Source of the DNA: a virus
Virus record (IMG/VR): IMGVR_UViG_3300025426_000051
Location: 1 to 43,038 of that record
DNA length: 43,038 nt
Direction: 5' to 3' (one strand)
This document shows positions 1 to 43,038 of the stretch, piece by piece; position 1 is the stretch's first letter; each line of letters begins with the position of its first letter. Under the pieces are notes generated by a model, which saw only the letters and a list, made by a program, of their open reading frames with translations, made no database searches and was not told the DNA's origin. The position numbers and the translations under genes are program-made.

Positions 1-262
1 TTCTAAGATATTCAACTGTTACTTTAAGTTCAGCAACTTGACGAGTCAAATCTAAAATCATTTGTCTCATTTGGTCTTTTTCTTTACCTGCGGCATCTAA
101 TAATGCTTCTAATTTGGATATTCTATCTTTACAATCGTGTCTGATGAAGTCCTCATCGCGTTCCTTATGCATAGCTCTTTTCTCATAAAATCTCCAAGCG
201 CTTGCTGAACCTAGTACACCAAAAGCGGTACCTAAAACTGCGTAAATTGAATTTATATCCAT
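1..262 (-). CDS. Membrane-anchored coiled-coil protein (partial, C-terminus outside window)
   Basis: Reading down from the ATG at 262 gives 87 codons before the window edge. Residues 1-22 form a hydrophobic segment rich in Ala, Gly, Val and Leu, and a charged, heptad-like helix follows (K/E/D/R alternating with L/I/V/M). This is one N-terminal membrane helix plus a coiled coil, as in small phage lysis-accessory or spanin-like proteins, but no family is recognised. The sense-oriented element TATATTTATATAA lies 5 nt upstream, as for many other genes here. The function is unknown. The frame is clean and the start well placed, so coding status is likely. Confidence 0.7.
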   Translation of the reverse strand, partial: MDINSIYAVLGTAFGVLGSASAWRFYEKRAMHKERDEDFIRHDCKDRISKLEALLDAAGKEKDQMRQMILDLTRQVAELKVTVEYLR

Positions 263-440
263 ATGTTTATATAAATATAAAATATTTTTCAATTTTTTCC
301 AATTTTCAACTATTCCTGCTGAAATAAATTTTAGTGTGACAAATAGTTACACTAATAATAACTCAATCATCTCAAGATGGCAGTTACAAATTGGTTTAAA
401 ATATTTGTTTAATTAATCCATATAATAATAGGATTAAAAT
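263..440. other. Gene-poor spacer with a hairpin
   Basis: I see no convincing gene. A 7-bp hairpin (TTAGTGT 331-337 with ACACTAA 349-355) sits ahead of the terminator at 441-472. A short forward transcript ending at that terminator is possible, but no promoter could be assigned. Confidence 0.35.
267..279 (-). promoter_or_regulatory. ATATTTATA element upstream of the gene at 1-262
   Basis: On the minus strand it reads TATATTTATATAA and ends 4 nt before the ATG. It is the same sense-oriented element found ahead of genes on both strands of the window. Whether it is a promoter or a translation signal is not known. Confidence 0.5.
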
Positions 441-472
441 AAAAGGGGAGGCTTTATAGTCTCCCTTTTTTT
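441..472 (+). terminator. Rho-independent terminator
   Basis: GGGAG (446-450) pairs with CTCCC (461-465) around a 10-nt loop, followed by seven T. An A-tract precedes the stem, so the reverse direction may also be terminated, but no gene reads into it from the right. Confidence 0.7.
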
Positions 473-475
473 ATG

Positions 476-484
476 TATATTTAT
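476..484 (+). promoter_or_regulatory. ATATTTATA-type element upstream of nuclease gene
   Basis: TATATTTAT lies 18 nt before the ATG at 503 and supports that start over the upstream in-frame ATG at 473, which overlaps the element. Confidence 0.45.
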
Positions 485-502
485 CAATATAAAACAAAAA
501 TT

Positions 503-1180
503 ATGAAAAGAGTATTAGCATTGATTACCATTCTTTTAGTGTTTTTCACTATCGGCGGTAGAACACAAGATTTAGTAGTTTTGAAACACACAAACTACAC
601 AACGACTTATTCTAAGTCATTAAAATATCCTACTTTAGTGGAATGGTGGGATACTAAAGCAAAAGTTGGTTGCGCAACTCCAATGGCTCGTAAAGACCAA
701 TTTGCTCCAGATCCGTTAGATATTGTAGATACTAAAATCCAAGCTGATTATGATGCTGCTAATCAAGCACATAAAGCTAAAGGTTCAAAAGGATTCGATA
801 GAGGTCATATGTGTCCTGCAGCTGATAATTTATGTCAAACTCCTGAGGTTCAAACTGAATGTTTCTATTTTTCTAATATGGCTCCACAATATCACGCTTT
901 AAATGCTGGTGATTGGAAAACATTAGAAACAGCAGAAAGAAACTGGTCAATTCAGAATGATTCAGTTCACGTATGGTGTGGTAATTTGGGTAAAGCAGAG
1001 GTATTAGGACCCGATAATATGGCTGTACCTACACAATGTTGGAAAGTAGTTTATATTGTAAAAACAAAAGAATGGTTAGCTTTCCTATTTGATAATGTTG
1101 ATGGAAAACAAACAGGTTTAGAATCACATAAAGTATTAGTTGCGGATATAACTAAATTAACTGGAATTAAATTTAAATAA
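503..1180 (+). CDS. Exported DNA/RNA non-specific endonuclease (NUC1/EndoG family)
   Basis: This 225-residue protein begins with a clear signal peptide (basic MKR, then a hydrophobic stretch to about residue 18). About 95 residues in it has the family signature DRGHM followed by C-P-A-A-D-N; the His is the general base and a downstream Asn binds Mg2+ in this family. NUC1 enzymes cut DNA and RNA without sequence specificity. With a signal peptide the enzyme should act in the periplasm or outside the cell, for example on free DNA, competitor phage DNA or nucleotides for scavenging. I chose ATG 503 because it gives the signal peptide and follows the ATATTTATA-type element; the ATG at 473 adds ten polar residues that would spoil it. 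The stop overlaps the next start (TAATG). Confidence 0.88.
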   Translation: MKRVLALITILLVFFTIGGRTQDLVVLKHTNYTTTYSKSLKYPTLVEWWDTKAKVGCATPMARKDQFAPDPLDIVDTKIQADYDAANQAHKAKGSKGFDRGHMCPAADNLCQTPEVQTECFYFSNMAPQYHALNAGDWKTLETAERNWSIQNDSVHVWCGNLGKAEVLGPDNMAVPTQCWKVVYIVKTKEWLAFLFDNVDGKQTGLESHKVLVADITKLTGIKFK

Positions 1181-1374
1181 TGTTACCTAGAGAATTTGTT
1201 AATTATCAAGATAAATTATATTGGGTCTATAAGAAAATGGCCTCAAGTAAGATTAAGGAAGGTTACACAAATGATCTAAAAGAATTTTGGAGATGTGACG
1301 TTGTTGTTAGAAATCCTAATGACAACGTCCTTCTTTTTTTGAAGGAAATACCTGAAGCGCAAGTTATAAGTTAA
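1180..1374 (+). CDS. Hypothetical 64-aa protein coupled to the nuclease
   Basis: The start codon shares one base with the nuclease stop, so translation is probably coupled. The product is small with aromatic and basic residues (Y-W-V-Y-K-K near residue 17) and matches no family I recognise. It could be an immunity or accessory protein for the nuclease, but only adjacency supports that. A terminator-like hairpin with a seven-T tract lies inside the last third of the coding region, and the 3' end overlaps the convergent peptidase gene by 4 bp. Confidence 0.6.
   Translation: MLPREFVNYQDKLYWVYKKMASSKIKEGYTNDLKEFWRCDVVVRNPNDNVLLFLKEIPEAQVIS
1297..1340 (+). terminator. Terminator-like hairpin inside a coding region
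   Basis: GACGTTGT (1297-1304) pairs perfectly with ACAACGTC (1322-1329), followed by CTTC and seven T. It lies inside the gene at 1180-1374, so it may end a fraction of transcripts early or be the real end of the nuclease mRNA. Confidence 0.5.
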
Positions 1375-1769
1375 ACTAAATCTTTGATTTTTCTAATACA
1401 TAAATGAGTGAATAGTTCCTCATTTTTTCTCGCCTCCTTTTCGTAAGGATGGTTTTTATAATAATATTTTTTATATAATTCCATATATTTTACATCTGAT
1501 TGTAAATAATGGGTATATTCGTGAATAACTGTCGAAACAACCTCTTCAATGGTTAAACAGTTTTTATCATAAACTATTATTTTGTTTTGTTGAGCATAAA
1601 AGACACCACTTATAAATCTCTCAGTTTCTTCTTTAACAAAATTGATTCTAACACTAACTTTGGGTAAATCTTTTCTACGTTTATTAATACCCATATTCTC
1701 TCTACACCACCTTGTGGCTAACAATGCGTAACGCCTTTTGGTTTTGATGTCGAGATTTTTTTTAGCCAT
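1371..1769 (-). CDS. Small HExxH zinc metallopeptidase-like protein
   Basis: In this 132-residue protein residues 83-87 read H-E-Y-T-H in a helix (VVSTVIHEYTHYLQS), the zinc site of gluzincin/SprT-like peptidases. The Lys/Arg-rich N-terminus would suit nucleic acid contact. A downstream Glu in KNEELFTH could be the third ligand. It is shorter than SprT proteins (about 160-200 aa) and lacks an evident zinc-ribbon tail, so it is a minimal catalytic domain. It overlaps the upstream gene (1762-2124) by 8 bp, forming a two-gene operon. It is one of three different HExxH proteins in the window. The substrate is unknown. Confidence 0.72.
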   Translation of the reverse strand: MAKKNLDIKTKRRYALLATRWCRENMGINKRRKDLPKVSVRINFVKEETERFISGVFYAQQNKIIVYDKNCLTIEEVVSTVIHEYTHYLQSDVKYMELYKKYYYKNHPYEKEARKNEELFTHLCIRKIKDLV

Positions 1770-2124
1770 TTTCTGCGGTATCTGTTTTTGTTTTTATTTT
1801 TCTCTTAGTTGGTTTAGGTAAAATATAATCATTAACAGCTTCAAAATTGTTTGAAATGTCTTTCAGAATACTAGCAAATTCGTAATTTTCTGATTCTTCG
1901 TTCTTTTTCATAAGAACTACTAAAAAACTTCTAAGCTCATTATCACTTAATTTTGCTCTATTACTAACTGAGTTTTTCATTAATTTGAAAACCATATATT
2001 GAACATTCATCTTTTTTTCAATAGGTAACTCGAAATAACTTTCAACATTAACATTGTCTAAAATGATGTTACTCACATTTTCTAAAAATAAAATAAAGGA
2101 AGGATGGTTCAAATTCACTCTCAT
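1762..2124 (-). CDS. Hypothetical 120-aa protein, partner of HExxH peptidase
   Basis: This is a soluble, mostly helical charged protein with no recognised domain. It starts at 2124 behind a sense-oriented AGTATTTATTTAA element, and its 3' end overlaps the peptidase start by 8 bp, so the two are co-expressed. Its function is unknown; a substrate adaptor or inhibitor for the peptidase is only a guess from adjacency. Confidence 0.7.
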   Translation of the reverse strand: MRVNLNHPSFILFLENVSNIILDNVNVESYFELPIEKKMNVQYMVFKLMKNSVSNRAKLSDNELRSFLVVLMKKNEESENYEFASILKDISNNFEAVNDYILPKPTKRKIKTKTDTAENG

Positions 2125-2134
2125 ATCTTTCGTT

Positions 2135-2147
2135 TTAAATAAATACT
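2135..2147 (-). promoter_or_regulatory. ATATTTATA-type element (AGTATTTATTTAA)
   Basis: It lies 10 nt upstream of the start at 2124 on the minus strand and is a variant of the shared upstream element. Confidence 0.4.
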
Positions 2148-2168
2148 ATTTTGATTAATATAAAATAA

Positions 2169-2200
2169 AAAAGGGATAAAAAAAACATTTTATCCCTTTT
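2169..2200 (-). terminator. Terminator for gene 2220-2579
   Basis: A 13-bp arm (AAAAGGGATAAAA) pairs with TTTTATCCCTTTT. On the minus strand the stem is followed by a T-rich tract. Confidence 0.7.
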
Positions 2201-2219
2201 ATTTTTTCGTTAACTGTTC

Positions 2220-2579
2220 TTATTTGGCCCATTTTCCACGACTCACAATTTGTGCAATTATTCCATAAACAGACAAATCCGAATAACTATCTTGTACACT
2301 TTCTCCAACAGTATCCTCTTTACCAAGCAAAACAAGTTGTTTCAATCTTTGGATCTTGTCATTCATTCTGAACCACAGACCTGTAAGTGATAGTTTAACT
2401 TCTTCAGGGGTTTCCAATTTAGTTCCTACAGAGATGTTATCAGGTCCATAATTCAATTGTTTTCTACAGAACAACTCATATTGCTCCCTCATAATTTTCT
2501 TGAATTCTGTGGTTGTTTCAGGGTATTTCTCCTCACATTGTTTAATAGGAGATAATAGGGTTTCTTTTTCTTCTGCCAT
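2220..2579 (-). CDS. DUF1599 / Nmad1-like (MazG-fold) protein
   Basis: This is a 119-residue all-helical protein. The segments RKQLNYGPDNI (about residue 40) and LWFRMNDKIQRLKQL (about 68-82), followed by D-S-Y-S-D-L and a final helix ending RGKW, fit the DUF1599/Nmad1 family that I recall. That family is predicted to be related to MazG-type nucleotide pyrophosphohydrolases and is often seen near phage base-modification or nucleotide-pool genes. No other base-modification enzyme is visible here. The assignment is from memory of the motif and moderately certain. It ends at a strong terminator. Confidence 0.6.
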   Translation of the reverse strand: MAEEKETLLSPIKQCEEKYPETTTEFKKIMREQYELFCRKQLNYGPDNISVGTKLETPEEVKLSLTGLWFRMNDKIQRLKQLVLLGKEDTVGESVQDSYSDLSVYGIIAQIVSRGKWAK

Positions 2580-2627
2580 AATTAAAGGTATTTATTAAAA
2601 TATAAGAAAAAATTACTGATAAACCAA

Positions 2628-2639
2628 ATATTTATATAA
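2628..2639 (+). promoter_or_regulatory. ATATTTATATAA element upstream of RHH-like gene
   Basis: It lies 11 nt before the ATG at 2651 in the sense orientation. Confidence 0.5.
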
Positions 2640-2650
2640 AATAACTAAAA

Positions 2651-2908
2651 ATGGCATCAAACGCATATAAACAAATGCAAGCAGGGGGTGGTCCTGGAAA
2701 AGAAGAATCGGGAGAAAAGAAGACCAAACACACATCACTTATCAAAATGTTAACATTTAGAGTGGTTCCTGCATATTATAAAGAAATTGAAAAAGTTGCT
2801 AATCGTAAAAAAATTACTGTTTCTAAATTGATCAGAACCTATATTTTGGAAGGTATGAAAAGAGATAATGAAATAAGTAATTCACAAGGACAAGAATATA
2901 CAGGATAA
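2651..2908 (+). CDS. Ribbon-helix-helix-like DNA-binding protein
   Basis: This 85-residue protein has a flexible Gly/Lys-rich N-terminus, then LTFRVVPAYYKEIEKVA (about residues 34-50) and KKITVSKLIRTYILEGM (about 53-69). A beta strand with alternating residues, a helix, a T/S turn and a second helix is the RHH (MetJ/Arc) pattern. These are typically small dimeric repressors. Its start follows an ATATTTATATAA element. Its stop overlaps the next start (TAATG), so it is coupled to a coiled-coil gene. The target is unknown. Confidence 0.62.
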   Translation: MASNAYKQMQAGGGPGKEESGEKKTKHTSLIKMLTFRVVPAYYKEIEKVANRKKITVSKLIRTYILEGMKRDNEISNSQGQEYTG

Positions 2909-3231
2909 TGGAAAATACTATCTTAGAAAATAAAATTAAAGAAATAGTGAACAATGTTCTTACTGAAGAAGCTGCTAAAGTTTCTCGTTATGAATTTGGT
3001 CGTGTACAGTTCAAAATAGACGAATTAGAGAACTCATTAAATGAAACAATAAAGGAACTAAGAAAATTACAAGATGCTGTTCCTAGTGGCTTAAAAAACG
3101 TAGTTAACGGTCGTTTAACTAATGTATCTAAAAACCTATACGAATCTAAGAAAACAATATTAGAACTTAAAGAAAAAGTTAAAAAGTACAAAAGAAATCT
3201 TTATTCTCAACAAATAGAAGAAAAAAAATAG
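2908..3231 (+). CDS. Coiled-coil hypothetical protein
   Basis: This 107-residue protein is almost wholly helical, with heptad spacing of I/L/V and many E/K pairs, so it is probably an elongated dimer. It begins inside the stop codon of the RHH-like gene and ends 4 bp before the convergent gene at 3236. It has no catalytic motif and its function is unknown. Confidence 0.7.
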   Translation: MENTILENKIKEIVNNVLTEEAAKVSRYEFGRVQFKIDELENSLNETIKELRKLQDAVPSGLKNVVNGRLTNVSKNLYESKKTILELKEKVKKYKRNLYSQQIEEKK

Positions 3232-3235
3232 TCGA

Positions 3236-3580
3236 TTATTTTTTATTTTTTAAAACTTGTTTACCTTCTTCTGTTAAAAAAAACACCTCTTCAGTGTCGT
3301 CATCCTCATAAGAATTTACCAACCCTTTATCTTTCATTTCATATAAAATGGTACCTGCAATTATTAATTTGAGTATCGCTTCCATTTCTTCCTGATTGAA
3401 TGCTATATCTTCTGATAAATCCTTACCATCGATAAATTTATCGGTTAATTTATCACAAAAAACTGTCATAGCATAATCGGTCGATTCTAAATCAAATTCT
3501 TCAAAAAACCCATCTTCATTTAGGGTGGAGATATATATTTCAGCTAATTCTATTATTCCTGGTTGATATATTTTATTCAT
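3236..3580 (-). CDS. Acidic protein with winged-helix-like C-terminus
   Basis: This 114-residue, strongly acidic protein has a C-terminal part with a helix (ILYEMKDKGLVNSY), an acidic turn and then a beta/helix ending LTEEGKQVLKNKK. That resembles the wing and last helix of MarR/PadR-type winged-helix proteins. The acidic charge argues against simple DNA binding, so it may be a protein-binding or DNA-mimic-like domain. No family is recognised. Confidence 0.65.
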   Translation of the reverse strand: MNKIYQPGIIELAEIYISTLNEDGFFEEFDLESTDYAMTVFCDKLTDKFIDGKDLSEDIAFNQEEMEAILKLIIAGTILYEMKDKGLVNSYEDDDTEEVFFLTEEGKQVLKNKK

Positions 3581-3681
3581 AATGATTGATTAATTTAATT
3601 ATACCTAAAATTTTTGATAAAAAAAATTAATTAGTTGAATTTTTGTTAATTTTTTCATATATTATGATTAAAATAATATAG

Positions 3682-4932
3682 ATGAAAAAAAATAAGATAT
3701 TCATTCAAATTGCGTCTTACAGAGACCCACAATTACTACCAACATTAAAAGATTGTATCGCTAAAGCAAAAAATCCCAAAAATTTAGTTTTTTCAATTGC
3801 TTGGCAACATTCACCAGATGATGCTTGGGATAATTTAGATGAATATAAAAACGATAAGAGATTTAAAATTGTTGATATCAATTATAAAGATTCTCAAGGT
3901 GCTTGTTGGGCGAGACATCAACTTCAACAACAATATAATGGAGAAGAATATACATTACAATTAGATTCACATCACAGATTTATTGAAAATTGGGATGAAG
4001 AGTTAATCAATATGATTAAAGACTTACAAAGCAAAGGTCATAAGAAACCTTTGTTAACTGGATATGTTTCATCGTTTGATCCTGATAATGACCCAGCGGG
4101 AAGAGTGATGCAACCTTGGAAAATGAATTTTGATAGATTTATTCCTGAAGGCGCAGTTTTCTTTTTACCTGCAACAATTGACGATTATCAATCAAGAACT
4201 GAACCAATACCTGCTAGATTTTATTCAGCACATTTTTGTTTCACATTAGGACAATTTGTAACTGAAGTACCACACGATCCTGAATATTATTTCCACGGTG
4301 AAGAAATATCAATTGCTGTTAGAGCTTATACTTGGGGATATGATTTATTCCATCCTCACAAAACAATTGTTTGGCACGAATACACAAGAAAAGGTAGAAC
4401 TAAACAATGGGATGATGATCCAAAATGGGTTACAAGGAATTTAGAATGCCACAAAAGAAATAGAAAACTTTTTGAAATGGACGGCGAGGTTAAAGATATC
4501 GATTTCGGACCTTTTGATTTTGGTAAAAAAAGAACATTAGAAGATTATGAAAGATATGCTGGTGTTTCATTTAAAAGAAGAGCAATTCAAAAATATACCT
4601 TAGAAAATAATTTAGCTCCAAACCCTCCTTTATATGGTGAAGAATTTGATGCATCGTTTTTGAGTATTTTCAAACATTGTATCGATATTGGATTTGATAA
4701 AGTACCTGAAAGTGATTATGAGTTTTGGGTGGTTGCATTCCACGATGAGAAAGATGAAACAATGTTCAGACAAGATGCCGATGCTAATGAAATTGCTAGA
4801 GTTAAAAGTGATCCTGATGGATATGGTAAATTATGGAGAGAATTCCAAGTAGATAAAAAACCATCATATTGGGTTGTGTGGCCTTATAGCACATCTAAAG
4901 GTTGGTGTGAAAGAATAACAGGAACATTATAA
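3682..4932 (+). CDS. GlcNAc-transferase-like protein (PF11397, GT60-related)
   Basis: This 416-residue protein opens with IFIQIASYRDPQLLPTLKDC, a hallmark of the GlcNAc family whose best known member is the Skp1 hydroxyproline GlcNAc-transferase. WARHQ (about 76-80) and D-S-H-H-R-F (95-100) match the conserved region and the DxH metal/nucleotide-sugar site. HGEE (about 216) and the downstream Trp-His segments complete the GT-A core. The family transfers GlcNAc from UDP-GlcNAc, in eukaryotes to hydroxyproline. About 100 extra C-terminal residues are not part of the core. It is the first gene of a forward operon of seven glycan genes, with overlapping or nearly abutting junctions. Confidence 0.85.
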   Translation: MKKNKIFIQIASYRDPQLLPTLKDCIAKAKNPKNLVFSIAWQHSPDDAWDNLDEYKNDKRFKIVDINYKDSQGACWARHQLQQQYNGEEYTLQLDSHHRFIENWDEELINMIKDLQSKGHKKPLLTGYVSSFDPDNDPAGRVMQPWKMNFDRFIPEGAVFFLPATIDDYQSRTEPIPARFYSAHFCFTLGQFVTEVPHDPEYYFHGEEISIAVRAYTWGYDLFHPHKTIVWHEYTRKGRTKQWDDDPKWVTRNLECHKRNRKLFEMDGEVKDIDFGPFDFGKKRTLEDYERYAGVSFKRRAIQKYTLENNLAPNPPLYGEEFDASFLSIFKHCIDIGFDKVPESDYEFWVVAFHDEKDETMFRQDADANEIARVKSDPDGYGKLWREFQVDKKPSYWVVWPYSTSKGWCERITGTL

Positions 4933-5630
4933 TGGTTAAAATTCATAATAGTAAGATAGCTGATATTGGTTATTATATTAACTTGGATAAGAGAACTGAT
5001 AGAAATCAACAACTATTAAGTAATCTTAATGAATTTAATATAACAGGAGTTAATAGATATTCCGCAATATCCGACGGACCGGCCCCGCAGTTAAATTTAG
5101 TTAATACAACATTCCAAATATATAAAATATTTTTGGAGTCTGATGCTGAAAGTTTATTAATCTTAGAAGATGATTGTAAATTTTTAGACATATTAAAAAG
5201 CGATTATGAAAAAATATTTGATGACATTAATAACACAGATTGGGATTTATTTTGGTTAGGTTGTGTTAATAGAAGAGAACCAAGATTTTATAAAAATAAT
5301 TGTTACCAAGTTTCTTCAGTTAGTTATGCACAATCTTATGTAATAAAAAGAAAAATGTGTGAAGATGTATTGAAAAATTTTGAGAACAATTGGAATAATT
5401 TGTGTCCTGATGAAATGTTATCTTTATTTGCGTATGGTTATGATATAGCATCGAATCCAAATAAATTCGAATTTTATAAACAAAATCAACCATTAGACGT
5501 TTTCACAACAGAATACAAATGTTTAACTTATGAATCTTCTTTAACTACACAGTATAACTCTCATTCTGATTTATGGCATCATATGACCAATTTAGAAGAA
5601 TGGATTACTAATCATCATCCAAAAAAATAA
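4932..5630 (+). CDS. Glycosyltransferase family 25 (LPS galactosyltransferase-like)
   Basis: This 232-residue protein carries GYYINLDKRTDR (about 13-24), the classic GT25 opening that contacts the nucleotide sugar, and LLILEDDCKF (about 75-84) with the E-D-D metal-binding motif. GT25 enzymes add galactose or glucose to LPS, or to hydroxylysine in collagen. Its start overlaps the previous stop by one base (TAATG). The C-terminal helical region after residue 170 is short compared with LPS enzymes. The acceptor is unknown. Confidence 0.85.
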   Translation: MVKIHNSKIADIGYYINLDKRTDRNQQLLSNLNEFNITGVNRYSAISDGPAPQLNLVNTTFQIYKIFLESDAESLLILEDDCKFLDILKSDYEKIFDDINNTDWDLFWLGCVNRREPRFYKNNCYQVSSVSYAQSYVIKRKMCEDVLKNFENNWNNLCPDEMLSLFAYGYDIASNPNKFEFYKQNQPLDVFTTEYKCLTYESSLTTQYNSHSDLWHHMTNLEEWITNHHPKK

Positions 5631-5632
5631 TA

Positions 5633-6376
5633 ATGAAATTAGTAACAGTTACTTGGTCATACGAAGATGAGCCTAAAGTAGATAATTCTTTTTTGGTTCT
5701 TTCTTTTTTAAAAAATAATAACATAAGTGACATACATAATATCCATTTTAATAGAAACAATTATAAAGATTTAGAGTCTGAATTCAATGAAAAATTCGGT
5801 AATCAATATGAATTCTTGTTATATAGAATTTTTTTATTAAAAGATTATTTGTTGAAATCCGATCTCGAAAATATTGTATTTGCGGACACAAATGATGTGG
5901 TTTGTTTGAATAGCATTAATAACATTGTTATAGACCCAAATTCCGTTGTTTTCTCAAGTGAACGACATAGATATCCAAATGAAGAAAGTATCGGGAATTG
6001 GTCTCCTACGCACTTATATCCTGAATATAATAAAATCAATGAATTATTCCTTAATGGTGGTTTATCTTATGGTACTAAAGAATCGTTTATAAAATTATTT
6101 GATATATGTATAAATGAAATTTTTCCTTTGGAGTATAAAAATTTTGGTGGGGACCAAGGAGTTTATACTTATTTCTTTATAAACCAAAATGACGGATTGA
6201 TAAAAATTGATGAAACCAAATATTTTTTAAGTACTTATTTAAAATCCCCTAACGATTTTAGAAAAGACGATATTGGTGTTTATTCGTTAAAAACTAATTC
6301 ATATCCGATTTTCATTCACGATAATGGATGGAATTACGGTAGTCCAAAATTTATAAACCATTTTAATTTGATATGA
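5633..6376 (+). CDS. PLOD-like glycosyltransferase
   Basis: This 247-residue protein has FADTND (83-88), whose D-x-x-D may bind Mn2+, then FLNGGLSYG (139-147), FGGDQGVY (171-178) and a final H-D-N-G (about 232-235). This order (DxD, NGG/NSG, DQ, HxNG) matches the N-terminal glycosyltransferase domain of procollagen lysyl hydroxylase/galactosyltransferase-type proteins, which glycosylate hydroxylysine. It lies 3 bp behind the GT25 gene and its 3' end overlaps the next start. A diverged copy is at 7143-7865. Confidence 0.7.
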   Translation: MKLVTVTWSYEDEPKVDNSFLVLSFLKNNNISDIHNIHFNRNNYKDLESEFNEKFGNQYEFLLYRIFLLKDYLLKSDLENIVFADTNDVVCLNSINNIVIDPNSVVFSSERHRYPNEESIGNWSPTHLYPEYNKINELFLNGGLSYGTKESFIKLFDICINEIFPLEYKNFGGDQGVYTYFFINQNDGLIKIDETKYFLSTYLKSPNDFRKDDIGVYSLKTNSYPIFIHDNGWNYGSPKFINHFNLI

Positions 6377-7143
6377 TATTTGTAACAATTTGTATAGGTG
6401 AAGAAAGAAGAAATGACACTATGCACCTGTTAAATGATTTAAGAAACTTAGATTATAAAGTTTATTTGTTGACAAATATCGAATTTGACATTCAAAAATT
6501 TCAATTTTATAATGTAAAAATAGTCAAATTGGATGTTGATTCTTGGAATGATTTCCAAAGATTTCAAATCATAAAAACAGCATTTTTAAACGAAACAGAT
6601 GAATATGTATATTATTTAGATTCGGACTCTAGATTTTTTAATTTCAGGAATGAAAAATTCGATAAAGAAAAATTTGAAAATCTATTATCAACTATAGACT
6701 TTGATATTATGTGTCCGTGGTTTTTAGATCCAATTAAAACCCAATTGATACCACCAAATATAAATGACAATATAAATTATAGAAATTTTAAATTTGGATT
6801 CAATTCTTTGATTGAGTATTTCAAGACAAAAAATAAAAATTACTATGAAGATATCGAAAAATGTTCTCCTTTAGAAACTTTACTTATTTTTAAAAGGAGT
6901 GACAGAATGATATCCTTTCTTGATGAAATGTTAATAATTGTAGATAAATTGATTGTAGAAGAGAAAAAAATTGGTAGAATCTATCTTGCATCAGGTTGTG
7001 GATTTGCTATGAGAATGATGTGTAGCGTTTACAATATAAACATAATTACAAATAAAATAGTTTATCATTTTTTCAAAGGTAATTTCTTAAAGGAAGTTTT
7101 TTTATTTGATTCAATAATAGACAGAAACGAAACAATTTTTTAA
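6373..7143 (+). CDS. Putative glycosyltransferase with DSD motif (GT6-like?)
   Basis: This 256-residue protein has an N-terminal Rossmann-like start (MIFVTICIGEER), FQRFQIIKTAFL (about 62-73) and Y-Y-L-D-S-D-S-R-F (80-88), the acidic triad typical of GT-A enzymes that handle UDP-sugars. The arrangement resembles GT6 (alpha-Gal/ABO-type) proteins, but I cannot confirm the family. The start overlaps the previous stop by 4 bp and the stop overlaps the next start by 1 bp. Codon use is AT-richer than in its neighbour at 3682-4932, suggesting separate acquisition. Confidence 0.65.
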   Translation: MIFVTICIGEERRNDTMHLLNDLRNLDYKVYLLTNIEFDIQKFQFYNVKIVKLDVDSWNDFQRFQIIKTAFLNETDEYVYYLDSDSRFFNFRNEKFDKEKFENLLSTIDFDIMCPWFLDPIKTQLIPPNINDNINYRNFKFGFNSLIEYFKTKNKNYYEDIEKCSPLETLLIFKRSDRMISFLDEMLIIVDKLIVEEKKIGRIYLASGCGFAMRMMCSVYNINIITNKIVYHFFKGNFLKEVFLFDSIIDRNETIF

Positions 7144-7865
7144 TGAAAAAATACTCCTTAATTACTACTTATTATTGTAAAGATTGTAACTATTCAACAG
7201 ATAATCGATTTAATTTCGATGGTAATTCGGAAGATTTCTACATTAATTTTTCCAATGAATTTTCACCATTTGATATGGATAAAATACCGTATGTTGGTGT
7301 TACAAAAAGGAGAGATTTAGTTTATGGTAAAATATTTTTATTAAAAGATTTTATAGAAAAAAATATATTAGATAAATACGAATATTTGTGTCATATAGAT
7401 TATAGCGATACTAAATTTTCAGGTAGCTTTATGGAAATGATGAAAAAATTTGAATCATCCAATATGGATTTTATAATATCAACAGAAAAAAAATGCTGGC
7501 CATATCTTCACTCAGTCAATAACTGGTTAGATTCTCCATCATCAGACGAAGAGTTTAAATTTATAAATTCGGGTGCAATTATATCAAAAACTGAAAAATT
7601 TTTACTATATTTAAATAAATTAATCGACATATGTTTAAATGAAAATATTGATTTTTGGGACGATCAGGGAGTTTGGCAATATTATAATTTGAAGATAGAA
7701 AAATTAAACGCAGATACTAATTGTGAGTACTTTTTTTCAACCTCAGAATTGGATGAAACTTACTATACAATTGAAAATAATAAAATAAAAACTAAATTTG
7801 AAACATATCCTTATTTAATTCACGATAACGGTAGTTTCAACTTAAACTTAATATCAAAAATATGA
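7143..7865 (+). CDS. PLOD-like glycosyltransferase, second copy
   Basis: This 240-residue protein shares the layout of 5633-6376: KIFLLKDFI (about 63-71), H-I-D-Y-S-D-T (84-90), F-I-N-S-G-A (about 141-146), W-D-D-Q-G-V-W (about 171-177), and a closing H-D-N-G. The N-terminus is Cys-rich (three Cys in the first 25). The two copies are diverged, so different acceptors or sugars are likely. It overlaps the next gene by 4 bp. Confidence 0.65.
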   Translation: MKKYSLITTYYCKDCNYSTDNRFNFDGNSEDFYINFSNEFSPFDMDKIPYVGVTKRRDLVYGKIFLLKDFIEKNILDKYEYLCHIDYSDTKFSGSFMEMMKKFESSNMDFIISTEKKCWPYLHSVNNWLDSPSSDEEFKFINSGAIISKTEKFLLYLNKLIDICLNENIDFWDDQGVWQYYNLKIEKLNADTNCEYFFSTSELDETYYTIENNKIKTKFETYPYLIHDNGSFNLNLISKI

Positions 7866-8476
7866 GCGGAGTAGCAGGACACTTTTTTTATAAAGATACC
7901 ATCATTTCACAAAACCCAAACGTAGCGGGACCATTCAAAACATTATTTGAAACAATAAAACCAAATCAAATCCTTGAAGTTGGTACATCCCACGGAGGAT
8001 TAACATTGTTATTGAGAGATTTATTAGACGAATCGGGTTTATCTGAATGTCAATTAACATCGTATGATGTTTTAGATTTTCAGAGATACGGATTAGATAA
8101 AGCAATAAATGAGGGTGCTAAAATAAATTTCATACTTAAAAATGTTTTCAATCATCAATACAATGATTTAGTGGAAATAGATGAAATTGTTAATTATATC
8201 AAACAATCGGGCCCTACAATTGTATTGTGTGATGGTGGAAGTAAAAAGAACGAGTTTAAAATATTGTCTAAATTTTTAAAACCAGGTGATATTATTATGG
8301 CTCACGACTATGCTGCTAACCAGCAATATTTTGAAGAAAATATAAAAGATAAAATTTGGAACTGGTTAGAAATACAAGATTCAGATATACAAGAAGCGTC
8401 TGATGAAAATGGATTAACTCCATTCCAACAAGATAACTTTACCAACGTTGTTTGGGTTTGTAAAATAAAAAATTAA
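7862..8476 (+). CDS. CmcI-like SAM-dependent hydroxylase/methyltransferase
   Basis: This 204-residue Rossmann protein has L-E-V-G-T-S-H-G-G (38-46) as SAM-binding motif I, an acidic residue in S-Y-D-V-L-D (about 69), L-C-D-G-G-S (about 121-126) and M-A-H-D-Y-A (about 144-149). These match the cephalosporin hydroxylase (CmcI)/rhamnosyl O-methyltransferase family, common in polysaccharide and O-glycan clusters. It probably methylates a sugar added by the neighbouring transferases. It lacks the metal-binding C-terminal extension of some CmcI members. Confidence 0.75.
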   Translation: MSGVAGHFFYKDTIISQNPNVAGPFKTLFETIKPNQILEVGTSHGGLTLLLRDLLDESGLSECQLTSYDVLDFQRYGLDKAINEGAKINFILKNVFNHQYNDLVEIDEIVNYIKQSGPTIVLCDGGSKKNEFKILSKFLKPGDIIMAHDYAANQQYFEENIKDKIWNWLEIQDSDIQEASDENGLTPFQQDNFTNVVWVCKIKN

Positions 8477-8477
8477 T

Positions 8478-10151
8478 ATGTCTACAACAATAGTAACAGG
8501 TATTTGGGATATTAAAAGGGACCAATTATCAGAAGGATGGAATAGAAATTACGATCATTACTTAAATAACTTAGCTAAGTTGATGAAGTGTGATGATAAT
8601 ATGATAATTTATATTGAAGAAAAATATAAATCATTCGTTGAAGAAAGAAGGGACACTTCCAATACAATGATAATTGTTAGAGAACTCGATTGGTTCAAAA
8701 GTAATGGTGAAATGTGTAGTATGATTGAAAAAATAAGAACTAATCCTGATTGGTTTAATCAATCTGGTTGGTTACCTGAAAGTACTCAAGCAAAATTAGA
8801 AATGTATAATCCAATTGTTATGTCAAAAATGTTTTTGATGAATGACGCAGCAATATTGGATCCATTCAATTCAACTAATTTAGTTTGGATTGATGGAGCA
8901 TTGACAAATACAGTTCACGAAGGTTATTTTTGGCACGATAATGTAGTTAAAAATTTAGATAAGTTTTTCAATAAATTTAGTTTCGTTTGTTTTCCCTATG
9001 ACGGTAAAGTAGAAATACACGGATTCAAATATCAGGAGATTTGTCAATACGCTGAAGATGTAGTTAACAAAGTAGCTAGAGGTGGAATTTTTGGTGGTCC
9101 TAAAGAAATTATCAGTAGAGTAAACGACATTTACCATTCGTTATTGATGGAGACGCTATCAAAAGGTTTGATGGGTACTGAAGAAAGTATTTTTACGATT
9201 ATGGTCTACAAATATCCTGAACTTTTTCAGTACTACGAAATTGAAATGAATGGATTATTGGGGATGTTTTTCGAAAATCTAAAAAATAAAAATTTATACC
9301 CGAAAACAGAAAAAGCCGATACGATTAAAATTAATCCACACGATAAGAACAACGTCGCTCTTTATGTATTGACTTATAATTCACCAAGTCAATTTGAAAA
9401 ACTCTGCTTATCTTTTGGTGAATATGATGAAGATTTTTTGAATAAACCAAAGAAATATCTTATCAATAATTCATTGGATCACACTACAGATGAAGCTTAT
9501 AATAACTTATGTGTTCAATACGGATTTGAAGAAATTAAAAAAGATAATATAGGTATTTGTGGTGGTAGACAATTTATAGCTGAACACGCAGATGAAAATG
9601 GATTCGACTATCATTTCTTTTTTGAGGATGATATGTTTTTTTATATGGGTGAGGATGAATTTTGTAAGAATGGTTTTAGAAGAAAAATTAAAAATTTCTA
9701 TGATATTGTTATGAATATTACTTGGAATGAGAATTTTGATTTTTTAAAATGGAATTTTACGGAATTTTTCGGTGATAACAGTAAACAATGGGCTTGGCAT
9801 AATGTACCTGCAGGAGTTAGAGCTGAATTATTTCCTGAAAAACCCGTTAAAACAACAATTGATACCAATGCTGCTCCATTCTTAAAATTCAAAAATATAA
9901 AATCATACAGAAAAGTTCCATATGCAACTGGCGAGATTTATTATTGTAATTGGCCTCAAGTGGTTTCAAAAGAAGGAAATAGAAAAATGTTTTTAGATAT
10001 TAAATGGGCCCATCCATTTGAACAAACTTGGATGTCTTATATGTACCAAGAAACGTTGAAAGATAATTTATATCCGGGTATTTTATTAGCAACACCTACC
10101 GAGCATAATAGATTTGATTTTTATTCCGGTAGCCATAGAAGGGAAAATTGA
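8478..10151 (+). CDS. Two-domain glycosyltransferase: YibB/HtrL-like + GT-A
   Basis: In this 557-residue protein the N-terminal 270 residues start MSTTIVTGIWDIKRD, followed by Y-I-E-E-K-Y and N-P-I-V-M-S-K-M, as in the YibB/HtrL family found in LPS clusters. From about residue 290 (VALYVLTYNSPSQFEKLC) a second GT-A-like domain begins, with ICGGRQFIAEHA and F-F-E-D-D-M-F-F-Y (about 378-386) as the DxD-like site. The fusion would couple two sugar additions in one polypeptide. The C-terminal tail (about 440-557) is aromatic-rich and unassigned. It is the last gene of the operon. Confidence 0.75.
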   Translation: MSTTIVTGIWDIKRDQLSEGWNRNYDHYLNNLAKLMKCDDNMIIYIEEKYKSFVEERRDTSNTMIIVRELDWFKSNGEMCSMIEKIRTNPDWFNQSGWLPESTQAKLEMYNPIVMSKMFLMNDAAILDPFNSTNLVWIDGALTNTVHEGYFWHDNVVKNLDKFFNKFSFVCFPYDGKVEIHGFKYQEICQYAEDVVNKVARGGIFGGPKEIISRVNDIYHSLLMETLSKGLMGTEESIFTIMVYKYPELFQYYEIEMNGLLGMFFENLKNKNLYPKTEKADTIKINPHDKNNVALYVLTYNSPSQFEKLCLSFGEYDEDFLNKPKKYLINNSLDHTTDEAYNNLCVQYGFEEIKKDNIGICGGRQFIAEHADENGFDYHFFFEDDMFFYMGEDEFCKNGFRRKIKNFYDIVMNITWNENFDFLKWNFTEFFGDNSKQWAWHNVPAGVRAELFPEKPVKTTIDTNAAPFLKFKNIKSYRKVPYATGEIYYCNWPQVVSKEGNRKMFLDIKWAHPFEQTWMSYMYQETLKDNLYPGILLATPTEHNRFDFYSGSHRREN

Positions 10152-10200
10152 TATATTTATTACTACACAAAAACACCATAATAAACTAAACAAACCCCAG

Positions 10201-10468
10201 ATGGACGACGGTGATAGTAAAACAAATACACAAAATCAAACATCATTTTTCTCACAAAGAGAAAAGATTGATGTTTTACAAAGAGACATCTCTGATGTTA
10301 GCAATGTTCTTCCTACCTTTTGGATACGATGCCCTTTTCAAATTAATAATGGACGCAACTGGTTCGTATTGGATAGCCGATATCGTTTTCTATTCTATTT
10401 CGGGATCTTTCTTTACGTTATACTTTTTATTCACGAGATACTTAAATAAAGAAAAAACCTCCAATTAG
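10201..10468 (+). CDS. Small two-helix membrane protein, apparently frameshifted
   Basis: Two overlapping frames each hold half of a plausible protein. From ATG 10201 one frame gives a polar N-terminus ending KIDVLQRDISDVSN. The +1 frame gives MFFLPFGYDALFKLIMD and two membrane helices, ending at TAG 10468. Joining them near 10305-10315 makes one protein of about 88 residues. Read without a shift, the membrane part could start at ATG 10271. The stop overlaps the convergent gene's stop, and both genes share a terminator. The function is unknown. The frame change could be programmed, a mutation or a sequencing error. Confidence 0.55.
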
Positions 10469-10484
10469 GAGGTTTTCTTTTTTT
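10454..10484. terminator. Shared bidirectional terminator
   Basis: AAAACCTCC (10454-10462) pairs with GGAGGTTTT (10468-10476), with T-tracts on both strands. The stop codons of the two convergent genes lie inside the hairpin. Confidence 0.75.
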
Positions 10485-10608
10485 CGTCTGGTTTTTGTAA
10501 ACCTTTCTTTAATTCTTCTTTTTTGGTGTTATCACCTTTAATTGCTGACTTATGCTTTTCAAGAATTTTCTTTTTTTCTTGGTCAGTCATTCCAAATGGA
10601 TTACTCAT
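10465..10608 (-). CDS. Small lysine-rich protein (47 aa)
   Basis: ATG at 10608 opens MSNPFGMTDQEKKKILEKH, and the product is rich in Lys and Glu to the stop at 10465. The opening (T-D-Q-E-K-K-K-I-L-E-K-H) is helical and resembles the short helical N-termini of the virion-type proteins nearby. No cysteine or catalytic motif is present. It is convergent with the membrane-protein gene. The function is unknown; nucleic-acid or capsid association is possible from charge. Confidence 0.6.
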   Translation of the reverse strand: MSNPFGMTDQEKKKILEKHKSAIKGDNTKKEELKKGLQKPDEKKKTS

Positions 10609-10611
10609 AGT

Positions 10612-10902
10612 TTATATTTTATTCATTATTGTTAAACACTCTTCTTTTTTATATTTCAATACCTGACATTTCTCATAATCTTCTATGTCTATAAGGGCTT
10701 GGGTTAAAACATCGATTATTTCTATGTAAAATTCTAAATCATTATCATAGATTAAGATTGTCCTGTTATTATTATAATCAATTAATGTTTCATAGTCAAT
10801 AGAAATCACATAATTATATATCATTTCTAAATCATTATCGTGATAATTGTCTACTTGTAATATTCTCGTAGCTTTTAACAAAAAATTATATGCAGGGTAC
10901 AT
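10612..10902 (-). CDS. Hypothetical acidic 96-aa protein
   Basis: This is a mostly helical protein with many Tyr, Asn and Asp residues (repeated D-N and Y-N-N). No domain is recognised. It starts at 10902 behind a GTATTTATAGT element that overlaps the end of the upstream gene, and it is followed at once by the 47-aa gene, so the three genes 11254-10465 may be one unit. Confidence 0.6.
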   Translation of the reverse strand: MYPAYNFLLKATRILQVDNYHDNDLEMIYNYVISIDYETLIDYNNNRTILIYDNDLEFYIEIIDVLTQALIDIEDYEKCQVLKYKKEECLTIMNKI

Positions 10903-10913
10903 ACTATAAATAC
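10903..10913 (-). promoter_or_regulatory. ATATTTATA-type element (GTATTTATAGT)
   Basis: It abuts the start codon at 10902 on the minus strand and overlaps the upstream gene's stop codon. Confidence 0.35.
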
Positions 10914-11254
10914 TACAAAATATTCCTCATTTTTTTGTCTAAGATTTTGAAACATTCATAAAATCCTTCTATTTCAATATCCTCCCGATTTTGTTTGGAA
11001 CAATCGCCCAAACCAAAAACAACCCCATTACTCAAAGATACTGAAAATATCCATTGGGACGGTTTACATATCTCAGTAGTTAAATAAACACCTTCTTTAT
11101 CAAAAAAATAATAGAGTTTTTTAATATCATAAAAATAAAGACTCGAAATGCTTATAATTCCTAAGTTTGGAAACATCCTTTCCTTGAATCTTTTAAAGGC
11201 AATAGGATATAAAAATTCAATCGTATACCAGTCCATACTTTTAATTATGTTCAT
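10913..11254 (-). CDS. Hypothetical 113-aa protein
   Basis: This is a mixed alpha/beta protein with W-Y-T-I-E-F-L-Y near the N-terminus and one Cys-Lys-Pro-Ser-Gln-W-I-F-S-V-S-L strand pair around residues 62-73. No family is recognised. It is transcribed divergently from 11332-11571, with an AT-rich gap of 77 bp that has no clear -7 box. Confidence 0.6.
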   Translation of the reverse strand: MNIIKSMDWYTIEFLYPIAFKRFKERMFPNLGIISISSLYFYDIKKLYYFFDKEGVYLTTEICKPSQWIFSVSLSNGVVFGLGDCSKQNREDIEIEGFYECFKILDKKMRNIL

Positions 11255-11331
11255 TTTAGTTGATTTTATATATATGACTTATAAAAAAAAATTTCTTTTG
11301 AAAAAAAACCAAATAATTATGATTATTTGAA

Positions 11332-11571
11332 ATGAATATATTAGAACATTATTACATAGAAGATAAGAAAACCCTTTATATTGAATTTTCAACAAAAGAA
11401 GATGGTGACGATTTTTATCGAATTTTAGAATTGGGTTTTGAAGATATTGAATACTATTCCCCCACTATCATTTATGAGGATGAATTAAGAAGTATTGACG
11501 AGATTTTTATATTTGACCTTATTGAGCAATATTTATTAGATAACGATCTACCAGAGGAACAGAAACTCTGA
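11332..11571 (+). CDS. Hypothetical acidic 79-aa protein
   Basis: This is an acidic, aromatic-rich protein (EHYYIEDKKTLYIEFSTKEDGDDFYRILE) that looks like a compact alpha/beta fold of beta-beta-alpha type. There is no catalytic motif. It ends just before the ATATTTATAT element that precedes the HExxH gene. The function is unknown. Confidence 0.6.
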   Translation: MNILEHYYIEDKKTLYIEFSTKEDGDDFYRILELGFEDIEYYSPTIIYEDELRSIDEIFIFDLIEQYLLDNDLPEEQKL

Positions 11572-11580
11572 TATTTATAT
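11571..11580 (+). promoter_or_regulatory. ATATTTATAT element
   Basis: It lies 4 nt before the ATG at 11585 and overlaps a TATATTTG box. If it acts as a -7 element the mRNA would be nearly leaderless. Confidence 0.5.
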
Positions 11581-11584
11581 TTGT

Positions 11585-11944
11585 ATGACCGATAATCAAA
11601 AAGAACAACTTAAAAATTTTGCTAAATTTGTAAGAGAAAAATTGGAACTTGAAAAAGCCCCTATTATTTCTATTCAAAATGGTAGAGGTGATTTGAAAAC
11701 AACAGCAAATTACGATTATACCAAGGAAAAAAAAGTTATTAAGGTAAATGCTAAGAACAGAGCATTGGTTGACGTAATGAGGAGCTTAGCGCACGAAATG
11801 ACCCATCACAAACAATATGAACAAGGTAGACTCAAAGTTAAACCACCAGATATTGGAGGTGAAATTGAGGATGAAGCTAATGCCAAAGCGGGTCAGTTTA
11901 TTAAAATGTATTCAAAAATAGACCCATCAATATACGATTTCTAA
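11585..11944 (+). CDS. HExxH metallopeptidase-like protein (gluzincin type)
   Basis: In this 119-residue protein residues 70-74 read H-E-M-T-H, and G-G-E-I-E-D-E-A-N-A-K-A follows (about 91-102), giving the HExxH...E-x-x-A pattern of gluzincins. The N-terminal helix (KEQLKNFAKFVREKLELE) and the strand VIKVNAKN resemble an IrrE/SprT-like minimal peptidase. It is co-directional with the virion-type genes downstream, so it could process or be packaged with them; that is inference. It is unrelated in detail to the other two HExxH genes at 1371 and 22010. Confidence 0.75.
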   Translation: MTDNQKEQLKNFAKFVREKLELEKAPIISIQNGRGDLKTTANYDYTKEKKVIKVNAKNRALVDVMRSLAHEMTHHKQYEQGRLKVKPPDIGGEIEDEANAKAGQFIKMYSKIDPSIYDF

Positions 11945-11983
11945 AAATATTCATTCTCTCGATTAAAATATGTATATTCTTTG

Positions 11984-11993
11984 ATATTTATTA
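11984..11993 (+). promoter_or_regulatory. ATATTTATTA element
   Basis: It lies 3 nt before the ATG at 11997 in the sense orientation. Confidence 0.5.
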
Positions 11994-11996
11994 CCT

Positions 11997-12275
11997 ATGA
12001 AGGTATGTATAACCGAAAAACAACTTAAACTATTATTATCCAAACGTATTCAAGAAATTGAATTAGGTGAGGCTGATGAGGCACCATCAAGTGGTGATTC
12101 ATCTCCTAAATCAGGAACATCGGATAAACAATCAGGTGGTAACGGTTATCCTGAAGTATCTAAATGGGAAGACGTTGTGAAAATAACGAGAGGAGTTGCT
12201 AACCCAATTGATTATAAGTTGAAATGGGAAGATGAGATTGATATAACAAGAGGACCCGATAATCAATTAAAGTAA
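11997..12275 (+). CDS. Probable virion-associated protein with duplicated KWED-ITRG motif
   Basis: This 92-residue protein has a helical N-terminus ending I-E-L-G-E then A-D-E-A, a Ser/Gly/Asp-rich linker, and a C-terminal repeat: K-W-E-D-V-V-K-I-T-R-G (about 57-67) and K-W-E-D-E-I-D-I-T-R-G (about 76-86). The E-L-G-E|A context resembles the (L/I)xE cut site of T4-type prohead proteases. The repeats may bind a partner protein. It leads the run of structural-type genes at 12-15 kb. The function is inferred from context only. Confidence 0.6.
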   Translation: MKVCITEKQLKLLLSKRIQEIELGEADEAPSSGDSSPKSGTSDKQSGGNGYPEVSKWEDVVKITRGVANPIDYKLKWEDEIDITRGPDNQLK

Positions 12276-12284
12276 TATTTATAT
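12275..12284 (+). promoter_or_regulatory. ATATTTATAT element
   Basis: It lies 4 nt before the ATG at 12289 and begins on the last base of the previous gene's stop codon. Confidence 0.5.
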
Positions 12285-12288
12285 ATTA

Positions 12289-13494
12289 ATGGACTATAGA
12301 AAAAAACAATTTACAGAAAAAACAACATTATTTGGTTTGATACCAAAAAGAGGATATGTTTTTGAAGCATTAGCAACTGTAAATGGTCGTTATATTATTA
12401 TTCAAGATAGTGTGTTCGATTTACAAGAACAAGTCACAATAGGTAATTTATGGGATTCATTGGATATTTTTAAAACAATATTTCAAAATACTGAGGTTGA
12501 AGATAAAGAATATGGAATTGTAAAAGAAAGTATTTTAAAACTTCCATTGTTAGAAACAAAACAAAATTTACACGAATTAAGAGATTTATTGATTGAATGG
12601 AGTTTTTTTGATGATACTTGGGTTGGTAAGCAATTGAAAAATGCAGGAACGAGTATTGCTGATGCAGCAAGTGAGGCTTGGGAAGGAGCAAAAAAATTAG
12701 GACTTGCTATAAGTAAAGGTGATTGGGGTCAAATTTTAGGTTTATTAGCAAAAGGGGTAAGATTCATATTAAGGAAACTTAAAGATGCTTTATATAGTAA
12801 TTTAGGGATGATTGTTGATGGTATTTTATTAGCAACAGGTGTTGGTAAAGGAGCACAAATGGTTGCTTGGGGTTTAGTATTAGCTTTAGACGTTTATCAA
12901 TTTATTTTTAATGATTACCCTAGTGATGAGGCAAATAAAGCAACTTGGCAAAAATTATTAGATATTGGTTTAGACGCTATGGGCTTTATTTTTGCTGGTG
13001 GTGTTGCAAAAGCTTCTAAAATATTATTAAGACCAATATTAGAAGTTGGTGCAGAAGATAGTGCTAAAATAGCAAAAACTGTGGCAGAAAATCCTGAAAT
13101 GAAATCCACATTAGTAAAAATTGGAGATGCCATTTCAAATGTCCCTCAAAAATTAGCATCAGTACAAACATCTTTAACTAAAACTTTTCCTAAAGGGGCT
13201 GAATTTATTGGTGGTATTTTGGGTAAGTTAGGAAGTGCTTTAAGTGGATTAAAAAATTTTATAATCAAAATAACTGGTGGTGCAGGAAAATTAGGAAAGG
13301 GAATTAGAGCAGGTGCAATTGGTGGTGGTATAACATATGCATTAGACCCTGCAAGAAAAGCAGCGGAAGGAAGTGAAAATGGTTTGAAAAAATTATATAG
13401 TCCAGAAATGGTAAAAACACAAAACATAAAACCTAAAATTGATTATAGTAATTATAGTGAAGACGAATTAGAATCGCAGATTAATGCTGCTTAA
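12289..13494 (+). CDS. Probable internal virion protein with membrane-active Gly/Ala-rich segments
   Basis: This 401-residue protein has a soluble alpha/beta N-terminal domain (1-110, aromatic strands then helices). From about 120 it is a long Ala/Gly/Ile/Leu-rich region with several amphipathic or hydrophobic helices (KGAQMVAWGLVLALDVYQFIF about 188-208, IGLDAMGFIFAGGVAKA, KLGKGIRAGAIGGGITYAL). Such glycine-zipper helices are typical of phage internal or ejection proteins that enter the host membrane. No enzyme motif is visible. The start follows an ATATTTATAT element, and the next gene follows after 14 bp with the same element. Confidence 0.62.
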   Translation: MDYRKKQFTEKTTLFGLIPKRGYVFEALATVNGRYIIIQDSVFDLQEQVTIGNLWDSLDIFKTIFQNTEVEDKEYGIVKESILKLPLLETKQNLHELRDLLIEWSFFDDTWVGKQLKNAGTSIADAASEAWEGAKKLGLAISKGDWGQILGLLAKGVRFILRKLKDALYSNLGMIVDGILLATGVGKGAQMVAWGLVLALDVYQFIFNDYPSDEANKATWQKLLDIGLDAMGFIFAGGVAKASKILLRPILEVGAEDSAKIAKTVAENPEMKSTLVKIGDAISNVPQKLASVQTSLTKTFPKGAEFIGGILGKLGSALSGLKNFIIKITGGAGKLGKGIRAGAIGGGITYALDPARKAAEGSENGLKKLYSPEMVKTQNIKPKIDYSNYSEDELESQINAA

Positions 13495-13495
13495 A

Positions 13496-13504
13496 ATATT
13501 TATA
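13496..13504 (+). promoter_or_regulatory. ATATTTATA element
   Basis: It lies 4 nt before the ATG at 13509, directly behind the previous gene's stop. Confidence 0.5.
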
Positions 13505-13508
13505 AAAT

Positions 13509-14624
13509 ATGGAAAAGAATTTATTACAAGAAATAAAAAGAATGCGTGAAATAATGAATCTTAATGAAAATGAAAATTTATTATTTGAACAATCTTGGCT
13601 TAAAAATTTGTTTAGTATAGAAGGTGAAGATGCTGCAAGAGCATTAGGTAAAGATTTGAAAACAGGAGCATCAGAAGATTTGATTCAAGCACTTAAAAGT
13701 GGAGATGAAAATTTAATAGCAGCAGCTAAAAGTAGATTATTTGATGATGTTGCCAAAAAATTAGCAAGCGAAGGTATAGATTTGAAACAATATATGGAAA
13801 TTAATCCAACAACGGGTAAACCTCAATTTAATTTTCAAAAAATGAAAGCTACCGGAGCTAAAGGGAAAATAATAAGCGCATTAGGCGTTGATAGTCCTCA
13901 AGCATATGCCGATTTTATGGTTGATTTCAAAAACAAAAATAAAAGTTTTTTTAACCAATCTGCAGAAGATTTAGGTTCTGGTGCTGGTAAAACAACAACT
14001 AATGGTGAAACTGTTGGAAATGAAACAAATGAATTTATTAATCAAGTTGACCCAAAAGAATTTCAAGATTGGGCAGATGCTATAGAATTAAGATTTGGTA
14101 AAAATTTTGGTTCTGATAAGTTAAAGAGAGCGGCTATAGATTACGCTTCAAAATTACCAGGCCAAACATTAGATCAAAAAATAAAATATCTTGAAGAAAA
14201 TTTATCATCATTAGATGCGGTGTTTGCTAATAGAGCAGCAAATGCGACAGGAAAAAGGATCTCTTACTATCAAGGTATAAGAACGTTTATCGCTGATTTA
14301 GGAAGTATGATGAGACAATTACCAAGAAATCCAAAACAATTTGCAGGTATGGCTTTTAGAATTCTATCAGGTTTTGCGGTAATTGGTGCTGTTGGGGGTA
14401 TCATAAAACCTGAAGAAGGTCACGGTCGTCTTTATAGTGCTATGAATGGCGTTAGTTTTGGTTTGTTAGGTATGTTTAATGATGCTCCAACAAAACCATC
14501 AGTAACAGGTGCCGGAAGTACTCCTACTCAAACATCAGCAGATAACAGCGCCACAAATACAAGCACAGGAACACAAACAACAAATGCAACCCCAACTCAA
14601 ACTAAAAAATTAACTTGGTATTAA
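13509..14624 (+). CDS. Probable internal virion protein with capsid-targeting-like N-terminus
   Basis: In this 371-residue protein the first 32 residues are a basic amphipathic helix (KNLLQEIKRMREIM) followed by N-L-N-E and L-L-F-E, both matching (L/I)xE prohead-protease-type sites. The middle (60-240) is helical and charged. Around 275-320 it has hydrophobic Gly-rich segments (FAGMAFRILSGFAVIGAVGG and MNGVSFGLLGMF). The C-terminal 40 residues are Thr/Gln/Asn-rich low complexity. This fits a packaged protein injected with DNA. It is two bases ahead of 14626-15222. Confidence 0.62.
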   Translation: MEKNLLQEIKRMREIMNLNENENLLFEQSWLKNLFSIEGEDAARALGKDLKTGASEDLIQALKSGDENLIAAAKSRLFDDVAKKLASEGIDLKQYMEINPTTGKPQFNFQKMKATGAKGKIISALGVDSPQAYADFMVDFKNKNKSFFNQSAEDLGSGAGKTTTNGETVGNETNEFINQVDPKEFQDWADAIELRFGKNFGSDKLKRAAIDYASKLPGQTLDQKIKYLEENLSSLDAVFANRAANATGKRISYYQGIRTFIADLGSMMRQLPRNPKQFAGMAFRILSGFAVIGAVGGIIKPEEGHGRLYSAMNGVSFGLLGMFNDAPTKPSVTGAGSTPTQTSADNSATNTSTGTQTTNATPTQTKKLTWY

Positions 14625-14625
14625 A

Positions 14626-15222
14626 ATGAATGAGATATATCTAAAAAAATTATGGGACGCTCTTCAAGGAAATTTTGATGTTGGGACATATGAAGAATTT
14701 AAATCTCATATGGGAACACCAGAATTACGAAAAAAGTTTTATGACGTTATAACAGCTGAACATTTTGATATAGGTCCTTGGGGAGCGTTCGAAGCTCATT
14801 TAAGCGGTCAACTAATACCTGCATATGTTGGTACCGCAAAAGAATTTGTTGATCAAAAATCAACTAACTGGATGGTTTGTAAAGATGGTTTTCCTCCTAG
14901 TGGCATTCCATATGGATGTAAAAGTGACACTATAAGATTAATAAAACATATGTTAGGTTCAAGTAGTACAAATGATGGTGTTTACGGTAATGATTTTATC
15001 CAACAATTAGTAAATGATGGTTTTATAACTCCCGATAAAGGTGAGCAATACAAGAAAGACCATTCATTCAGAATAACTAAAGATTTATATAACCAAATAA
15101 GTCAAAGGCCAATGACTCACGATAAATTGGTCTTCAACCCATCTACTATTGCCGATGTTGATAGTGTAAATGAGTCAATAAAAATTAACACTAAAAAGGC
15201 TTTGAAATCTTACTTTAATTAA
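14626..15222 (+). CDS. Hypothetical protein with two FD(V/I)G-F-E/K repeats
   Basis: This 198-residue protein has N-F-D-V-G-T-Y-E-E-F-K-S-H-M (about 15-28) and H-F-D-I-G-P-W-G-A-F-E-A-H-L (about 45-58), two copies of a short helical repeat separated by a P-E-L-R-K-K-F-Y-D-V segment. I recall this repeat from large proteins of Bacteroidota phages and mobile elements but cannot name a function. The C-terminal 130 residues contain G-S-S-S-T-N-D-G-V-Y-G-N-D-F, a pattern like peptidoglycan-binding repeats (xDGxxG). It is probably virion-associated. Confidence 0.6.
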   Translation: MNEIYLKKLWDALQGNFDVGTYEEFKSHMGTPELRKKFYDVITAEHFDIGPWGAFEAHLSGQLIPAYVGTAKEFVDQKSTNWMVCKDGFPPSGIPYGCKSDTIRLIKHMLGSSSTNDGVYGNDFIQQLVNDGFITPDKGEQYKKDHSFRITKDLYNQISQRPMTHDKLVFNPSTIADVDSVNESIKINTKKALKSYFN

Positions 15223-15230
15223 ATTAAAAG

Positions 15231-15239
15231 ATATTTATA
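15231..15239 (+). promoter_or_regulatory. ATATTTATA element before a 24-aa gene
   Basis: It lies 12 nt upstream of the ATG at 15252. Confidence 0.4.
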
Positions 15240-15251
15240 ATTAGAGTTTAA

Positions 15252-15326
15252 ATGGTTTGGTCACCATTAAACGATAATACTTTAAAACGAAAAGGAGGTA
15301 TTCCAAATCTCGACATTGAGGCGTAA
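15252..15326 (+). CDS. Tiny 24-aa gene ending in a terminator loop
   Basis: The frame from ATG 15252 to TAA 15326 encodes 24 residues opening M-V-W-S-P-L-N-D-N and ending I-P-N-L-D-I-E-A. It is preceded by the ATATTTATA element at a typical distance and a purine-rich stretch. Its TAA is the loop of the hairpin GAGGC-GTAA-GCCTC, a compact arrangement that argues for a real gene. No family is recognised; it might be a small virion peptide or a leader. Confidence 0.45.
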   Translation: MVWSPLNDNTLKRKGGIPNLDIEA

Positions 15327-15342
15327 GCCTCTTTGTTGTTTT
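15318..15342 (+). terminator. Terminator with GTAA tetraloop
   Basis: GAGGC (15318-15322) and GCCTC (15327-15331) close a GTAA tetraloop, followed by TTTGTTGTTTT. It ends the forward virion-type operon. Confidence 0.7.
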
Positions 15343-15352
15343 ATACCCTTTC

Positions 15353-15383
15353 AATAAAAAACCCCTACATTTCTGTAAGGGTT
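15353..15383 (-). terminator. Terminator of the tmRNA
   Basis: Read on the minus strand, AACCCTTACA pairs with TGTAGGGGTT (one mismatch) around a short loop, followed by TTTTTATTG. It lies 40 nt beyond the tmRNA 3' end. Confidence 0.7.
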
Positions 15384-15422
15384 CCTGAGTGGCAAACAAA
15401 ATTGATAAGATTTCAATTGTTG

Positions 15423-15838
15423 TGGAGATGATCGGAGTCGAACCGATGTCTTCCAAATTCAACAATAAGTGACTACACGTTTATTTAATTGGTTCTCAAT
15501 TAACAAATAGAAGGTTCTTTTTTTTCCATCATTACCTACAACTGTGGGAAGATCACTTCAATCGGTAGACCCTCAAACGGTAGACCCTCAAACGGTACCT
15601 TGACACTCTAAGGTGGTATCACACCGTAAGGACTTCTGTTCCTAGGTTATATGTCCGTCGACCCGAGGTAGGGACCTAATTTAATTAGGCAGCTACTTTA
15701 GAAGTTGCAAGAACACCTGCAATTTCCATGTTGTTATAAACGTTTGCGTTTATCTTTTCAGTCCAGTTTTTAAAGAGTTATACTAGCTCTTACGTGCCAC
15801 CTATCCCTGATATCTGAAATCAAATCCAAGGCATCCCC
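15423..15838 (-). ncRNA. ssrA: Phage-encoded tmRNA (ssrA)
   Basis: The 5' end GGGGATG (15838-15832) pairs with CATCTCC (15430-15424) through a G3-U70 wobble, the alanine identity pair, with discriminator A. The T-arm is ATCGG-TTCGACT-CCGAT. The resume codon is GCA at 15747-15745 in the context CGCAAACG, as in E. coli, and the tag reads 20 residues, opening A-N-V-Y-N-N-M-E and ending S-K-V-A-A, with TAA at 15687-15685. Downstream lie GC-richer pseudoknot-like segments and a 15-nt tandem duplication. The 3' CCA is not encoded. A TATCTTTG promoter box lies 10 nt upstream and a terminator follows. The RNA would rescue stalled ribosomes during infection and mark products for proteolysis. Confidence 0.92.
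15564..15593. repeat. 15-nt tandem duplication inside the tmRNA
   Basis: The unit ggtagaccctcaaac occurs twice in a row (15564-15578 and 15579-15593), and a third partial copy (ggtacc) follows. It lies in the pseudoknot region between the tag frame and the tRNA-like 3' part. Confidence 0.85.
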
Positions 15839-15848
15839 ATATAAAAAA

Positions 15849-15856
15849 CAAAGATA
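15849..15856 (-). promoter_or_regulatory. TATCTTTG -7 box of the tmRNA
   Basis: It is an exact match to the Bacteroidota -7 consensus TAnnTTTG, 10 nt before the tmRNA 5' end. No clear -33 TTG was found. Confidence 0.65.
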
Positions 15857-15860
15857 TGGT

Positions 15861-16079
15861 TTATTTTGTAACTTTAGGCTTTTTAGCTACAGCTTTTTTT
15901 ACTTTAGTTTCAACAGCAGCAACTTCATCTTTAACTTTTTGTTCAGTTGAAGCAACTTTAGATTTAACTTCTTTTATTTCATCTTTAACTGCTGATTCAA
16001 GTTGTTTTAATTCAACCGCTTTTTCGGCCATTGAACCACCACCTAACAAAGATTTAATTAAGTCAATAATTTTTTTCAT
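15861..16079 (-). CDS. Small amphipathic coiled-coil protein (72 aa)
   Basis: The N-terminus (MKKIIDLIKSLLGGGSM) is a short amphipathic helix, like membrane-binding peptides. Residues 18-72 are an extended charged helix with repeating (V/A)-x-x-x-V-K/E, then a Lys/Ala/Val-rich tail like histone H1 or apolipoprotein tails. There is no catalytic motif. The start at 16079 follows ATATATTTATTAA. It could coat DNA or membrane, or be a small virion component; the evidence is only compositional. Confidence 0.65.
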   Translation of the reverse strand: MKKIIDLIKSLLGGGSMAEKAVELKQLESAVKDEIKEVKSKVASTEQKVKDEVAAVETKVKKAVAKKPKVTK

Positions 16080-16090
16080 ATTTTCTATTT

Positions 16091-16103
16091 TTAATAAATA
16101 TAT
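16091..16103 (-). promoter_or_regulatory. ATATTTATTAA element
   Basis: It is sense-oriented and 11 nt upstream of the start at 16079. Confidence 0.45.
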
Positions 16104-16117
16104 ACAAAAATTGCAAA

Positions 16118-16861
16118 TTAATCAATTATGGTGGCCACAATTTCCCCATAAACCTCTGTTAAATCGATTATGATGGGTTTATTGATTGGTTCATACCTTT
16201 CATTACAGATTGAAGCATTAACAAATAAAGTTTCTTTAACATAAGCAGGTCCATATGCTCCGTGAATGTGACCGAATACGTTAATTTTTGGATTAATTTG
16301 TTCTATACGATACCTTAATAATTCACAACCTACGTTTTCATTACCTCTCCATTGAGCAACAAAATCTCTAATTCCATTTGGTGGTCCGTGGGTTATTAAT
16401 ATATCGGTATCATCAGGAATTGCTTTCCATTTAGATTCCAATGCGGGACCTAATCTATCTAAATTAAAAGCCCAATCGTAAAATCTTGGTTGCCAAGGAC
16501 TTCCGTAAATTTTAATCGGTCTACTGAATTGAGGATCATTGATGATTAATTCACTATCGTGTAAATACGTTACATTACTCTGACTTAAATTTTCTTCATT
16601 CAATAAATGATGAAGCCAAGGAGCTTCGTTGTTATGTCTTACCCCATTATAATATTCAAAACCAAAATCGTGATTTCCTGCAATGAATATTTTGTGGTCA
16701 AAACCATCTATATTTTGAAACCAATAAACAAAATCTTCAATTTCTTTTTCTTTTCCTTTATTGGTACAATCACCAGCGTGAAGGAGCATATCACCCTGAG
16801 GTAATGGATTGGTCATTTTTTTATGTAGACCATGTGTGTCAGATATACAAACAATTCTCAT
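16118..16861 (-). CDS. Calcineurin-like metallophosphoesterase
   Basis: This 247-residue protein carries the full di-metal signature: I-S-D-T-H (6-10), A-G-D-C (29-32), G-N-H-D-F (62-66), I-T-H-G-P-P (about 155-160) and F-G-H-I-H-G (about 195-200). These five blocks define the calcineurin-like superfamily and place it nearest to the small UPF0046/MPPED-type phosphodiesterases. The substrate could be a cyclic nucleotide, 2',3'-cyclic phosphate or nucleic-acid end. A role against cyclic-nucleotide defence signals is attractive but unproven. A TATATTTG box lies only 4 nt before the start codon. Confidence 0.88.
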   Translation of the reverse strand: MRIVCISDTHGLHKKMTNPLPQGDMLLHAGDCTNKGKEKEIEDFVYWFQNIDGFDHKIFIAGNHDFGFEYYNGVRHNNEAPWLHHLLNEENLSQSNVTYLHDSELIINDPQFSRPIKIYGSPWQPRFYDWAFNLDRLGPALESKWKAIPDDTDILITHGPPNGIRDFVAQWRGNENVGCELLRYRIEQINPKINVFGHIHGAYGPAYVKETLFVNASICNERYEPINKPIIIDLTEVYGEIVATIID

Positions 16862-16865
16862 AATT

Positions 16866-16873
16866 CAAATATA
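16866..16873 (-). promoter_or_regulatory. TATATTTG -7 box before metallophosphoesterase
   Basis: It is an exact TAnnTTTG match 4 nt upstream of the ATG; if used, the transcript would be leaderless. Confidence 0.5.
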
Positions 16874-16889
16874 CAAAAAAATTTGAAAT

Positions 16890-16915
16890 AAAAAAAACCC
16901 CGAACAAACGGGGTT
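16890..16915 (-). terminator. Terminator of gene 16942-17955
   Basis: AACCCCG (16896-16902) pairs with CGGGGTT (16909-16915). On the minus strand it is followed by eight T. Confidence 0.8.
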
Positions 16916-16941
16916 ATGTTCCATTATCGAAATTTAGAAAC

Positions 16942-17955
16942 TTATGGATTATTAACATTTTGAATTGTAGGTTGTGAAGGTAATACAGGAGCATTAACTG
17001 TTGGTTCCGGTAAATTCACATTAGTCTTTACTAAATCAGCACTTAAATCGCTTTTTGCTCTGTTACCGCCACTAATTCCCATTATTTTATCGAATATTTC
17101 TTGTGTAACACCTGCTTCTCTTGTGTATTCAGGTGCCGCTTTTTTAACTGCAGCTTCGGTGGCAGTCCAAAAATTACCAGTAGGTTTAACTCCTAATCTT
17201 TCTTGCATCATTTTGATATTTTCACCTTTTTGTTGGAATTTCAACGGCATTTTTTCATTAGGAATGAAATTCGTTTTAGCAACACCGCTACTTGCTTGTT
17301 TCTTAGCTAATTCTGATCCAGGACAAGCTTTTGCAGCAATAGCAAGTTCATTTGCTGTAGGTTTATATGTTTGAACATATGAAACCCAATCAAGATTATT
17401 GAATGAACTAGCGGGTTGAATTATTTTTCCTCCTTTAACTGAACAGTACATTGTATTAATATTTCCCTGTCTTGTTGGATTTGTAGTAGATGGGGTTGGA
17501 TTAGTATTTGGAGCACTTCCACCTGAAATACTAAATTTACCTGTGAAAACATCACGAACATTAGCCGCCATACCTTCAACAGTATTTTCAATACCATTGT
17601 TTACTTTGAAACCAAGTTTAGTTAAATGGTCAGCAACTATTTTTACATATTGTACATCATTTCTTCCGAAACCAGAATTGATACAATCTACTATACTTTT
17701 TTGTTCTGTTTTAGTTAAAAATGAATTTATATTCCAATATTGTGCTGCACTTGTAATTTTATTAATAGCATCTGCTAATTCTTTTTCGTTTGAATGATAT
17801 GAATGGAAAGAAATTTCACTAGCAAGTTTTTCCTCGGGACTATTACCTTGGAAAACTTGTTCCTGTATATTTTTTTTATTTTCGGTCAATGTTTTACCCA
17901 TTTGGTAACTCATCATTAACTTGACTCTCTCCAATATAATTTTATTATTTCCCAT
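16942..17955 (-). CDS. Probable virion protein with PG-binding-like domain and targeting-like N-terminus
   Basis: Starting at ATG 17955 the product is 337 residues. The N-terminal 35 residues form a helix (IILERVKLMMSYQMGK) followed by T-L-T-E and N-I-Q-E, (L/I)xE-type sites as in 13509-14624. A helical domain follows (about 40-125). After a Pro/Thr/Asn-rich linker, residues about 235-290 read LKFQQKGENIKMMQERLGV...TGNFWTATEAAVKK, matching peptidoglycan-binding domain 1. The C-terminus is Pro-rich. It may be a tail or capsid-internal protein that contacts the cell wall. The upstream in-frame ATG at 17985 is less likely because it overlaps the ATATTTATA element. Confidence 0.65.
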   Translation of the reverse strand: MGNNKIILERVKLMMSYQMGKTLTENKKNIQEQVFQGNSPEEKLASEISFHSYHSNEKELADAINKITSAAQYWNINSFLTKTEQKSIVDCINSGFGRNDVQYVKIVADHLTKLGFKVNNGIENTVEGMAANVRDVFTGKFSISGGSAPNTNPTPSTTNPTRQGNINTMYCSVKGGKIIQPASSFNNLDWVSYVQTYKPTANELAIAAKACPGSELAKKQASSGVAKTNFIPNEKMPLKFQQKGENIKMMQERLGVKPTGNFWTATEAAVKKAAPEYTREAGVTQEIFDKIMGISGGNRAKSDLSADLVKTNVNLPEPTVNAPVLPSQPTIQNVNNP

Positions 17956-17970
17956 TTGATATATTTTACT

Positions 17971-17982
17971 ATATAAATATAA
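17971..17982 (-). promoter_or_regulatory. ATATTTATAT element
   Basis: It is TTATATTTATAT on the minus strand, 15 nt upstream of ATG 17955. It overlaps the T-tract of the large RNA's terminator. Confidence 0.45.
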
Positions 17983-17983
17983 C

Positions 17984-18012
17984 AAAAAAAGGTTAAGAAA
18001 TAAATCTTAACC
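17984..18012 (-). terminator. Terminator of the about 1 kb structured RNA
   Basis: Minus strand GGTTAAGA pairs with TCTTAACC around a short AT loop, followed by seven T. Confidence 0.8.
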
Positions 18013-19016
18013 CTTGAGGTCTGTACGGTTCAAATAAATTTTAACCGAGTCCACCACTTAGTTTTAAAAAACTAAGAAAAAATAAGTTTAAATAAAACTC
18101 TGAGAATACAAGTTTTAACGAAACTCTTTCGAGGGATTATTTTGTTCCCACTCTTTTCCACTAACTTTTGGTTAGTAAGTTTCAATGACGGTCAATTAGA
18201 TTAACCAATCCTGAAGTTATTAGATACTCTTTTAATACTTATTACTCATCAAAGATGCCTCCCTGATTCAACCTTGCGGGTTTAGAGAACTTTCTCAAAA
18301 ATCATATTGGGCTTGAGACCCTTTATGGCAATGAACAGCTCATTACTATGTAGTCATCTATCTCCAATAACTGGTGAACACTTGCTCTTGTTTTATATGA
18401 TTGTTAAACCAAAATTAACAAATTGAGTTTGGTTTGCAGATGAGGAAAGTAGTGGTTCACCGACCAGCCAAGCCACCTTTTGAGCGACTCGATACTAAAC
18501 TACTCTCTGATGTCTCCCGACATCCATATTTTTGGTTTCCTTCGAGATTAAACCCTTGGTAGGATTTAGTCAAGGACAATAGCAGCACCACCTGTTCTTT
18601 GCCATACCTTCCGTATTGCTACGCTACGGTTTTAAGACCACCATTATATTGAACCACGCAATAATAAAGTTGGATGACTTTATTTCTTACAATAGTTCTA
18701 CGAGTTATTCTTATTGATGTTCCCACCTCAACCAGACAACCTGCATTGCCCAGTCATCGAACCCTTTCGCTACGGAGTTACCCTCACTACTTCAGGTCCA
18801 ACGATATCTCGCTTGTCTACTCGAGCTCCATTGCTGAAGCCGCAAATCGATTAAACCAAACCGATTCACTTTATCCCACTTTCGTGGTTTATTTTATTGA
18901 CTATAGACCGCCAATATTTTTAATTCAAAGAACTATTCAATTAAATAAGAACAATCTTTACCCTCTAAGCTACGGACAGATGGGATTTATATTCCGTCGA
19001 TTGTTCCTTTCTTTTA
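17985..19016 (-). ncRNA. About 1 kb highly structured non-coding RNA (giant ornate RNA candidate)
   Basis: No minus-strand reading frame of useful length exists across about 1,030 nt. The stretch is clearly GC-richer than its surroundings and holds many strong hairpins: GATGTC-GGGA-GACATC and CTC-GAAA-GAG (GNRA loops), ACTAAC-CAAAA-GTTAGT, CCTTG...CAAGG, CCGTA...TACGG, CGGTT...AACCG. GGTGAAC in one hairpin loop (around 18455) can pair with GTTCACC (around 18375), a long-range or pseudoknot contact. A TATCTTTG box lies just upstream at 19017-19024, and a terminator ends the RNA. Size, ornateness and phage/tRNA setting recall GOLLD and ROOL RNAs, but I cannot confirm homology; it may be a new class. 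Its role is unknown. Confidence 0.72.
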
Positions 19017-19024
19017 CAAAGATA
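19017..19024 (-). promoter_or_regulatory. TATCTTTG -7 box of the large RNA
   Basis: It is identical to the box before the tmRNA. It places the RNA start near 19010. The upstream region is T-rich, without a clear -33 TTG at the usual spacing. Confidence 0.6.
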
Positions 19025-19077
19025 CATAAACATTTTCAAAAAGAAAAATAATTTTGAAACTTTTTTTAAAAATTTTT

Positions 19078-20016
19078 TTATATTAATTTTAATTGCTCTT
19101 TTTTTTGTGTTTTTGTTAATTGATTTAACTCATTTTCAAGTTCTTTCATTCTTTCAATTTTATAATTTTCGTCGGTTTTAAATCTAAATTTACTAAACCA
19201 TACATGTTCGTAATTTAGGGTTTCGTGATCGATATGATTTGGATTTTTAGCCCAAAATAAACCACATCCGACTTTTGTTAAATCTATCTCAGGATAGGAA
19301 ACATATATAAAATTTTCTAATGATTCTACCTTCAAATTTAATTTTCTTGCGCTATATCCCATAATTCCTTGGTCCGCTAATAACCACAACCACTCGGGTA
19401 TTTTTTCATAATTTCTTTTGATGATACTCAAATGTTTATTCAGATAATCCTCACAAAGTTCATTATTATTTATATATAAAAATGAAGTATTTGGCATTAA
19501 CATGTTTTGTGCAAAATCTTCAATTCCACCGATGCTATCAATTTGTTGGTTTGAAACAAAAAATTCACCTCTTTGTATTTCCCAATGAGTATGAACTAAA
19601 TCATAATCATATATCCAATTGGGTAATTCGTCCCTTATTATTAAATCATTATCTAAAAATATGAATGGTTCTTTTTGTTTTCCTATAACAATTGATTTTC
19701 CAGTAGTCCAAAATTTACCTGCTTTTATATCATTATTTTCATTATCAAAAGTGTTAAGTGTATCAACATCAATTTCATCCCACAAATCTAACAAATTTAA
19801 TTTTTTGTAAAATTCAAAACCAATTGTATCAGTATAAAGTTTAGTATGTCCTATATGTTTTTTTGCACGTAGAACGGCTACTTTTTGAATCAATAATTCA
19901 TAATCAACAATATTATAATTAGTTTCATCAATGTCAGACATTTTAATTTTATTATAACCTTCAGCATCATTTTTATGAAAAAAAGGTTTTGTCCAATTTA
20001 CAAAAATTGCTTTCAT
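19078..20016 (-). CDS. Glycosyltransferase-like protein (DUF6734-like?)
   Basis: This 312-residue protein opens MKAIFVNWTKPFF, then T-K-L-Y-T-D (about 79-84) and P-F-I-F-L-D-N-D-L-I-I (about 119-129), a D-x-D in the position expected for GT-A enzymes. H-T-H-W-E and N-T-S-F-L-Y-I follow. The pattern resembles Bacteroidota proteins annotated DUF6734, thought to be sugar transferases. The C-terminus ends in a charged helix. It shares one base with the upstream GT gene (20016-20777), so the pair is coupled. Confidence 0.65.
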   Translation of the reverse strand: MKAIFVNWTKPFFHKNDAEGYNKIKMSDIDETNYNIVDYELLIQKVAVLRAKKHIGHTKLYTDTIGFEFYKKLNLLDLWDEIDVDTLNTFDNENNDIKAGKFWTTGKSIVIGKQKEPFIFLDNDLIIRDELPNWIYDYDLVHTHWEIQRGEFFVSNQQIDSIGGIEDFAQNMLMPNTSFLYINNNELCEDYLNKHLSIIKRNYEKIPEWLWLLADQGIMGYSARKLNLKVESLENFIYVSYPEIDLTKVGCGLFWAKNPNHIDHETLNYEHVWFSKFRFKTDENYKIERMKELENELNQLTKTQKKEQLKLI

Positions 20017-20777
20017 TAATTATGAATTAGATATATGTCTTTTTTAATTAACTTATTAATTATATTGTGTAAATTGATTTGAGATTGTTTTTTTATGTTG
20101 ATTAAGTTAAAAATATTATCCTCAGATCTACCAAAAATAACAGTTGGTTCGTAGTTTAAAATATAATGTTCTAAATCGCAATTAACATAATTAAAAATTG
20201 AAAATTCTTCGACTAATGTAACAATGTTTAATTTATTTGAAATTTCAATAAGTTTATTTGGAATTTTTTTATTCGAACAATAGATGAAACCAGCATTTGG
20301 TAAAACGATTTCATTATCTAATCTCCATCCATATTTTTGCATTTCGATTATTTGATTATTTACCCAAACTCGATCGTGTTCAAACTCAATTTTGTCTTTT
20401 AAATCTAAAAATTCTATCGGATAGGCATATGTTGGAACCAAAAATTCTTTATCTTCTAAGTAAGAATAAAATGTATCATCAAATTCTCTTATAATTTCAA
20501 CATCCCAATCAAGAAATATAAATTTTTCATATGATTGTGCAGCTAATCTCAAACACTCCAATTTATGATAGAATTTTCTTATGTTATCATTAACAACATC
20601 AGATTTTTCTGACACCAATACACAATCAAAACCTTTGGAAAGTAAATATTTGTATTTATCTATCCCCCAAACATAAACAATCTCATTTAATGGAGGAGTG
20701 TTATAGAATTCATCGTATTGTCCCCATACGGCTCTAATAAATTTTATTTCTTTTTTTAAAACCATATGGAAATACAA
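20016..20777 (-). CDS. Putative glycosyltransferase (GT-A-like, DWD motif)
   Basis: This 253-residue protein has F-I-R-A-V-W-G near the N-terminus, a helix KLECLRLAAQSYEKF, then I-F-L-D-W-D-V-E-I (about 91-99), where D-W-D is the probable metal site, and L-P-N-A-G-F-I-Y (about 160-167). This order is typical of small GT-A sugar transferases. The start is uncertain between ATG 20777 and ATG 20765 (MVLKKE); both lack a clear upstream signal. It precedes and is coupled to 19078-20016. Confidence 0.65.
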   Translation of the reverse strand: MYFHMVLKKEIKFIRAVWGQYDEFYNTPPLNEIVYVWGIDKYKYLLSKGFDCVLVSEKSDVVNDNIRKFYHKLECLRLAAQSYEKFIFLDWDVEIIREFDDTFYSYLEDKEFLVPTYAYPIEFLDLKDKIEFEHDRVWVNNQIIEMQKYGWRLDNEIVLPNAGFIYCSNKKIPNKLIEISNKLNIVTLVEEFSIFNYVNCDLEHYILNYEPTVIFGRSEDNIFNLINIKKQSQINLHNIINKLIKKDIYLIHN

Positions 20778-20788
20778 TGATTATTCAA

Positions 20789-21019
20789 CTATTTTTTGGA
20801 TTTTTTCTCTTTTTTTGGCGTTTCCTCTACTTTTTTTGGTGGATTTTGTTCTTCTTTCTCTTCTTTAACCATTTTTTGTAGACTTTCTCTCCATTCTGAT
20901 TTAGGTATGAATTTCCAATATCCTGAATCTACTTTTTGACTTGCTTCAGCATCTGAAAGTCTTCTTATTTCACCAATTTCGGTGTTTTTTGTTGCTTTGA
21001 TTGATTTAATACACTTCAT
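20789..21019 (-). CDS. Small Lys/Glu-rich protein with a Shine-Dalgarno site
   Basis: In this 76-residue protein residues 1-50 form a small domain (MKCIKSIKATKNTEIGEIRRLSD...GYWKFIPKSEW), and the last 25 residues are a Lys/Glu/Pro tail. A strong GGAGG lies 8 nt before the ATG at 21019, unusual in this window and in Bacteroidota. A TATATTTG box sits 27 nt upstream of the start. I recall similar short GYWK(F/Y)-P-K-S-x-W proteins in phages, without known function. Confidence 0.65.
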   Translation of the reverse strand: MKCIKSIKATKNTEIGEIRRLSDAEASQKVDSGYWKFIPKSEWRESLQKMVKEEKEEQNPPKKVEETPKKEKKSKK

Positions 21020-21046
21020 AGTTTACCTCCATGTTTTATTTAATCA

Positions 21047-21054
21047 AATATACA
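21047..21054 (-). promoter_or_regulatory. TATATTTG -7 box
   Basis: It is an exact TAnnTTTG match 27 nt upstream of the gene at 20789-21019, at a spacing that leaves a normal leader containing GGAGG. Confidence 0.55.
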
Positions 21055-21074
21055 TTATTTATCCTAAAAAACAA

Positions 21075-21083
21075 ATATTTATA
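21075..21083 (+). promoter_or_regulatory. ATATTTATA element
   Basis: It lies 3 nt before the ATG at 21087, in the palindromic context ATTTATATAAAT. Confidence 0.5.
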
Positions 21084-21086
21084 TAA

Positions 21087-22013
21087 ATGAATTTAGATAA
21101 AATTATTATTGAACATTTAGAGGCTCTTAAAACACCTATAGAACCTATAAATGAGTGTACAGTTGCAGGTGTTAGACTTGATGATGGTATTGTTTTAGCA
21201 AAAAATAGAGATCGAGGGTATACCGCTGAAGTCGAAATAGTTCACGAGTTAATAGAAAACGTTGAAATAGTATATTGGCACGATGTTGATACTGATTGGT
21301 CTGAAGGAATGAATGAATTTGGTATTGGGATGGTTAATTCATCATTAATGGTAGGAGATGATGAAAAAGAAGGGGATAAAGTTGAAAAGAAAAGAGAAGA
21401 AAAAATGAAAAATCCTAATTCTGATGACAAAAAGAAATCTCCTAAACACGCAAGTGATGGTGCAAAAATTAGACAAGTTTTAACTCAAAAAAATATTAGA
21501 GATGCCGTTAAGGTATTAATTTCGACAAAAGGAGATGGAAGTGCAGATGTTAAGGGAGTTACTGGTGAATCAATAATTAGTGATGGCAAAGAAATTTATA
21601 TTATCGAACATACAAGTATTGATGTGCCGGTAGTTAAAAAACTAAAAAACGACAGAAAATTAGCTGTTAGAACAAATCACGGCATTTTTCACAAAGATGT
21701 TGGTTATCAACACGGAATTAAAAAAGATTCTACTCATAGTAGAATGGAAGTAGCTAAAGAACATTTGAAAGATGCAAAAACAGATCAAGATGTTTTAGAT
21801 ATTTTGAAAAAACAATGGACAAAAAATACGTTTTTGAATCCATACAGAAAAACTAACAAATTCCATATGCAAACCACAGGTCAAATTATGATGAATTTGG
21901 ATAAAAGAGAAGTCACAATTCGTATGGATAAAATCCACGGCGAATTAACAGGAACGGAAAACCTCTTACCAAAAGGGTATGAACCAAAAATCAAAGTTAA
22001 AATAGAAAATTAA
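21087..22013 (+). CDS. Ntn-hydrolase-like protein (C45/acyltransferase type) with propeptide
   Basis: In this 308-residue protein residues 24-42 read C-T-V-A-G-V-R, D-G-I-V-L-A-K-N-R-D-R, the start of the catalytic domain in Ntn-hydrolases of the penicillin-acylase/peptidase C45 group, where Cys becomes the N-terminal nucleophile. R-T-N-H-G (about 192-196) matches the conserved T-N-H, and N-P-Y-R (about 250) is near the usual end of the core. A charged Lys/Glu insert lies at 94-115. The first 23 residues form an amphipathic helix ending P-I-N-E just before Cys24, so removal after Glu23 would activate the enzyme. The substrate is an unknown amide, such as a lipid, a peptide or a signal molecule. 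Confidence 0.7.
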   Translation: MNLDKIIIEHLEALKTPIEPINECTVAGVRLDDGIVLAKNRDRGYTAEVEIVHELIENVEIVYWHDVDTDWSEGMNEFGIGMVNSSLMVGDDEKEGDKVEKKREEKMKNPNSDDKKKSPKHASDGAKIRQVLTQKNIRDAVKVLISTKGDGSADVKGVTGESIISDGKEIYIIEHTSIDVPVVKKLKNDRKLAVRTNHGIFHKDVGYQHGIKKDSTHSRMEVAKEHLKDAKTDQDVLDILKKQWTKNTFLNPYRKTNKFHMQTTGQIMMNLDKREVTIRMDKIHGELTGTENLLPKGYEPKIKVKIEN

Positions 22014-22612
22014 ATATTTTCCTCTCTAAATATTTTTTCTATTTTTTTAGGTAAAGTTTTATAGTTCATATTGAATTTATTAGACATAGCAGCTTTTATA
22101 GCTTCATTTTTATACGGACTATTGTTTGGTTTAGACCATCTTCTGGTGATTCTCATCCAATTATAAAAATTAACATATGCATTAGCTTTTCTAATATAAT
22201 TGTCAATGTTAACTTTTAATCCAAAAGTTTGAATTACTTTAACTGATCTTTTCTCATTATCTAATTCCAAATCTCGTGCAACAGCTATGTGTTTATCAAT
22301 ATTTCTACAATTTTTACCATCCAACCAACTCCATACTTTTTCCAAAGAAACTACCGCATCTTTCCATAATTGTATTTGTTCAACCCATTGAGTCAAGTGA
22401 GAATATTCGTGTGCAAGAATTTCAATCCAATCAGGGCGGTTCATTGCTACAACTAATTCAGGTTTTTCTTCATCGAACCATCCTGAACATCTAACTGATT
22501 CTCCACTCATTTTAACAAATGTAACATTTCTCAATGAACATTTCACTCCATAAATTCTACAAATTTTCTTGACGTGGTTGATGAACGCTTGTTCTTGTTT
22601 TGTGTATTTCAT
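22010..22612 (-). CDS. HExxH metallopeptidase-like protein (third in window)
   Basis: In this 200-residue protein L-A-H-E-Y-S-H-L-T-Q-W (66-76) gives the zinc site, and D-L-E-L-D-N-E-K-R-S (about 113-122) supplies the likely third Glu ligand and a following Arg. Four Cys residues occur (18, 25, 42, 102), unusual for a phage cytosolic protein. It overlaps the Ntn-hydrolase gene tail-to-tail by 4 bp and its upstream neighbour (22557-22769) by 56 bp. The substrate is unknown. Confidence 0.7.
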   Translation of the reverse strand: MKYTKQEQAFINHVKKICRIYGVKCSLRNVTFVKMSGESVRCSGWFDEEKPELVVAMNRPDWIEILAHEYSHLTQWVEQIQLWKDAVVSLEKVWSWLDGKNCRNIDKHIAVARDLELDNEKRSVKVIQTFGLKVNIDNYIRKANAYVNFYNWMRITRRWSKPNNSPYKNEAIKAAMSNKFNMNYKTLPKKIEKIFREENI

Positions 22613-22769
22613 ATTTTTTAATTTCTTCTTCTAAAAACTCCATAGCATCATTATCACCTATTAAAAAATCATAACATTTATAGTGCTTATGGAAAGCATT
22701 TGGTCCGACCTTTTCTAAATGGTCTTTCAAATCTTCTAACTTAGGTAAATGGGTATGTGTTCCTGACAT
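22557..22769 (-). CDS. Hypothetical His-rich 70-aa protein
   Basis: From ATG 22769 the protein reads M-S-G-T-H-T-H-L then a helix, F-H-K-H-Y-K-C-Y-D-F-L-I-G-D-N-D-A-M-E-F-L-E-E-E. His and Cys residues could bind a metal. Its last 56 bases overlap the start of the HExxH gene in another frame. An alternative start at 22784 adds MLYYI. No family is recognised. Confidence 0.5.
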   Translation of the reverse strand: MSGTHTHLPKLEDLKDHLEKVGPNAFHKHYKCYDFLIGDNDAMEFLEEEIKKYEIHKTRTSVHQPRQENL

Positions 22770-22813
22770 AATATAATATAACAAAAAAAAGTGAAAATAA
22801 AAAATTTCAATAA

Positions 22814-22836
22814 AAAAACCCCAATTAAGGGGTTTA
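22814..22836 (-). terminator. Terminator of gene 22866-23066
   Basis: AACCCC (22817-22822) pairs with GGGGTT (22829-22834), followed on the minus strand by seven T. Confidence 0.75.
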
Positions 22837-22865
22837 AATTAATTTTTTTTATAATTCGTAATTGA

Positions 22866-23066
22866 TTATGCGTAACTTTCGTTAGTATCTTCAATTTCTG
22901 AATTAACTTGAGAATGAACGATAGAATCTGAATGGTCATATATTTTTATATGTCCATTGTGCCTTCTTGTTGCTTTCAAAGCTTCTTCGAAAGACTCATA
23001 CAATTCTTCAATTCTATGCATCATACCATTCTCCCATTTTGTAATTCTTAATTTGTGACGGCTCAT
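22866..23066 (-). CDS. Hypothetical 66-aa protein
   Basis: This is a compact basic/acidic protein (MSRHKLRITKWENGMMHRIEELYESFEEALKA) with a likely beta-alpha-beta layout and an acidic tail. There are no catalytic motifs. A TATATTTAAAT stretch lies about 20 nt upstream. It ends at its own terminator. Confidence 0.6.
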   Translation of the reverse strand: MSRHKLRITKWENGMMHRIEELYESFEEALKATRRHNGHIKIYDHSDSIVHSQVNSEIEDTNESYA

Positions 23067-23078
23067 GTTTTTAATTTT

Positions 23079-24134
23079 TTATTTAAATATATCCAACCAA
23101 ATTTTTTTGGTTTTATTAGTGTATTTCTTCAATTTAAATTGATTTGACAGAACATTATCTGTTGGGTCTTTATAAATTGTTAAAAGTTTATTATAAATAT
23201 CATCGCTACTAGTTGGATCAGCACATTCAGAGGATTTCATCCAAGGTATTTCTACCGACCCTATTAAAGGAACACCAACACTGATTAAATCTGCACCGAC
23301 AATATTGAATGTCTCTGAAAATGAACATTGTAAGCCAATATCCATTGCTTCACATAATTCCAAAAATTCTTCTCTCGGTCTCCAATTATCATTAATCAAT
23401 TGATGGTCTTTATCGAACAAATGTCCAAACATACCTTTCAAATTGTTAAGTACAGGTTCACCTTTCATTTCAATCCTTCCCGAATTGATGTGGAATCTTA
23501 ATTTTTTACCTATGCTATCAGCAAATCTTATTGATGCTATTGCTTGAATCATATGATTCTTTAAGGGTCTTACCGCACCAAAACAACCTATATCAATTGT
23601 GTCTTTGTTAAAATTATGTTCCTTAGTTTTATAATTCTGAGGGTAATAATTAGGCATATAGAATACCTTCTCATTTAATTTTTCATTATCCCAACCTTTA
23701 CTTATTTTTAAAAATGTTTGAACATCAAGTAAAGCCCTCGGTGCATTGATACCAATGTATAAATTTGGGAAATCAACATAATCACCAATCCAATCGAATG
23801 CGTTTCCTTCACCTGCTAAAAAGGGTGTTTCACTGTGTAATCTTATAATCCATTTTACTTTAGGATGTAATTTACATAAAATAGTAAACTTACTTGGAAC
23901 TACCCATAATGCTTCAATAATAACGTGTGTTGGCCTATGTTTAGTTACCTCTCTGTCAATACAATTGTTATCAATTGCAACAAAAAGATTGGACTCTATA
24001 CCTGAATCAATCAACATTTGATTCATAAAATTAGCTGAGTTGTATAAACCTGTGCTCATACCAATGTGTGAGTGTGTTGCAGCATTATAATCTGGACGCC
24101 TTTTGAGGATAAATAGAACCTTATTGTTTGACAT
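23079..24134 (-). CDS. Glycosyltransferase, GT-B fold (GT4/group 1-like)
   Basis: This 351-residue protein has an N-terminal Rossmann half with K-V-L-F-I-L-K-R-R-P, a Trp-rich link (W-I-I-R-L-H-S-E-T-P), then a C-terminal half starting D-I-G-C-F-G-A-V-R-P-L-K-N-H (about 180-193). That is the typical group 1 GT segment with a basic K/N-H. F-S-E-T-F-N-I-V-G-A-D (about 283-293) is the E-x7-E-like nucleotide-sugar site. It probably adds a sugar to the glycan built by the operon upstream. A 15-bp perfect inverted repeat lies 16 nt before its start. Confidence 0.82.
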   Translation of the reverse strand: MSNNKVLFILKRRPDYNAATHSHIGMSTGLYNSANFMNQMLIDSGIESNLFVAIDNNCIDREVTKHRPTHVIIEALWVVPSKFTILCKLHPKVKWIIRLHSETPFLAGEGNAFDWIGDYVDFPNLYIGINAPRALLDVQTFLKISKGWDNEKLNEKVFYMPNYYPQNYKTKEHNFNKDTIDIGCFGAVRPLKNHMIQAIASIRFADSIGKKLRFHINSGRIEMKGEPVLNNLKGMFGHLFDKDHQLINDNWRPREEFLELCEAMDIGLQCSFSETFNIVGADLISVGVPLIGSVEIPWMKSSECADPTSSDDIYNKLLTIYKDPTDNVLSNQFKLKKYTNKTKKIWLDIFK

Positions 24135-24150
24135 GATTTGTGTTTGGAAT

Positions 24151-24185
24151 TATATTGTTAATTATACACAATAATTAACAATATA
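24151..24185. repeat. 15-bp perfect inverted repeat, possible operator
   Basis: TATATTGTTAATTAT (24151-24165) and ATAATTAACAATATA (24171-24185) are exact complements around ACACA. It lies 16 nt before the GT4 gene start, with no T-tract, so an operator or 5' leader hairpin is likelier than a terminator. Confidence 0.8.
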
Positions 24186-24334
24186 TCAAATAAAACCGAT
24201 AATTTTTATAAATTTAACATTACAAAAAATTAATCAACTCAATAAGTGATGGAAATTATGTTCAACATTCGGTTTACTATTGAGTTCTTTCAATTCATTA
24301 ATGAAAGAATCAAAAAAAGTGAAAATAAAAAATT
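24186..24334. other. Spacer between epimerase and GT4 genes
   Basis: It contains an 8-bp hairpin (TTCTTTCA...TGAAAGAA around 24290-24310) and no gene. No promoter with an exact TAnnTTTG was found. Confidence 0.4.
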
Positions 24335-25201
24335 TTATAATTGTAACGTTGAAAATACATCCATAAAATTTTGTGGTTTAAAATTTAGATGACTTGATAA
24401 TAAATCGAAGTTCACGCAATAATTTCTTGGGTCAGATTCGTTCATTAAAGTGTATTGAAAATCTTTGAATGATTTTAACATATTAATTATTTCAAATTTA
24501 CTTACATTTAATTCGTTACTACCAATATTCAATATTTGTTCTTTGAAATCGATATTGATTAAAGCACTCAAAATAAGAACACAATCATTAACGTGTAAGT
24601 GAGGCCTTTTGGTATTAGGGTCATATATATTTAATATTTTATCATTCTTAATTTCATCAACAAACATATTGATTAATGTATCACCTCTGTATGGGTTTGA
24701 CATACCATATAATGTTGAAAGTCTTAATATTTTAAATTTACTATTCCCCTTTTCCAACAATATGTTTTCACATATTATCTTCATTTTGGAATAAAGTGAA
24801 GTGATTTTTATTGGTGATTTTTCATTTACAATATCTTCAGTACTACCATAAACACTACAACTACTAATGAAAAATATCTTTGGAATTGGTATGTTTTTAG
24901 AATAATCAAAAGAATTGATAAATTTCCTAAAATATTCAATTTCAATTTCGACTTGTTTTTCTGTAGTTAATTCATCAAGTCTTGATTGAGCTAAATAAAA
25001 AATTATATCAAAAGAAAGAGCGTGAAAATCTGATCTTTGTATAATTGCACCGACGTCACCAATTATCTTTTTACAATTAATTAAATCCTCTGTATTGTAT
25101 TTGAATTTATCAAAAACAACAACATTGTGACCATTTGAAATTAAATTGTTAGATAATGGTACACCCAAATATCCTCCCCCACCAATTAATAATATATTCA
25201 T
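24335..25201 (-). CDS. NAD-dependent nucleotide-sugar epimerase/dehydratase (extended SDR)
   Basis: This 288-residue protein has G-G-G-G-Y-L-G (7-13) as the NAD-binding glycine motif, D at the end of strand two (V-V-F-D-K-F, about 28-33), S-S-C-S-V-Y-G (about 114-120), and catalytic Tyr/Lys in Y-S-K-M-K (about 134-138). The family interconverts UDP-, GDP- or CDP-sugars. At 288 aa it is slightly shorter than usual (about 310). It overlaps the aminotransferase gene by 4 bp, suggesting joint synthesis of a modified sugar donor. Confidence 0.85.
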   Translation of the reverse strand: MNILLIGGGGYLGVPLSNNLISNGHNVVVFDKFKYNTEDLINCKKIIGDVGAIIQRSDFHALSFDIIFYLAQSRLDELTTEKQVEIEIEYFRKFINSFDYSKNIPIPKIFFISSCSVYGSTEDIVNEKSPIKITSLYSKMKIICENILLEKGNSKFKILRLSTLYGMSNPYRGDTLINMFVDEIKNDKILNIYDPNTKRPHLHVNDCVLILSALINIDFKEQILNIGSNELNVSKFEIINMLKSFKDFQYTLMNESDPRNYCVNFDLLSSHLNFKPQNFMDVFSTLQL

Positions 25202-25785
25202 TTAAATACGTCCATTTTAGTTAAATCAGGATAATCATTTATAGTCCATTGTTTAGGTATTTTTTTGATTGCATCGGGTAATTTCATTAAACCAAATGCA
25301 GCATTTTCAGGTGTCATATAATAATGGTAACCTAATGTGTCAATATTTTGTTCTCTCCACGGTATCTCAGGTAATCTACCATCATAAGACATTTTTTTTA
25401 ATTGACGAGCAGCATTCTCATCGTCAGTCAATATCATACCACCTCTACCCAAAGATAAATGTTTTTGAAACTGAAAACTCAAACACATAAAAGTTCCAGT
25501 TATATAACTATTTGGTCTCCATAAAACAGCGGCATCTATTATGTTCGGATAGATTGAATAATGATCAACCCAATCATCATCTCTCCAATATAGTTTTATA
25601 TTTAATTTTTTTGACAACATTGGAATTGAAACATATGTTCTTTTCGGTACGTGAATTGTTAATGCATCACAATAACGTAGTGAAAGTTCCAATGCGTGTG
25701 TGCAGCTATCAGTTGCAACTGCAAATGGGGCTCCATAAAATTTAGCAATTTCTTTTTCAAAATTACTTACAGATTCAAAACTCAT
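25198..25785 (-). CDS. Short DegT/DnrJ/EryC1-type sugar aminotransferase
   Basis: This 195-residue protein has F-Y-G-A-P-F-A-V-A-T-D-S-C-T-H-A-L-E-L (about 16-34), the PLP phosphate-binding start of the DegT family, and S-F-Q-F-Q-K-H-L-S-L-G-R-G-G (about 103-116), containing the PLP lysine and the G-x-G-G loop. A-A-V-L-W near residue 85 replaces the usual D-x-A-x-A region. DegT enzymes are about 370 aa; this one lacks the C-terminal domain, though the frame is intact and bounded by 4-bp overlaps on both sides. It may be a minimal active form or work with a partner. Confidence 0.75.
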   Translation of the reverse strand: MSFESVSNFEKEIAKFYGAPFAVATDSCTHALELSLRYCDALTIHVPKRTYVSIPMLSKKLNIKLYWRDDDWVDHYSIYPNIIDAAVLWRPNSYITGTFMCLSFQFQKHLSLGRGGMILTDDENAARQLKKMSYDGRLPEIPWREQNIDTLGYHYYMTPENAAFGLMKLPDAIKKIPKQWTINDYPDLTKMDVFK

Positions 25786-26321
25786 ATTTTATTACATTCA
25801 ATATTCAAACTAATTAATGTGCCGTTTTCTTTATCCATATGTGGAAGATACGATTGAGAAAAATCATCAAATTTTCCGTGTTCAACTTTTTCCCAATTCC
25901 AAAATCTCATATCTTTGAAACCATTATTTTTCAGTAAAAAAAATAAAGATTCATAATCGTAAGCGGTCTTGTGATAAATGGTATTTCTAATCATTTTCAT
26001 TTTACCGTAAATTGGTCCTAAGAAATTTTCTATAGGATAATCTTTTCTTAGATATAAAAACATCATTTTTCTAAAATCAGGTACGGCCAATCTCAAAGTA
26101 CCATTTATTTTTAAAGTACGTCTCCATTCTTTTAGAATTTCAATAACTTCATCTCTATCAAAATATTCTAAAACGTGGGAAGCATATATTATGTCTACAC
26201 TATTATCTCCAAATGGTAATTTAGAAACATCGTGGGAATATAAATGAGGAAAATCACCACCATCAATATGAATCCATTCAGGACCAAAATCTCTTTTTCC
26301 ACAACCTAAATGTAATTTCAC
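25782..26321 (-). CDS. SAM-dependent methyltransferase (type 11)
   Basis: This 179-residue protein has L-H-L-G-C-G (3-8) as motif I, H-I-D-G (about 18-21), and P-F-G-D-N-S-V-D-I-I-Y-A-S-H-V-L-E-Y (about 36-53), the classic type-11 motif. It is common in surface-glycan clusters as a sugar or small-molecule O-/N-methylase. It overlaps the aminotransferase gene by 4 bp and the IHIRR transferase by 1 bp, so the operon order is fixed. Confidence 0.8.
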   Translation of the reverse strand: MKLHLGCGKRDFGPEWIHIDGGDFPHLYSHDVSKLPFGDNSVDIIYASHVLEYFDRDEVIEILKEWRRTLKINGTLRLAVPDFRKMMFLYLRKDYPIENFLGPIYGKMKMIRNTIYHKTAYDYESLFFLLKNNGFKDMRFWNWEKVEHGKFDDFSQSYLPHMDKENGTLISLNIECNKI

Positions 26322-27304
26322 TATATTATTATTTTTATATTTTTTTTATAGAAATTAAAATCACAAGATTGATCCCAATCGTTGTTCATATATTTTTGTT
26401 CTATTTTTTCCCATTCATCTGTTACTAAAACTGATGGTTGATTTCTATATCTTTTAGCAAATTCACTCCAAGTTGATATATTTGATTGGATAAGAAATTT
26501 GCAAAAGGATAATGAAAATAAATCTACAACATCGTCTAACACTTTTATTGATTCAATGTTTAAACCTGAATAATTTAAATAATACAAAATATTGGATATA
26601 AAGTCTTCTTTTGTGATTATATTTTTACCATATTTTTCTTTGTAATATAAAATGAAAGTATATGGTAAATCCGTACTAATAAAAAATTTTTGGTGTGGAT
26701 TAATTTTCAGCATATTATCAATTATTTTGAAATAATAATCATCAGGTATAAATTTATAACCAATGTCGTAATCTTTAACTAAATTTCTGAGATTAATATA
26801 TTTTTCTTGTAAATCTTTCGGTAACGTATTCACATCATCATTTGTGTAAAATACACCTACGTTCCTTCTTATGTGAATCCCAACAACATTTTTCATTTTA
26901 GTTTTTATGAAATCCTCGATATATGGATTAGCTAATCTAACTAAACTTATTGGACTGAAAGTGTTGTCATTATAAAATGTTGAGAGAGATTTGTAACCAA
27001 AATTTGAATACCAATGGTCTCCATTTAAATCGAAAAAATTGGTATTGAACATGTCGTTAATCATATCAATATCAATTTCTGAACCTATATTATTTTTTGT
27101 GTATGGGAAAATTGAAGTGTTAGGGAGATAAATCAAATTATATTCACGCCAATGATAATCATCTAAAATGATTTGAAATTTGAAATTGTTTTTTTTGTTT
27201 AGTTCATATGCTATTTCCCAATGTAATAATCTATTACATAAACTTGTATCAGTATCAATCCAAGTTGATGGATTTAACCATCTGAGAGTTTTTTCATACT
27301 TCAT
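26321..27304 (-). CDS. Fucosyltransferase-like protein (IHIRR motif, GT-B)
   Basis: In this 327-residue protein V-V-G-I-H-I-R-R-N-V-G (about 137-147) matches the H-x-R-R/G-x-H-I-R-R motif of GT11/GT23/POFUT-type fucosyltransferases that bind GDP-fucose. K-F-F-I-S-T-D (about 198-204) matches the later (F/V)-x-S-(T/S)-D. The N-terminus (W-L-N-P-S-T-W-I-D-T-D-T-S-L-C-N-R-L) resembles the G/N-x-x-N-R start of those enzymes. It leads the minus-strand sugar operon behind a TATATTTG box 4 nt before its start. Confidence 0.72.
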   Translation of the reverse strand: MKYEKTLRWLNPSTWIDTDTSLCNRLLHWEIAYELNKKNNFKFQIILDDYHWREYNLIYLPNTSIFPYTKNNIGSEIDIDMINDMFNTNFFDLNGDHWYSNFGYKSLSTFYNDNTFSPISLVRLANPYIEDFIKTKMKNVVGIHIRRNVGVFYTNDDVNTLPKDLQEKYINLRNLVKDYDIGYKFIPDDYYFKIIDNMLKINPHQKFFISTDLPYTFILYYKEKYGKNIITKEDFISNILYYLNYSGLNIESIKVLDDVVDLFSLSFCKFLIQSNISTWSEFAKRYRNQPSVLVTDEWEKIEQKYMNNDWDQSCDFNFYKKNIKIII

Positions 27305-27308
27305 TGAA

Positions 27309-27316
27309 CAAATATA
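27309..27316 (-). promoter_or_regulatory. TATATTTG -7 box before fucosyltransferase-like gene
   Basis: It is an exact TAnnTTTG match 4 nt upstream of the ATG at 27304, giving a nearly leaderless mRNA if used. Confidence 0.5.
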
Positions 27317-27325
27317 ACAAAAAAT

Positions 27326-27787
27326 TTACACTCTAACAAGTGCATTTGCTGCATATGTCATCATAGCACCTAAATGTTTGTATCTAACTTTATAACCCAT
27401 ACCTTCAACTAAACCTACCGCTTGCCTTAAAACAGAGTTTGATTTATATTTTGGATCAGGATTTAAGTCAATATCAATCCATTGTGGTTTTGGTAAACCA
27501 TTTTCTTTTAGAAATTCAGCAACTTCAAGGGATCTCCACACCTCATTTAATAATCTACTTGGTGTGTTTCTTTCCATTGCCACAGTCTCACGTGTACACA
27601 ATACGTGAGCACCTTTACCTTTTGTGTAAAGAGCAATAACTACACCATAGATAGTTTTTTTATTACCATAACATTGTGAATCTGAACCAATAAGGATTTC
27701 CACATCCTCTCTTGTTGCGATGTACTCTTTGATGTAATCAATTACATCAGGAATTGGGGTTCCGTGAAGAGTTCTAAAATTTTTCAT
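27326..27787 (-). CDS. RNase H-like YkuK/DUF458 family protein
   Basis: This 153-residue protein has I-L-I-G-S-D-S-Q (31-38), with Asp36 in the first-strand position of RNase H-like nucleases, R-L-L-N-E-V-W-R-S-L-E-V-A (about 78-90), I-D-I-D-L-N-P (about 103-109) and a final G-M-G-Y-K-V-R-Y-K. This follows the DUF458 (YkuK) layout, predicted to be an RNase H-fold nuclease. It is a single gene between the glycan operon and the tRNA cluster; a role in RNA turnover or tRNA processing is possible but unsupported. Confidence 0.75.
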   Translation of the reverse strand: MKNFRTLHGTPIPDVIDYIKEYIATREDVEILIGSDSQCYGNKKTIYGVVIALYTKGKGAHVLCTRETVAMERNTPSRLLNEVWRSLEVAEFLKENGLPKPQWIDIDLNPDPKYKSNSVLRQAVGLVEGMGYKVRYKHLGAMMTYAANALVRV

Positions 27788-27821
27788 TCTTTTCGTTTTA
27801 CATAAGTATTTGTTTATGAAG

Positions 27822-27906
27822 CGGAGAGTAGTGGTAACGATCCACTTTGGGTTTTACCCCAGCCTCGGTTTAGCAAACCGGCCTCTTACCTTTCGAGCAA
27901 CTCTCC
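27822..27906 (-). tRNA. tRNA-Ser(GCT)
   Basis: Acceptor GGAGAGT/ACTCTCC, anticodon loop TTGCTAA, a long variable arm and discriminator G fit serine. The T-loop is ATCGTTA: A54 and T58 replace the usual T54/A58. CCA is not encoded. Confidence 0.9.
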
Positions 27907-27910
27907 ATTG

Positions 27911-27981
27911 TTGTCCCTCAGGGATTCGAACCCCAACTAGATGGACCAAAACCATCTGTACTACCGTTATACTAAAGGACA
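27911..27981 (-). tRNA. tRNA-Gln(TTG)
   Basis: Acceptor TGTCCTT/AGGGACA (one wobble), loop TTTTGGT with anticodon TTG, canonical T-loop TTCGAAT, discriminator A. CCA is not encoded. Confidence 0.92.
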
Positions 27982-28063
27982 ATAATCTCAAGCATTCTAC
28001 TTCCCGCAGCACGAAATTGTATCTAACTTAGCCCAACGTTAGCGGTATGGGTACTTGAGTTGG

Positions 28064-28136
28064 AGCGAAAAACCAGGAACGATCTGGCAACCCTCAGTTT
28101 GGAAAACTGATGCTCTACCAATTGAGCTATTTTCGC
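28064..28136 (-). tRNA. tRNA-Gly(TCC)
   Basis: Acceptor GCGAAAA/TTTTCGC, loop TTTCCAA with anticodon TCC, discriminator T. T-loop ATCGTTC has the A54/T58 swap. The bases after T73 read CCA, so the tail may be encoded. Confidence 0.92.
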
Positions 28137-28192
28137 ATTTGGTGACTGAAAAAAACCTATTCTTCTTGTGGTCTTGTCACCGGAGACCCGTG

Positions 28193-28264
28193 AGCTCAAT
28201 AACAGACTCGAACTGTTGTCTAATGATTACAAATCACTTGTTCTACCAACTGAACTAATCGAGC
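28193..28264 (-). tRNA. tRNA-Thr(TGT), copy 1
   Basis: Acceptor GCTCGAT/ATTGAGC, loop TTTGTAA, T-loop TTCGAGT, discriminator T. It is nearly identical to the copy at 31736-31807; one acceptor base differs. Confidence 0.92.
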
Positions 28265-28266
28265 AA

Positions 28267-28377
28267 TTATTGGAACTTTAGAAGGTATTCCAACTGATGG
28301 TTTAATACTTTACCACACCACGATTCGCGAGCTGTAAGACCCCAATCATTGATACTCTTCTTACGCTTACACTTCAA
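28267..28377 (-). CDS. Possible 36-aa basic mini-gene between tRNAs (TTG start)
   Basis: The frame from TTG 28377 encodes a basic peptide opening K-C-K-R-K-K-S-I-N-D-W-G-L-T-A-R, which looks protein-like. Its TAA ends 3 nt before the tRNA-Thr 5' end, the same stop-against-tRNA layout as the larger genes in this cluster. There is no ATG start, so it could be a decayed gene remnant. Confidence 0.3.
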   Translation of the reverse strand: MKCKRKKSINDWGLTARESWCGKVLNHQLEYLLKFQ

Positions 28378-28387
28378 GTATCTAGTG

Positions 28388-28460
28388 AGCGAAAAACCAG
28401 GCTCGAACTGGCCACCTTCTACTTGGCAAGCAGACGCTCTACCTAATGAGCTATTTTCGC
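28388..28460 (-). tRNA. tRNA-Gly(GCC)
   Basis: Acceptor GCGAAAA/TTTTCGC, loop TTGCCAA with anticodon GCC, canonical T-loop TTCGAGC. It shares the acceptor with tRNA-Gly(TCC) but not the swapped T-loop. Confidence 0.92.
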
Positions 28461-28524
28461 AAATGTTGAGTGAGACTAACTCAACGTCATTTATTTGTAC
28501 ATAATAAACATTTAAGTCTTTTTG

Positions 28525-28600
28525 TAGAAGATATTGGATTCGAACCAATGATCTCTTGTGTGTAAAACAAGCGCTTTAAAACCAGCTAAGCGAATCTTCT
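28525..28600 (-). tRNA. tRNA-Val(TAC)
   Basis: Acceptor AGAAGAT/ATCTTCT, anticodon stem CTTGT/ACAAG with loop TTTACAC, T-loop TTCGAAT, discriminator A. The stop codon of the endonuclease gene 28576-29244 lies inside this tRNA. Confidence 0.9.
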
Positions 28601-29244
28601 ATGTTATATTTGTCGTTTTTTATTTTTTTAATGTCATCTTTTTTTATGATAATTAAATTTTTTACAACTTTCCATTTACATCTATCACGTTCTCTTTCAA
28701 AACCTTTCACCTCAATATATCTATCAAACTCCGTTAAATAAAAATCGGGGAAATAAAGATGTATTGAATTTTCCCATTCATATTCAAATGGTTTTAATTT
28801 ATTTGTCCATTTGATATTATTTTTATCTAACCATTTCGCCACTTCTAGTTCCCATGTTCCTTTTAATTTGAAACCTTTATACTCTATTATTGGTGTTCTT
28901 CCACTAACATTAGATGCGGTATAACTTTCAGGATTATTAAGAACAGCATTTTTCATTGCTTCTCTATGTTTTTTTCTTTGTTCTTCGTTTAATTTATTTC
29001 CTTTATTATTTTTACTTAATTTTTTTCTTGTTTCATCACTAATAAAAATTTTTCTACCTTCTAACTTGGCTTTAGTATATTGATTTTTATTTTCTTTTTT
29101 TATTAAACCATTTTTTAATTTTTCATTATAAATTATAAAATTAGATTTAATGTTTTGACAATTAGGATTTAATTTACATAATCTTTCATGATTTCTTAAA
29201 CTATTTCCATTTTTACACTCTTTATTACAAAATTTACATTCCAT
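28576..29244 (-). CDS. Mobile (homing-type) endonuclease: zinc finger, NUMOD-like, PD-(D/E)xK
   Basis: In this 222-residue protein residues 3-23 hold a C2H2-like finger (C-K-F-C...H-E-R-L-C). Residues 72-100 (S-D-E-T-R-K-K-L-S-K...E-Q-R-K-K-H-R-E-A-M-K) resemble the NUMOD3 DNA-binding repeats of homing enzymes. The C-terminal part has an acidic helix (W-E-L-E-V-A-K-W-L), F-P-D-F (about 166-169) and I-E-V-K-G (about 178-182), the PD-(D/E)xK nuclease core. Its stop codon lies within tRNA-Val, so insertion next to the tRNA kept both functional. An ATATTTATATAA element lies 16 nt upstream of the start. Confidence 0.75.
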   Translation of the reverse strand: MECKFCNKECKNGNSLRNHERLCKLNPNCQNIKSNFIIYNEKLKNGLIKKENKNQYTKAKLEGRKIFISDETRKKLSKNNKGNKLNEEQRKKHREAMKNAVLNNPESYTASNVSGRTPIIEYKGFKLKGTWELEVAKWLDKNNIKWTNKLKPFEYEWENSIHLYFPDFYLTEFDRYIEVKGFERERDRCKWKVVKNLIIIKKDDIKKIKNDKYNIEDSLSWF

Positions 29245-29260
29245 TTAAAATATGTTTATA

Positions 29261-29273
29261 TTATATAAATATA
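29261..29273 (-). promoter_or_regulatory. ATATTTATATAA element before endonuclease gene
   Basis: It reads TATATTTATATAA on the minus strand, 16 nt upstream of the ATG at 29244. Confidence 0.45.
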
Positions 29274-29314
29274 AGAAAAAATGGAGTTATTTGTTCTAAC
29301 CTATTATTTTTTTG

Positions 29315-29390
29315 TGGGTGAGTTCGGATTCGAACCGAAGACCTAAAGTTTATGAGACTTTTGCTCTAAAACCAGCTGAGCTACACACCC
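29315..29390 (-). tRNA. tRNA-Met(CAT)
   Basis: Acceptor GGGTGTG/CTCACCC with one T-T mismatch, anticodon stem AAAGT/ACTTT with loop CTCATAA, T-loop TTCGAAT, discriminator A. It is an elongator-type Met, though a lysidine-modified Ile2 cannot be excluded. Confidence 0.88.
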
Positions 29391-29401
29391 GAAATATTTT
29401 G

Positions 29402-29481
29402 TTGGGGTGGACGGACTCGAACCGCCGAACTCGAAAGAACAGATTTACAGTCTGCCGTCATTGCCACTAGACTACACCCCA
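29402..29481 (-). tRNA. tRNA-Tyr(GTA)
   Basis: Acceptor TGGGGTG/CACCCCA, loop CTGTAAA, bacterial-type long variable arm, T-loop TTCGAGT, discriminator A. Confidence 0.92.
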
Positions 29482-29530
29482 ATTTTGTACTTCCTTTTGG
29501 ATTTGTTGTTTAGTACTAACCACTCCACCG

Positions 29531-29611
29531 TGACCAAGGAGAGACTCGAACTCTCACGCATTTCTGCACCAGATCCTAAGTCTGGCGTGGCTGCCATTAC
29601 ACCACTCGGCC
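29531..29611 (-). tRNA. tRNA-Leu(TAG)
   Basis: Acceptor GGCCGAG/CTTGGTC with two wobbles, stem CCAGA/TCTGG with loop CTTAGGA, variable arm GCA-GAAA-TGC, discriminator A. Confidence 0.9.
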
Positions 29612-29708
29612 ATTTAGTCTTTTCCTTACCTCTTAATAACCACATTGCCATTCCGGTGTTACTGCCGGACGCTTACCATTTGTTCAAACGGAAGTGATTA
29701 TCACGTTG

Positions 29709-29780
29709 CGCTGATTCAGAATTACGATATCTGGACCCCGAAATTAATAGTTTCGTGCTCTGCCTCTGAGCTAAATCAGC
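29709..29780 (-). tRNA. tRNA-Asn(ATT), unusual A34 anticodon
   Basis: Acceptor GCTGATT/AATCAGC, stem CGAAA/TTTCG, loop CTATTAA giving anticodon ATT; discriminator G fits Asn. The T-loop ATCGTAA has the A54/T58 swap, and the base pair 53-61 is T-T. GTT is the normal Asn anticodon. Confidence 0.8.
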
Positions 29781-29785
29781 ATTTG

Positions 29786-29859
29786 TCGAGTAAGCAGGAT
29801 TCGAACCTACGGCATCTTGGTCCCAAACCAAGCATTCTACCGGACTGAATTATTACTCG
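29786..29859 (-). tRNA. tRNA-Pro(TGG)
   Basis: Acceptor CGAGTAA/TTACTCG, stem CTTGG/CCAAG with loop TTTGGGA, T-loop TTCGAAT, discriminator A. Confidence 0.92.
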
Positions 29860-29910
29860 ATGGTCGGCTCCGATTTTTTATACAGAACGTTGCCGAAGTA
29901 AACTGTTTTG

Positions 29911-29983
29911 TGATCCCGACAAGGGTCGAACTTGTAACCTACAGTTTAGAAAACTGTCGCTCTAACCATTGAGCTACGGGACC
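29911..29983 (-). tRNA. tRNA-Arg(TCT)
   Basis: Acceptor GGTCCCG/CGGGATC, stem ACAGT/ACTGT with loop TTTCTAA, T-loop TTCGACC, discriminator A. Confidence 0.92.
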
Positions 29984-29987
29984 ATTG

Positions 29988-30075
29988 TGATCCTGGTTGG
30001 ATTTGAACCAACACGAACATTACTGTTCAATAGATTTTAAGTCTATCGCGTGCTACTAATTTCGCCACCAAGGTA
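29988..30075 (-). tRNA. tRNA-Leu(TAA), imperfect acceptor
   Basis: Stem ATAGA/TCTAT with loop CTTAAAA, variable arm GAACA-GTAA-TGTTC, T-loop TTCAAAT. The acceptor TACCTTG/CAGGATC has mismatches at pairs 1 and 3. Confidence 0.85.
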
Positions 30076-30131
30076 TTTGTTTCCCAATATGTCAAAGATC
30101 AATACTAATATAAAAAATAAAAGTCACTAAA

Positions 30132-30166
30132 ACAAAAAACCCGAACATTTTTTAGAAGTTCGGGTT
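30132..30166 (-). terminator. Terminator, end of a minus-strand unit
   Basis: AACCCGAAC (30138-30146) pairs with GTTCGGGTT (30158-30166), then TTTTTTG on the minus strand. It separates the tRNAs at 27.8-30.1 kb from those upstream. Confidence 0.78.
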
Positions 30167-30190
30167 GTAATATCTTAAGTTAAATTTATC

Positions 30191-30298
30191 TTAGATTAGT
30201 GTGTCCGAACTTAAAGTGCATGTAGGTTGCACAAGATAGCCATTACCATTATTTAATGGTCTACTCGTAATCCCCAATATGTTATTTAAGTTCTTCAT
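30191..30298 (-). CDS. 35-aa small protein with host-type promoter
   Basis: The frame from ATG 30298 to TAA 30191 encodes 35 residues opening M-K-N-L-N-N-I-L-G-I. A TATATTTG box with TTTG 20 nt further upstream lies just before it, and a terminator follows, so it is a complete mini transcription unit. No family is recognised. The layout matches the small unit at 34697-34870. Confidence 0.5.
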   Translation of the reverse strand: MKNLNNILGITSRPLNNGNGYLVQPTCTLSSDTLI

Positions 30299-30316
30299 CG
30301 TTTATATAATTATATG

Positions 30317-30324
30317 CAAATATA
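30317..30324 (-). promoter_or_regulatory. Host-type promoter: TTTG-N20-TATATTTG
   Basis: An exact -7 box is preceded by TTTG at 20 nt, the Bacteroidota spacing. It drives the 35-aa gene. Confidence 0.65.
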
Positions 30325-30367
30325 CAAAAAGTATAAATAGGAAACAAATATTTTATTAATTATTTTT

Positions 30368-30523
30368 TTACCAACGTCTAGGCGGCGGTGAAAATCTCGG
30401 TTGTTGATATCTATGAACGTGATACATTCTACTCCAAGGATGGTAATGAGAATATGCTCTTCGTTCCATATAACAACCTGATAAAGTTGTTATTAACAAT
30501 ACAAAAAATAATATCTTTTTCAT
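30368..30523 (-). CDS. 51-aa lipoprotein
   Basis: ATG 30523 opens M-K-K-I-L-F-F-V-L-L-I-T-T-L-S-G-C, a signal peptide with lipobox L-S-G-C (Cys17). The mature part is rich in His, Tyr, Arg and Pro. It begins 2 nt after an ATATTTATTG element. It would be anchored in the host membrane, perhaps for exclusion or lysis control. No family is recognised. Confidence 0.65.
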   Translation of the reverse strand: MKKILFFVLLITTLSGCYMERRAYSHYHPWSRMYHVHRYQQPRFSPPPRRW

Positions 30524-30525
30524 AT

Positions 30526-30535
30526 CAATAAATAT
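30526..30535 (-). promoter_or_regulatory. ATATTTATTG element before the lipoprotein gene
   Basis: It is sense-oriented and ends 2 nt before the ATG at 30523. Confidence 0.45.
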
Positions 30536-30568
30536 TGAACCCCAAAAGTCATCGTGATTAAAAAAAAG

Positions 30569-30640
30569 TATTCGGTGCGGGAATCGAACCCGCGACTGGT
30601 CTTAGAAAGAGACCCGTGATAACCCCTTCACTAACCGAAC
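30569..30640 (-). tRNA. tRNA-Glu(TTC)
   Basis: Acceptor GTTCGGT/ACCGAAT with a terminal wobble, stem GGTCT/AGACC with loop CTTTCTA, T-loop TTCGATT, discriminator A. Confidence 0.92.
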
Positions 30641-30843
30641 TTTTCGGGACGAGTTAGGTTTCCTCATATGTCCCTACTTAATAGTTGTGTTTAGAGGGAA
30701 GTCCAAAACACGGTATTCACCAAAAGGGACTTTACTTTCGATTATCGCTGAAACTTTTAACTACGCTCAATTTATCTTTTAATTTGTTTCGTTTAACGTC
30801 CAAACAAATGTCCCAGTTGAGCGGGACAAAAAAGACGACCTGC
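30641..30843 (-). ncRNA. Structured RNA segment with pseudoknot, no gene
   Basis: About 200 nt without a reading frame. The hairpin GTCCC-GCTCAACT-GGGAC has a loop whose CGCTCAA can pair with TTGAGCG about 50 nt downstream, a classic pseudoknot. Further stems are ATTTGTTT/AAACAAAT and GTGTTT/AAACAC. It lies between tRNA-Glu and the 140-nt tRNA-like RNA. Confidence 0.45.
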
Positions 30844-30983
30844 AATCAAGATAGGATTTGAACCTACAAACCGTTTTCGTGTTCTTCCATTCCACTCAAC
30901 GACATACCTATGTGATCCTGCGGGAAGAAATCGTCCATCTTGCGATGCCTACATAGGTGTGTATACCACTACACTTCTTGATT
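30844..30983 (-). ncRNA. 140-nt tRNA-like RNA with enlarged middle
   Basis: It has a perfect acceptor AATCAAG/CTTGATT, a canonical D-arm (GTGT-AGTGGTAT-ACAC) and T-arm (GTAGG-TTCAAAT-CCTAT). Instead of an anticodon arm there is an 8-bp stem ACCTATGT/ACATAGGT closing 37 nt that include CATC-GCAA-GATG. About 38 nt more follow before the T-arm. No 7-nt anticodon loop can be drawn. It may be an interrupted tRNA, an intron-bearing tRNA or a distinct tRNA mimic. Confidence 0.65.
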
Positions 30984-31190
30984 ATGTTAATCACTCAAAT
31001 GGGTATTTGTTATAGTATCACAATTGTTGCACTATACTCTGGTTAATTACTCCGTCTGTACCCAACAGCTTTATGTTGGCTTATAATTGGCTACTTTACT
31101 ATAACTCACATTTTTATTTGTGATTAAAAATCCTCGTCTTTCCGAGGTGCCACTTAGTATTTTAGATTTCTCCTTGGGCTAAGACCCGTG
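30984..31190 (-). ncRNA. Structured RNA segment, no gene
   Basis: Hairpins include CCTCG-GAAAGA-CGAGG followed by ATTTTTAA (terminator-like), CCAACA-TAAAGC-TGTTGG and TATAGT...ACTATA. No reading frame and no canonical tRNA were found. Confidence 0.4.
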
Positions 31191-31274
31191 CGGAAGAGTG
31201 ACGTGTCGATCGCCATACCTTGCAGTACTCACAGTTTTCAAGACTGGATTCAGGGCCGCCTGAAGTACTCTTCC
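31191..31274 (-). tRNA. tRNA-Ser(TGA)
   Basis: Acceptor GGAAGAG/CTCTTCC, loop CTTGAAA, long variable arm, discriminator G. The T-loop is ATCGACA, with A54 but normal A58. The D-arm can form an extended TTCAGG/CCTGAA stem. Confidence 0.88.
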
Positions 31275-31392
31275 ATGTTCCCGTTTTTTCCTCACATTTA
31301 GCCCAATCAACAGTGAGACATTGATTGGATTTTGATCATAGAAGTCTACAAGGTTTCCCCATTAAGCCGTTACCACGGGCAAACTAAATCAG
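31275..31392 (-). ncRNA. Structured RNA segment between tRNA-Ser and tRNA-Asp
   Basis: About 118 nt with an 8-bp hairpin CCAATCAA/TTGATTGG and CCGT-GGTA-ACGG; no reading frame. Confidence 0.4.
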
Positions 31393-31463
31393 CGGTCCGT
31401 AGGGGTTACGCTCCCCTCATACTGATGTGACAAACCAGCGTTATACTAATTAACTAACAGACC
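31393..31463 (-). tRNA. tRNA-Asp(GTC)
   Basis: Acceptor GGTCTGT/ACGGACC, loop TTGTCAC, discriminator G. The T-arm AGGGG-AGCGTAA-CCCCT has A54, G55 and T58, very unusual positions. Confidence 0.88.
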
Positions 31464-31735
31464 GTGTTTGATCCTAACTCACCTTAAATTGCACCTCCTA
31501 GTCACTGCTTTGGTTGACAAAGTCCTCGTTGAGTTAGTCTCAAAAAAATTACAGGTTTTTCGCACCATCTATGTACATCATAACCAACATATCCCTATGT
31601 CGGTGGTTACATTTTCGCATTGGGTTAATTACTCCCGACTTATAGTAACTCTACCCTCACCATCCTACATCGCGATTCGGACGGGTCTTTTGGGATTTAT
31701 AGACAGTGGGGTTACACCACCGTCATCACCTGTTG
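31464..31735 (-). ncRNA. Structured RNA segment, about 270 nt, no gene
   Basis: Strong stems include GACGGTGG/CCACTGTC, TAACCA...TGGTTA enclosing ACATA/TATGT, and CTAACTC/GAGTTAG. No minus-strand gene and no canonical tRNA could be drawn. With the segments at 30641-31190 and 31275-31392 it may be part of one larger RNA. Confidence 0.45.
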
Positions 31736-31807
31736 AGCTCAATAACAGACTCGAACTGTTGTCTAATGATTACAAATCACTTGTTCTACCAACTGAACTA
31801 ACCGAGC
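31736..31807 (-). tRNA. tRNA-Thr(TGT), copy 2
   Basis: It is identical to copy 1 (28193-28264) over the body except one acceptor base (GCTCGGT instead of GCTCGAT), a recent duplication. Confidence 0.92.
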
Positions 31808-31854
31808 TTCTTTTAACAAAGATAATAAATAAAATTTAATATTCCAAATTTTTT

Positions 31855-32478
31855 TTAAAATATTGTTTTTTTATAGTCTTTTCCCAAAAAACGATTAAGA
31901 TTATATGATGAATTATGTGAAATATTATATTGATAAACCCACTCATCAATATGATATTCGCTTTTCAAATGTTTTTGTACTTTAAACATATGTCCACCGT
32001 CATCACCAATCATTCTTTCTGTGTCAATTGGAATTTTACTCATTATTTCCTTTTTTATTACCATTCTATAATTTGGATTCGAAACACATTTAATTTTCTC
32101 ATCATCTTTTATCCATCCCGTCCTTTTATATTTTATACTAAAGTCCGTCTCCCATGTTTCGGTTTCACTTACATTAAGAATTTTATACGTTATACAATCA
32201 ACATTTTTATTAATTCCGTTCATTATCAATTCTATTCCATTTTCACAAATCCAATCATCATCATCCCAATAAACAATATATTTTCCTTTTGAATTTTGAG
32301 ATAATATATTCCTTTTTTCACCAATGCTCAACTCTCTATTATCTGATAAAACCAAAATTTCAATTTGTTCCTTGTAAGGTTCACATTGTTTTTTTAATTC
32401 ATTATAAATCCTATTAAACGATTCATTTCTTTCTACAATCGTTGCAGTTAGTATTGATAATGAAATTTCATTTTTCAT
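31855..32478 (-). CDS. Glycosyltransferase family 2-like protein inside the tRNA cluster
   Basis: This 207-residue protein has L-S-I-L-T-A-T-I-V-E-R (about 6-16), S-I-G-E-K-R-N-I-L (about 51-59), Y-I-V-Y-W-D-D-D-D-W (about 67-76) with the DxD metal site, and G-D-D-G-G-H (about 157-162), the ED/DD acceptor base region of GT2. It sits alone between tRNA-Thr and the CAT class II tRNA, 12 nt from the latter, and is much AT-richer than those RNAs. It may be a recent insertion. Confidence 0.8.
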   Translation of the reverse strand: MKNEISLSILTATIVERNESFNRIYNELKKQCEPYKEQIEILVLSDNRELSIGEKRNILSQNSKGKYIVYWDDDDWICENGIELIMNGINKNVDCITYKILNVSETETWETDFSIKYKRTGWIKDDEKIKCVSNPNYRMVIKKEIMSKIPIDTERMIGDDGGHMFKVQKHLKSEYHIDEWVYQYNISHNSSYNLNRFLGKDYKKTIF

Positions 32479-32490
32479 AATTTTAAATAG

Positions 32491-32577
32491 TTGCGGGTGC
32501 AGGATTCGAACCTGACGTGCTATATTACTAGCGTCGGCTTATGAGACCGCTGAGTTTGACCTCTACTCTAACCCGCA
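32491..32577 (-). tRNA. Class II tRNA with CAT anticodon
   Basis: Acceptor TGCGGGT/ACCCGCA (perfect), loop CTCATAA, T-loop TTCGAAT, discriminator A. The variable region is about 18 nt and forms GCTA-GTAATA-TAGC. A long variable arm is normal for Leu, Ser and Tyr, not for a CAT tRNA. Confidence 0.82.
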
Positions 32578-32582
32578 ATATG

Positions 32583-32654
32583 GGTGTAATGTCGGTAACG
32601 ATCCGACTTCCCGAGCTCCACAAACTCGTGCTTCACCTTAAAGCTTAAAACACC
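32583..32654 (-). tRNA. tRNA-His(GTG)
   Basis: Loop TTGTGGA and discriminator C, with an encoded G at -1, the His identity pair. The acceptor has two T-T mismatches, and position 8 is A. T-loop ATCGTTA has the A54/T58 swap. Confidence 0.85.
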
Positions 32655-32657
32655 ATT

Positions 32658-33374
32658 TTACCAATTTTTAATTCTTTCCAAAAGTTCATCAATTGTTATT
32701 GTTGAATTTGTTTTTTTTAAATTATTATCCTTATGTATCATCAATTTACAATTTGCGGGATGTTTCATTATATCAGGCGATATTTTTAATTTAAATCCAT
32801 CTTTTACTGAAAACATATGATCTCTACTAACACCATTCAAATTATTACCTCTATTTGAAGCTGAATACCACCCATATTTTTTTATTAAATCTAAATCAAA
32901 TTTATTTGGATATTCATAAACATTAAAATCAAACTTAGATTCCACCCTATAATATTGATAGTATTCAATTTTACAAGATTCACAAATGTATTTGTATTTT
33001 TCTTTTACATCGTTTGAACAAATTTTACATTTTTTTATTGGTTTTTCTTTTTTTGGTTTATTGTTAAAAAAACCCATTAATGAATTTTTTATTTTTTGTT
33101 TTGTTTCGTCAGTTAATTTTCTATTTTTATTTGTGTGTTTTGCAGAACAGGAATTTGAACAAAATTTAGAATTAATATTTGAATAATTTTCAAATTCATT
33201 TCCACAATTAACACATTTTATTACATTTTTATATTTTATTTTTAATCCGAGTCTATTCATTTTTAATGATAGGGCCTTTTTAGTTACGCCAAGTTCTTTA
33301 ATAATTTCATCTGGTCTTTTGTTTTTATTTATTAAACATTCTAATTTTTCTATTTTTATTTTATTCCATTTCAT
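32658..33374 (-). CDS. HNH homing-type endonuclease
   Basis: This 238-residue protein has an N-terminal helix-turn-helix-like segment (D-E-I-I-K-E-L-G-V-T-K-K-A-L-S-L-K-M), two Cys4 zinc knuckles (C-V-N-C...C-S-N-S-C about 54-76, and C-K-I-C...C-E-S-C about 113-131), then a His-rich nuclease core: S-R-D-H-M (about 182-186), H-P-A-N-C-K-L (about 203-209) and an N-N-L-K-K end (H...N...K/H). This matches HNH homing enzymes of phages. Its stop ends 3 nt before the tRNA-His 5' end. The start follows ATATTTATATAA by 1 nt. Confidence 0.82.
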   Translation of the reverse strand: MKWNKIKIEKLECLINKNKRPDEIIKELGVTKKALSLKMNRLGLKIKYKNVIKCVNCGNEFENYSNINSKFCSNSCSAKHTNKNRKLTDETKQKIKNSLMGFFNNKPKKEKPIKKCKICSNDVKEKYKYICESCKIEYYQYYRVESKFDFNVYEYPNKFDLDLIKKYGWYSASNRGNNLNGVSRDHMFSVKDGFKLKISPDIMKHPANCKLMIHKDNNLKKTNSTITIDELLERIKNW

Positions 33375-33375
33375 A

Positions 33376-33387
33376 TTATATAAATAT
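33376..33387 (-). promoter_or_regulatory. ATATTTATATAA element before HNH gene
   Basis: It is sense-oriented on the minus strand, 1 nt before the ATG at 33374. Confidence 0.5.
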
Positions 33388-33424
33388 CACAAAATGAGAA
33401 AAATACCGTTCTTGAACCTAATGG

Positions 33425-33510
33425 AGACGATGGTGAGATTCGAACTCACAATGAAATAAAAATTTTCTGGTTTTGCAGACCAGTGCTTTCAACCATTCGG
33501 CCACATCGTC
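33425..33510 (-). tRNA. tRNA-Cys(GCA) with long variable arm
   Basis: Acceptor GACGATG/CATCGTC, stem CTGGT/ACCAG with loop CTGCAAA, T-arm GTGAG/CTCAC, discriminator T (Cys identity), followed by CCA. The variable region is 17 nt (AAAT-TTTT-ATTT) and the D-arm resembles tRNA-Ser, so the body is class II. Confidence 0.85.
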
Positions 33511-33725
33511 TAATTTACAACAATATCTTCCAACACAATATCTTCACCTTGTGTATGTCTATACACTTTATCGAAGAACTCACCTAATAATTTGTAATCC
33601 TCATCAATCATACTACAAAAATCAAATGCTGGTATCACATTATGAATTTTCCCCTGAACAACTTTATCAAATTTTGCGTCAGGTTTATATTCAAAAATTA
33701 TATTTCCTCTAAAAATGTATTTCAT
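33510..33725 (-). CDS. Hypothetical 71-aa protein abutting tRNA-Cys
   Basis: This small alpha/beta protein (M-K-Y-I-F-R-G-N-I-I-F-E-Y; later H-N-V-I-P-A-F-D-F-C-S-M) has no family I recognise. Its TAG shares one base with the tRNA-Cys 5' end, and its start follows the tRNA-Arg(ACG) gene closely. It is part of the minus-strand tRNA unit. Confidence 0.65.
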   Translation of the reverse strand: MKYIFRGNIIFEYKPDAKFDKVVQGKIHNVIPAFDFCSMIDEDYKLLGEFFDKVYRHTQGEDIVLEDIVVN

Positions 33726-33738
33726 AACTTTTATTTTG

Positions 33739-33810
33739 AGGTTTTATATAGATTCGAACTATAACTTCAGATTCCGTAGATCTGGGTGCTCACCATTACA
33801 CCATAAAACC
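33739..33810 (-). tRNA. tRNA-Arg(ACG)
   Basis: Acceptor GGTTTTA/TAAAACC, stem CAGAT/ATCTG with loop CTACGGA, T-loop TTCGAAT, discriminator T. A34 implies inosine formation by host TadA, normal for Arg(ACG). Confidence 0.9.
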
Positions 33811-33814
33811 TATT

Positions 33815-34009
33815 TTACTTCCATTGAGTCTTTCTGTTGTGTTTCCACGTTCTGAATTCTCTCCAATTATGGTTTGGTAAATTTCCGTGATGAAAATTCC
33901 AACCATAATCCCAATCACCTTCGTATTTGTCAGGTGCCGTGATAATATTATACTCTTTGTTATGAGTAGTTGATTTGGCAACTTTACCATTTTTTCTTTT
34001 TGCTTTCAT
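33815..34009 (-). CDS. Small basic aromatic protein (64 aa)
   Basis: This Lys/Arg/Trp/His-rich protein (M-K-A-K-R-K-N-G-K-V-A-K; later G-D-W-D-Y-G-W-N-F-H-H-G) has no recognised family. The composition suggests nucleic-acid or polyanion binding. It ends 4 nt before tRNA-Arg(ACG). Confidence 0.55.
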   Translation of the reverse strand: MKAKRKNGKVAKSTTHNKEYNIITAPDKYEGDWDYGWNFHHGNLPNHNWREFRTWKHNRKTQWK

Positions 34010-34052
34010 GTCATTAGGTTTACCTAATGCATATCAAATTGTTTTTTCATAG

Positions 34053-34295
34053 TTACTTATATTTTCTTATAATTTCAAATACTCTTTTTATGTCAGTTAA
34101 TTCCATTTTCTGATCTGGTTTGATTGGGTAAAATGCAATAGTGAATCCGTGGTTACCGCAAAAGTAATCTTCTTTCTTTATTCTATTACCATTTACCTTT
34201 TCAAGATATATCCAAGGAACATTTCCTGACATTTCAATATCTATTCCAATCTTTTTCAATCTTGGTACCAATCGGTTTAACACATTATTTTCCAT
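34053..34295 (-). CDS. Hypothetical 80-aa protein
   Basis: This small alpha/beta protein (L-V-P-R-L-K-K-I-G-I-D-I-E-M-S-G-N-V-P-W-I-Y-L-E-K-V-N-G-N) looks like a short beta-hairpin domain of the kind seen in many phage 'early' genes. A segment C-G-N-H-G-F-T-I-A-F-Y-P-I-K follows. No function is assigned. Confidence 0.62.
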   Translation of the reverse strand: MENNVLNRLVPRLKKIGIDIEMSGNVPWIYLEKVNGNRIKKEDYFCGNHGFTIAFYPIKPDQKMELTDIKRVFEIIRKYK

Positions 34296-34326
34296 ATTGT
34301 GAATATTTTACTTTACATATTATTAG

Positions 34327-34398
34327 CACGGGTGGAGGGAATCGAACCCCCAGTCTGTAGTTTTGGAGACTATTATGTTACCGTTACACCACACCCAT
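34327..34398 (-). tRNA. tRNA-Trp(CCA)
   Basis: Acceptor ATGGGTG/CACCCGT, loop CTCCAAA with anticodon CCA, T-loop TTCGATT, discriminator G (Trp identity). Confidence 0.9.
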
Positions 34399-34405
34399 AT
34401 TTTTG

Positions 34406-34479
34406 TTCCCCCTGATGGATTCGAACCATCGACATTCACCGTATCAGGATGACGCTCTAACCAACTGAGCTACCTAAGA
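34406..34479 (-). tRNA. tRNA-Ile(GAT), mismatched acceptor
   Basis: Stem TCATC/GGTGA with loop CTGATAC, D-arm GCTC/GAGC, T-arm GATGG-TTCGAAT-CCATC and discriminator A are canonical. The acceptor TCTTAGG/AGGGGGA has three mismatches at pairs 5-7. Confidence 0.85.
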
Positions 34480-34484
34480 ATATG

Positions 34485-34554
34485 TGGACACGTAGGGAAT
34501 CGAACCCTTTCACTCTGATTGCAAATCAGGTGGTCTGCCATTGACATCCGGCCC
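34485..34554 (-). tRNA. tRNA-Ala(TGC)
   Basis: Loop TTTGCAA with anticodon TGC, and the alanine identity wobble G3-U70. The acceptor GGGCCGG/CGTGTCC has two mismatches at pairs 5-6. Discriminator A. It is the first tRNA of the minus-strand cluster. Confidence 0.85.
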
Positions 34555-34637
34555 ATTTATATTTTTCCAAATCACATATTTTTTACCTCATTTGGCAAAT
34601 TATAATGTTATTATATTTTACCAAAACTACTGTAAAA

Positions 34638-34672
34638 CAAAAAACCCCGAGATTTTTGAAGTCTCAGGGTTT
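34638..34672 (-). terminator. Terminator of the small unit 34697-34870
   Basis: AAACCC(C)GAGA pairs with TCTC(A)GGGTTT, with TTTTTTG following on the minus strand. Confidence 0.75.
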
Positions 34673-34696
34673 CTTAATATCGTAATTTAACTTTAG

Positions 34697-34870
34697 TTAA
34701 ATCGTATTCCAATCTCCGAGACTATTGTGCATAGCGCGCTCATCCGCCCAAATTGAACAGATTGTAAACGACATTGTATGTTTTAATTGTTTCATCGAAG
34801 TTATTTTTAGTTTTGTTTTCTTTGTTTGAATGAAATGTGTACTAGTACAATCCCAATACGTCCATCTCAT
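34697..34870 (-). CDS. Small protein (57 aa, or 32 aa from the internal ATG)
   Basis: The frame ends at TAA 34697. Two starts are possible: ATG 34870, only 8 nt behind a TATCTTTG box (leaderless), or ATG 34795 (M-K-Q-L-K-H-T-M-S-F-T-I-C), which would leave a 75-nt A-rich leader. The complete unit (promoter, small frame, terminator) mirrors that at 30191-30324. No family is recognised. Confidence 0.5.
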   Translation of the reverse strand: MRWTYWDCTSTHFIQTKKTKLKITSMKQLKHTMSFTICSIWADERAMHNSLGDWNTI

Positions 34871-34878
34871 TTGTTTTA

Positions 34879-34886
34879 CAAAGATA
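34879..34886 (-). promoter_or_regulatory. Host-type promoter: TTG-N20-TATCTTTG
   Basis: An exact -7 box with TTG 20 nt upstream, the same box as tmRNA and the large RNA. Confidence 0.65.
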
Positions 34887-34921
34887 CTAATAAGTATTTG
34901 AAAAAACAAGAAAATATCAAA

Positions 34922-34930
34922 ATATTTATA
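34922..34930 (+). promoter_or_regulatory. ATATTTATA element before oxygenase gene
   Basis: It is sense-oriented, 14 nt before the ATG at 34945. Confidence 0.5.
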
Positions 34931-34944
34931 AAAAAGTTTTTTTT

Positions 34945-35622
34945 ATGTCACAATATGATAGTTTATATGAGAAGGGATACTATTTCGGTAATTTATCTGA
35001 ATCAGATGTTAATATGGAAGAATTTATCGAAATATCCAATGCGGTTTATTCATTTGAAAAAGATAGATTGAAGTATTTTGATTATTTTAATGTTATTGAT
35101 GATAAGATGCCACATAAAATTCCCTACTCAGAAAAACAAGATAGAATAAATTATTTGGAAAATAATCCTCAAGTTACCGCTTGTAATTCTTCACATAATT
35201 TACTTGTATCTAATGAAACAAAATATTGTATTGATTATTTTCAAGATGTTGTTTCAAAATTTTTTCATAAAATTCATTCAGACTACACTGAAGAAAAATT
35301 TAAGAATGGTGATATTAAAACGAATAGTGGCATCCAAATGTATGATAACGGATGTTACCAAAATGCACATACTGATGGACACGTAGGTGAATTTGTCATA
35401 ATAATTTATTTTTCAGACCCATCAAATTATAATAATACTGGTAGATTAGAAATATTAAAAGATTCACACTCAAATGAAGAAATAATTGATTTTGTTGATC
35501 CTGTTTTAGGTAAATTTTCAATATTTGAGGTTGTTAAAAATAACGTAAGACATCGTGTACAAAAAGTTGATGGTGATTTTATTAGATTTTCTTTTTTAGC
35601 ACAAATAAGAAAAAATTTTTAA
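34945..35622 (+). CDS. 2-oxoglutarate/Fe(II) oxygenase, prolyl-4-hydroxylase-like
   Basis: In this 225-residue protein H142-T-D144 with the preceding Y-Q-N-A, distal H203 in R-H-R-V, and R214 in F-I-R-F-S-F supply the 2-His-1-Asp iron site and the 2-oxoglutarate salt bridge of the P4H group. I-I-Y-F-S-D (about 153-158) and G-R-L-E-I-L (about 166-171) are the usual flanking strands. It would hydroxylate a protein residue, most often Pro or Lys, or a base or small molecule. The 3' end overlaps the convergent FG-GAP gene by 4 bp. The GT60-like and PLOD-like genes at 3.7-7.9 kb could use its product. Confidence 0.82.
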   Translation: MSQYDSLYEKGYYFGNLSESDVNMEEFIEISNAVYSFEKDRLKYFDYFNVIDDKMPHKIPYSEKQDRINYLENNPQVTACNSSHNLLVSNETKYCIDYFQDVVSKFFHKIHSDYTEEKFKNGDIKTNSGIQMYDNGCYQNAHTDGHVGEFVIIIYFSDPSNYNNTGRLEILKDSHSNEEIIDFVDPVLGKFSIFEVVKNNVRHRVQKVDGDFIRFSFLAQIRKNF

Positions 35623-37025
35623 TTTCCCTTAAAATACGTTGTTCTCAATTTATTTGTATAGTTATCATATTGATAGTAATTCTTCTCAACAAAACTATTT
35701 CCTGTTCTCAAAAAGATTGTTTTATTATATAGTAAATTATTTGGTGTATTATATTGTGTAACTCCTGCGTCAATATAACCTATATCTTTTTTTCCATCAT
35801 TATTGAAATCATAATATACTAATTTACCTCTCCAACTTGTTTTAGTTAAATTTGGATCGTTAATTATCCAAGAATTATCAATATTAAATGAACCATTTGA
35901 TTGTTGAATATAAACAACAATATTCCAAGTTGAATAATTAACCGTATTCAAAGCTATTAAGTCTTTTAAACCATCTCCGTTTAAATCATCTACTATATAA
36001 TCAATTTGAACAACATTAGTTGCGGAATAATAAGGTAAAGTGTCAACATTTTGGTCATTAAATCTTCCTTTACCTTGATTTAGTAATATTTTTTGTTGCA
36101 CGTTATTTGTTTTGTCTTCACCGAAACAAATCACTAAATCATTTTTTCCGTCATTGTTTACGTCCATAATGCGACCTCCATAAGCTGCCCCTGCAGCTGC
36201 TGTAACCACCTCACCAAAACCATTATCGGGATGAAAGTTTTTTGTGTCAGAAGCAAAATCTGCAAATCCGTTATTTGTGAAATATGGATATGAGGGTATA
36301 CCCCAAAATATGTATGTATGTGAATTACAAGTTACCAACAAATCTGGTATTCCATCTTCATTCAAATCACCAACATCACCACCTTCTATTGTGAAATGTA
36401 ATAAATCAGGTTGGATTAAACCGTCTAATTTCGTCAAATCATATCCACCTTTACCGTCACTAATCACTAAAGTAATTGGTTCCAAAGGTGAATTTGAATC
36501 CCCTTCGTCGTGATGACCAAAAATAACTAAATCAACATAATTGTCACCATTTAAATAAACAGGTACAACTTTAATTGGTCCACCAATAAAATTAGTTTTA
36601 TCGTTAATTAAATTTTGCTCTTTAAATGTCTTAGAAGCGGTGTCCCAAATTAAAAAAGATAGGTTTGATTGAATACCATTGTAAGCTGAACCTGCATTGA
36701 ACACATCAATATAACCATCATTATTGAAATCACCTAAAGCTAATTGGGTGGTGAATGCTGATAAACAACTTAATCCATTATTCCCTTGAGTTATTCCTTT
36801 TTGGAATATATCAACCATAATATCAGGTAAAACTTGTGTATTTTGCCAATAACTGCTACCTAACTGACGAGCATTTGGTGCTACTTTGTAACCATAAAAA
36901 ACAGTATCTACAGCAGTAGCTACTATAGCGGTATTTGTTGTAGTGGTACCGATATGGGTAAAATCATCGGTTTTTCTACAAGAAAACAAGGTTAAAACTA
37001 ACACTGAAAAGACTAATTTTTGCAT
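35619..37025 (-). CDS. FG-GAP/VCBS-repeat lipoprotein
   Basis: This 468-residue protein has a signal peptide with lipobox L-F-S-C (Cys16). Six repeats carry D-x-(N/D)-x-D-G-x-x-D calcium loops, for example D-F-N-N-D-G-Y-I-D, D-L-N-E-D-G-I-P-D, D-V-N-N-D-G-K-N-D, D-L-N-G-D-G-L-K-D and D-F-N-N-D-G-K-K-D. Such repeats build a seven-bladed beta-propeller (integrin alpha-like) for adhesion. As a lipoprotein it would sit on the host surface during infection. It could be a receptor mask, an adhesin or a cargo gene. Confidence 0.85.
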   Translation of the reverse strand: MQKLVFSVLVLTLFSCRKTDDFTHIGTTTTNTAIVATAVDTVFYGYKVAPNARQLGSSYWQNTQVLPDIMVDIFQKGITQGNNGLSCLSAFTTQLALGDFNNDGYIDVFNAGSAYNGIQSNLSFLIWDTASKTFKEQNLINDKTNFIGGPIKVVPVYLNGDNYVDLVIFGHHDEGDSNSPLEPITLVISDGKGGYDLTKLDGLIQPDLLHFTIEGGDVGDLNEDGIPDLLVTCNSHTYIFWGIPSYPYFTNNGFADFASDTKNFHPDNGFGEVVTAAAGAAYGGRIMDVNNDGKNDLVICFGEDKTNNVQQKILLNQGKGRFNDQNVDTLPYYSATNVVQIDYIVDDLNGDGLKDLIALNTVNYSTWNIVVYIQQSNGSFNIDNSWIINDPNLTKTSWRGKLVYYDFNNDGKKDIGYIDAGVTQYNTPNNLLYNKTIFLRTGNSFVEKNYYQYDNYTNKLRTTYFKGN

Positions 37026-37201
37026 ATTCTAGTTATTTGAAATGTAAAATTAGAATATTCTAATTAAACCACCAAAAAAAGTTTTTTAATTATTTAACGA
37101 CCCGCAACCCCAACTGGTTATATTTATAAATGACAAAATAAATGTACCTCTTTTGGATATAATCTAATTTATGCCCCTCAGAGGCCACTCAACTCAATTT
37201 T

Positions 37202-37852
37202 ATGGAAAAGATAATCGCACTAACGTCTAATTTGAAAGAAAAATTCGTCTATGGATTTTTGATTTTATTCGGAGCTTGGTTAATATTTGCTCTTGGTTTA
37301 ATATTTTATACTGTATTTTTAGAAGCTACAGGTAATGAAACGGCTTTACAGAATATGGCTAACCAATTTGAATGGAAATTTGATGGTACATTCAAAAACG
37401 ATCCAAATAACATTTGGTATAATGCAGACGAACAAATGTTTGTGGAAAGCGTAACAAATAAGGTTGTTATTGGAAAATTAGCGGGAAATAGAAATTTAGC
37501 TTTTGGAGTGAAAAACATCTTGGAAGAATTTTTACAAGAAAAGGGTTACAATCTTTCACCATCAGCCCCTAACAAACTTCAAGTCGAAATTATATTTTTA
37601 GATGTATTAACAACCAAAAAAAATATATCAGTTTTTCACAAAAACGATGAAGAAGTGGTTGTTCGTATGAAGGGTAATGTAATAAAAAATGGTAAAAAGG
37701 GTAAAGATATAATCGTAGAAGCTTCTTCAGATGAAATATCTATGTCAACTTTAGCTATTGATGAAGGTGGTAAATTCAATCAACAAAGTTTGAGTAATGC
37801 AATAAAGAAAGCGTGTGAATCGCTTGTTAAAGAAATAGAAAAACAAAAATAA
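37202..37852 (+). CDS. Membrane-anchored hypothetical protein
   Basis: This 216-residue protein has an N-terminal transmembrane helix (about 17-40, F-L-I-L-F-G-A-W-L-I-F-A-L-G-L-I-F) followed by an extracytoplasmic alpha/beta domain with strands K-L-Q-V-E-I-I-F-L-D-V-L and V-V-V-R-M-K-G-N-V, ending in a helix. The layout recalls YajG-like periplasmic lipoproteins, but it is membrane-anchored. It opens the forward run of exported proteins. The 175-nt spacer upstream has a TATATTTATAAA element around 37120. Confidence 0.6.
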   Translation: MEKIIALTSNLKEKFVYGFLILFGAWLIFALGLIFYTVFLEATGNETALQNMANQFEWKFDGTFKNDPNNIWYNADEQMFVESVTNKVVIGKLAGNRNLAFGVKNILEEFLQEKGYNLSPSAPNKLQVEIIFLDVLTTKKNISVFHKNDEEVVVRMKGNVIKNGKKGKDIIVEASSDEISMSTLAIDEGGKFNQQSLSNAIKKACESLVKEIEKQK

Positions 37853-37875
37853 AAATAAAAAAGACAAAAAATAAA

Positions 37876-39549
37876 ATGAAAAAAATACTCTCCACCTTAG
37901 GGACAATAATATTGTCCTTAGCTACTGCATTTAGCTTAAATGCTCAAAGTATTTCAATTAATCAAGCCATTGTTCAACAACCACCATATCACGTTGGTGA
38001 TACTTTAACAATGACATATACTGTAACTAATACAAGTACAAATCCTCGTTATTTTTGGTTAAGATATCAATATAATAACCAAGCTTTACAATTTGTTCCG
38101 AACAGCACAGTTTTCTCACAGGGTACGTCTTCTCAGACTTATTATACAAGTTGGAGTAACTATCAATTTAATTCAAATCCTAATTTTAATGTTGGTGATT
38201 TATATAATCAATATCATACAACACCTTGGAATTATGTTTCAAATAACAGTTGGAATGTGGGACAATTAACTGTTCAAAGAACAGATGCTGCCATAAATGG
38301 TGTGATTGCAACTCAAAAATTTATTTTATTAGACCAAAACAATTATAATAATATACATAAATTGGATATGTCGTATGGTATTGATGTTAATGGTAGTAAT
38401 ATAACAACAATCAACTCCAATGTTTTGGATTTAACAATACCTTCAAGTAATATTTTAGGTAATTCATCAGCTTACAAAATAATGATTGCGTTTCCTTTAG
38501 GCGACACAACAATTACACATTTGAATGCTCAGTTGATGAACCTTAACGCTGATGGTACAACAAATTGGAGTGTTCCTCCAATCGCTCAAACAAAATTCAA
38601 TGCACAAGGTATTGCAACATTTACAGGTTTAAAAGTTGGACAAAAATTTGCCGCATATGTTACACCGTCGTTTCATTTATCTTATTTAGATAATATAGTA
38701 ACAGTGTCAGACGCATATAAAGCTTTTTTAGGGGTTTCCGAAGTTGGACTTACAGGTACTTCGAATTATTTCACATATCCTACTTTACAAAAAATGATAG
38801 GTAATGTTTCAAAATCAGATACCACATTTGATAATAACGATGCTTATTATTTGTTCTCTTATGTGATGGGAATTGATATGTCATCAAAGACAAACATACC
38901 AACCTCTACCGCAAATACTATGAGTTTCTTTTCCGGTAAATATAAAAATTGGGCTGCGGGTTTAACAATGGATCATACATTCATAATTGACTCCGTTGCT
39001 CAAGTTGATACATTGGCGTATGCTTATGGTGGTGATTTGAATTTTTCACATTCAACAGACCCATCATTAATTCCTGGATCAGTTACAGGTTTATCAGTTA
39101 AGACACCATCAGTTGGTACAGGAACAATTGCAGCTTTCGATGTAACTCAAGGTTCTACACCAGGGGGACTTGCTTCTGTAAGTTATAATGATACTTTGAG
39201 TTTGTCATCAACAGTTGTCAATGGTAATGTAATATTAACAGGAACTTTAACGGCATCGAATTTAGCAGGTTTGGAAGTAATTTTACAATATGACAATTCT
39301 AAATTAACATTACAAAATGTGAATTTTGATGCAGGTAGTACAATAACAAATTTCTCAACTATCAATGGCAATAGATTAACATTTGGTTCAATCGATCAAA
39401 TCAAAACAGCAAGAATCAAACCAGGCGTAGCATATACTTTAACGTTCACAACAAATACACCTTTGACAGACGCAACGGGTTTATTTTTTACTGTATTATC
39501 TGATGCTGTAGATGGAAACGGAAACAAAGTCAATCTAATAGTAGAATAA
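37876..39549 (+). CDS. Secreted protein with cohesin-like and dockerin-like segments
   Basis: In this 557-residue protein residues 1-23 are a signal peptide ending F-S-L-N-A. Residues 25-190 look like a beta-sandwich with Y/N/Q-rich strands. At about 275-335, V-S-D-A-Y-K-A-F-L and D-N-N-D-A-Y-Y-L-F-S resemble dockerin calcium-helix repeats. The C-terminal 120 residues (A-G-L-E-V-I-L-Q-Y-D-N-S-K-L-T-L, later G-L-F-F-T-V-L-S-D-A-V-D) resemble a cohesin-type domain. The start of the next gene overlaps its stop by 1 bp. It may form surface complexes with that product. Confidence 0.65.
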   Translation: MKKILSTLGTIILSLATAFSLNAQSISINQAIVQQPPYHVGDTLTMTYTVTNTSTNPRYFWLRYQYNNQALQFVPNSTVFSQGTSSQTYYTSWSNYQFNSNPNFNVGDLYNQYHTTPWNYVSNNSWNVGQLTVQRTDAAINGVIATQKFILLDQNNYNNIHKLDMSYGIDVNGSNITTINSNVLDLTIPSSNILGNSSAYKIMIAFPLGDTTITHLNAQLMNLNADGTTNWSVPPIAQTKFNAQGIATFTGLKVGQKFAAYVTPSFHLSYLDNIVTVSDAYKAFLGVSEVGLTGTSNYFTYPTLQKMIGNVSKSDTTFDNNDAYYLFSYVMGIDMSSKTNIPTSTANTMSFFSGKYKNWAAGLTMDHTFIIDSVAQVDTLAYAYGGDLNFSHSTDPSLIPGSVTGLSVKTPSVGTGTIAAFDVTQGSTPGGLASVSYNDTLSLSSTVVNGNVILTGTLTASNLAGLEVILQYDNSKLTLQNVNFDAGSTITNFSTINGNRLTFGSIDQIKTARIKPGVAYTLTFTTNTPLTDATGLFFTVLSDAVDGNGNKVNLIVE

Positions 39550-41510
39550 TGAGAAAACTTTTAACAGTTTTATTCTTATTAATTTTTTCGATAACCTACT
39601 CCCAAAACGGAGTGGGTTATTTGAATTATACGATTTATAATGAAATATCCTACAATGGTGGATATGGTTCTTATGCTAATAGTTCTACAGATTTTAATAA
39701 TATGTTTAACACAGCAAATGGTACCACAATTTATCATACAGGAATTGGAACAGCATCAGCAACGTTAAATTATAATGGAAGTTTTATGGCCACAGTCCCG
39801 AATGGTGGTTCATATTTTGGTATAAAAACAACAGGGTTTTTTATACCTAAAGAAACAGGAACTTATTATTTTAGTGTAGACGGTGATGATGGTGTAGATT
39901 TTTCAATCAATGGAACAGTTGTTACGTCATATTACGGACCGCACGGTTTTGGAGGTTATCATATTGGTTCTATAAATTTAGTTGCAGGTCAAGTTTACAC
40001 TCTAATGGCAAGATTCCAACAAGTTGGAGGTGGATGGGGTATTTCTGTTGTATGGAAAAGACCTTCACAATCAACATATACTTTGCAGTCAGATGAATGT
40101 TATTCCGTTGTTGCAACGCCTACAAAAAAAGCGGTGATAAATTATAATTTCAACAATGCAATAACACCTTCAAATTTCTCAGCTAATGTTTACACAAATA
40201 ATAGTAACACTTGGGCAATCAACTCAATGAATACTGCAACATCATTAGGTTCAAATGGTTCAGCTAATATTACCAATAGTTTAGACAGTACTAAAATTAC
40301 TTCAGGTGAAAATATAACAGTAACTGCAGGTCAAGTAGAATGGAGTTATGTTAATATTTTTAATGGTGTTACAACACTTTATGTTGATATGAGACAATTT
40401 GGAAATGTTACACCAAGTAGCATTACAAATGTTTCTATATTAGACATATACAGCGGTCCTGTAACATTTACAAGTAACGACGGTACTTGGGCTCAATATA
40501 TTGTCCCATCAACATTACCAATGGTTACGAATGGAACATCTTCATATAATTCGAATATAAGAAACGCAGGTTATAATAACTACGCATTTTCTTGTACAAT
40601 AGCTTTCAATAATTTAATGGCATATAAACCACAAGCTGTCGAATTATCAACATCAAGTAATTTAACTACATTATATAATAGTATCGTTACAGTATCAGAT
40701 GTCTATCTTGCTTTTCAAGAATATTCTAACCAAGGATTATTCGGAAATACTTTAGGCACCTATTTTACATCAGGTATTCAATATCTTAATGCAGATGTTA
40801 ATTTAGATGGCCAATTTAATGAAGCGGACTGTTATTTATTATTAGCAAATTTGACAGGAAAGCAGTCTTTATTAACAACCGTTACTTTACCAAATATTAT
40901 TAAAACAATTGATAAAAGTACATATGATGGAATAAATCATAATAATTGGCAGCTTTATAGTAATGCTTCAAGTTACATTTATCCAATCAATTTGAACGAT
41001 ACAAAAGTCACCGATACTTTTAACGTATCAGTTGCTTGGTTAGGTGACGTTAATATGTCGCATTCAATATCACAAACTGCAGGTGTTGCAACATTCAGTA
41101 TTGATAACACTATTAAATCTTTTTCACTTGCGCCATCAAATCAAATTCAATCATCGATCATAACCCAATTGATTGGAGATAGTGTTTATGTAACAATAAC
41201 TTTAAACCCACTACAACAACAAGTTGTCGGAGTACAGTATCAAATTAATTATGATAATAGTATTTTACAATATCAAAGAACACAATTCAATACTATTGGT
41301 AATTCAACAAATTTTGCAACTAACAAAACAAACTATATAGATTTGGGTTCGTTAATAACAGACGGCTCTTCAAATTTAAATAATACTACAGTATATAAAT
41401 TAGTATTCACATCAAACATTAAACTTAATAATGTTTTGGGATTAATATCCATAACACCAATTGATGCTGTTAATCAATCAGGAACACAATTAAAAATAAC
41501 AATAAATTAA
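39549..41510 (+). CDS. Secreted PA14-domain protein with dockerin/cohesin-like parts
   Basis: In this 653-residue protein residues 1-18 are a signal peptide. Residues about 90-185 form a PA14 domain (G-F-F-I-P-K-E-T-G-T-Y-Y-F-S-V-D-G-D-D-G, then F-S-I-N-G), a carbohydrate-binding beta-barrel. In the middle, A-D-V-N-L-D-G-Q-F-N-E-A-D (about 415-427) is a good dockerin calcium loop. The C-terminal 100 residues resemble the cohesin-like end of the previous gene. It is probably an adhesin or surface-complex component. It is not certain whether it stays on the host or joins the virion. Confidence 0.75.
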   Translation: MRKLLTVLFLLIFSITYSQNGVGYLNYTIYNEISYNGGYGSYANSSTDFNNMFNTANGTTIYHTGIGTASATLNYNGSFMATVPNGGSYFGIKTTGFFIPKETGTYYFSVDGDDGVDFSINGTVVTSYYGPHGFGGYHIGSINLVAGQVYTLMARFQQVGGGWGISVVWKRPSQSTYTLQSDECYSVVATPTKKAVINYNFNNAITPSNFSANVYTNNSNTWAINSMNTATSLGSNGSANITNSLDSTKITSGENITVTAGQVEWSYVNIFNGVTTLYVDMRQFGNVTPSSITNVSILDIYSGPVTFTSNDGTWAQYIVPSTLPMVTNGTSSYNSNIRNAGYNNYAFSCTIAFNNLMAYKPQAVELSTSSNLTTLYNSIVTVSDVYLAFQEYSNQGLFGNTLGTYFTSGIQYLNADVNLDGQFNEADCYLLLANLTGKQSLLTTVTLPNIIKTIDKSTYDGINHNNWQLYSNASSYIYPINLNDTKVTDTFNVSVAWLGDVNMSHSISQTAGVATFSIDNTIKSFSLAPSNQIQSSIITQLIGDSVYVTITLNPLQQQVVGVQYQINYDNSILQYQRTQFNTIGNSTNFATNKTNYIDLGSLITDGSSNLNNTTVYKLVFTSNIKLNNVLGLISITPIDAVNQSGTQLKITIN

Positions 41511-41860
41511 TGAAAATTATTAAAATTATAATATCTTGTTGTATTGTTTTTATATTATCCTGCAAAAAAACTGTAGTAACACCTACCGCTCCTGTCATTT
41601 CTGACATTTTCACACAATCACAAAATAGCGTATCTAATGCTGGTATTATATCGTTTAAATTAATAAATTTAGGCACATATACGTTGACAATGATGGATAC
41701 ATTAGGAACTAACGTCGTTACAAGAGAAAAATTTATTGGTAAATCAGGTGTTAACACTTTATCAATTTATACTAAATCAATTCCGTTTACATATTTATAT
41801 TTGATATTGGCCGACTCAACCAATACACAAATAGGAAAAACTAAAATAATAATAAAATAA
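41510..41860 (+). CDS. Small lipoprotein with T9SS-tail-like domain, copy A
   Basis: In this 116-residue protein residues 1-18 are a signal pept and lipobox ending I-L-S-C (Cys18). The rest is a single beta domain with G-T-Y-T-L-T-M-M-D-T-L-G, then G-V-N-T-L-S-I-Y, ending K-T-K-I-I-I-K. This resembles the type A C-terminal sorting domain of the Bacteroidota type IX secretion system, but directly behind a lipobox. The start overlaps the previous stop by one base. Confidence 0.65.
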   Translation: MKIIKIIISCCIVFILSCKKTVVTPTAPVISDIFTQSQNSVSNAGIISFKLINLGTYTLTMMDTLGTNVVTREKFIGKSGVNTLSIYTKSIPFTYLYLILADSTNTQIGKTKIIIK

Positions 41861-41870
41861 AAGACAAAAA

Positions 41871-42239
41871 ATGAAAAAAATTATCACATTAATTTTAGGG
41901 TTAACATTCTTGGTGGGTTGTTCTAAACACGATATCGTTACTCCACAACAAGTAGTTCCTCAAGGTTTATCAATAAACAGTACAATTGGGGTTAAATTAG
42001 CCACAACATTTGTTACATCCGAAGTTTCAATGAACATTAAAACAAGTTCAGCACAAACTGTTACAATAAAAATTTTAGATATTACAAATAGAATTGTATC
42101 TAAATCAACTGCTAATGTGGCCGCAGGTGATAATATTTTAACCTTGTACACATCTGCTTTTCCATCTTCAGCATATAGAATCGCAGTTTACGATAGTTCA
42201 GGAAATCTATTAGCTATTACCGATTTTAATAAAATGTAA
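41871..42239 (+). CDS. Small lipoprotein with T9SS-tail-like domain, copy B
   Basis: In this 122-residue protein the signal peptide ends V-G-C (Cys17). The mature part has V-T-I-K-I-L-D-I-T-N-R, G-D-N-I-L-T-L-Y and Y-R-I-A-V-Y-D-S-S-G, the same order as copy A (41510-41860), so the two look like paralogues. It may act as a surface-display adaptor or a decoy for the host export system; this is inference from the fold only. Confidence 0.65.
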   Translation: MKKIITLILGLTFLVGCSKHDIVTPQQVVPQGLSINSTIGVKLATTFVTSEVSMNIKTSSAQTVTIKILDITNRIVSKSTANVAAGDNILTLYTSAFPSSAYRIAVYDSSGNLLAITDFNKM

Positions 42240-42263
42240 GATAATTATAATAAAAGAATTAAT

Positions 42264-42626
42264 ATGGCAAAAAGTAAATTAACCGAAGACCAAGCAATGG
42301 CCAAAAATGAGAAACATAACGACGGCACAATGAGTGGACTGAAAAAGACAATAATTGGTACAATTGGCACCGTAGCGGTAGCGGGCGGTACTTTTTTAAC
42401 TTCCTATTTGAATGGACCTAAAAAGGACGATAAATCGGCTCCTACATCACAACCAACCATTAATGTTAACATTCCTGCTCAGCAACAAGCTGCAGGTAAT
42501 AAAACTGTAATCATTAAAGAATCATCACCATCACAAAAAGACCTTAAAAAAGCTGACAATTCTGAAGCTCCTAAACCTAAAAAGAAAGAAGGTGATGAGT
42601 TTAAAGAAAAACCGGCACAATGGTAA
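42264..42626 (+). CDS. Single-pass membrane protein with disordered tail
   Basis: In this 120-residue protein a polar N-terminus (1-25) precedes one helix (I-I-G-T-I-G-T-V-A-V-A-G-G-T-F-L, about 30-45), then a Lys/Pro/Gln/Ser-rich disordered tail. It lies just before the holin-like gene. The layout suits a lysis-accessory protein, but no family is recognised. Confidence 0.6.
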   Translation: MAKSKLTEDQAMAKNEKHNDGTMSGLKKTIIGTIGTVAVAGGTFLTSYLNGPKKDDKSAPTSQPTINVNIPAQQQAAGNKTVIIKESSPSQKDLKKADNSEAPKPKKKEGDEFKEKPAQW

Positions 42627-42654
42627 TAAACAAAAAAAAATAAAAACACAGATT

Positions 42655-42948
42655 ATGACATTTAAAGAATGGTTAATTGACCTTTTCAAAGACGAAAGAG
42701 GAACAATTTCCGTAAAACCGGTAATCGCATTTGTGGGTGCTCTATTTTTATGTGGAACAATGTTAGCAAACAGTTTTTCCAGTAAAGATTTCGCACCATC
42801 TCCTGAATTGGTAAATGCGGTAATGGTAATTACAGCAATCGGTATGGGTGCAGATACTTTGGATAAATTTACAAAGAAAGGCGCTCCAGATCCTACTTCA
42901 ACAACACCTCCCCCACCGCCACCAGCAGAACCTGCATCGGCAGAATAA
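42655..42948 (+). CDS. Holin-like small membrane protein
   Basis: From ATG 42655 the protein has 97 residues: a polar start (M-T-F-K-E-W-L-I-D-L-F-K-D-E-R-G), a helix V-I-A-F-V-G-A-L-F-L-C-G-T-M-L-A (about 22-37), a loop, a second hydrophobic helix (A-V-M-V-I-T-A-I-G-M-G-A, about 53-64), and a Pro-rich tail. Two helices with a charged end is a holin pattern. The upstream ATG at 42592 is unlikely, because it would overlap the previous gene and add a basic stretch. It ends at a terminator. Confidence 0.65.
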   Translation: MTFKEWLIDLFKDERGTISVKPVIAFVGALFLCGTMLANSFSSKDFAPSPELVNAVMVITAIGMGADTLDKFTKKGAPDPTSTTPPPPPPAEPASAE

Positions 42949-42956
42949 TATTAATT

Positions 42957-42982
42957 GGGGGGACATAGTTCCCCCTTTTTAA
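42957..42982 (+). terminator. Terminator of the exported-protein/holin-like run
   Basis: GGGGGGA (42957-42963) pairs with TTCCCCC (42969-42975), then five T. Confidence 0.8.
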
Positions 42983-42992
42983 ATTAAATCAA

Positions 42993-43038
42993 ATGATTAA
43001 GATTATTATCAAAATTTGTTGTTTTTTGGGAATTCACG
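42993..43038 (+). CDS. Start of a further small gene (partial)
   Basis: ATG 42993 begins M-I-K-I-I-I-K-I-C-C-F-L-G-I-H and runs off the window. It lies behind a terminator, so it belongs to a new unit. Too short to assign. Confidence 0.35.
   Translation, partial: MIKIIIKICCFLGIH

Follow-up and report, generated by a model that had tools for sequence, protein, structure and literature searches.

A GOLLD RNA with a boxA-like element in its leader, on a virus contig probably from a Bacteroidota phage

Introduction

What RNA does the minus strand of 17985-19024 encode in a 43-kb virus contig (IMG/VR record IMGVR_UViG_3300025426_000051), and how might a phage make it? We analysed the whole stretch of 43,038 nucleotides, which we call the window. 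An earlier note, made from the sequence, had proposed a structured RNA with its own promoter and terminator, belonging either to one of the giant RNA families GOLLD and ROOL or to a new class.

A mark of GOLLD is that its expression rises at lysis. Others are a conserved 3' domain joined by a distinct structured 5' domain of lower conservation, and a place in phages or prophages that is often close to tRNA genes. GOLLD has been described as a large RNA-only cage whose function is unknown (PMC12286853). The same paper sets out its two-domain layout and cage, which in GOLLD env-38 is a 14-mer solved by cryo-EM; it places the linker inside the cage, reports tRNAs in some GOLLD linkers and mentions a ribosome pull-down in its discussion. 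ROOL (RF03087) is presented there as another giant RNA cage of phages.

Results

We scanned the locus with the Rfam covariance models, including the four families that the earlier note had named (GOLLD, ROOL, OLE and HEARO). The GOLLD model (RF02032) matches 18507-18097 on the minus strand over its full length (model 1-416 of 416) with 300 bits and an E-value of 5.1e-85, the gathering score being 150. ROOL, OLE and HEARO give no match within 17500-19500 at E-values up to 5, and nothing besides GOLLD matches the minus strand of this interval in the same permissive scan. The window RNA is a GOLLD, a new member of a known family; the RNA class itself is not new. Of the affiliations first proposed, GOLLD stands, and ROOL and a new class fall away. 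The minus strand of 17985-19024 is a structured RNA gene of about 1 kb, as had been suggested, on the strength of the Rfam match and of a covarying 5' domain. The parts of the RNA are as follows.

18508-18912, minus strand: GOLLD 5' domain, outside the Rfam model, defined by covariation in 31 loci
18097-18507, minus strand: GOLLD 3' domain, full-model match to RF02032
18455-18461, minus strand: pseudoknot arm GGTGAAC, pairing with 18373-18379
18373-18379, minus strand: pseudoknot arm GTTCACC, pairing with 18455-18461
18383-18450, minus strand: variable AT-rich linker of the 3' domain, without a tRNA; its middle is poorly conserved and it is unpaired in the Rfam model
18057-18076, minus strand: extra 3' hairpin beyond the Rfam model, found by eye
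18027-18046, minus strand: second extra 3' hairpin, found by eye
17988-18015, minus strand: intrinsic terminator with an 11-bp stem, a 6-nt loop and a T run

Several properties noted at the outset are borne out. The longest minus-strand open reading frame inside the element, among the listed frames of 30 amino acids or more, has 44 amino acids, and the element is richer in GC (0.373) than its 5' flank (0.250) and 3' flank (0.331). Its fold lies 4.15 standard deviations below 60 dinucleotide shuffles. For comparison we used 31 loci, which are 36 GOLLD loci minus exact duplicates (two are cut at the 5' end and one at the 3' end). RNAalifold finds 40 runs of pairs in them, so the claim of at least eight strong hairpins holds. 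Both GNRA loops are present, GAAA at 18883-18880 and GGGA within the hairpin at 18524-18509.

The earlier note had proposed covariation in homologues as a check, and in the 5' domain it is strong. In the alignment of the 31 loci, which has 29 distinct rows, 97.0% of the cells of 117 pairs hold a standard pair, compared with 81.0% after shuffling; both sides change in 75 pairs, where shuffling gives 50.6; the covariation score reaches 0.516 as against 0.202 for shuffled and at most 0.101 for slid partners; and none of 500 shuffles reaches any of the five measures, with the proviso that the structure was derived from the same, mutually related sequences, which inflates both comparisons. Even so, the 561 cells changed on both sides, against 162 after shuffling, lead us to regard 18912-18508 as a demonstrated, conserved and covarying GOLLD 5' domain. 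A further set of GOLLDs was selected by a motif of the 3' domain; in it the 5'-domain motif AAATAAAC occurs in 43 of 46 and ATAAAGTGA in 29 of 46; the exact core motif GTAACTC occurs in none of these 46. The string GGTTCGATG, once read as a T-loop-like stretch, does exist, but it forms one side of a helix (18803-18795 with 18763-18755) that covaries, and ARAGORN finds no tRNA.

In the 3' domain, GGTGAAC and GTTCACC are paired in 31/31 loci, and six of the seven pairs vary yet still pair. The outer helix of the Rfam model is likewise paired in all 31 and is crossed by this match, which therefore forms a pseudoknot; what had been recorded as a long-range match is real and carries compensatory changes. 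Of the two extra hairpins, the one at 18057-18076 reads CTTAG...CTAAG in the window and CTTTG...CAAAG in L053 and others, and the one at 18027-18046 reads GGTT...AACC in the window, with relatives that differ in letters and are still pairable (both judged by eye and uncounted). The clean terminator that had been described is supported at 18015-17988, where the 11-bp stem runs into the T run; the surrounding interval 15300-19200 holds seven terminator-like sites where 2.0 are expected. With its 3' domain, separate 5' domain and variable linker the window RNA resembles GOLLD env-38 in layout, as described in PMC12286853.

Which phage carries this RNA? A blastn search with the window RNA against 50,697 phage records matches only two, of 642 and 635 kb, and both contain a GOLLD (275 and 287 bits). 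Judging by their size, they appear to be genomes of a huge-phage study, in which the five genomes larger than 634 kb are predicted to have Bacteroidetes as hosts (PMC7162821). Among phages, the relatives listed first for the window phosphoesterase are Flavobacterium phages (46-47% identity). The guess of a Bacteroidota phage thus gains indirect support from the host prediction given in PMC7162821 and from the phosphoesterase kin, and the carrier is probably a large phage of Bacteroidota in which GOLLD forms its own transcription unit. Flavobacterium phage immuto, whose phosphoesterase resembles that of the window, gives no GOLLD match, though no control signal there either. The 43-kb record also has a tmRNA at 15422-15838 and 22 tRNAs at 27821-34480. 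Glycosyltransferase-like genes (GlcNAc, PLOD GT, HtrL_YibB) lie at 3682-10151 on the plus strand, with weaker GT25 and TAGT matches below the Pfam cut-offs.

The core motif of the 5' domain was found in 34 stretches of viral contigs. A full GOLLD match is present on 33 of these contigs; the remaining one, 4.4 kb long, breaks off about 150 nt past the motif. Eight contigs reached only via the neighbouring DUF6734-like gene are without GOLLD, but all are fragments of 5.5-36.6 kb, so their absence of GOLLD is weak evidence. For the neighbour gene at 19078-20016 the phage collection yields no match. A pattern from the window 3' domain and a GC-rich GOLLD pattern both gave zero matches in viral contigs. 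In Firmicutes genomes (the phylum of G043) GOLLD was found in 0/398 and ROOL in 0/299, but the controls were silent too, which makes these zeros uninformative. One genome-contig match, L049, was dropped as a GOLLD locus, since no GOLLD was found there and the match is probably due to chance.

We then come to the leader, whose elements are listed here.

19017-19024, minus strand: promoter -7 box TATCTTTG, of TAnnTTTG type, by sequence match
18936-19005, minus strand: variable 5' leader segment, which holds the "D-arm" string; occupancy 0.34-0.41
18925-18933, minus strand: boxA-like element GTTCTTTGA, conserved across GOLLD leaders as G[TC]TCTTT[AG]A

The TAnnTTTG type is what we take to be the Bacteroidota promoter. 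Upstream of the 5' domain the alignment passes through a variable stretch, and conservation returns at the promoter box; TAnnTTTG stands at the position of the window box in 18 of the 31 loci. The promoter-like box reported before the 5' side is thereby supported as TATCTTTG at 19024-19017, conserved among relatives. A sigma-70 scan of 15300-19200, which excludes the TAnnTTTG type, shows no promoter excess (11 against 15.1 expected). From promoter type and kin we infer that the hosts of the viral contigs are of Bacteroidota type.

The segment between the box and the 5' domain had been thought to contain a tRNA D-arm. The string CCGTAGCTTAGAGGGTAAAG is indeed there, but its segment is absent from most relatives, ARAGORN in four modes finds no tRNA in 17985-19060, and the best match of the string elsewhere in the examined loci (19/28) is at the level of 20 shuffled queries (18-20); on these grounds we reject a tRNA-like leader. 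The fold of the segment is not significant (z of -0.94).

Farther along, directly before the 5' domain, the window has GTTCTTTGAA, whose 9-mer is GTTCTTTGA. The pattern G[TC]TCTTT[AG]A occurs in 29/31 GOLLDs of the window type. We also assembled a wider set of 62 GOLLDs picked by the 3' domain (111 loci, of which 36 were removed as duplicates and 13 because their upstream sequence was too short; they come from at least 120 matching viral stretches and are no census). Here the pattern lies 500-1000 nt upstream of the 3' motif in 57 of the 62, with exact GTTCTTTGA in 52, compared with 23 of 565 control windows of the same loci for the pattern. A narrower count over loci L099-L174 gives 42/46. 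The 9-mer is thus lacking in two of 31 and five of 62, and two of those five show a one-base variant by eye. Within the window itself, allowing at most one mismatch, we count 20 copies of GTTCTTTRAA where 21.2 are expected (three of them exact), so the case rests on position across relatives and not on count.

The promoter box travels with this element. TAnnTTT[GA] is found within 150 nt before it in 28 of the 29 loci that have it (in L050 the box sits 145 nt away and may be due to chance). The stricter TAnnTTTG is found within the same distance in 41 of 42, the rate in control windows being 8 of 51, and in 53 of 57 of the wider GOLLDs. The distance from box to 9-mer, start to start, is 29-36 nt in 41 of these 53 and 91 nt in the window. 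Between the 9-mer and the core motif TATRGTC the distance varies among 42 loci, from 27 to 120 nt, and hence the 9-mer does not belong to the fold as a fixed element.

Some leaders hold further elements. A hairpin of about 45 nt with a fixed loop pattern, AGGTGATGAAAGAYACTCGG, directly follows TAnnTTT[GA] boxes in phages of Bacteroidota type and often precedes boxA and GOLLD (e.g., L065, L070, L076, L079, L166, L183); the window leader is without it. A search for AGGTGATGAAAGAYACTCGG gave 97 stretches, from which 61 distinct copies were examined: a promoter box lies no more than 60 nt upstream of 51, and on the downstream side boxA follows within 260 nt in 43 and a GOLLD motif within 420 nt in 42. 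Because RNAalifold gave no structure for this motif, its pairs were set by hand, and on these pairs a stem of 6 bp or more is possible in 41/54 copies, compared with a mean of 12.8 with exchanged arms. It matches no Rfam family at E-values up to 0.05 in the four loci scanned, and is possibly an undescribed small RNA motif. The leaders of L063 and L074 share an insert, ACCTGAAGTRAGAGYRACAA...ACCAAATGGTT, between promoter box and boxA.

Is the 9-mer restricted to GOLLD? The scanned loci hold 97 distinct sites with promoter plus 9-mer, 69 of them before GOLLD motifs; among the other 28, several precede tmRNA or tRNA genes and others precede coding or unassigned sequence. The 9-mer lies within 40 nt before 7 of 20 tmRNAs, at 14-15 nt (L024, L025, L034, L135, L145, L148, L165), and within 200 nt before 55 of 411 tRNAs (18/148 leading, 37/263 internal), the predicted background being about 1-2% per 200 nt. 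By eye it also stands before the tmRNAs of L113, L125, L132, L202 and L203. The window tmRNA (15422-15838, minus strand, about 2.2 kb from GOLLD) has its own TATCTTTG box at 15849-15856, 10 nt before the gene, and is without the 9-mer. A tmRNA within 1.5 kb of GOLLD is seen in L065, L070, L077 and L078 as well.

A parallel is found in the leader of Bacteroidota rRNA operons. We fetched 14 Bacteroidota rRNA leaders by 16S start from plasmid-labelled records, a non-random choice of 14 from 23 Bacteroidota rows among the best 40 of 128 matched records. GTTCTTTGA is present in 11 of the 14, 124-222 nt upstream of 16S, and the exact 9-mer is missing from three. TAnnTTTG precedes it by 41-84 nt in eight of these 11, only by 173-176 nt in two, and is not found in one; somewhere in the 392-600 nt before 16S it occurs for 13 of the 14 genes. 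The order in the window is the same: a TAnnTTTG box is followed by GTTCTTTGA and this by a long untranslated RNA with structure. The differences are that no 16S follows the window leader, and that the spacing of box and 9-mer in the eight rRNA leaders contrasts with the mostly 29-36 nt of GOLLDs and the 91 nt of the window. We take GTTCTTTGA before Bacteroidota 16S to be the boxA of these operons. Similar boxA sequences occur in other phyla, so the 9-mer alone does not fix the host. The gamma-proteobacterial consensus is given as GYTCTTTAANA in PMC5725501, from which the window GTTCTTTGA is one base off, with G for A; the G form is the one that Bacteroidota rRNA leaders show. We found no Bacteroidota boxA consensus in print in the open-licence PMC literature.

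A different arrangement is found in Acinetobacter phages. Five of the eight Acinetobacter-phage records among 10 matches were taken; their GOLLDs score 207-225 bits, lie between tRNAs, and have the 9-mer near GOLLD in no case, and the two leaders inspected show a recognisable 5' domain. The phages are AM24, vB_AciJM_313, Ab15, YMC13/03/R2096 and Herod (L213-L217). Their annotation tables have no RNA feature at GOLLD, and in Ab15 small hypothetical open reading frames are annotated across it. A gamma-type boxA, predicted before these GOLLDs, is found in 0/5, where the start of the tRNA array may fall outside some of the stretches. The one ROOL leader checked, that of L. salivarius pMP118, is likewise without the 9-mer. 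It follows from the Acinetobacter phages that the element goes with stand-alone GOLLD units of Bacteroidota type and not with GOLLD as such.

These comparisons suggest that the leader 9-mer probably acts as boxA. Could it instead be a structural or processing element of an otherwise ordinary GOLLD, such as a 5' end or nuclease site, with no role as a transcription signal? Its near constancy (29/31; 57/62) and its place at the 5' edge of the RNA would fit, but the spacing to the fold varies over 27-120 nt, the five Acinetobacter-phage GOLLDs do without the 9-mer and the two leaders inspected have the 5' domain, and the same 9-mer precedes unrelated RNAs (tmRNA, tRNA) and host 16S genes. We consider this explanation unlikely.

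The tRNAs deserve a separate look, since GOLLD might chiefly be a tRNA-linked precursor or carrier that holds or delivers phage tRNAs, its leader serving their expression. Such a role would suit the Acinetobacter phages, with GOLLD between tRNAs, and the tRNAs that PMC12286853 reports in some linkers. The 3' end motif of GOLLD could be used in 48 loci, four of which have a tRNA starting 13-31 nt after it (another 48 loci were set aside for want of a recognisable motif and two for being too short), and tRNAs lie just downstream in others, such as L065, L068, L071 and L079. Several findings speak against it: in the 31 loci that were scanned ARAGORN places no tRNA within GOLLD, and the lengths of the 35 GOLLD matches in viral contigs and records are confined to 402-422 nt. 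In the window, GOLLD ends at a terminator of its own, linker and leader are both free of tRNAs, and the tRNA array begins 8.8 kb away. A tRNA-carrying role as the main one therefore seems rather improbable to us. The window GOLLD does resemble known GOLLDs in lying on a phage record with a tRNA array. In that array (27821-34554, minus strand, counting a borderline extra tRNA at 34485-34554) one tRNA is called Asn with the anticodon ATT (29708-29780), and endonuclease-like genes lie at 28576-29244 and 32658-33374.

Discussion

There is a negligible chance that the element represents a giant RNA of a new class or the remains of a coding region: half of it lies outside the Rfam model and a plus-strand open reading frame of 125 amino acids (18674-19051) crosses its 5' half, but the full-model GOLLD match at 300 bits refutes the first and the RNA-type covariation (117 pairs, 31 loci), with compensatory changes throughout, rules out the second.

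What is new here is the leader, with its boxA-like 9-mer between promoter box and GOLLD. GOLLD as described for env-38 in PMC12286853 differs in this respect from the window GOLLD, which is a unit with its own promoter and terminator and a boxA-like leader; the word boxA has no occurrence in the text of that paper. In the open-licence PMC literature we came across no description of GOLLD with a boxA leader, and one may exist elsewhere.

Judging from sequence comparison, we favour the hypothesis that GOLLD of Bacteroidota phages is transcribed like rRNA, through the antitermination machinery of the host. Host RNA polymerase would start at the TATCTTTG promoter, and the 9-mer, acting as a boxA, would bring in NusB and NusE (ribosomal protein S10) of the host, as happens at rRNA operons. 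The polymerase so modified would transcribe the whole untranslated RNA of about 1 kb without terminating early, and may aid its folding as it emerges; the terminator at 18015-17988 would then end transcription. NusB/NusE bind boxA in E. coli, where the Nus factors at rRNA are reported to serve folding rather than the blocking of Rho (PMC5725501). There is also a precedent for a long non-coding RNA other than rRNA: boxA lies upstream of CRISPR arrays (PMC7862264, citing Stringer et al.), and in Legionella a boxA before a synthetic CRISPR array yields about 10 times more precursor RNA, according to the same source. That system differs from the window GOLLD in both the RNA and the hosts.

Copies of the finished RNA would come together in a homo-oligomeric cage like the one solved for GOLLD env-38; by analogy with that structure, we think it quite likely that the window RNA forms one. 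Such a cage may benefit the phage in late infection, as a place where parts of the translation machinery (tRNAs, ribosomes) are held or exposed. That its cargo consists of such parts is a tentative suggestion.

It is tempting to speculate, with due reserve, that Bacteroidota phages have copied the rRNA module of the host, promoter plus boxA, for their stable RNAs; nearly all stand-alone GOLLDs would then use it, and GOLLD would be made, and perhaps folded, by the transcription complex that serves ribosome assembly in the host (NusB, S10 and partners). The two settings of GOLLD, behind promoter box and boxA in the Bacteroidota type and between tRNAs in Acinetobacter phages, offer a natural comparison. 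An rRNA-like leader would provide a handle on phage GOLLD production and link GOLLD to the host factors NusB and S10. If the phages have indeed copied the module, high GOLLD output during infection could draw NusB and S10 away from rRNA operons, and thereby throttle the assembly of new ribosomes.
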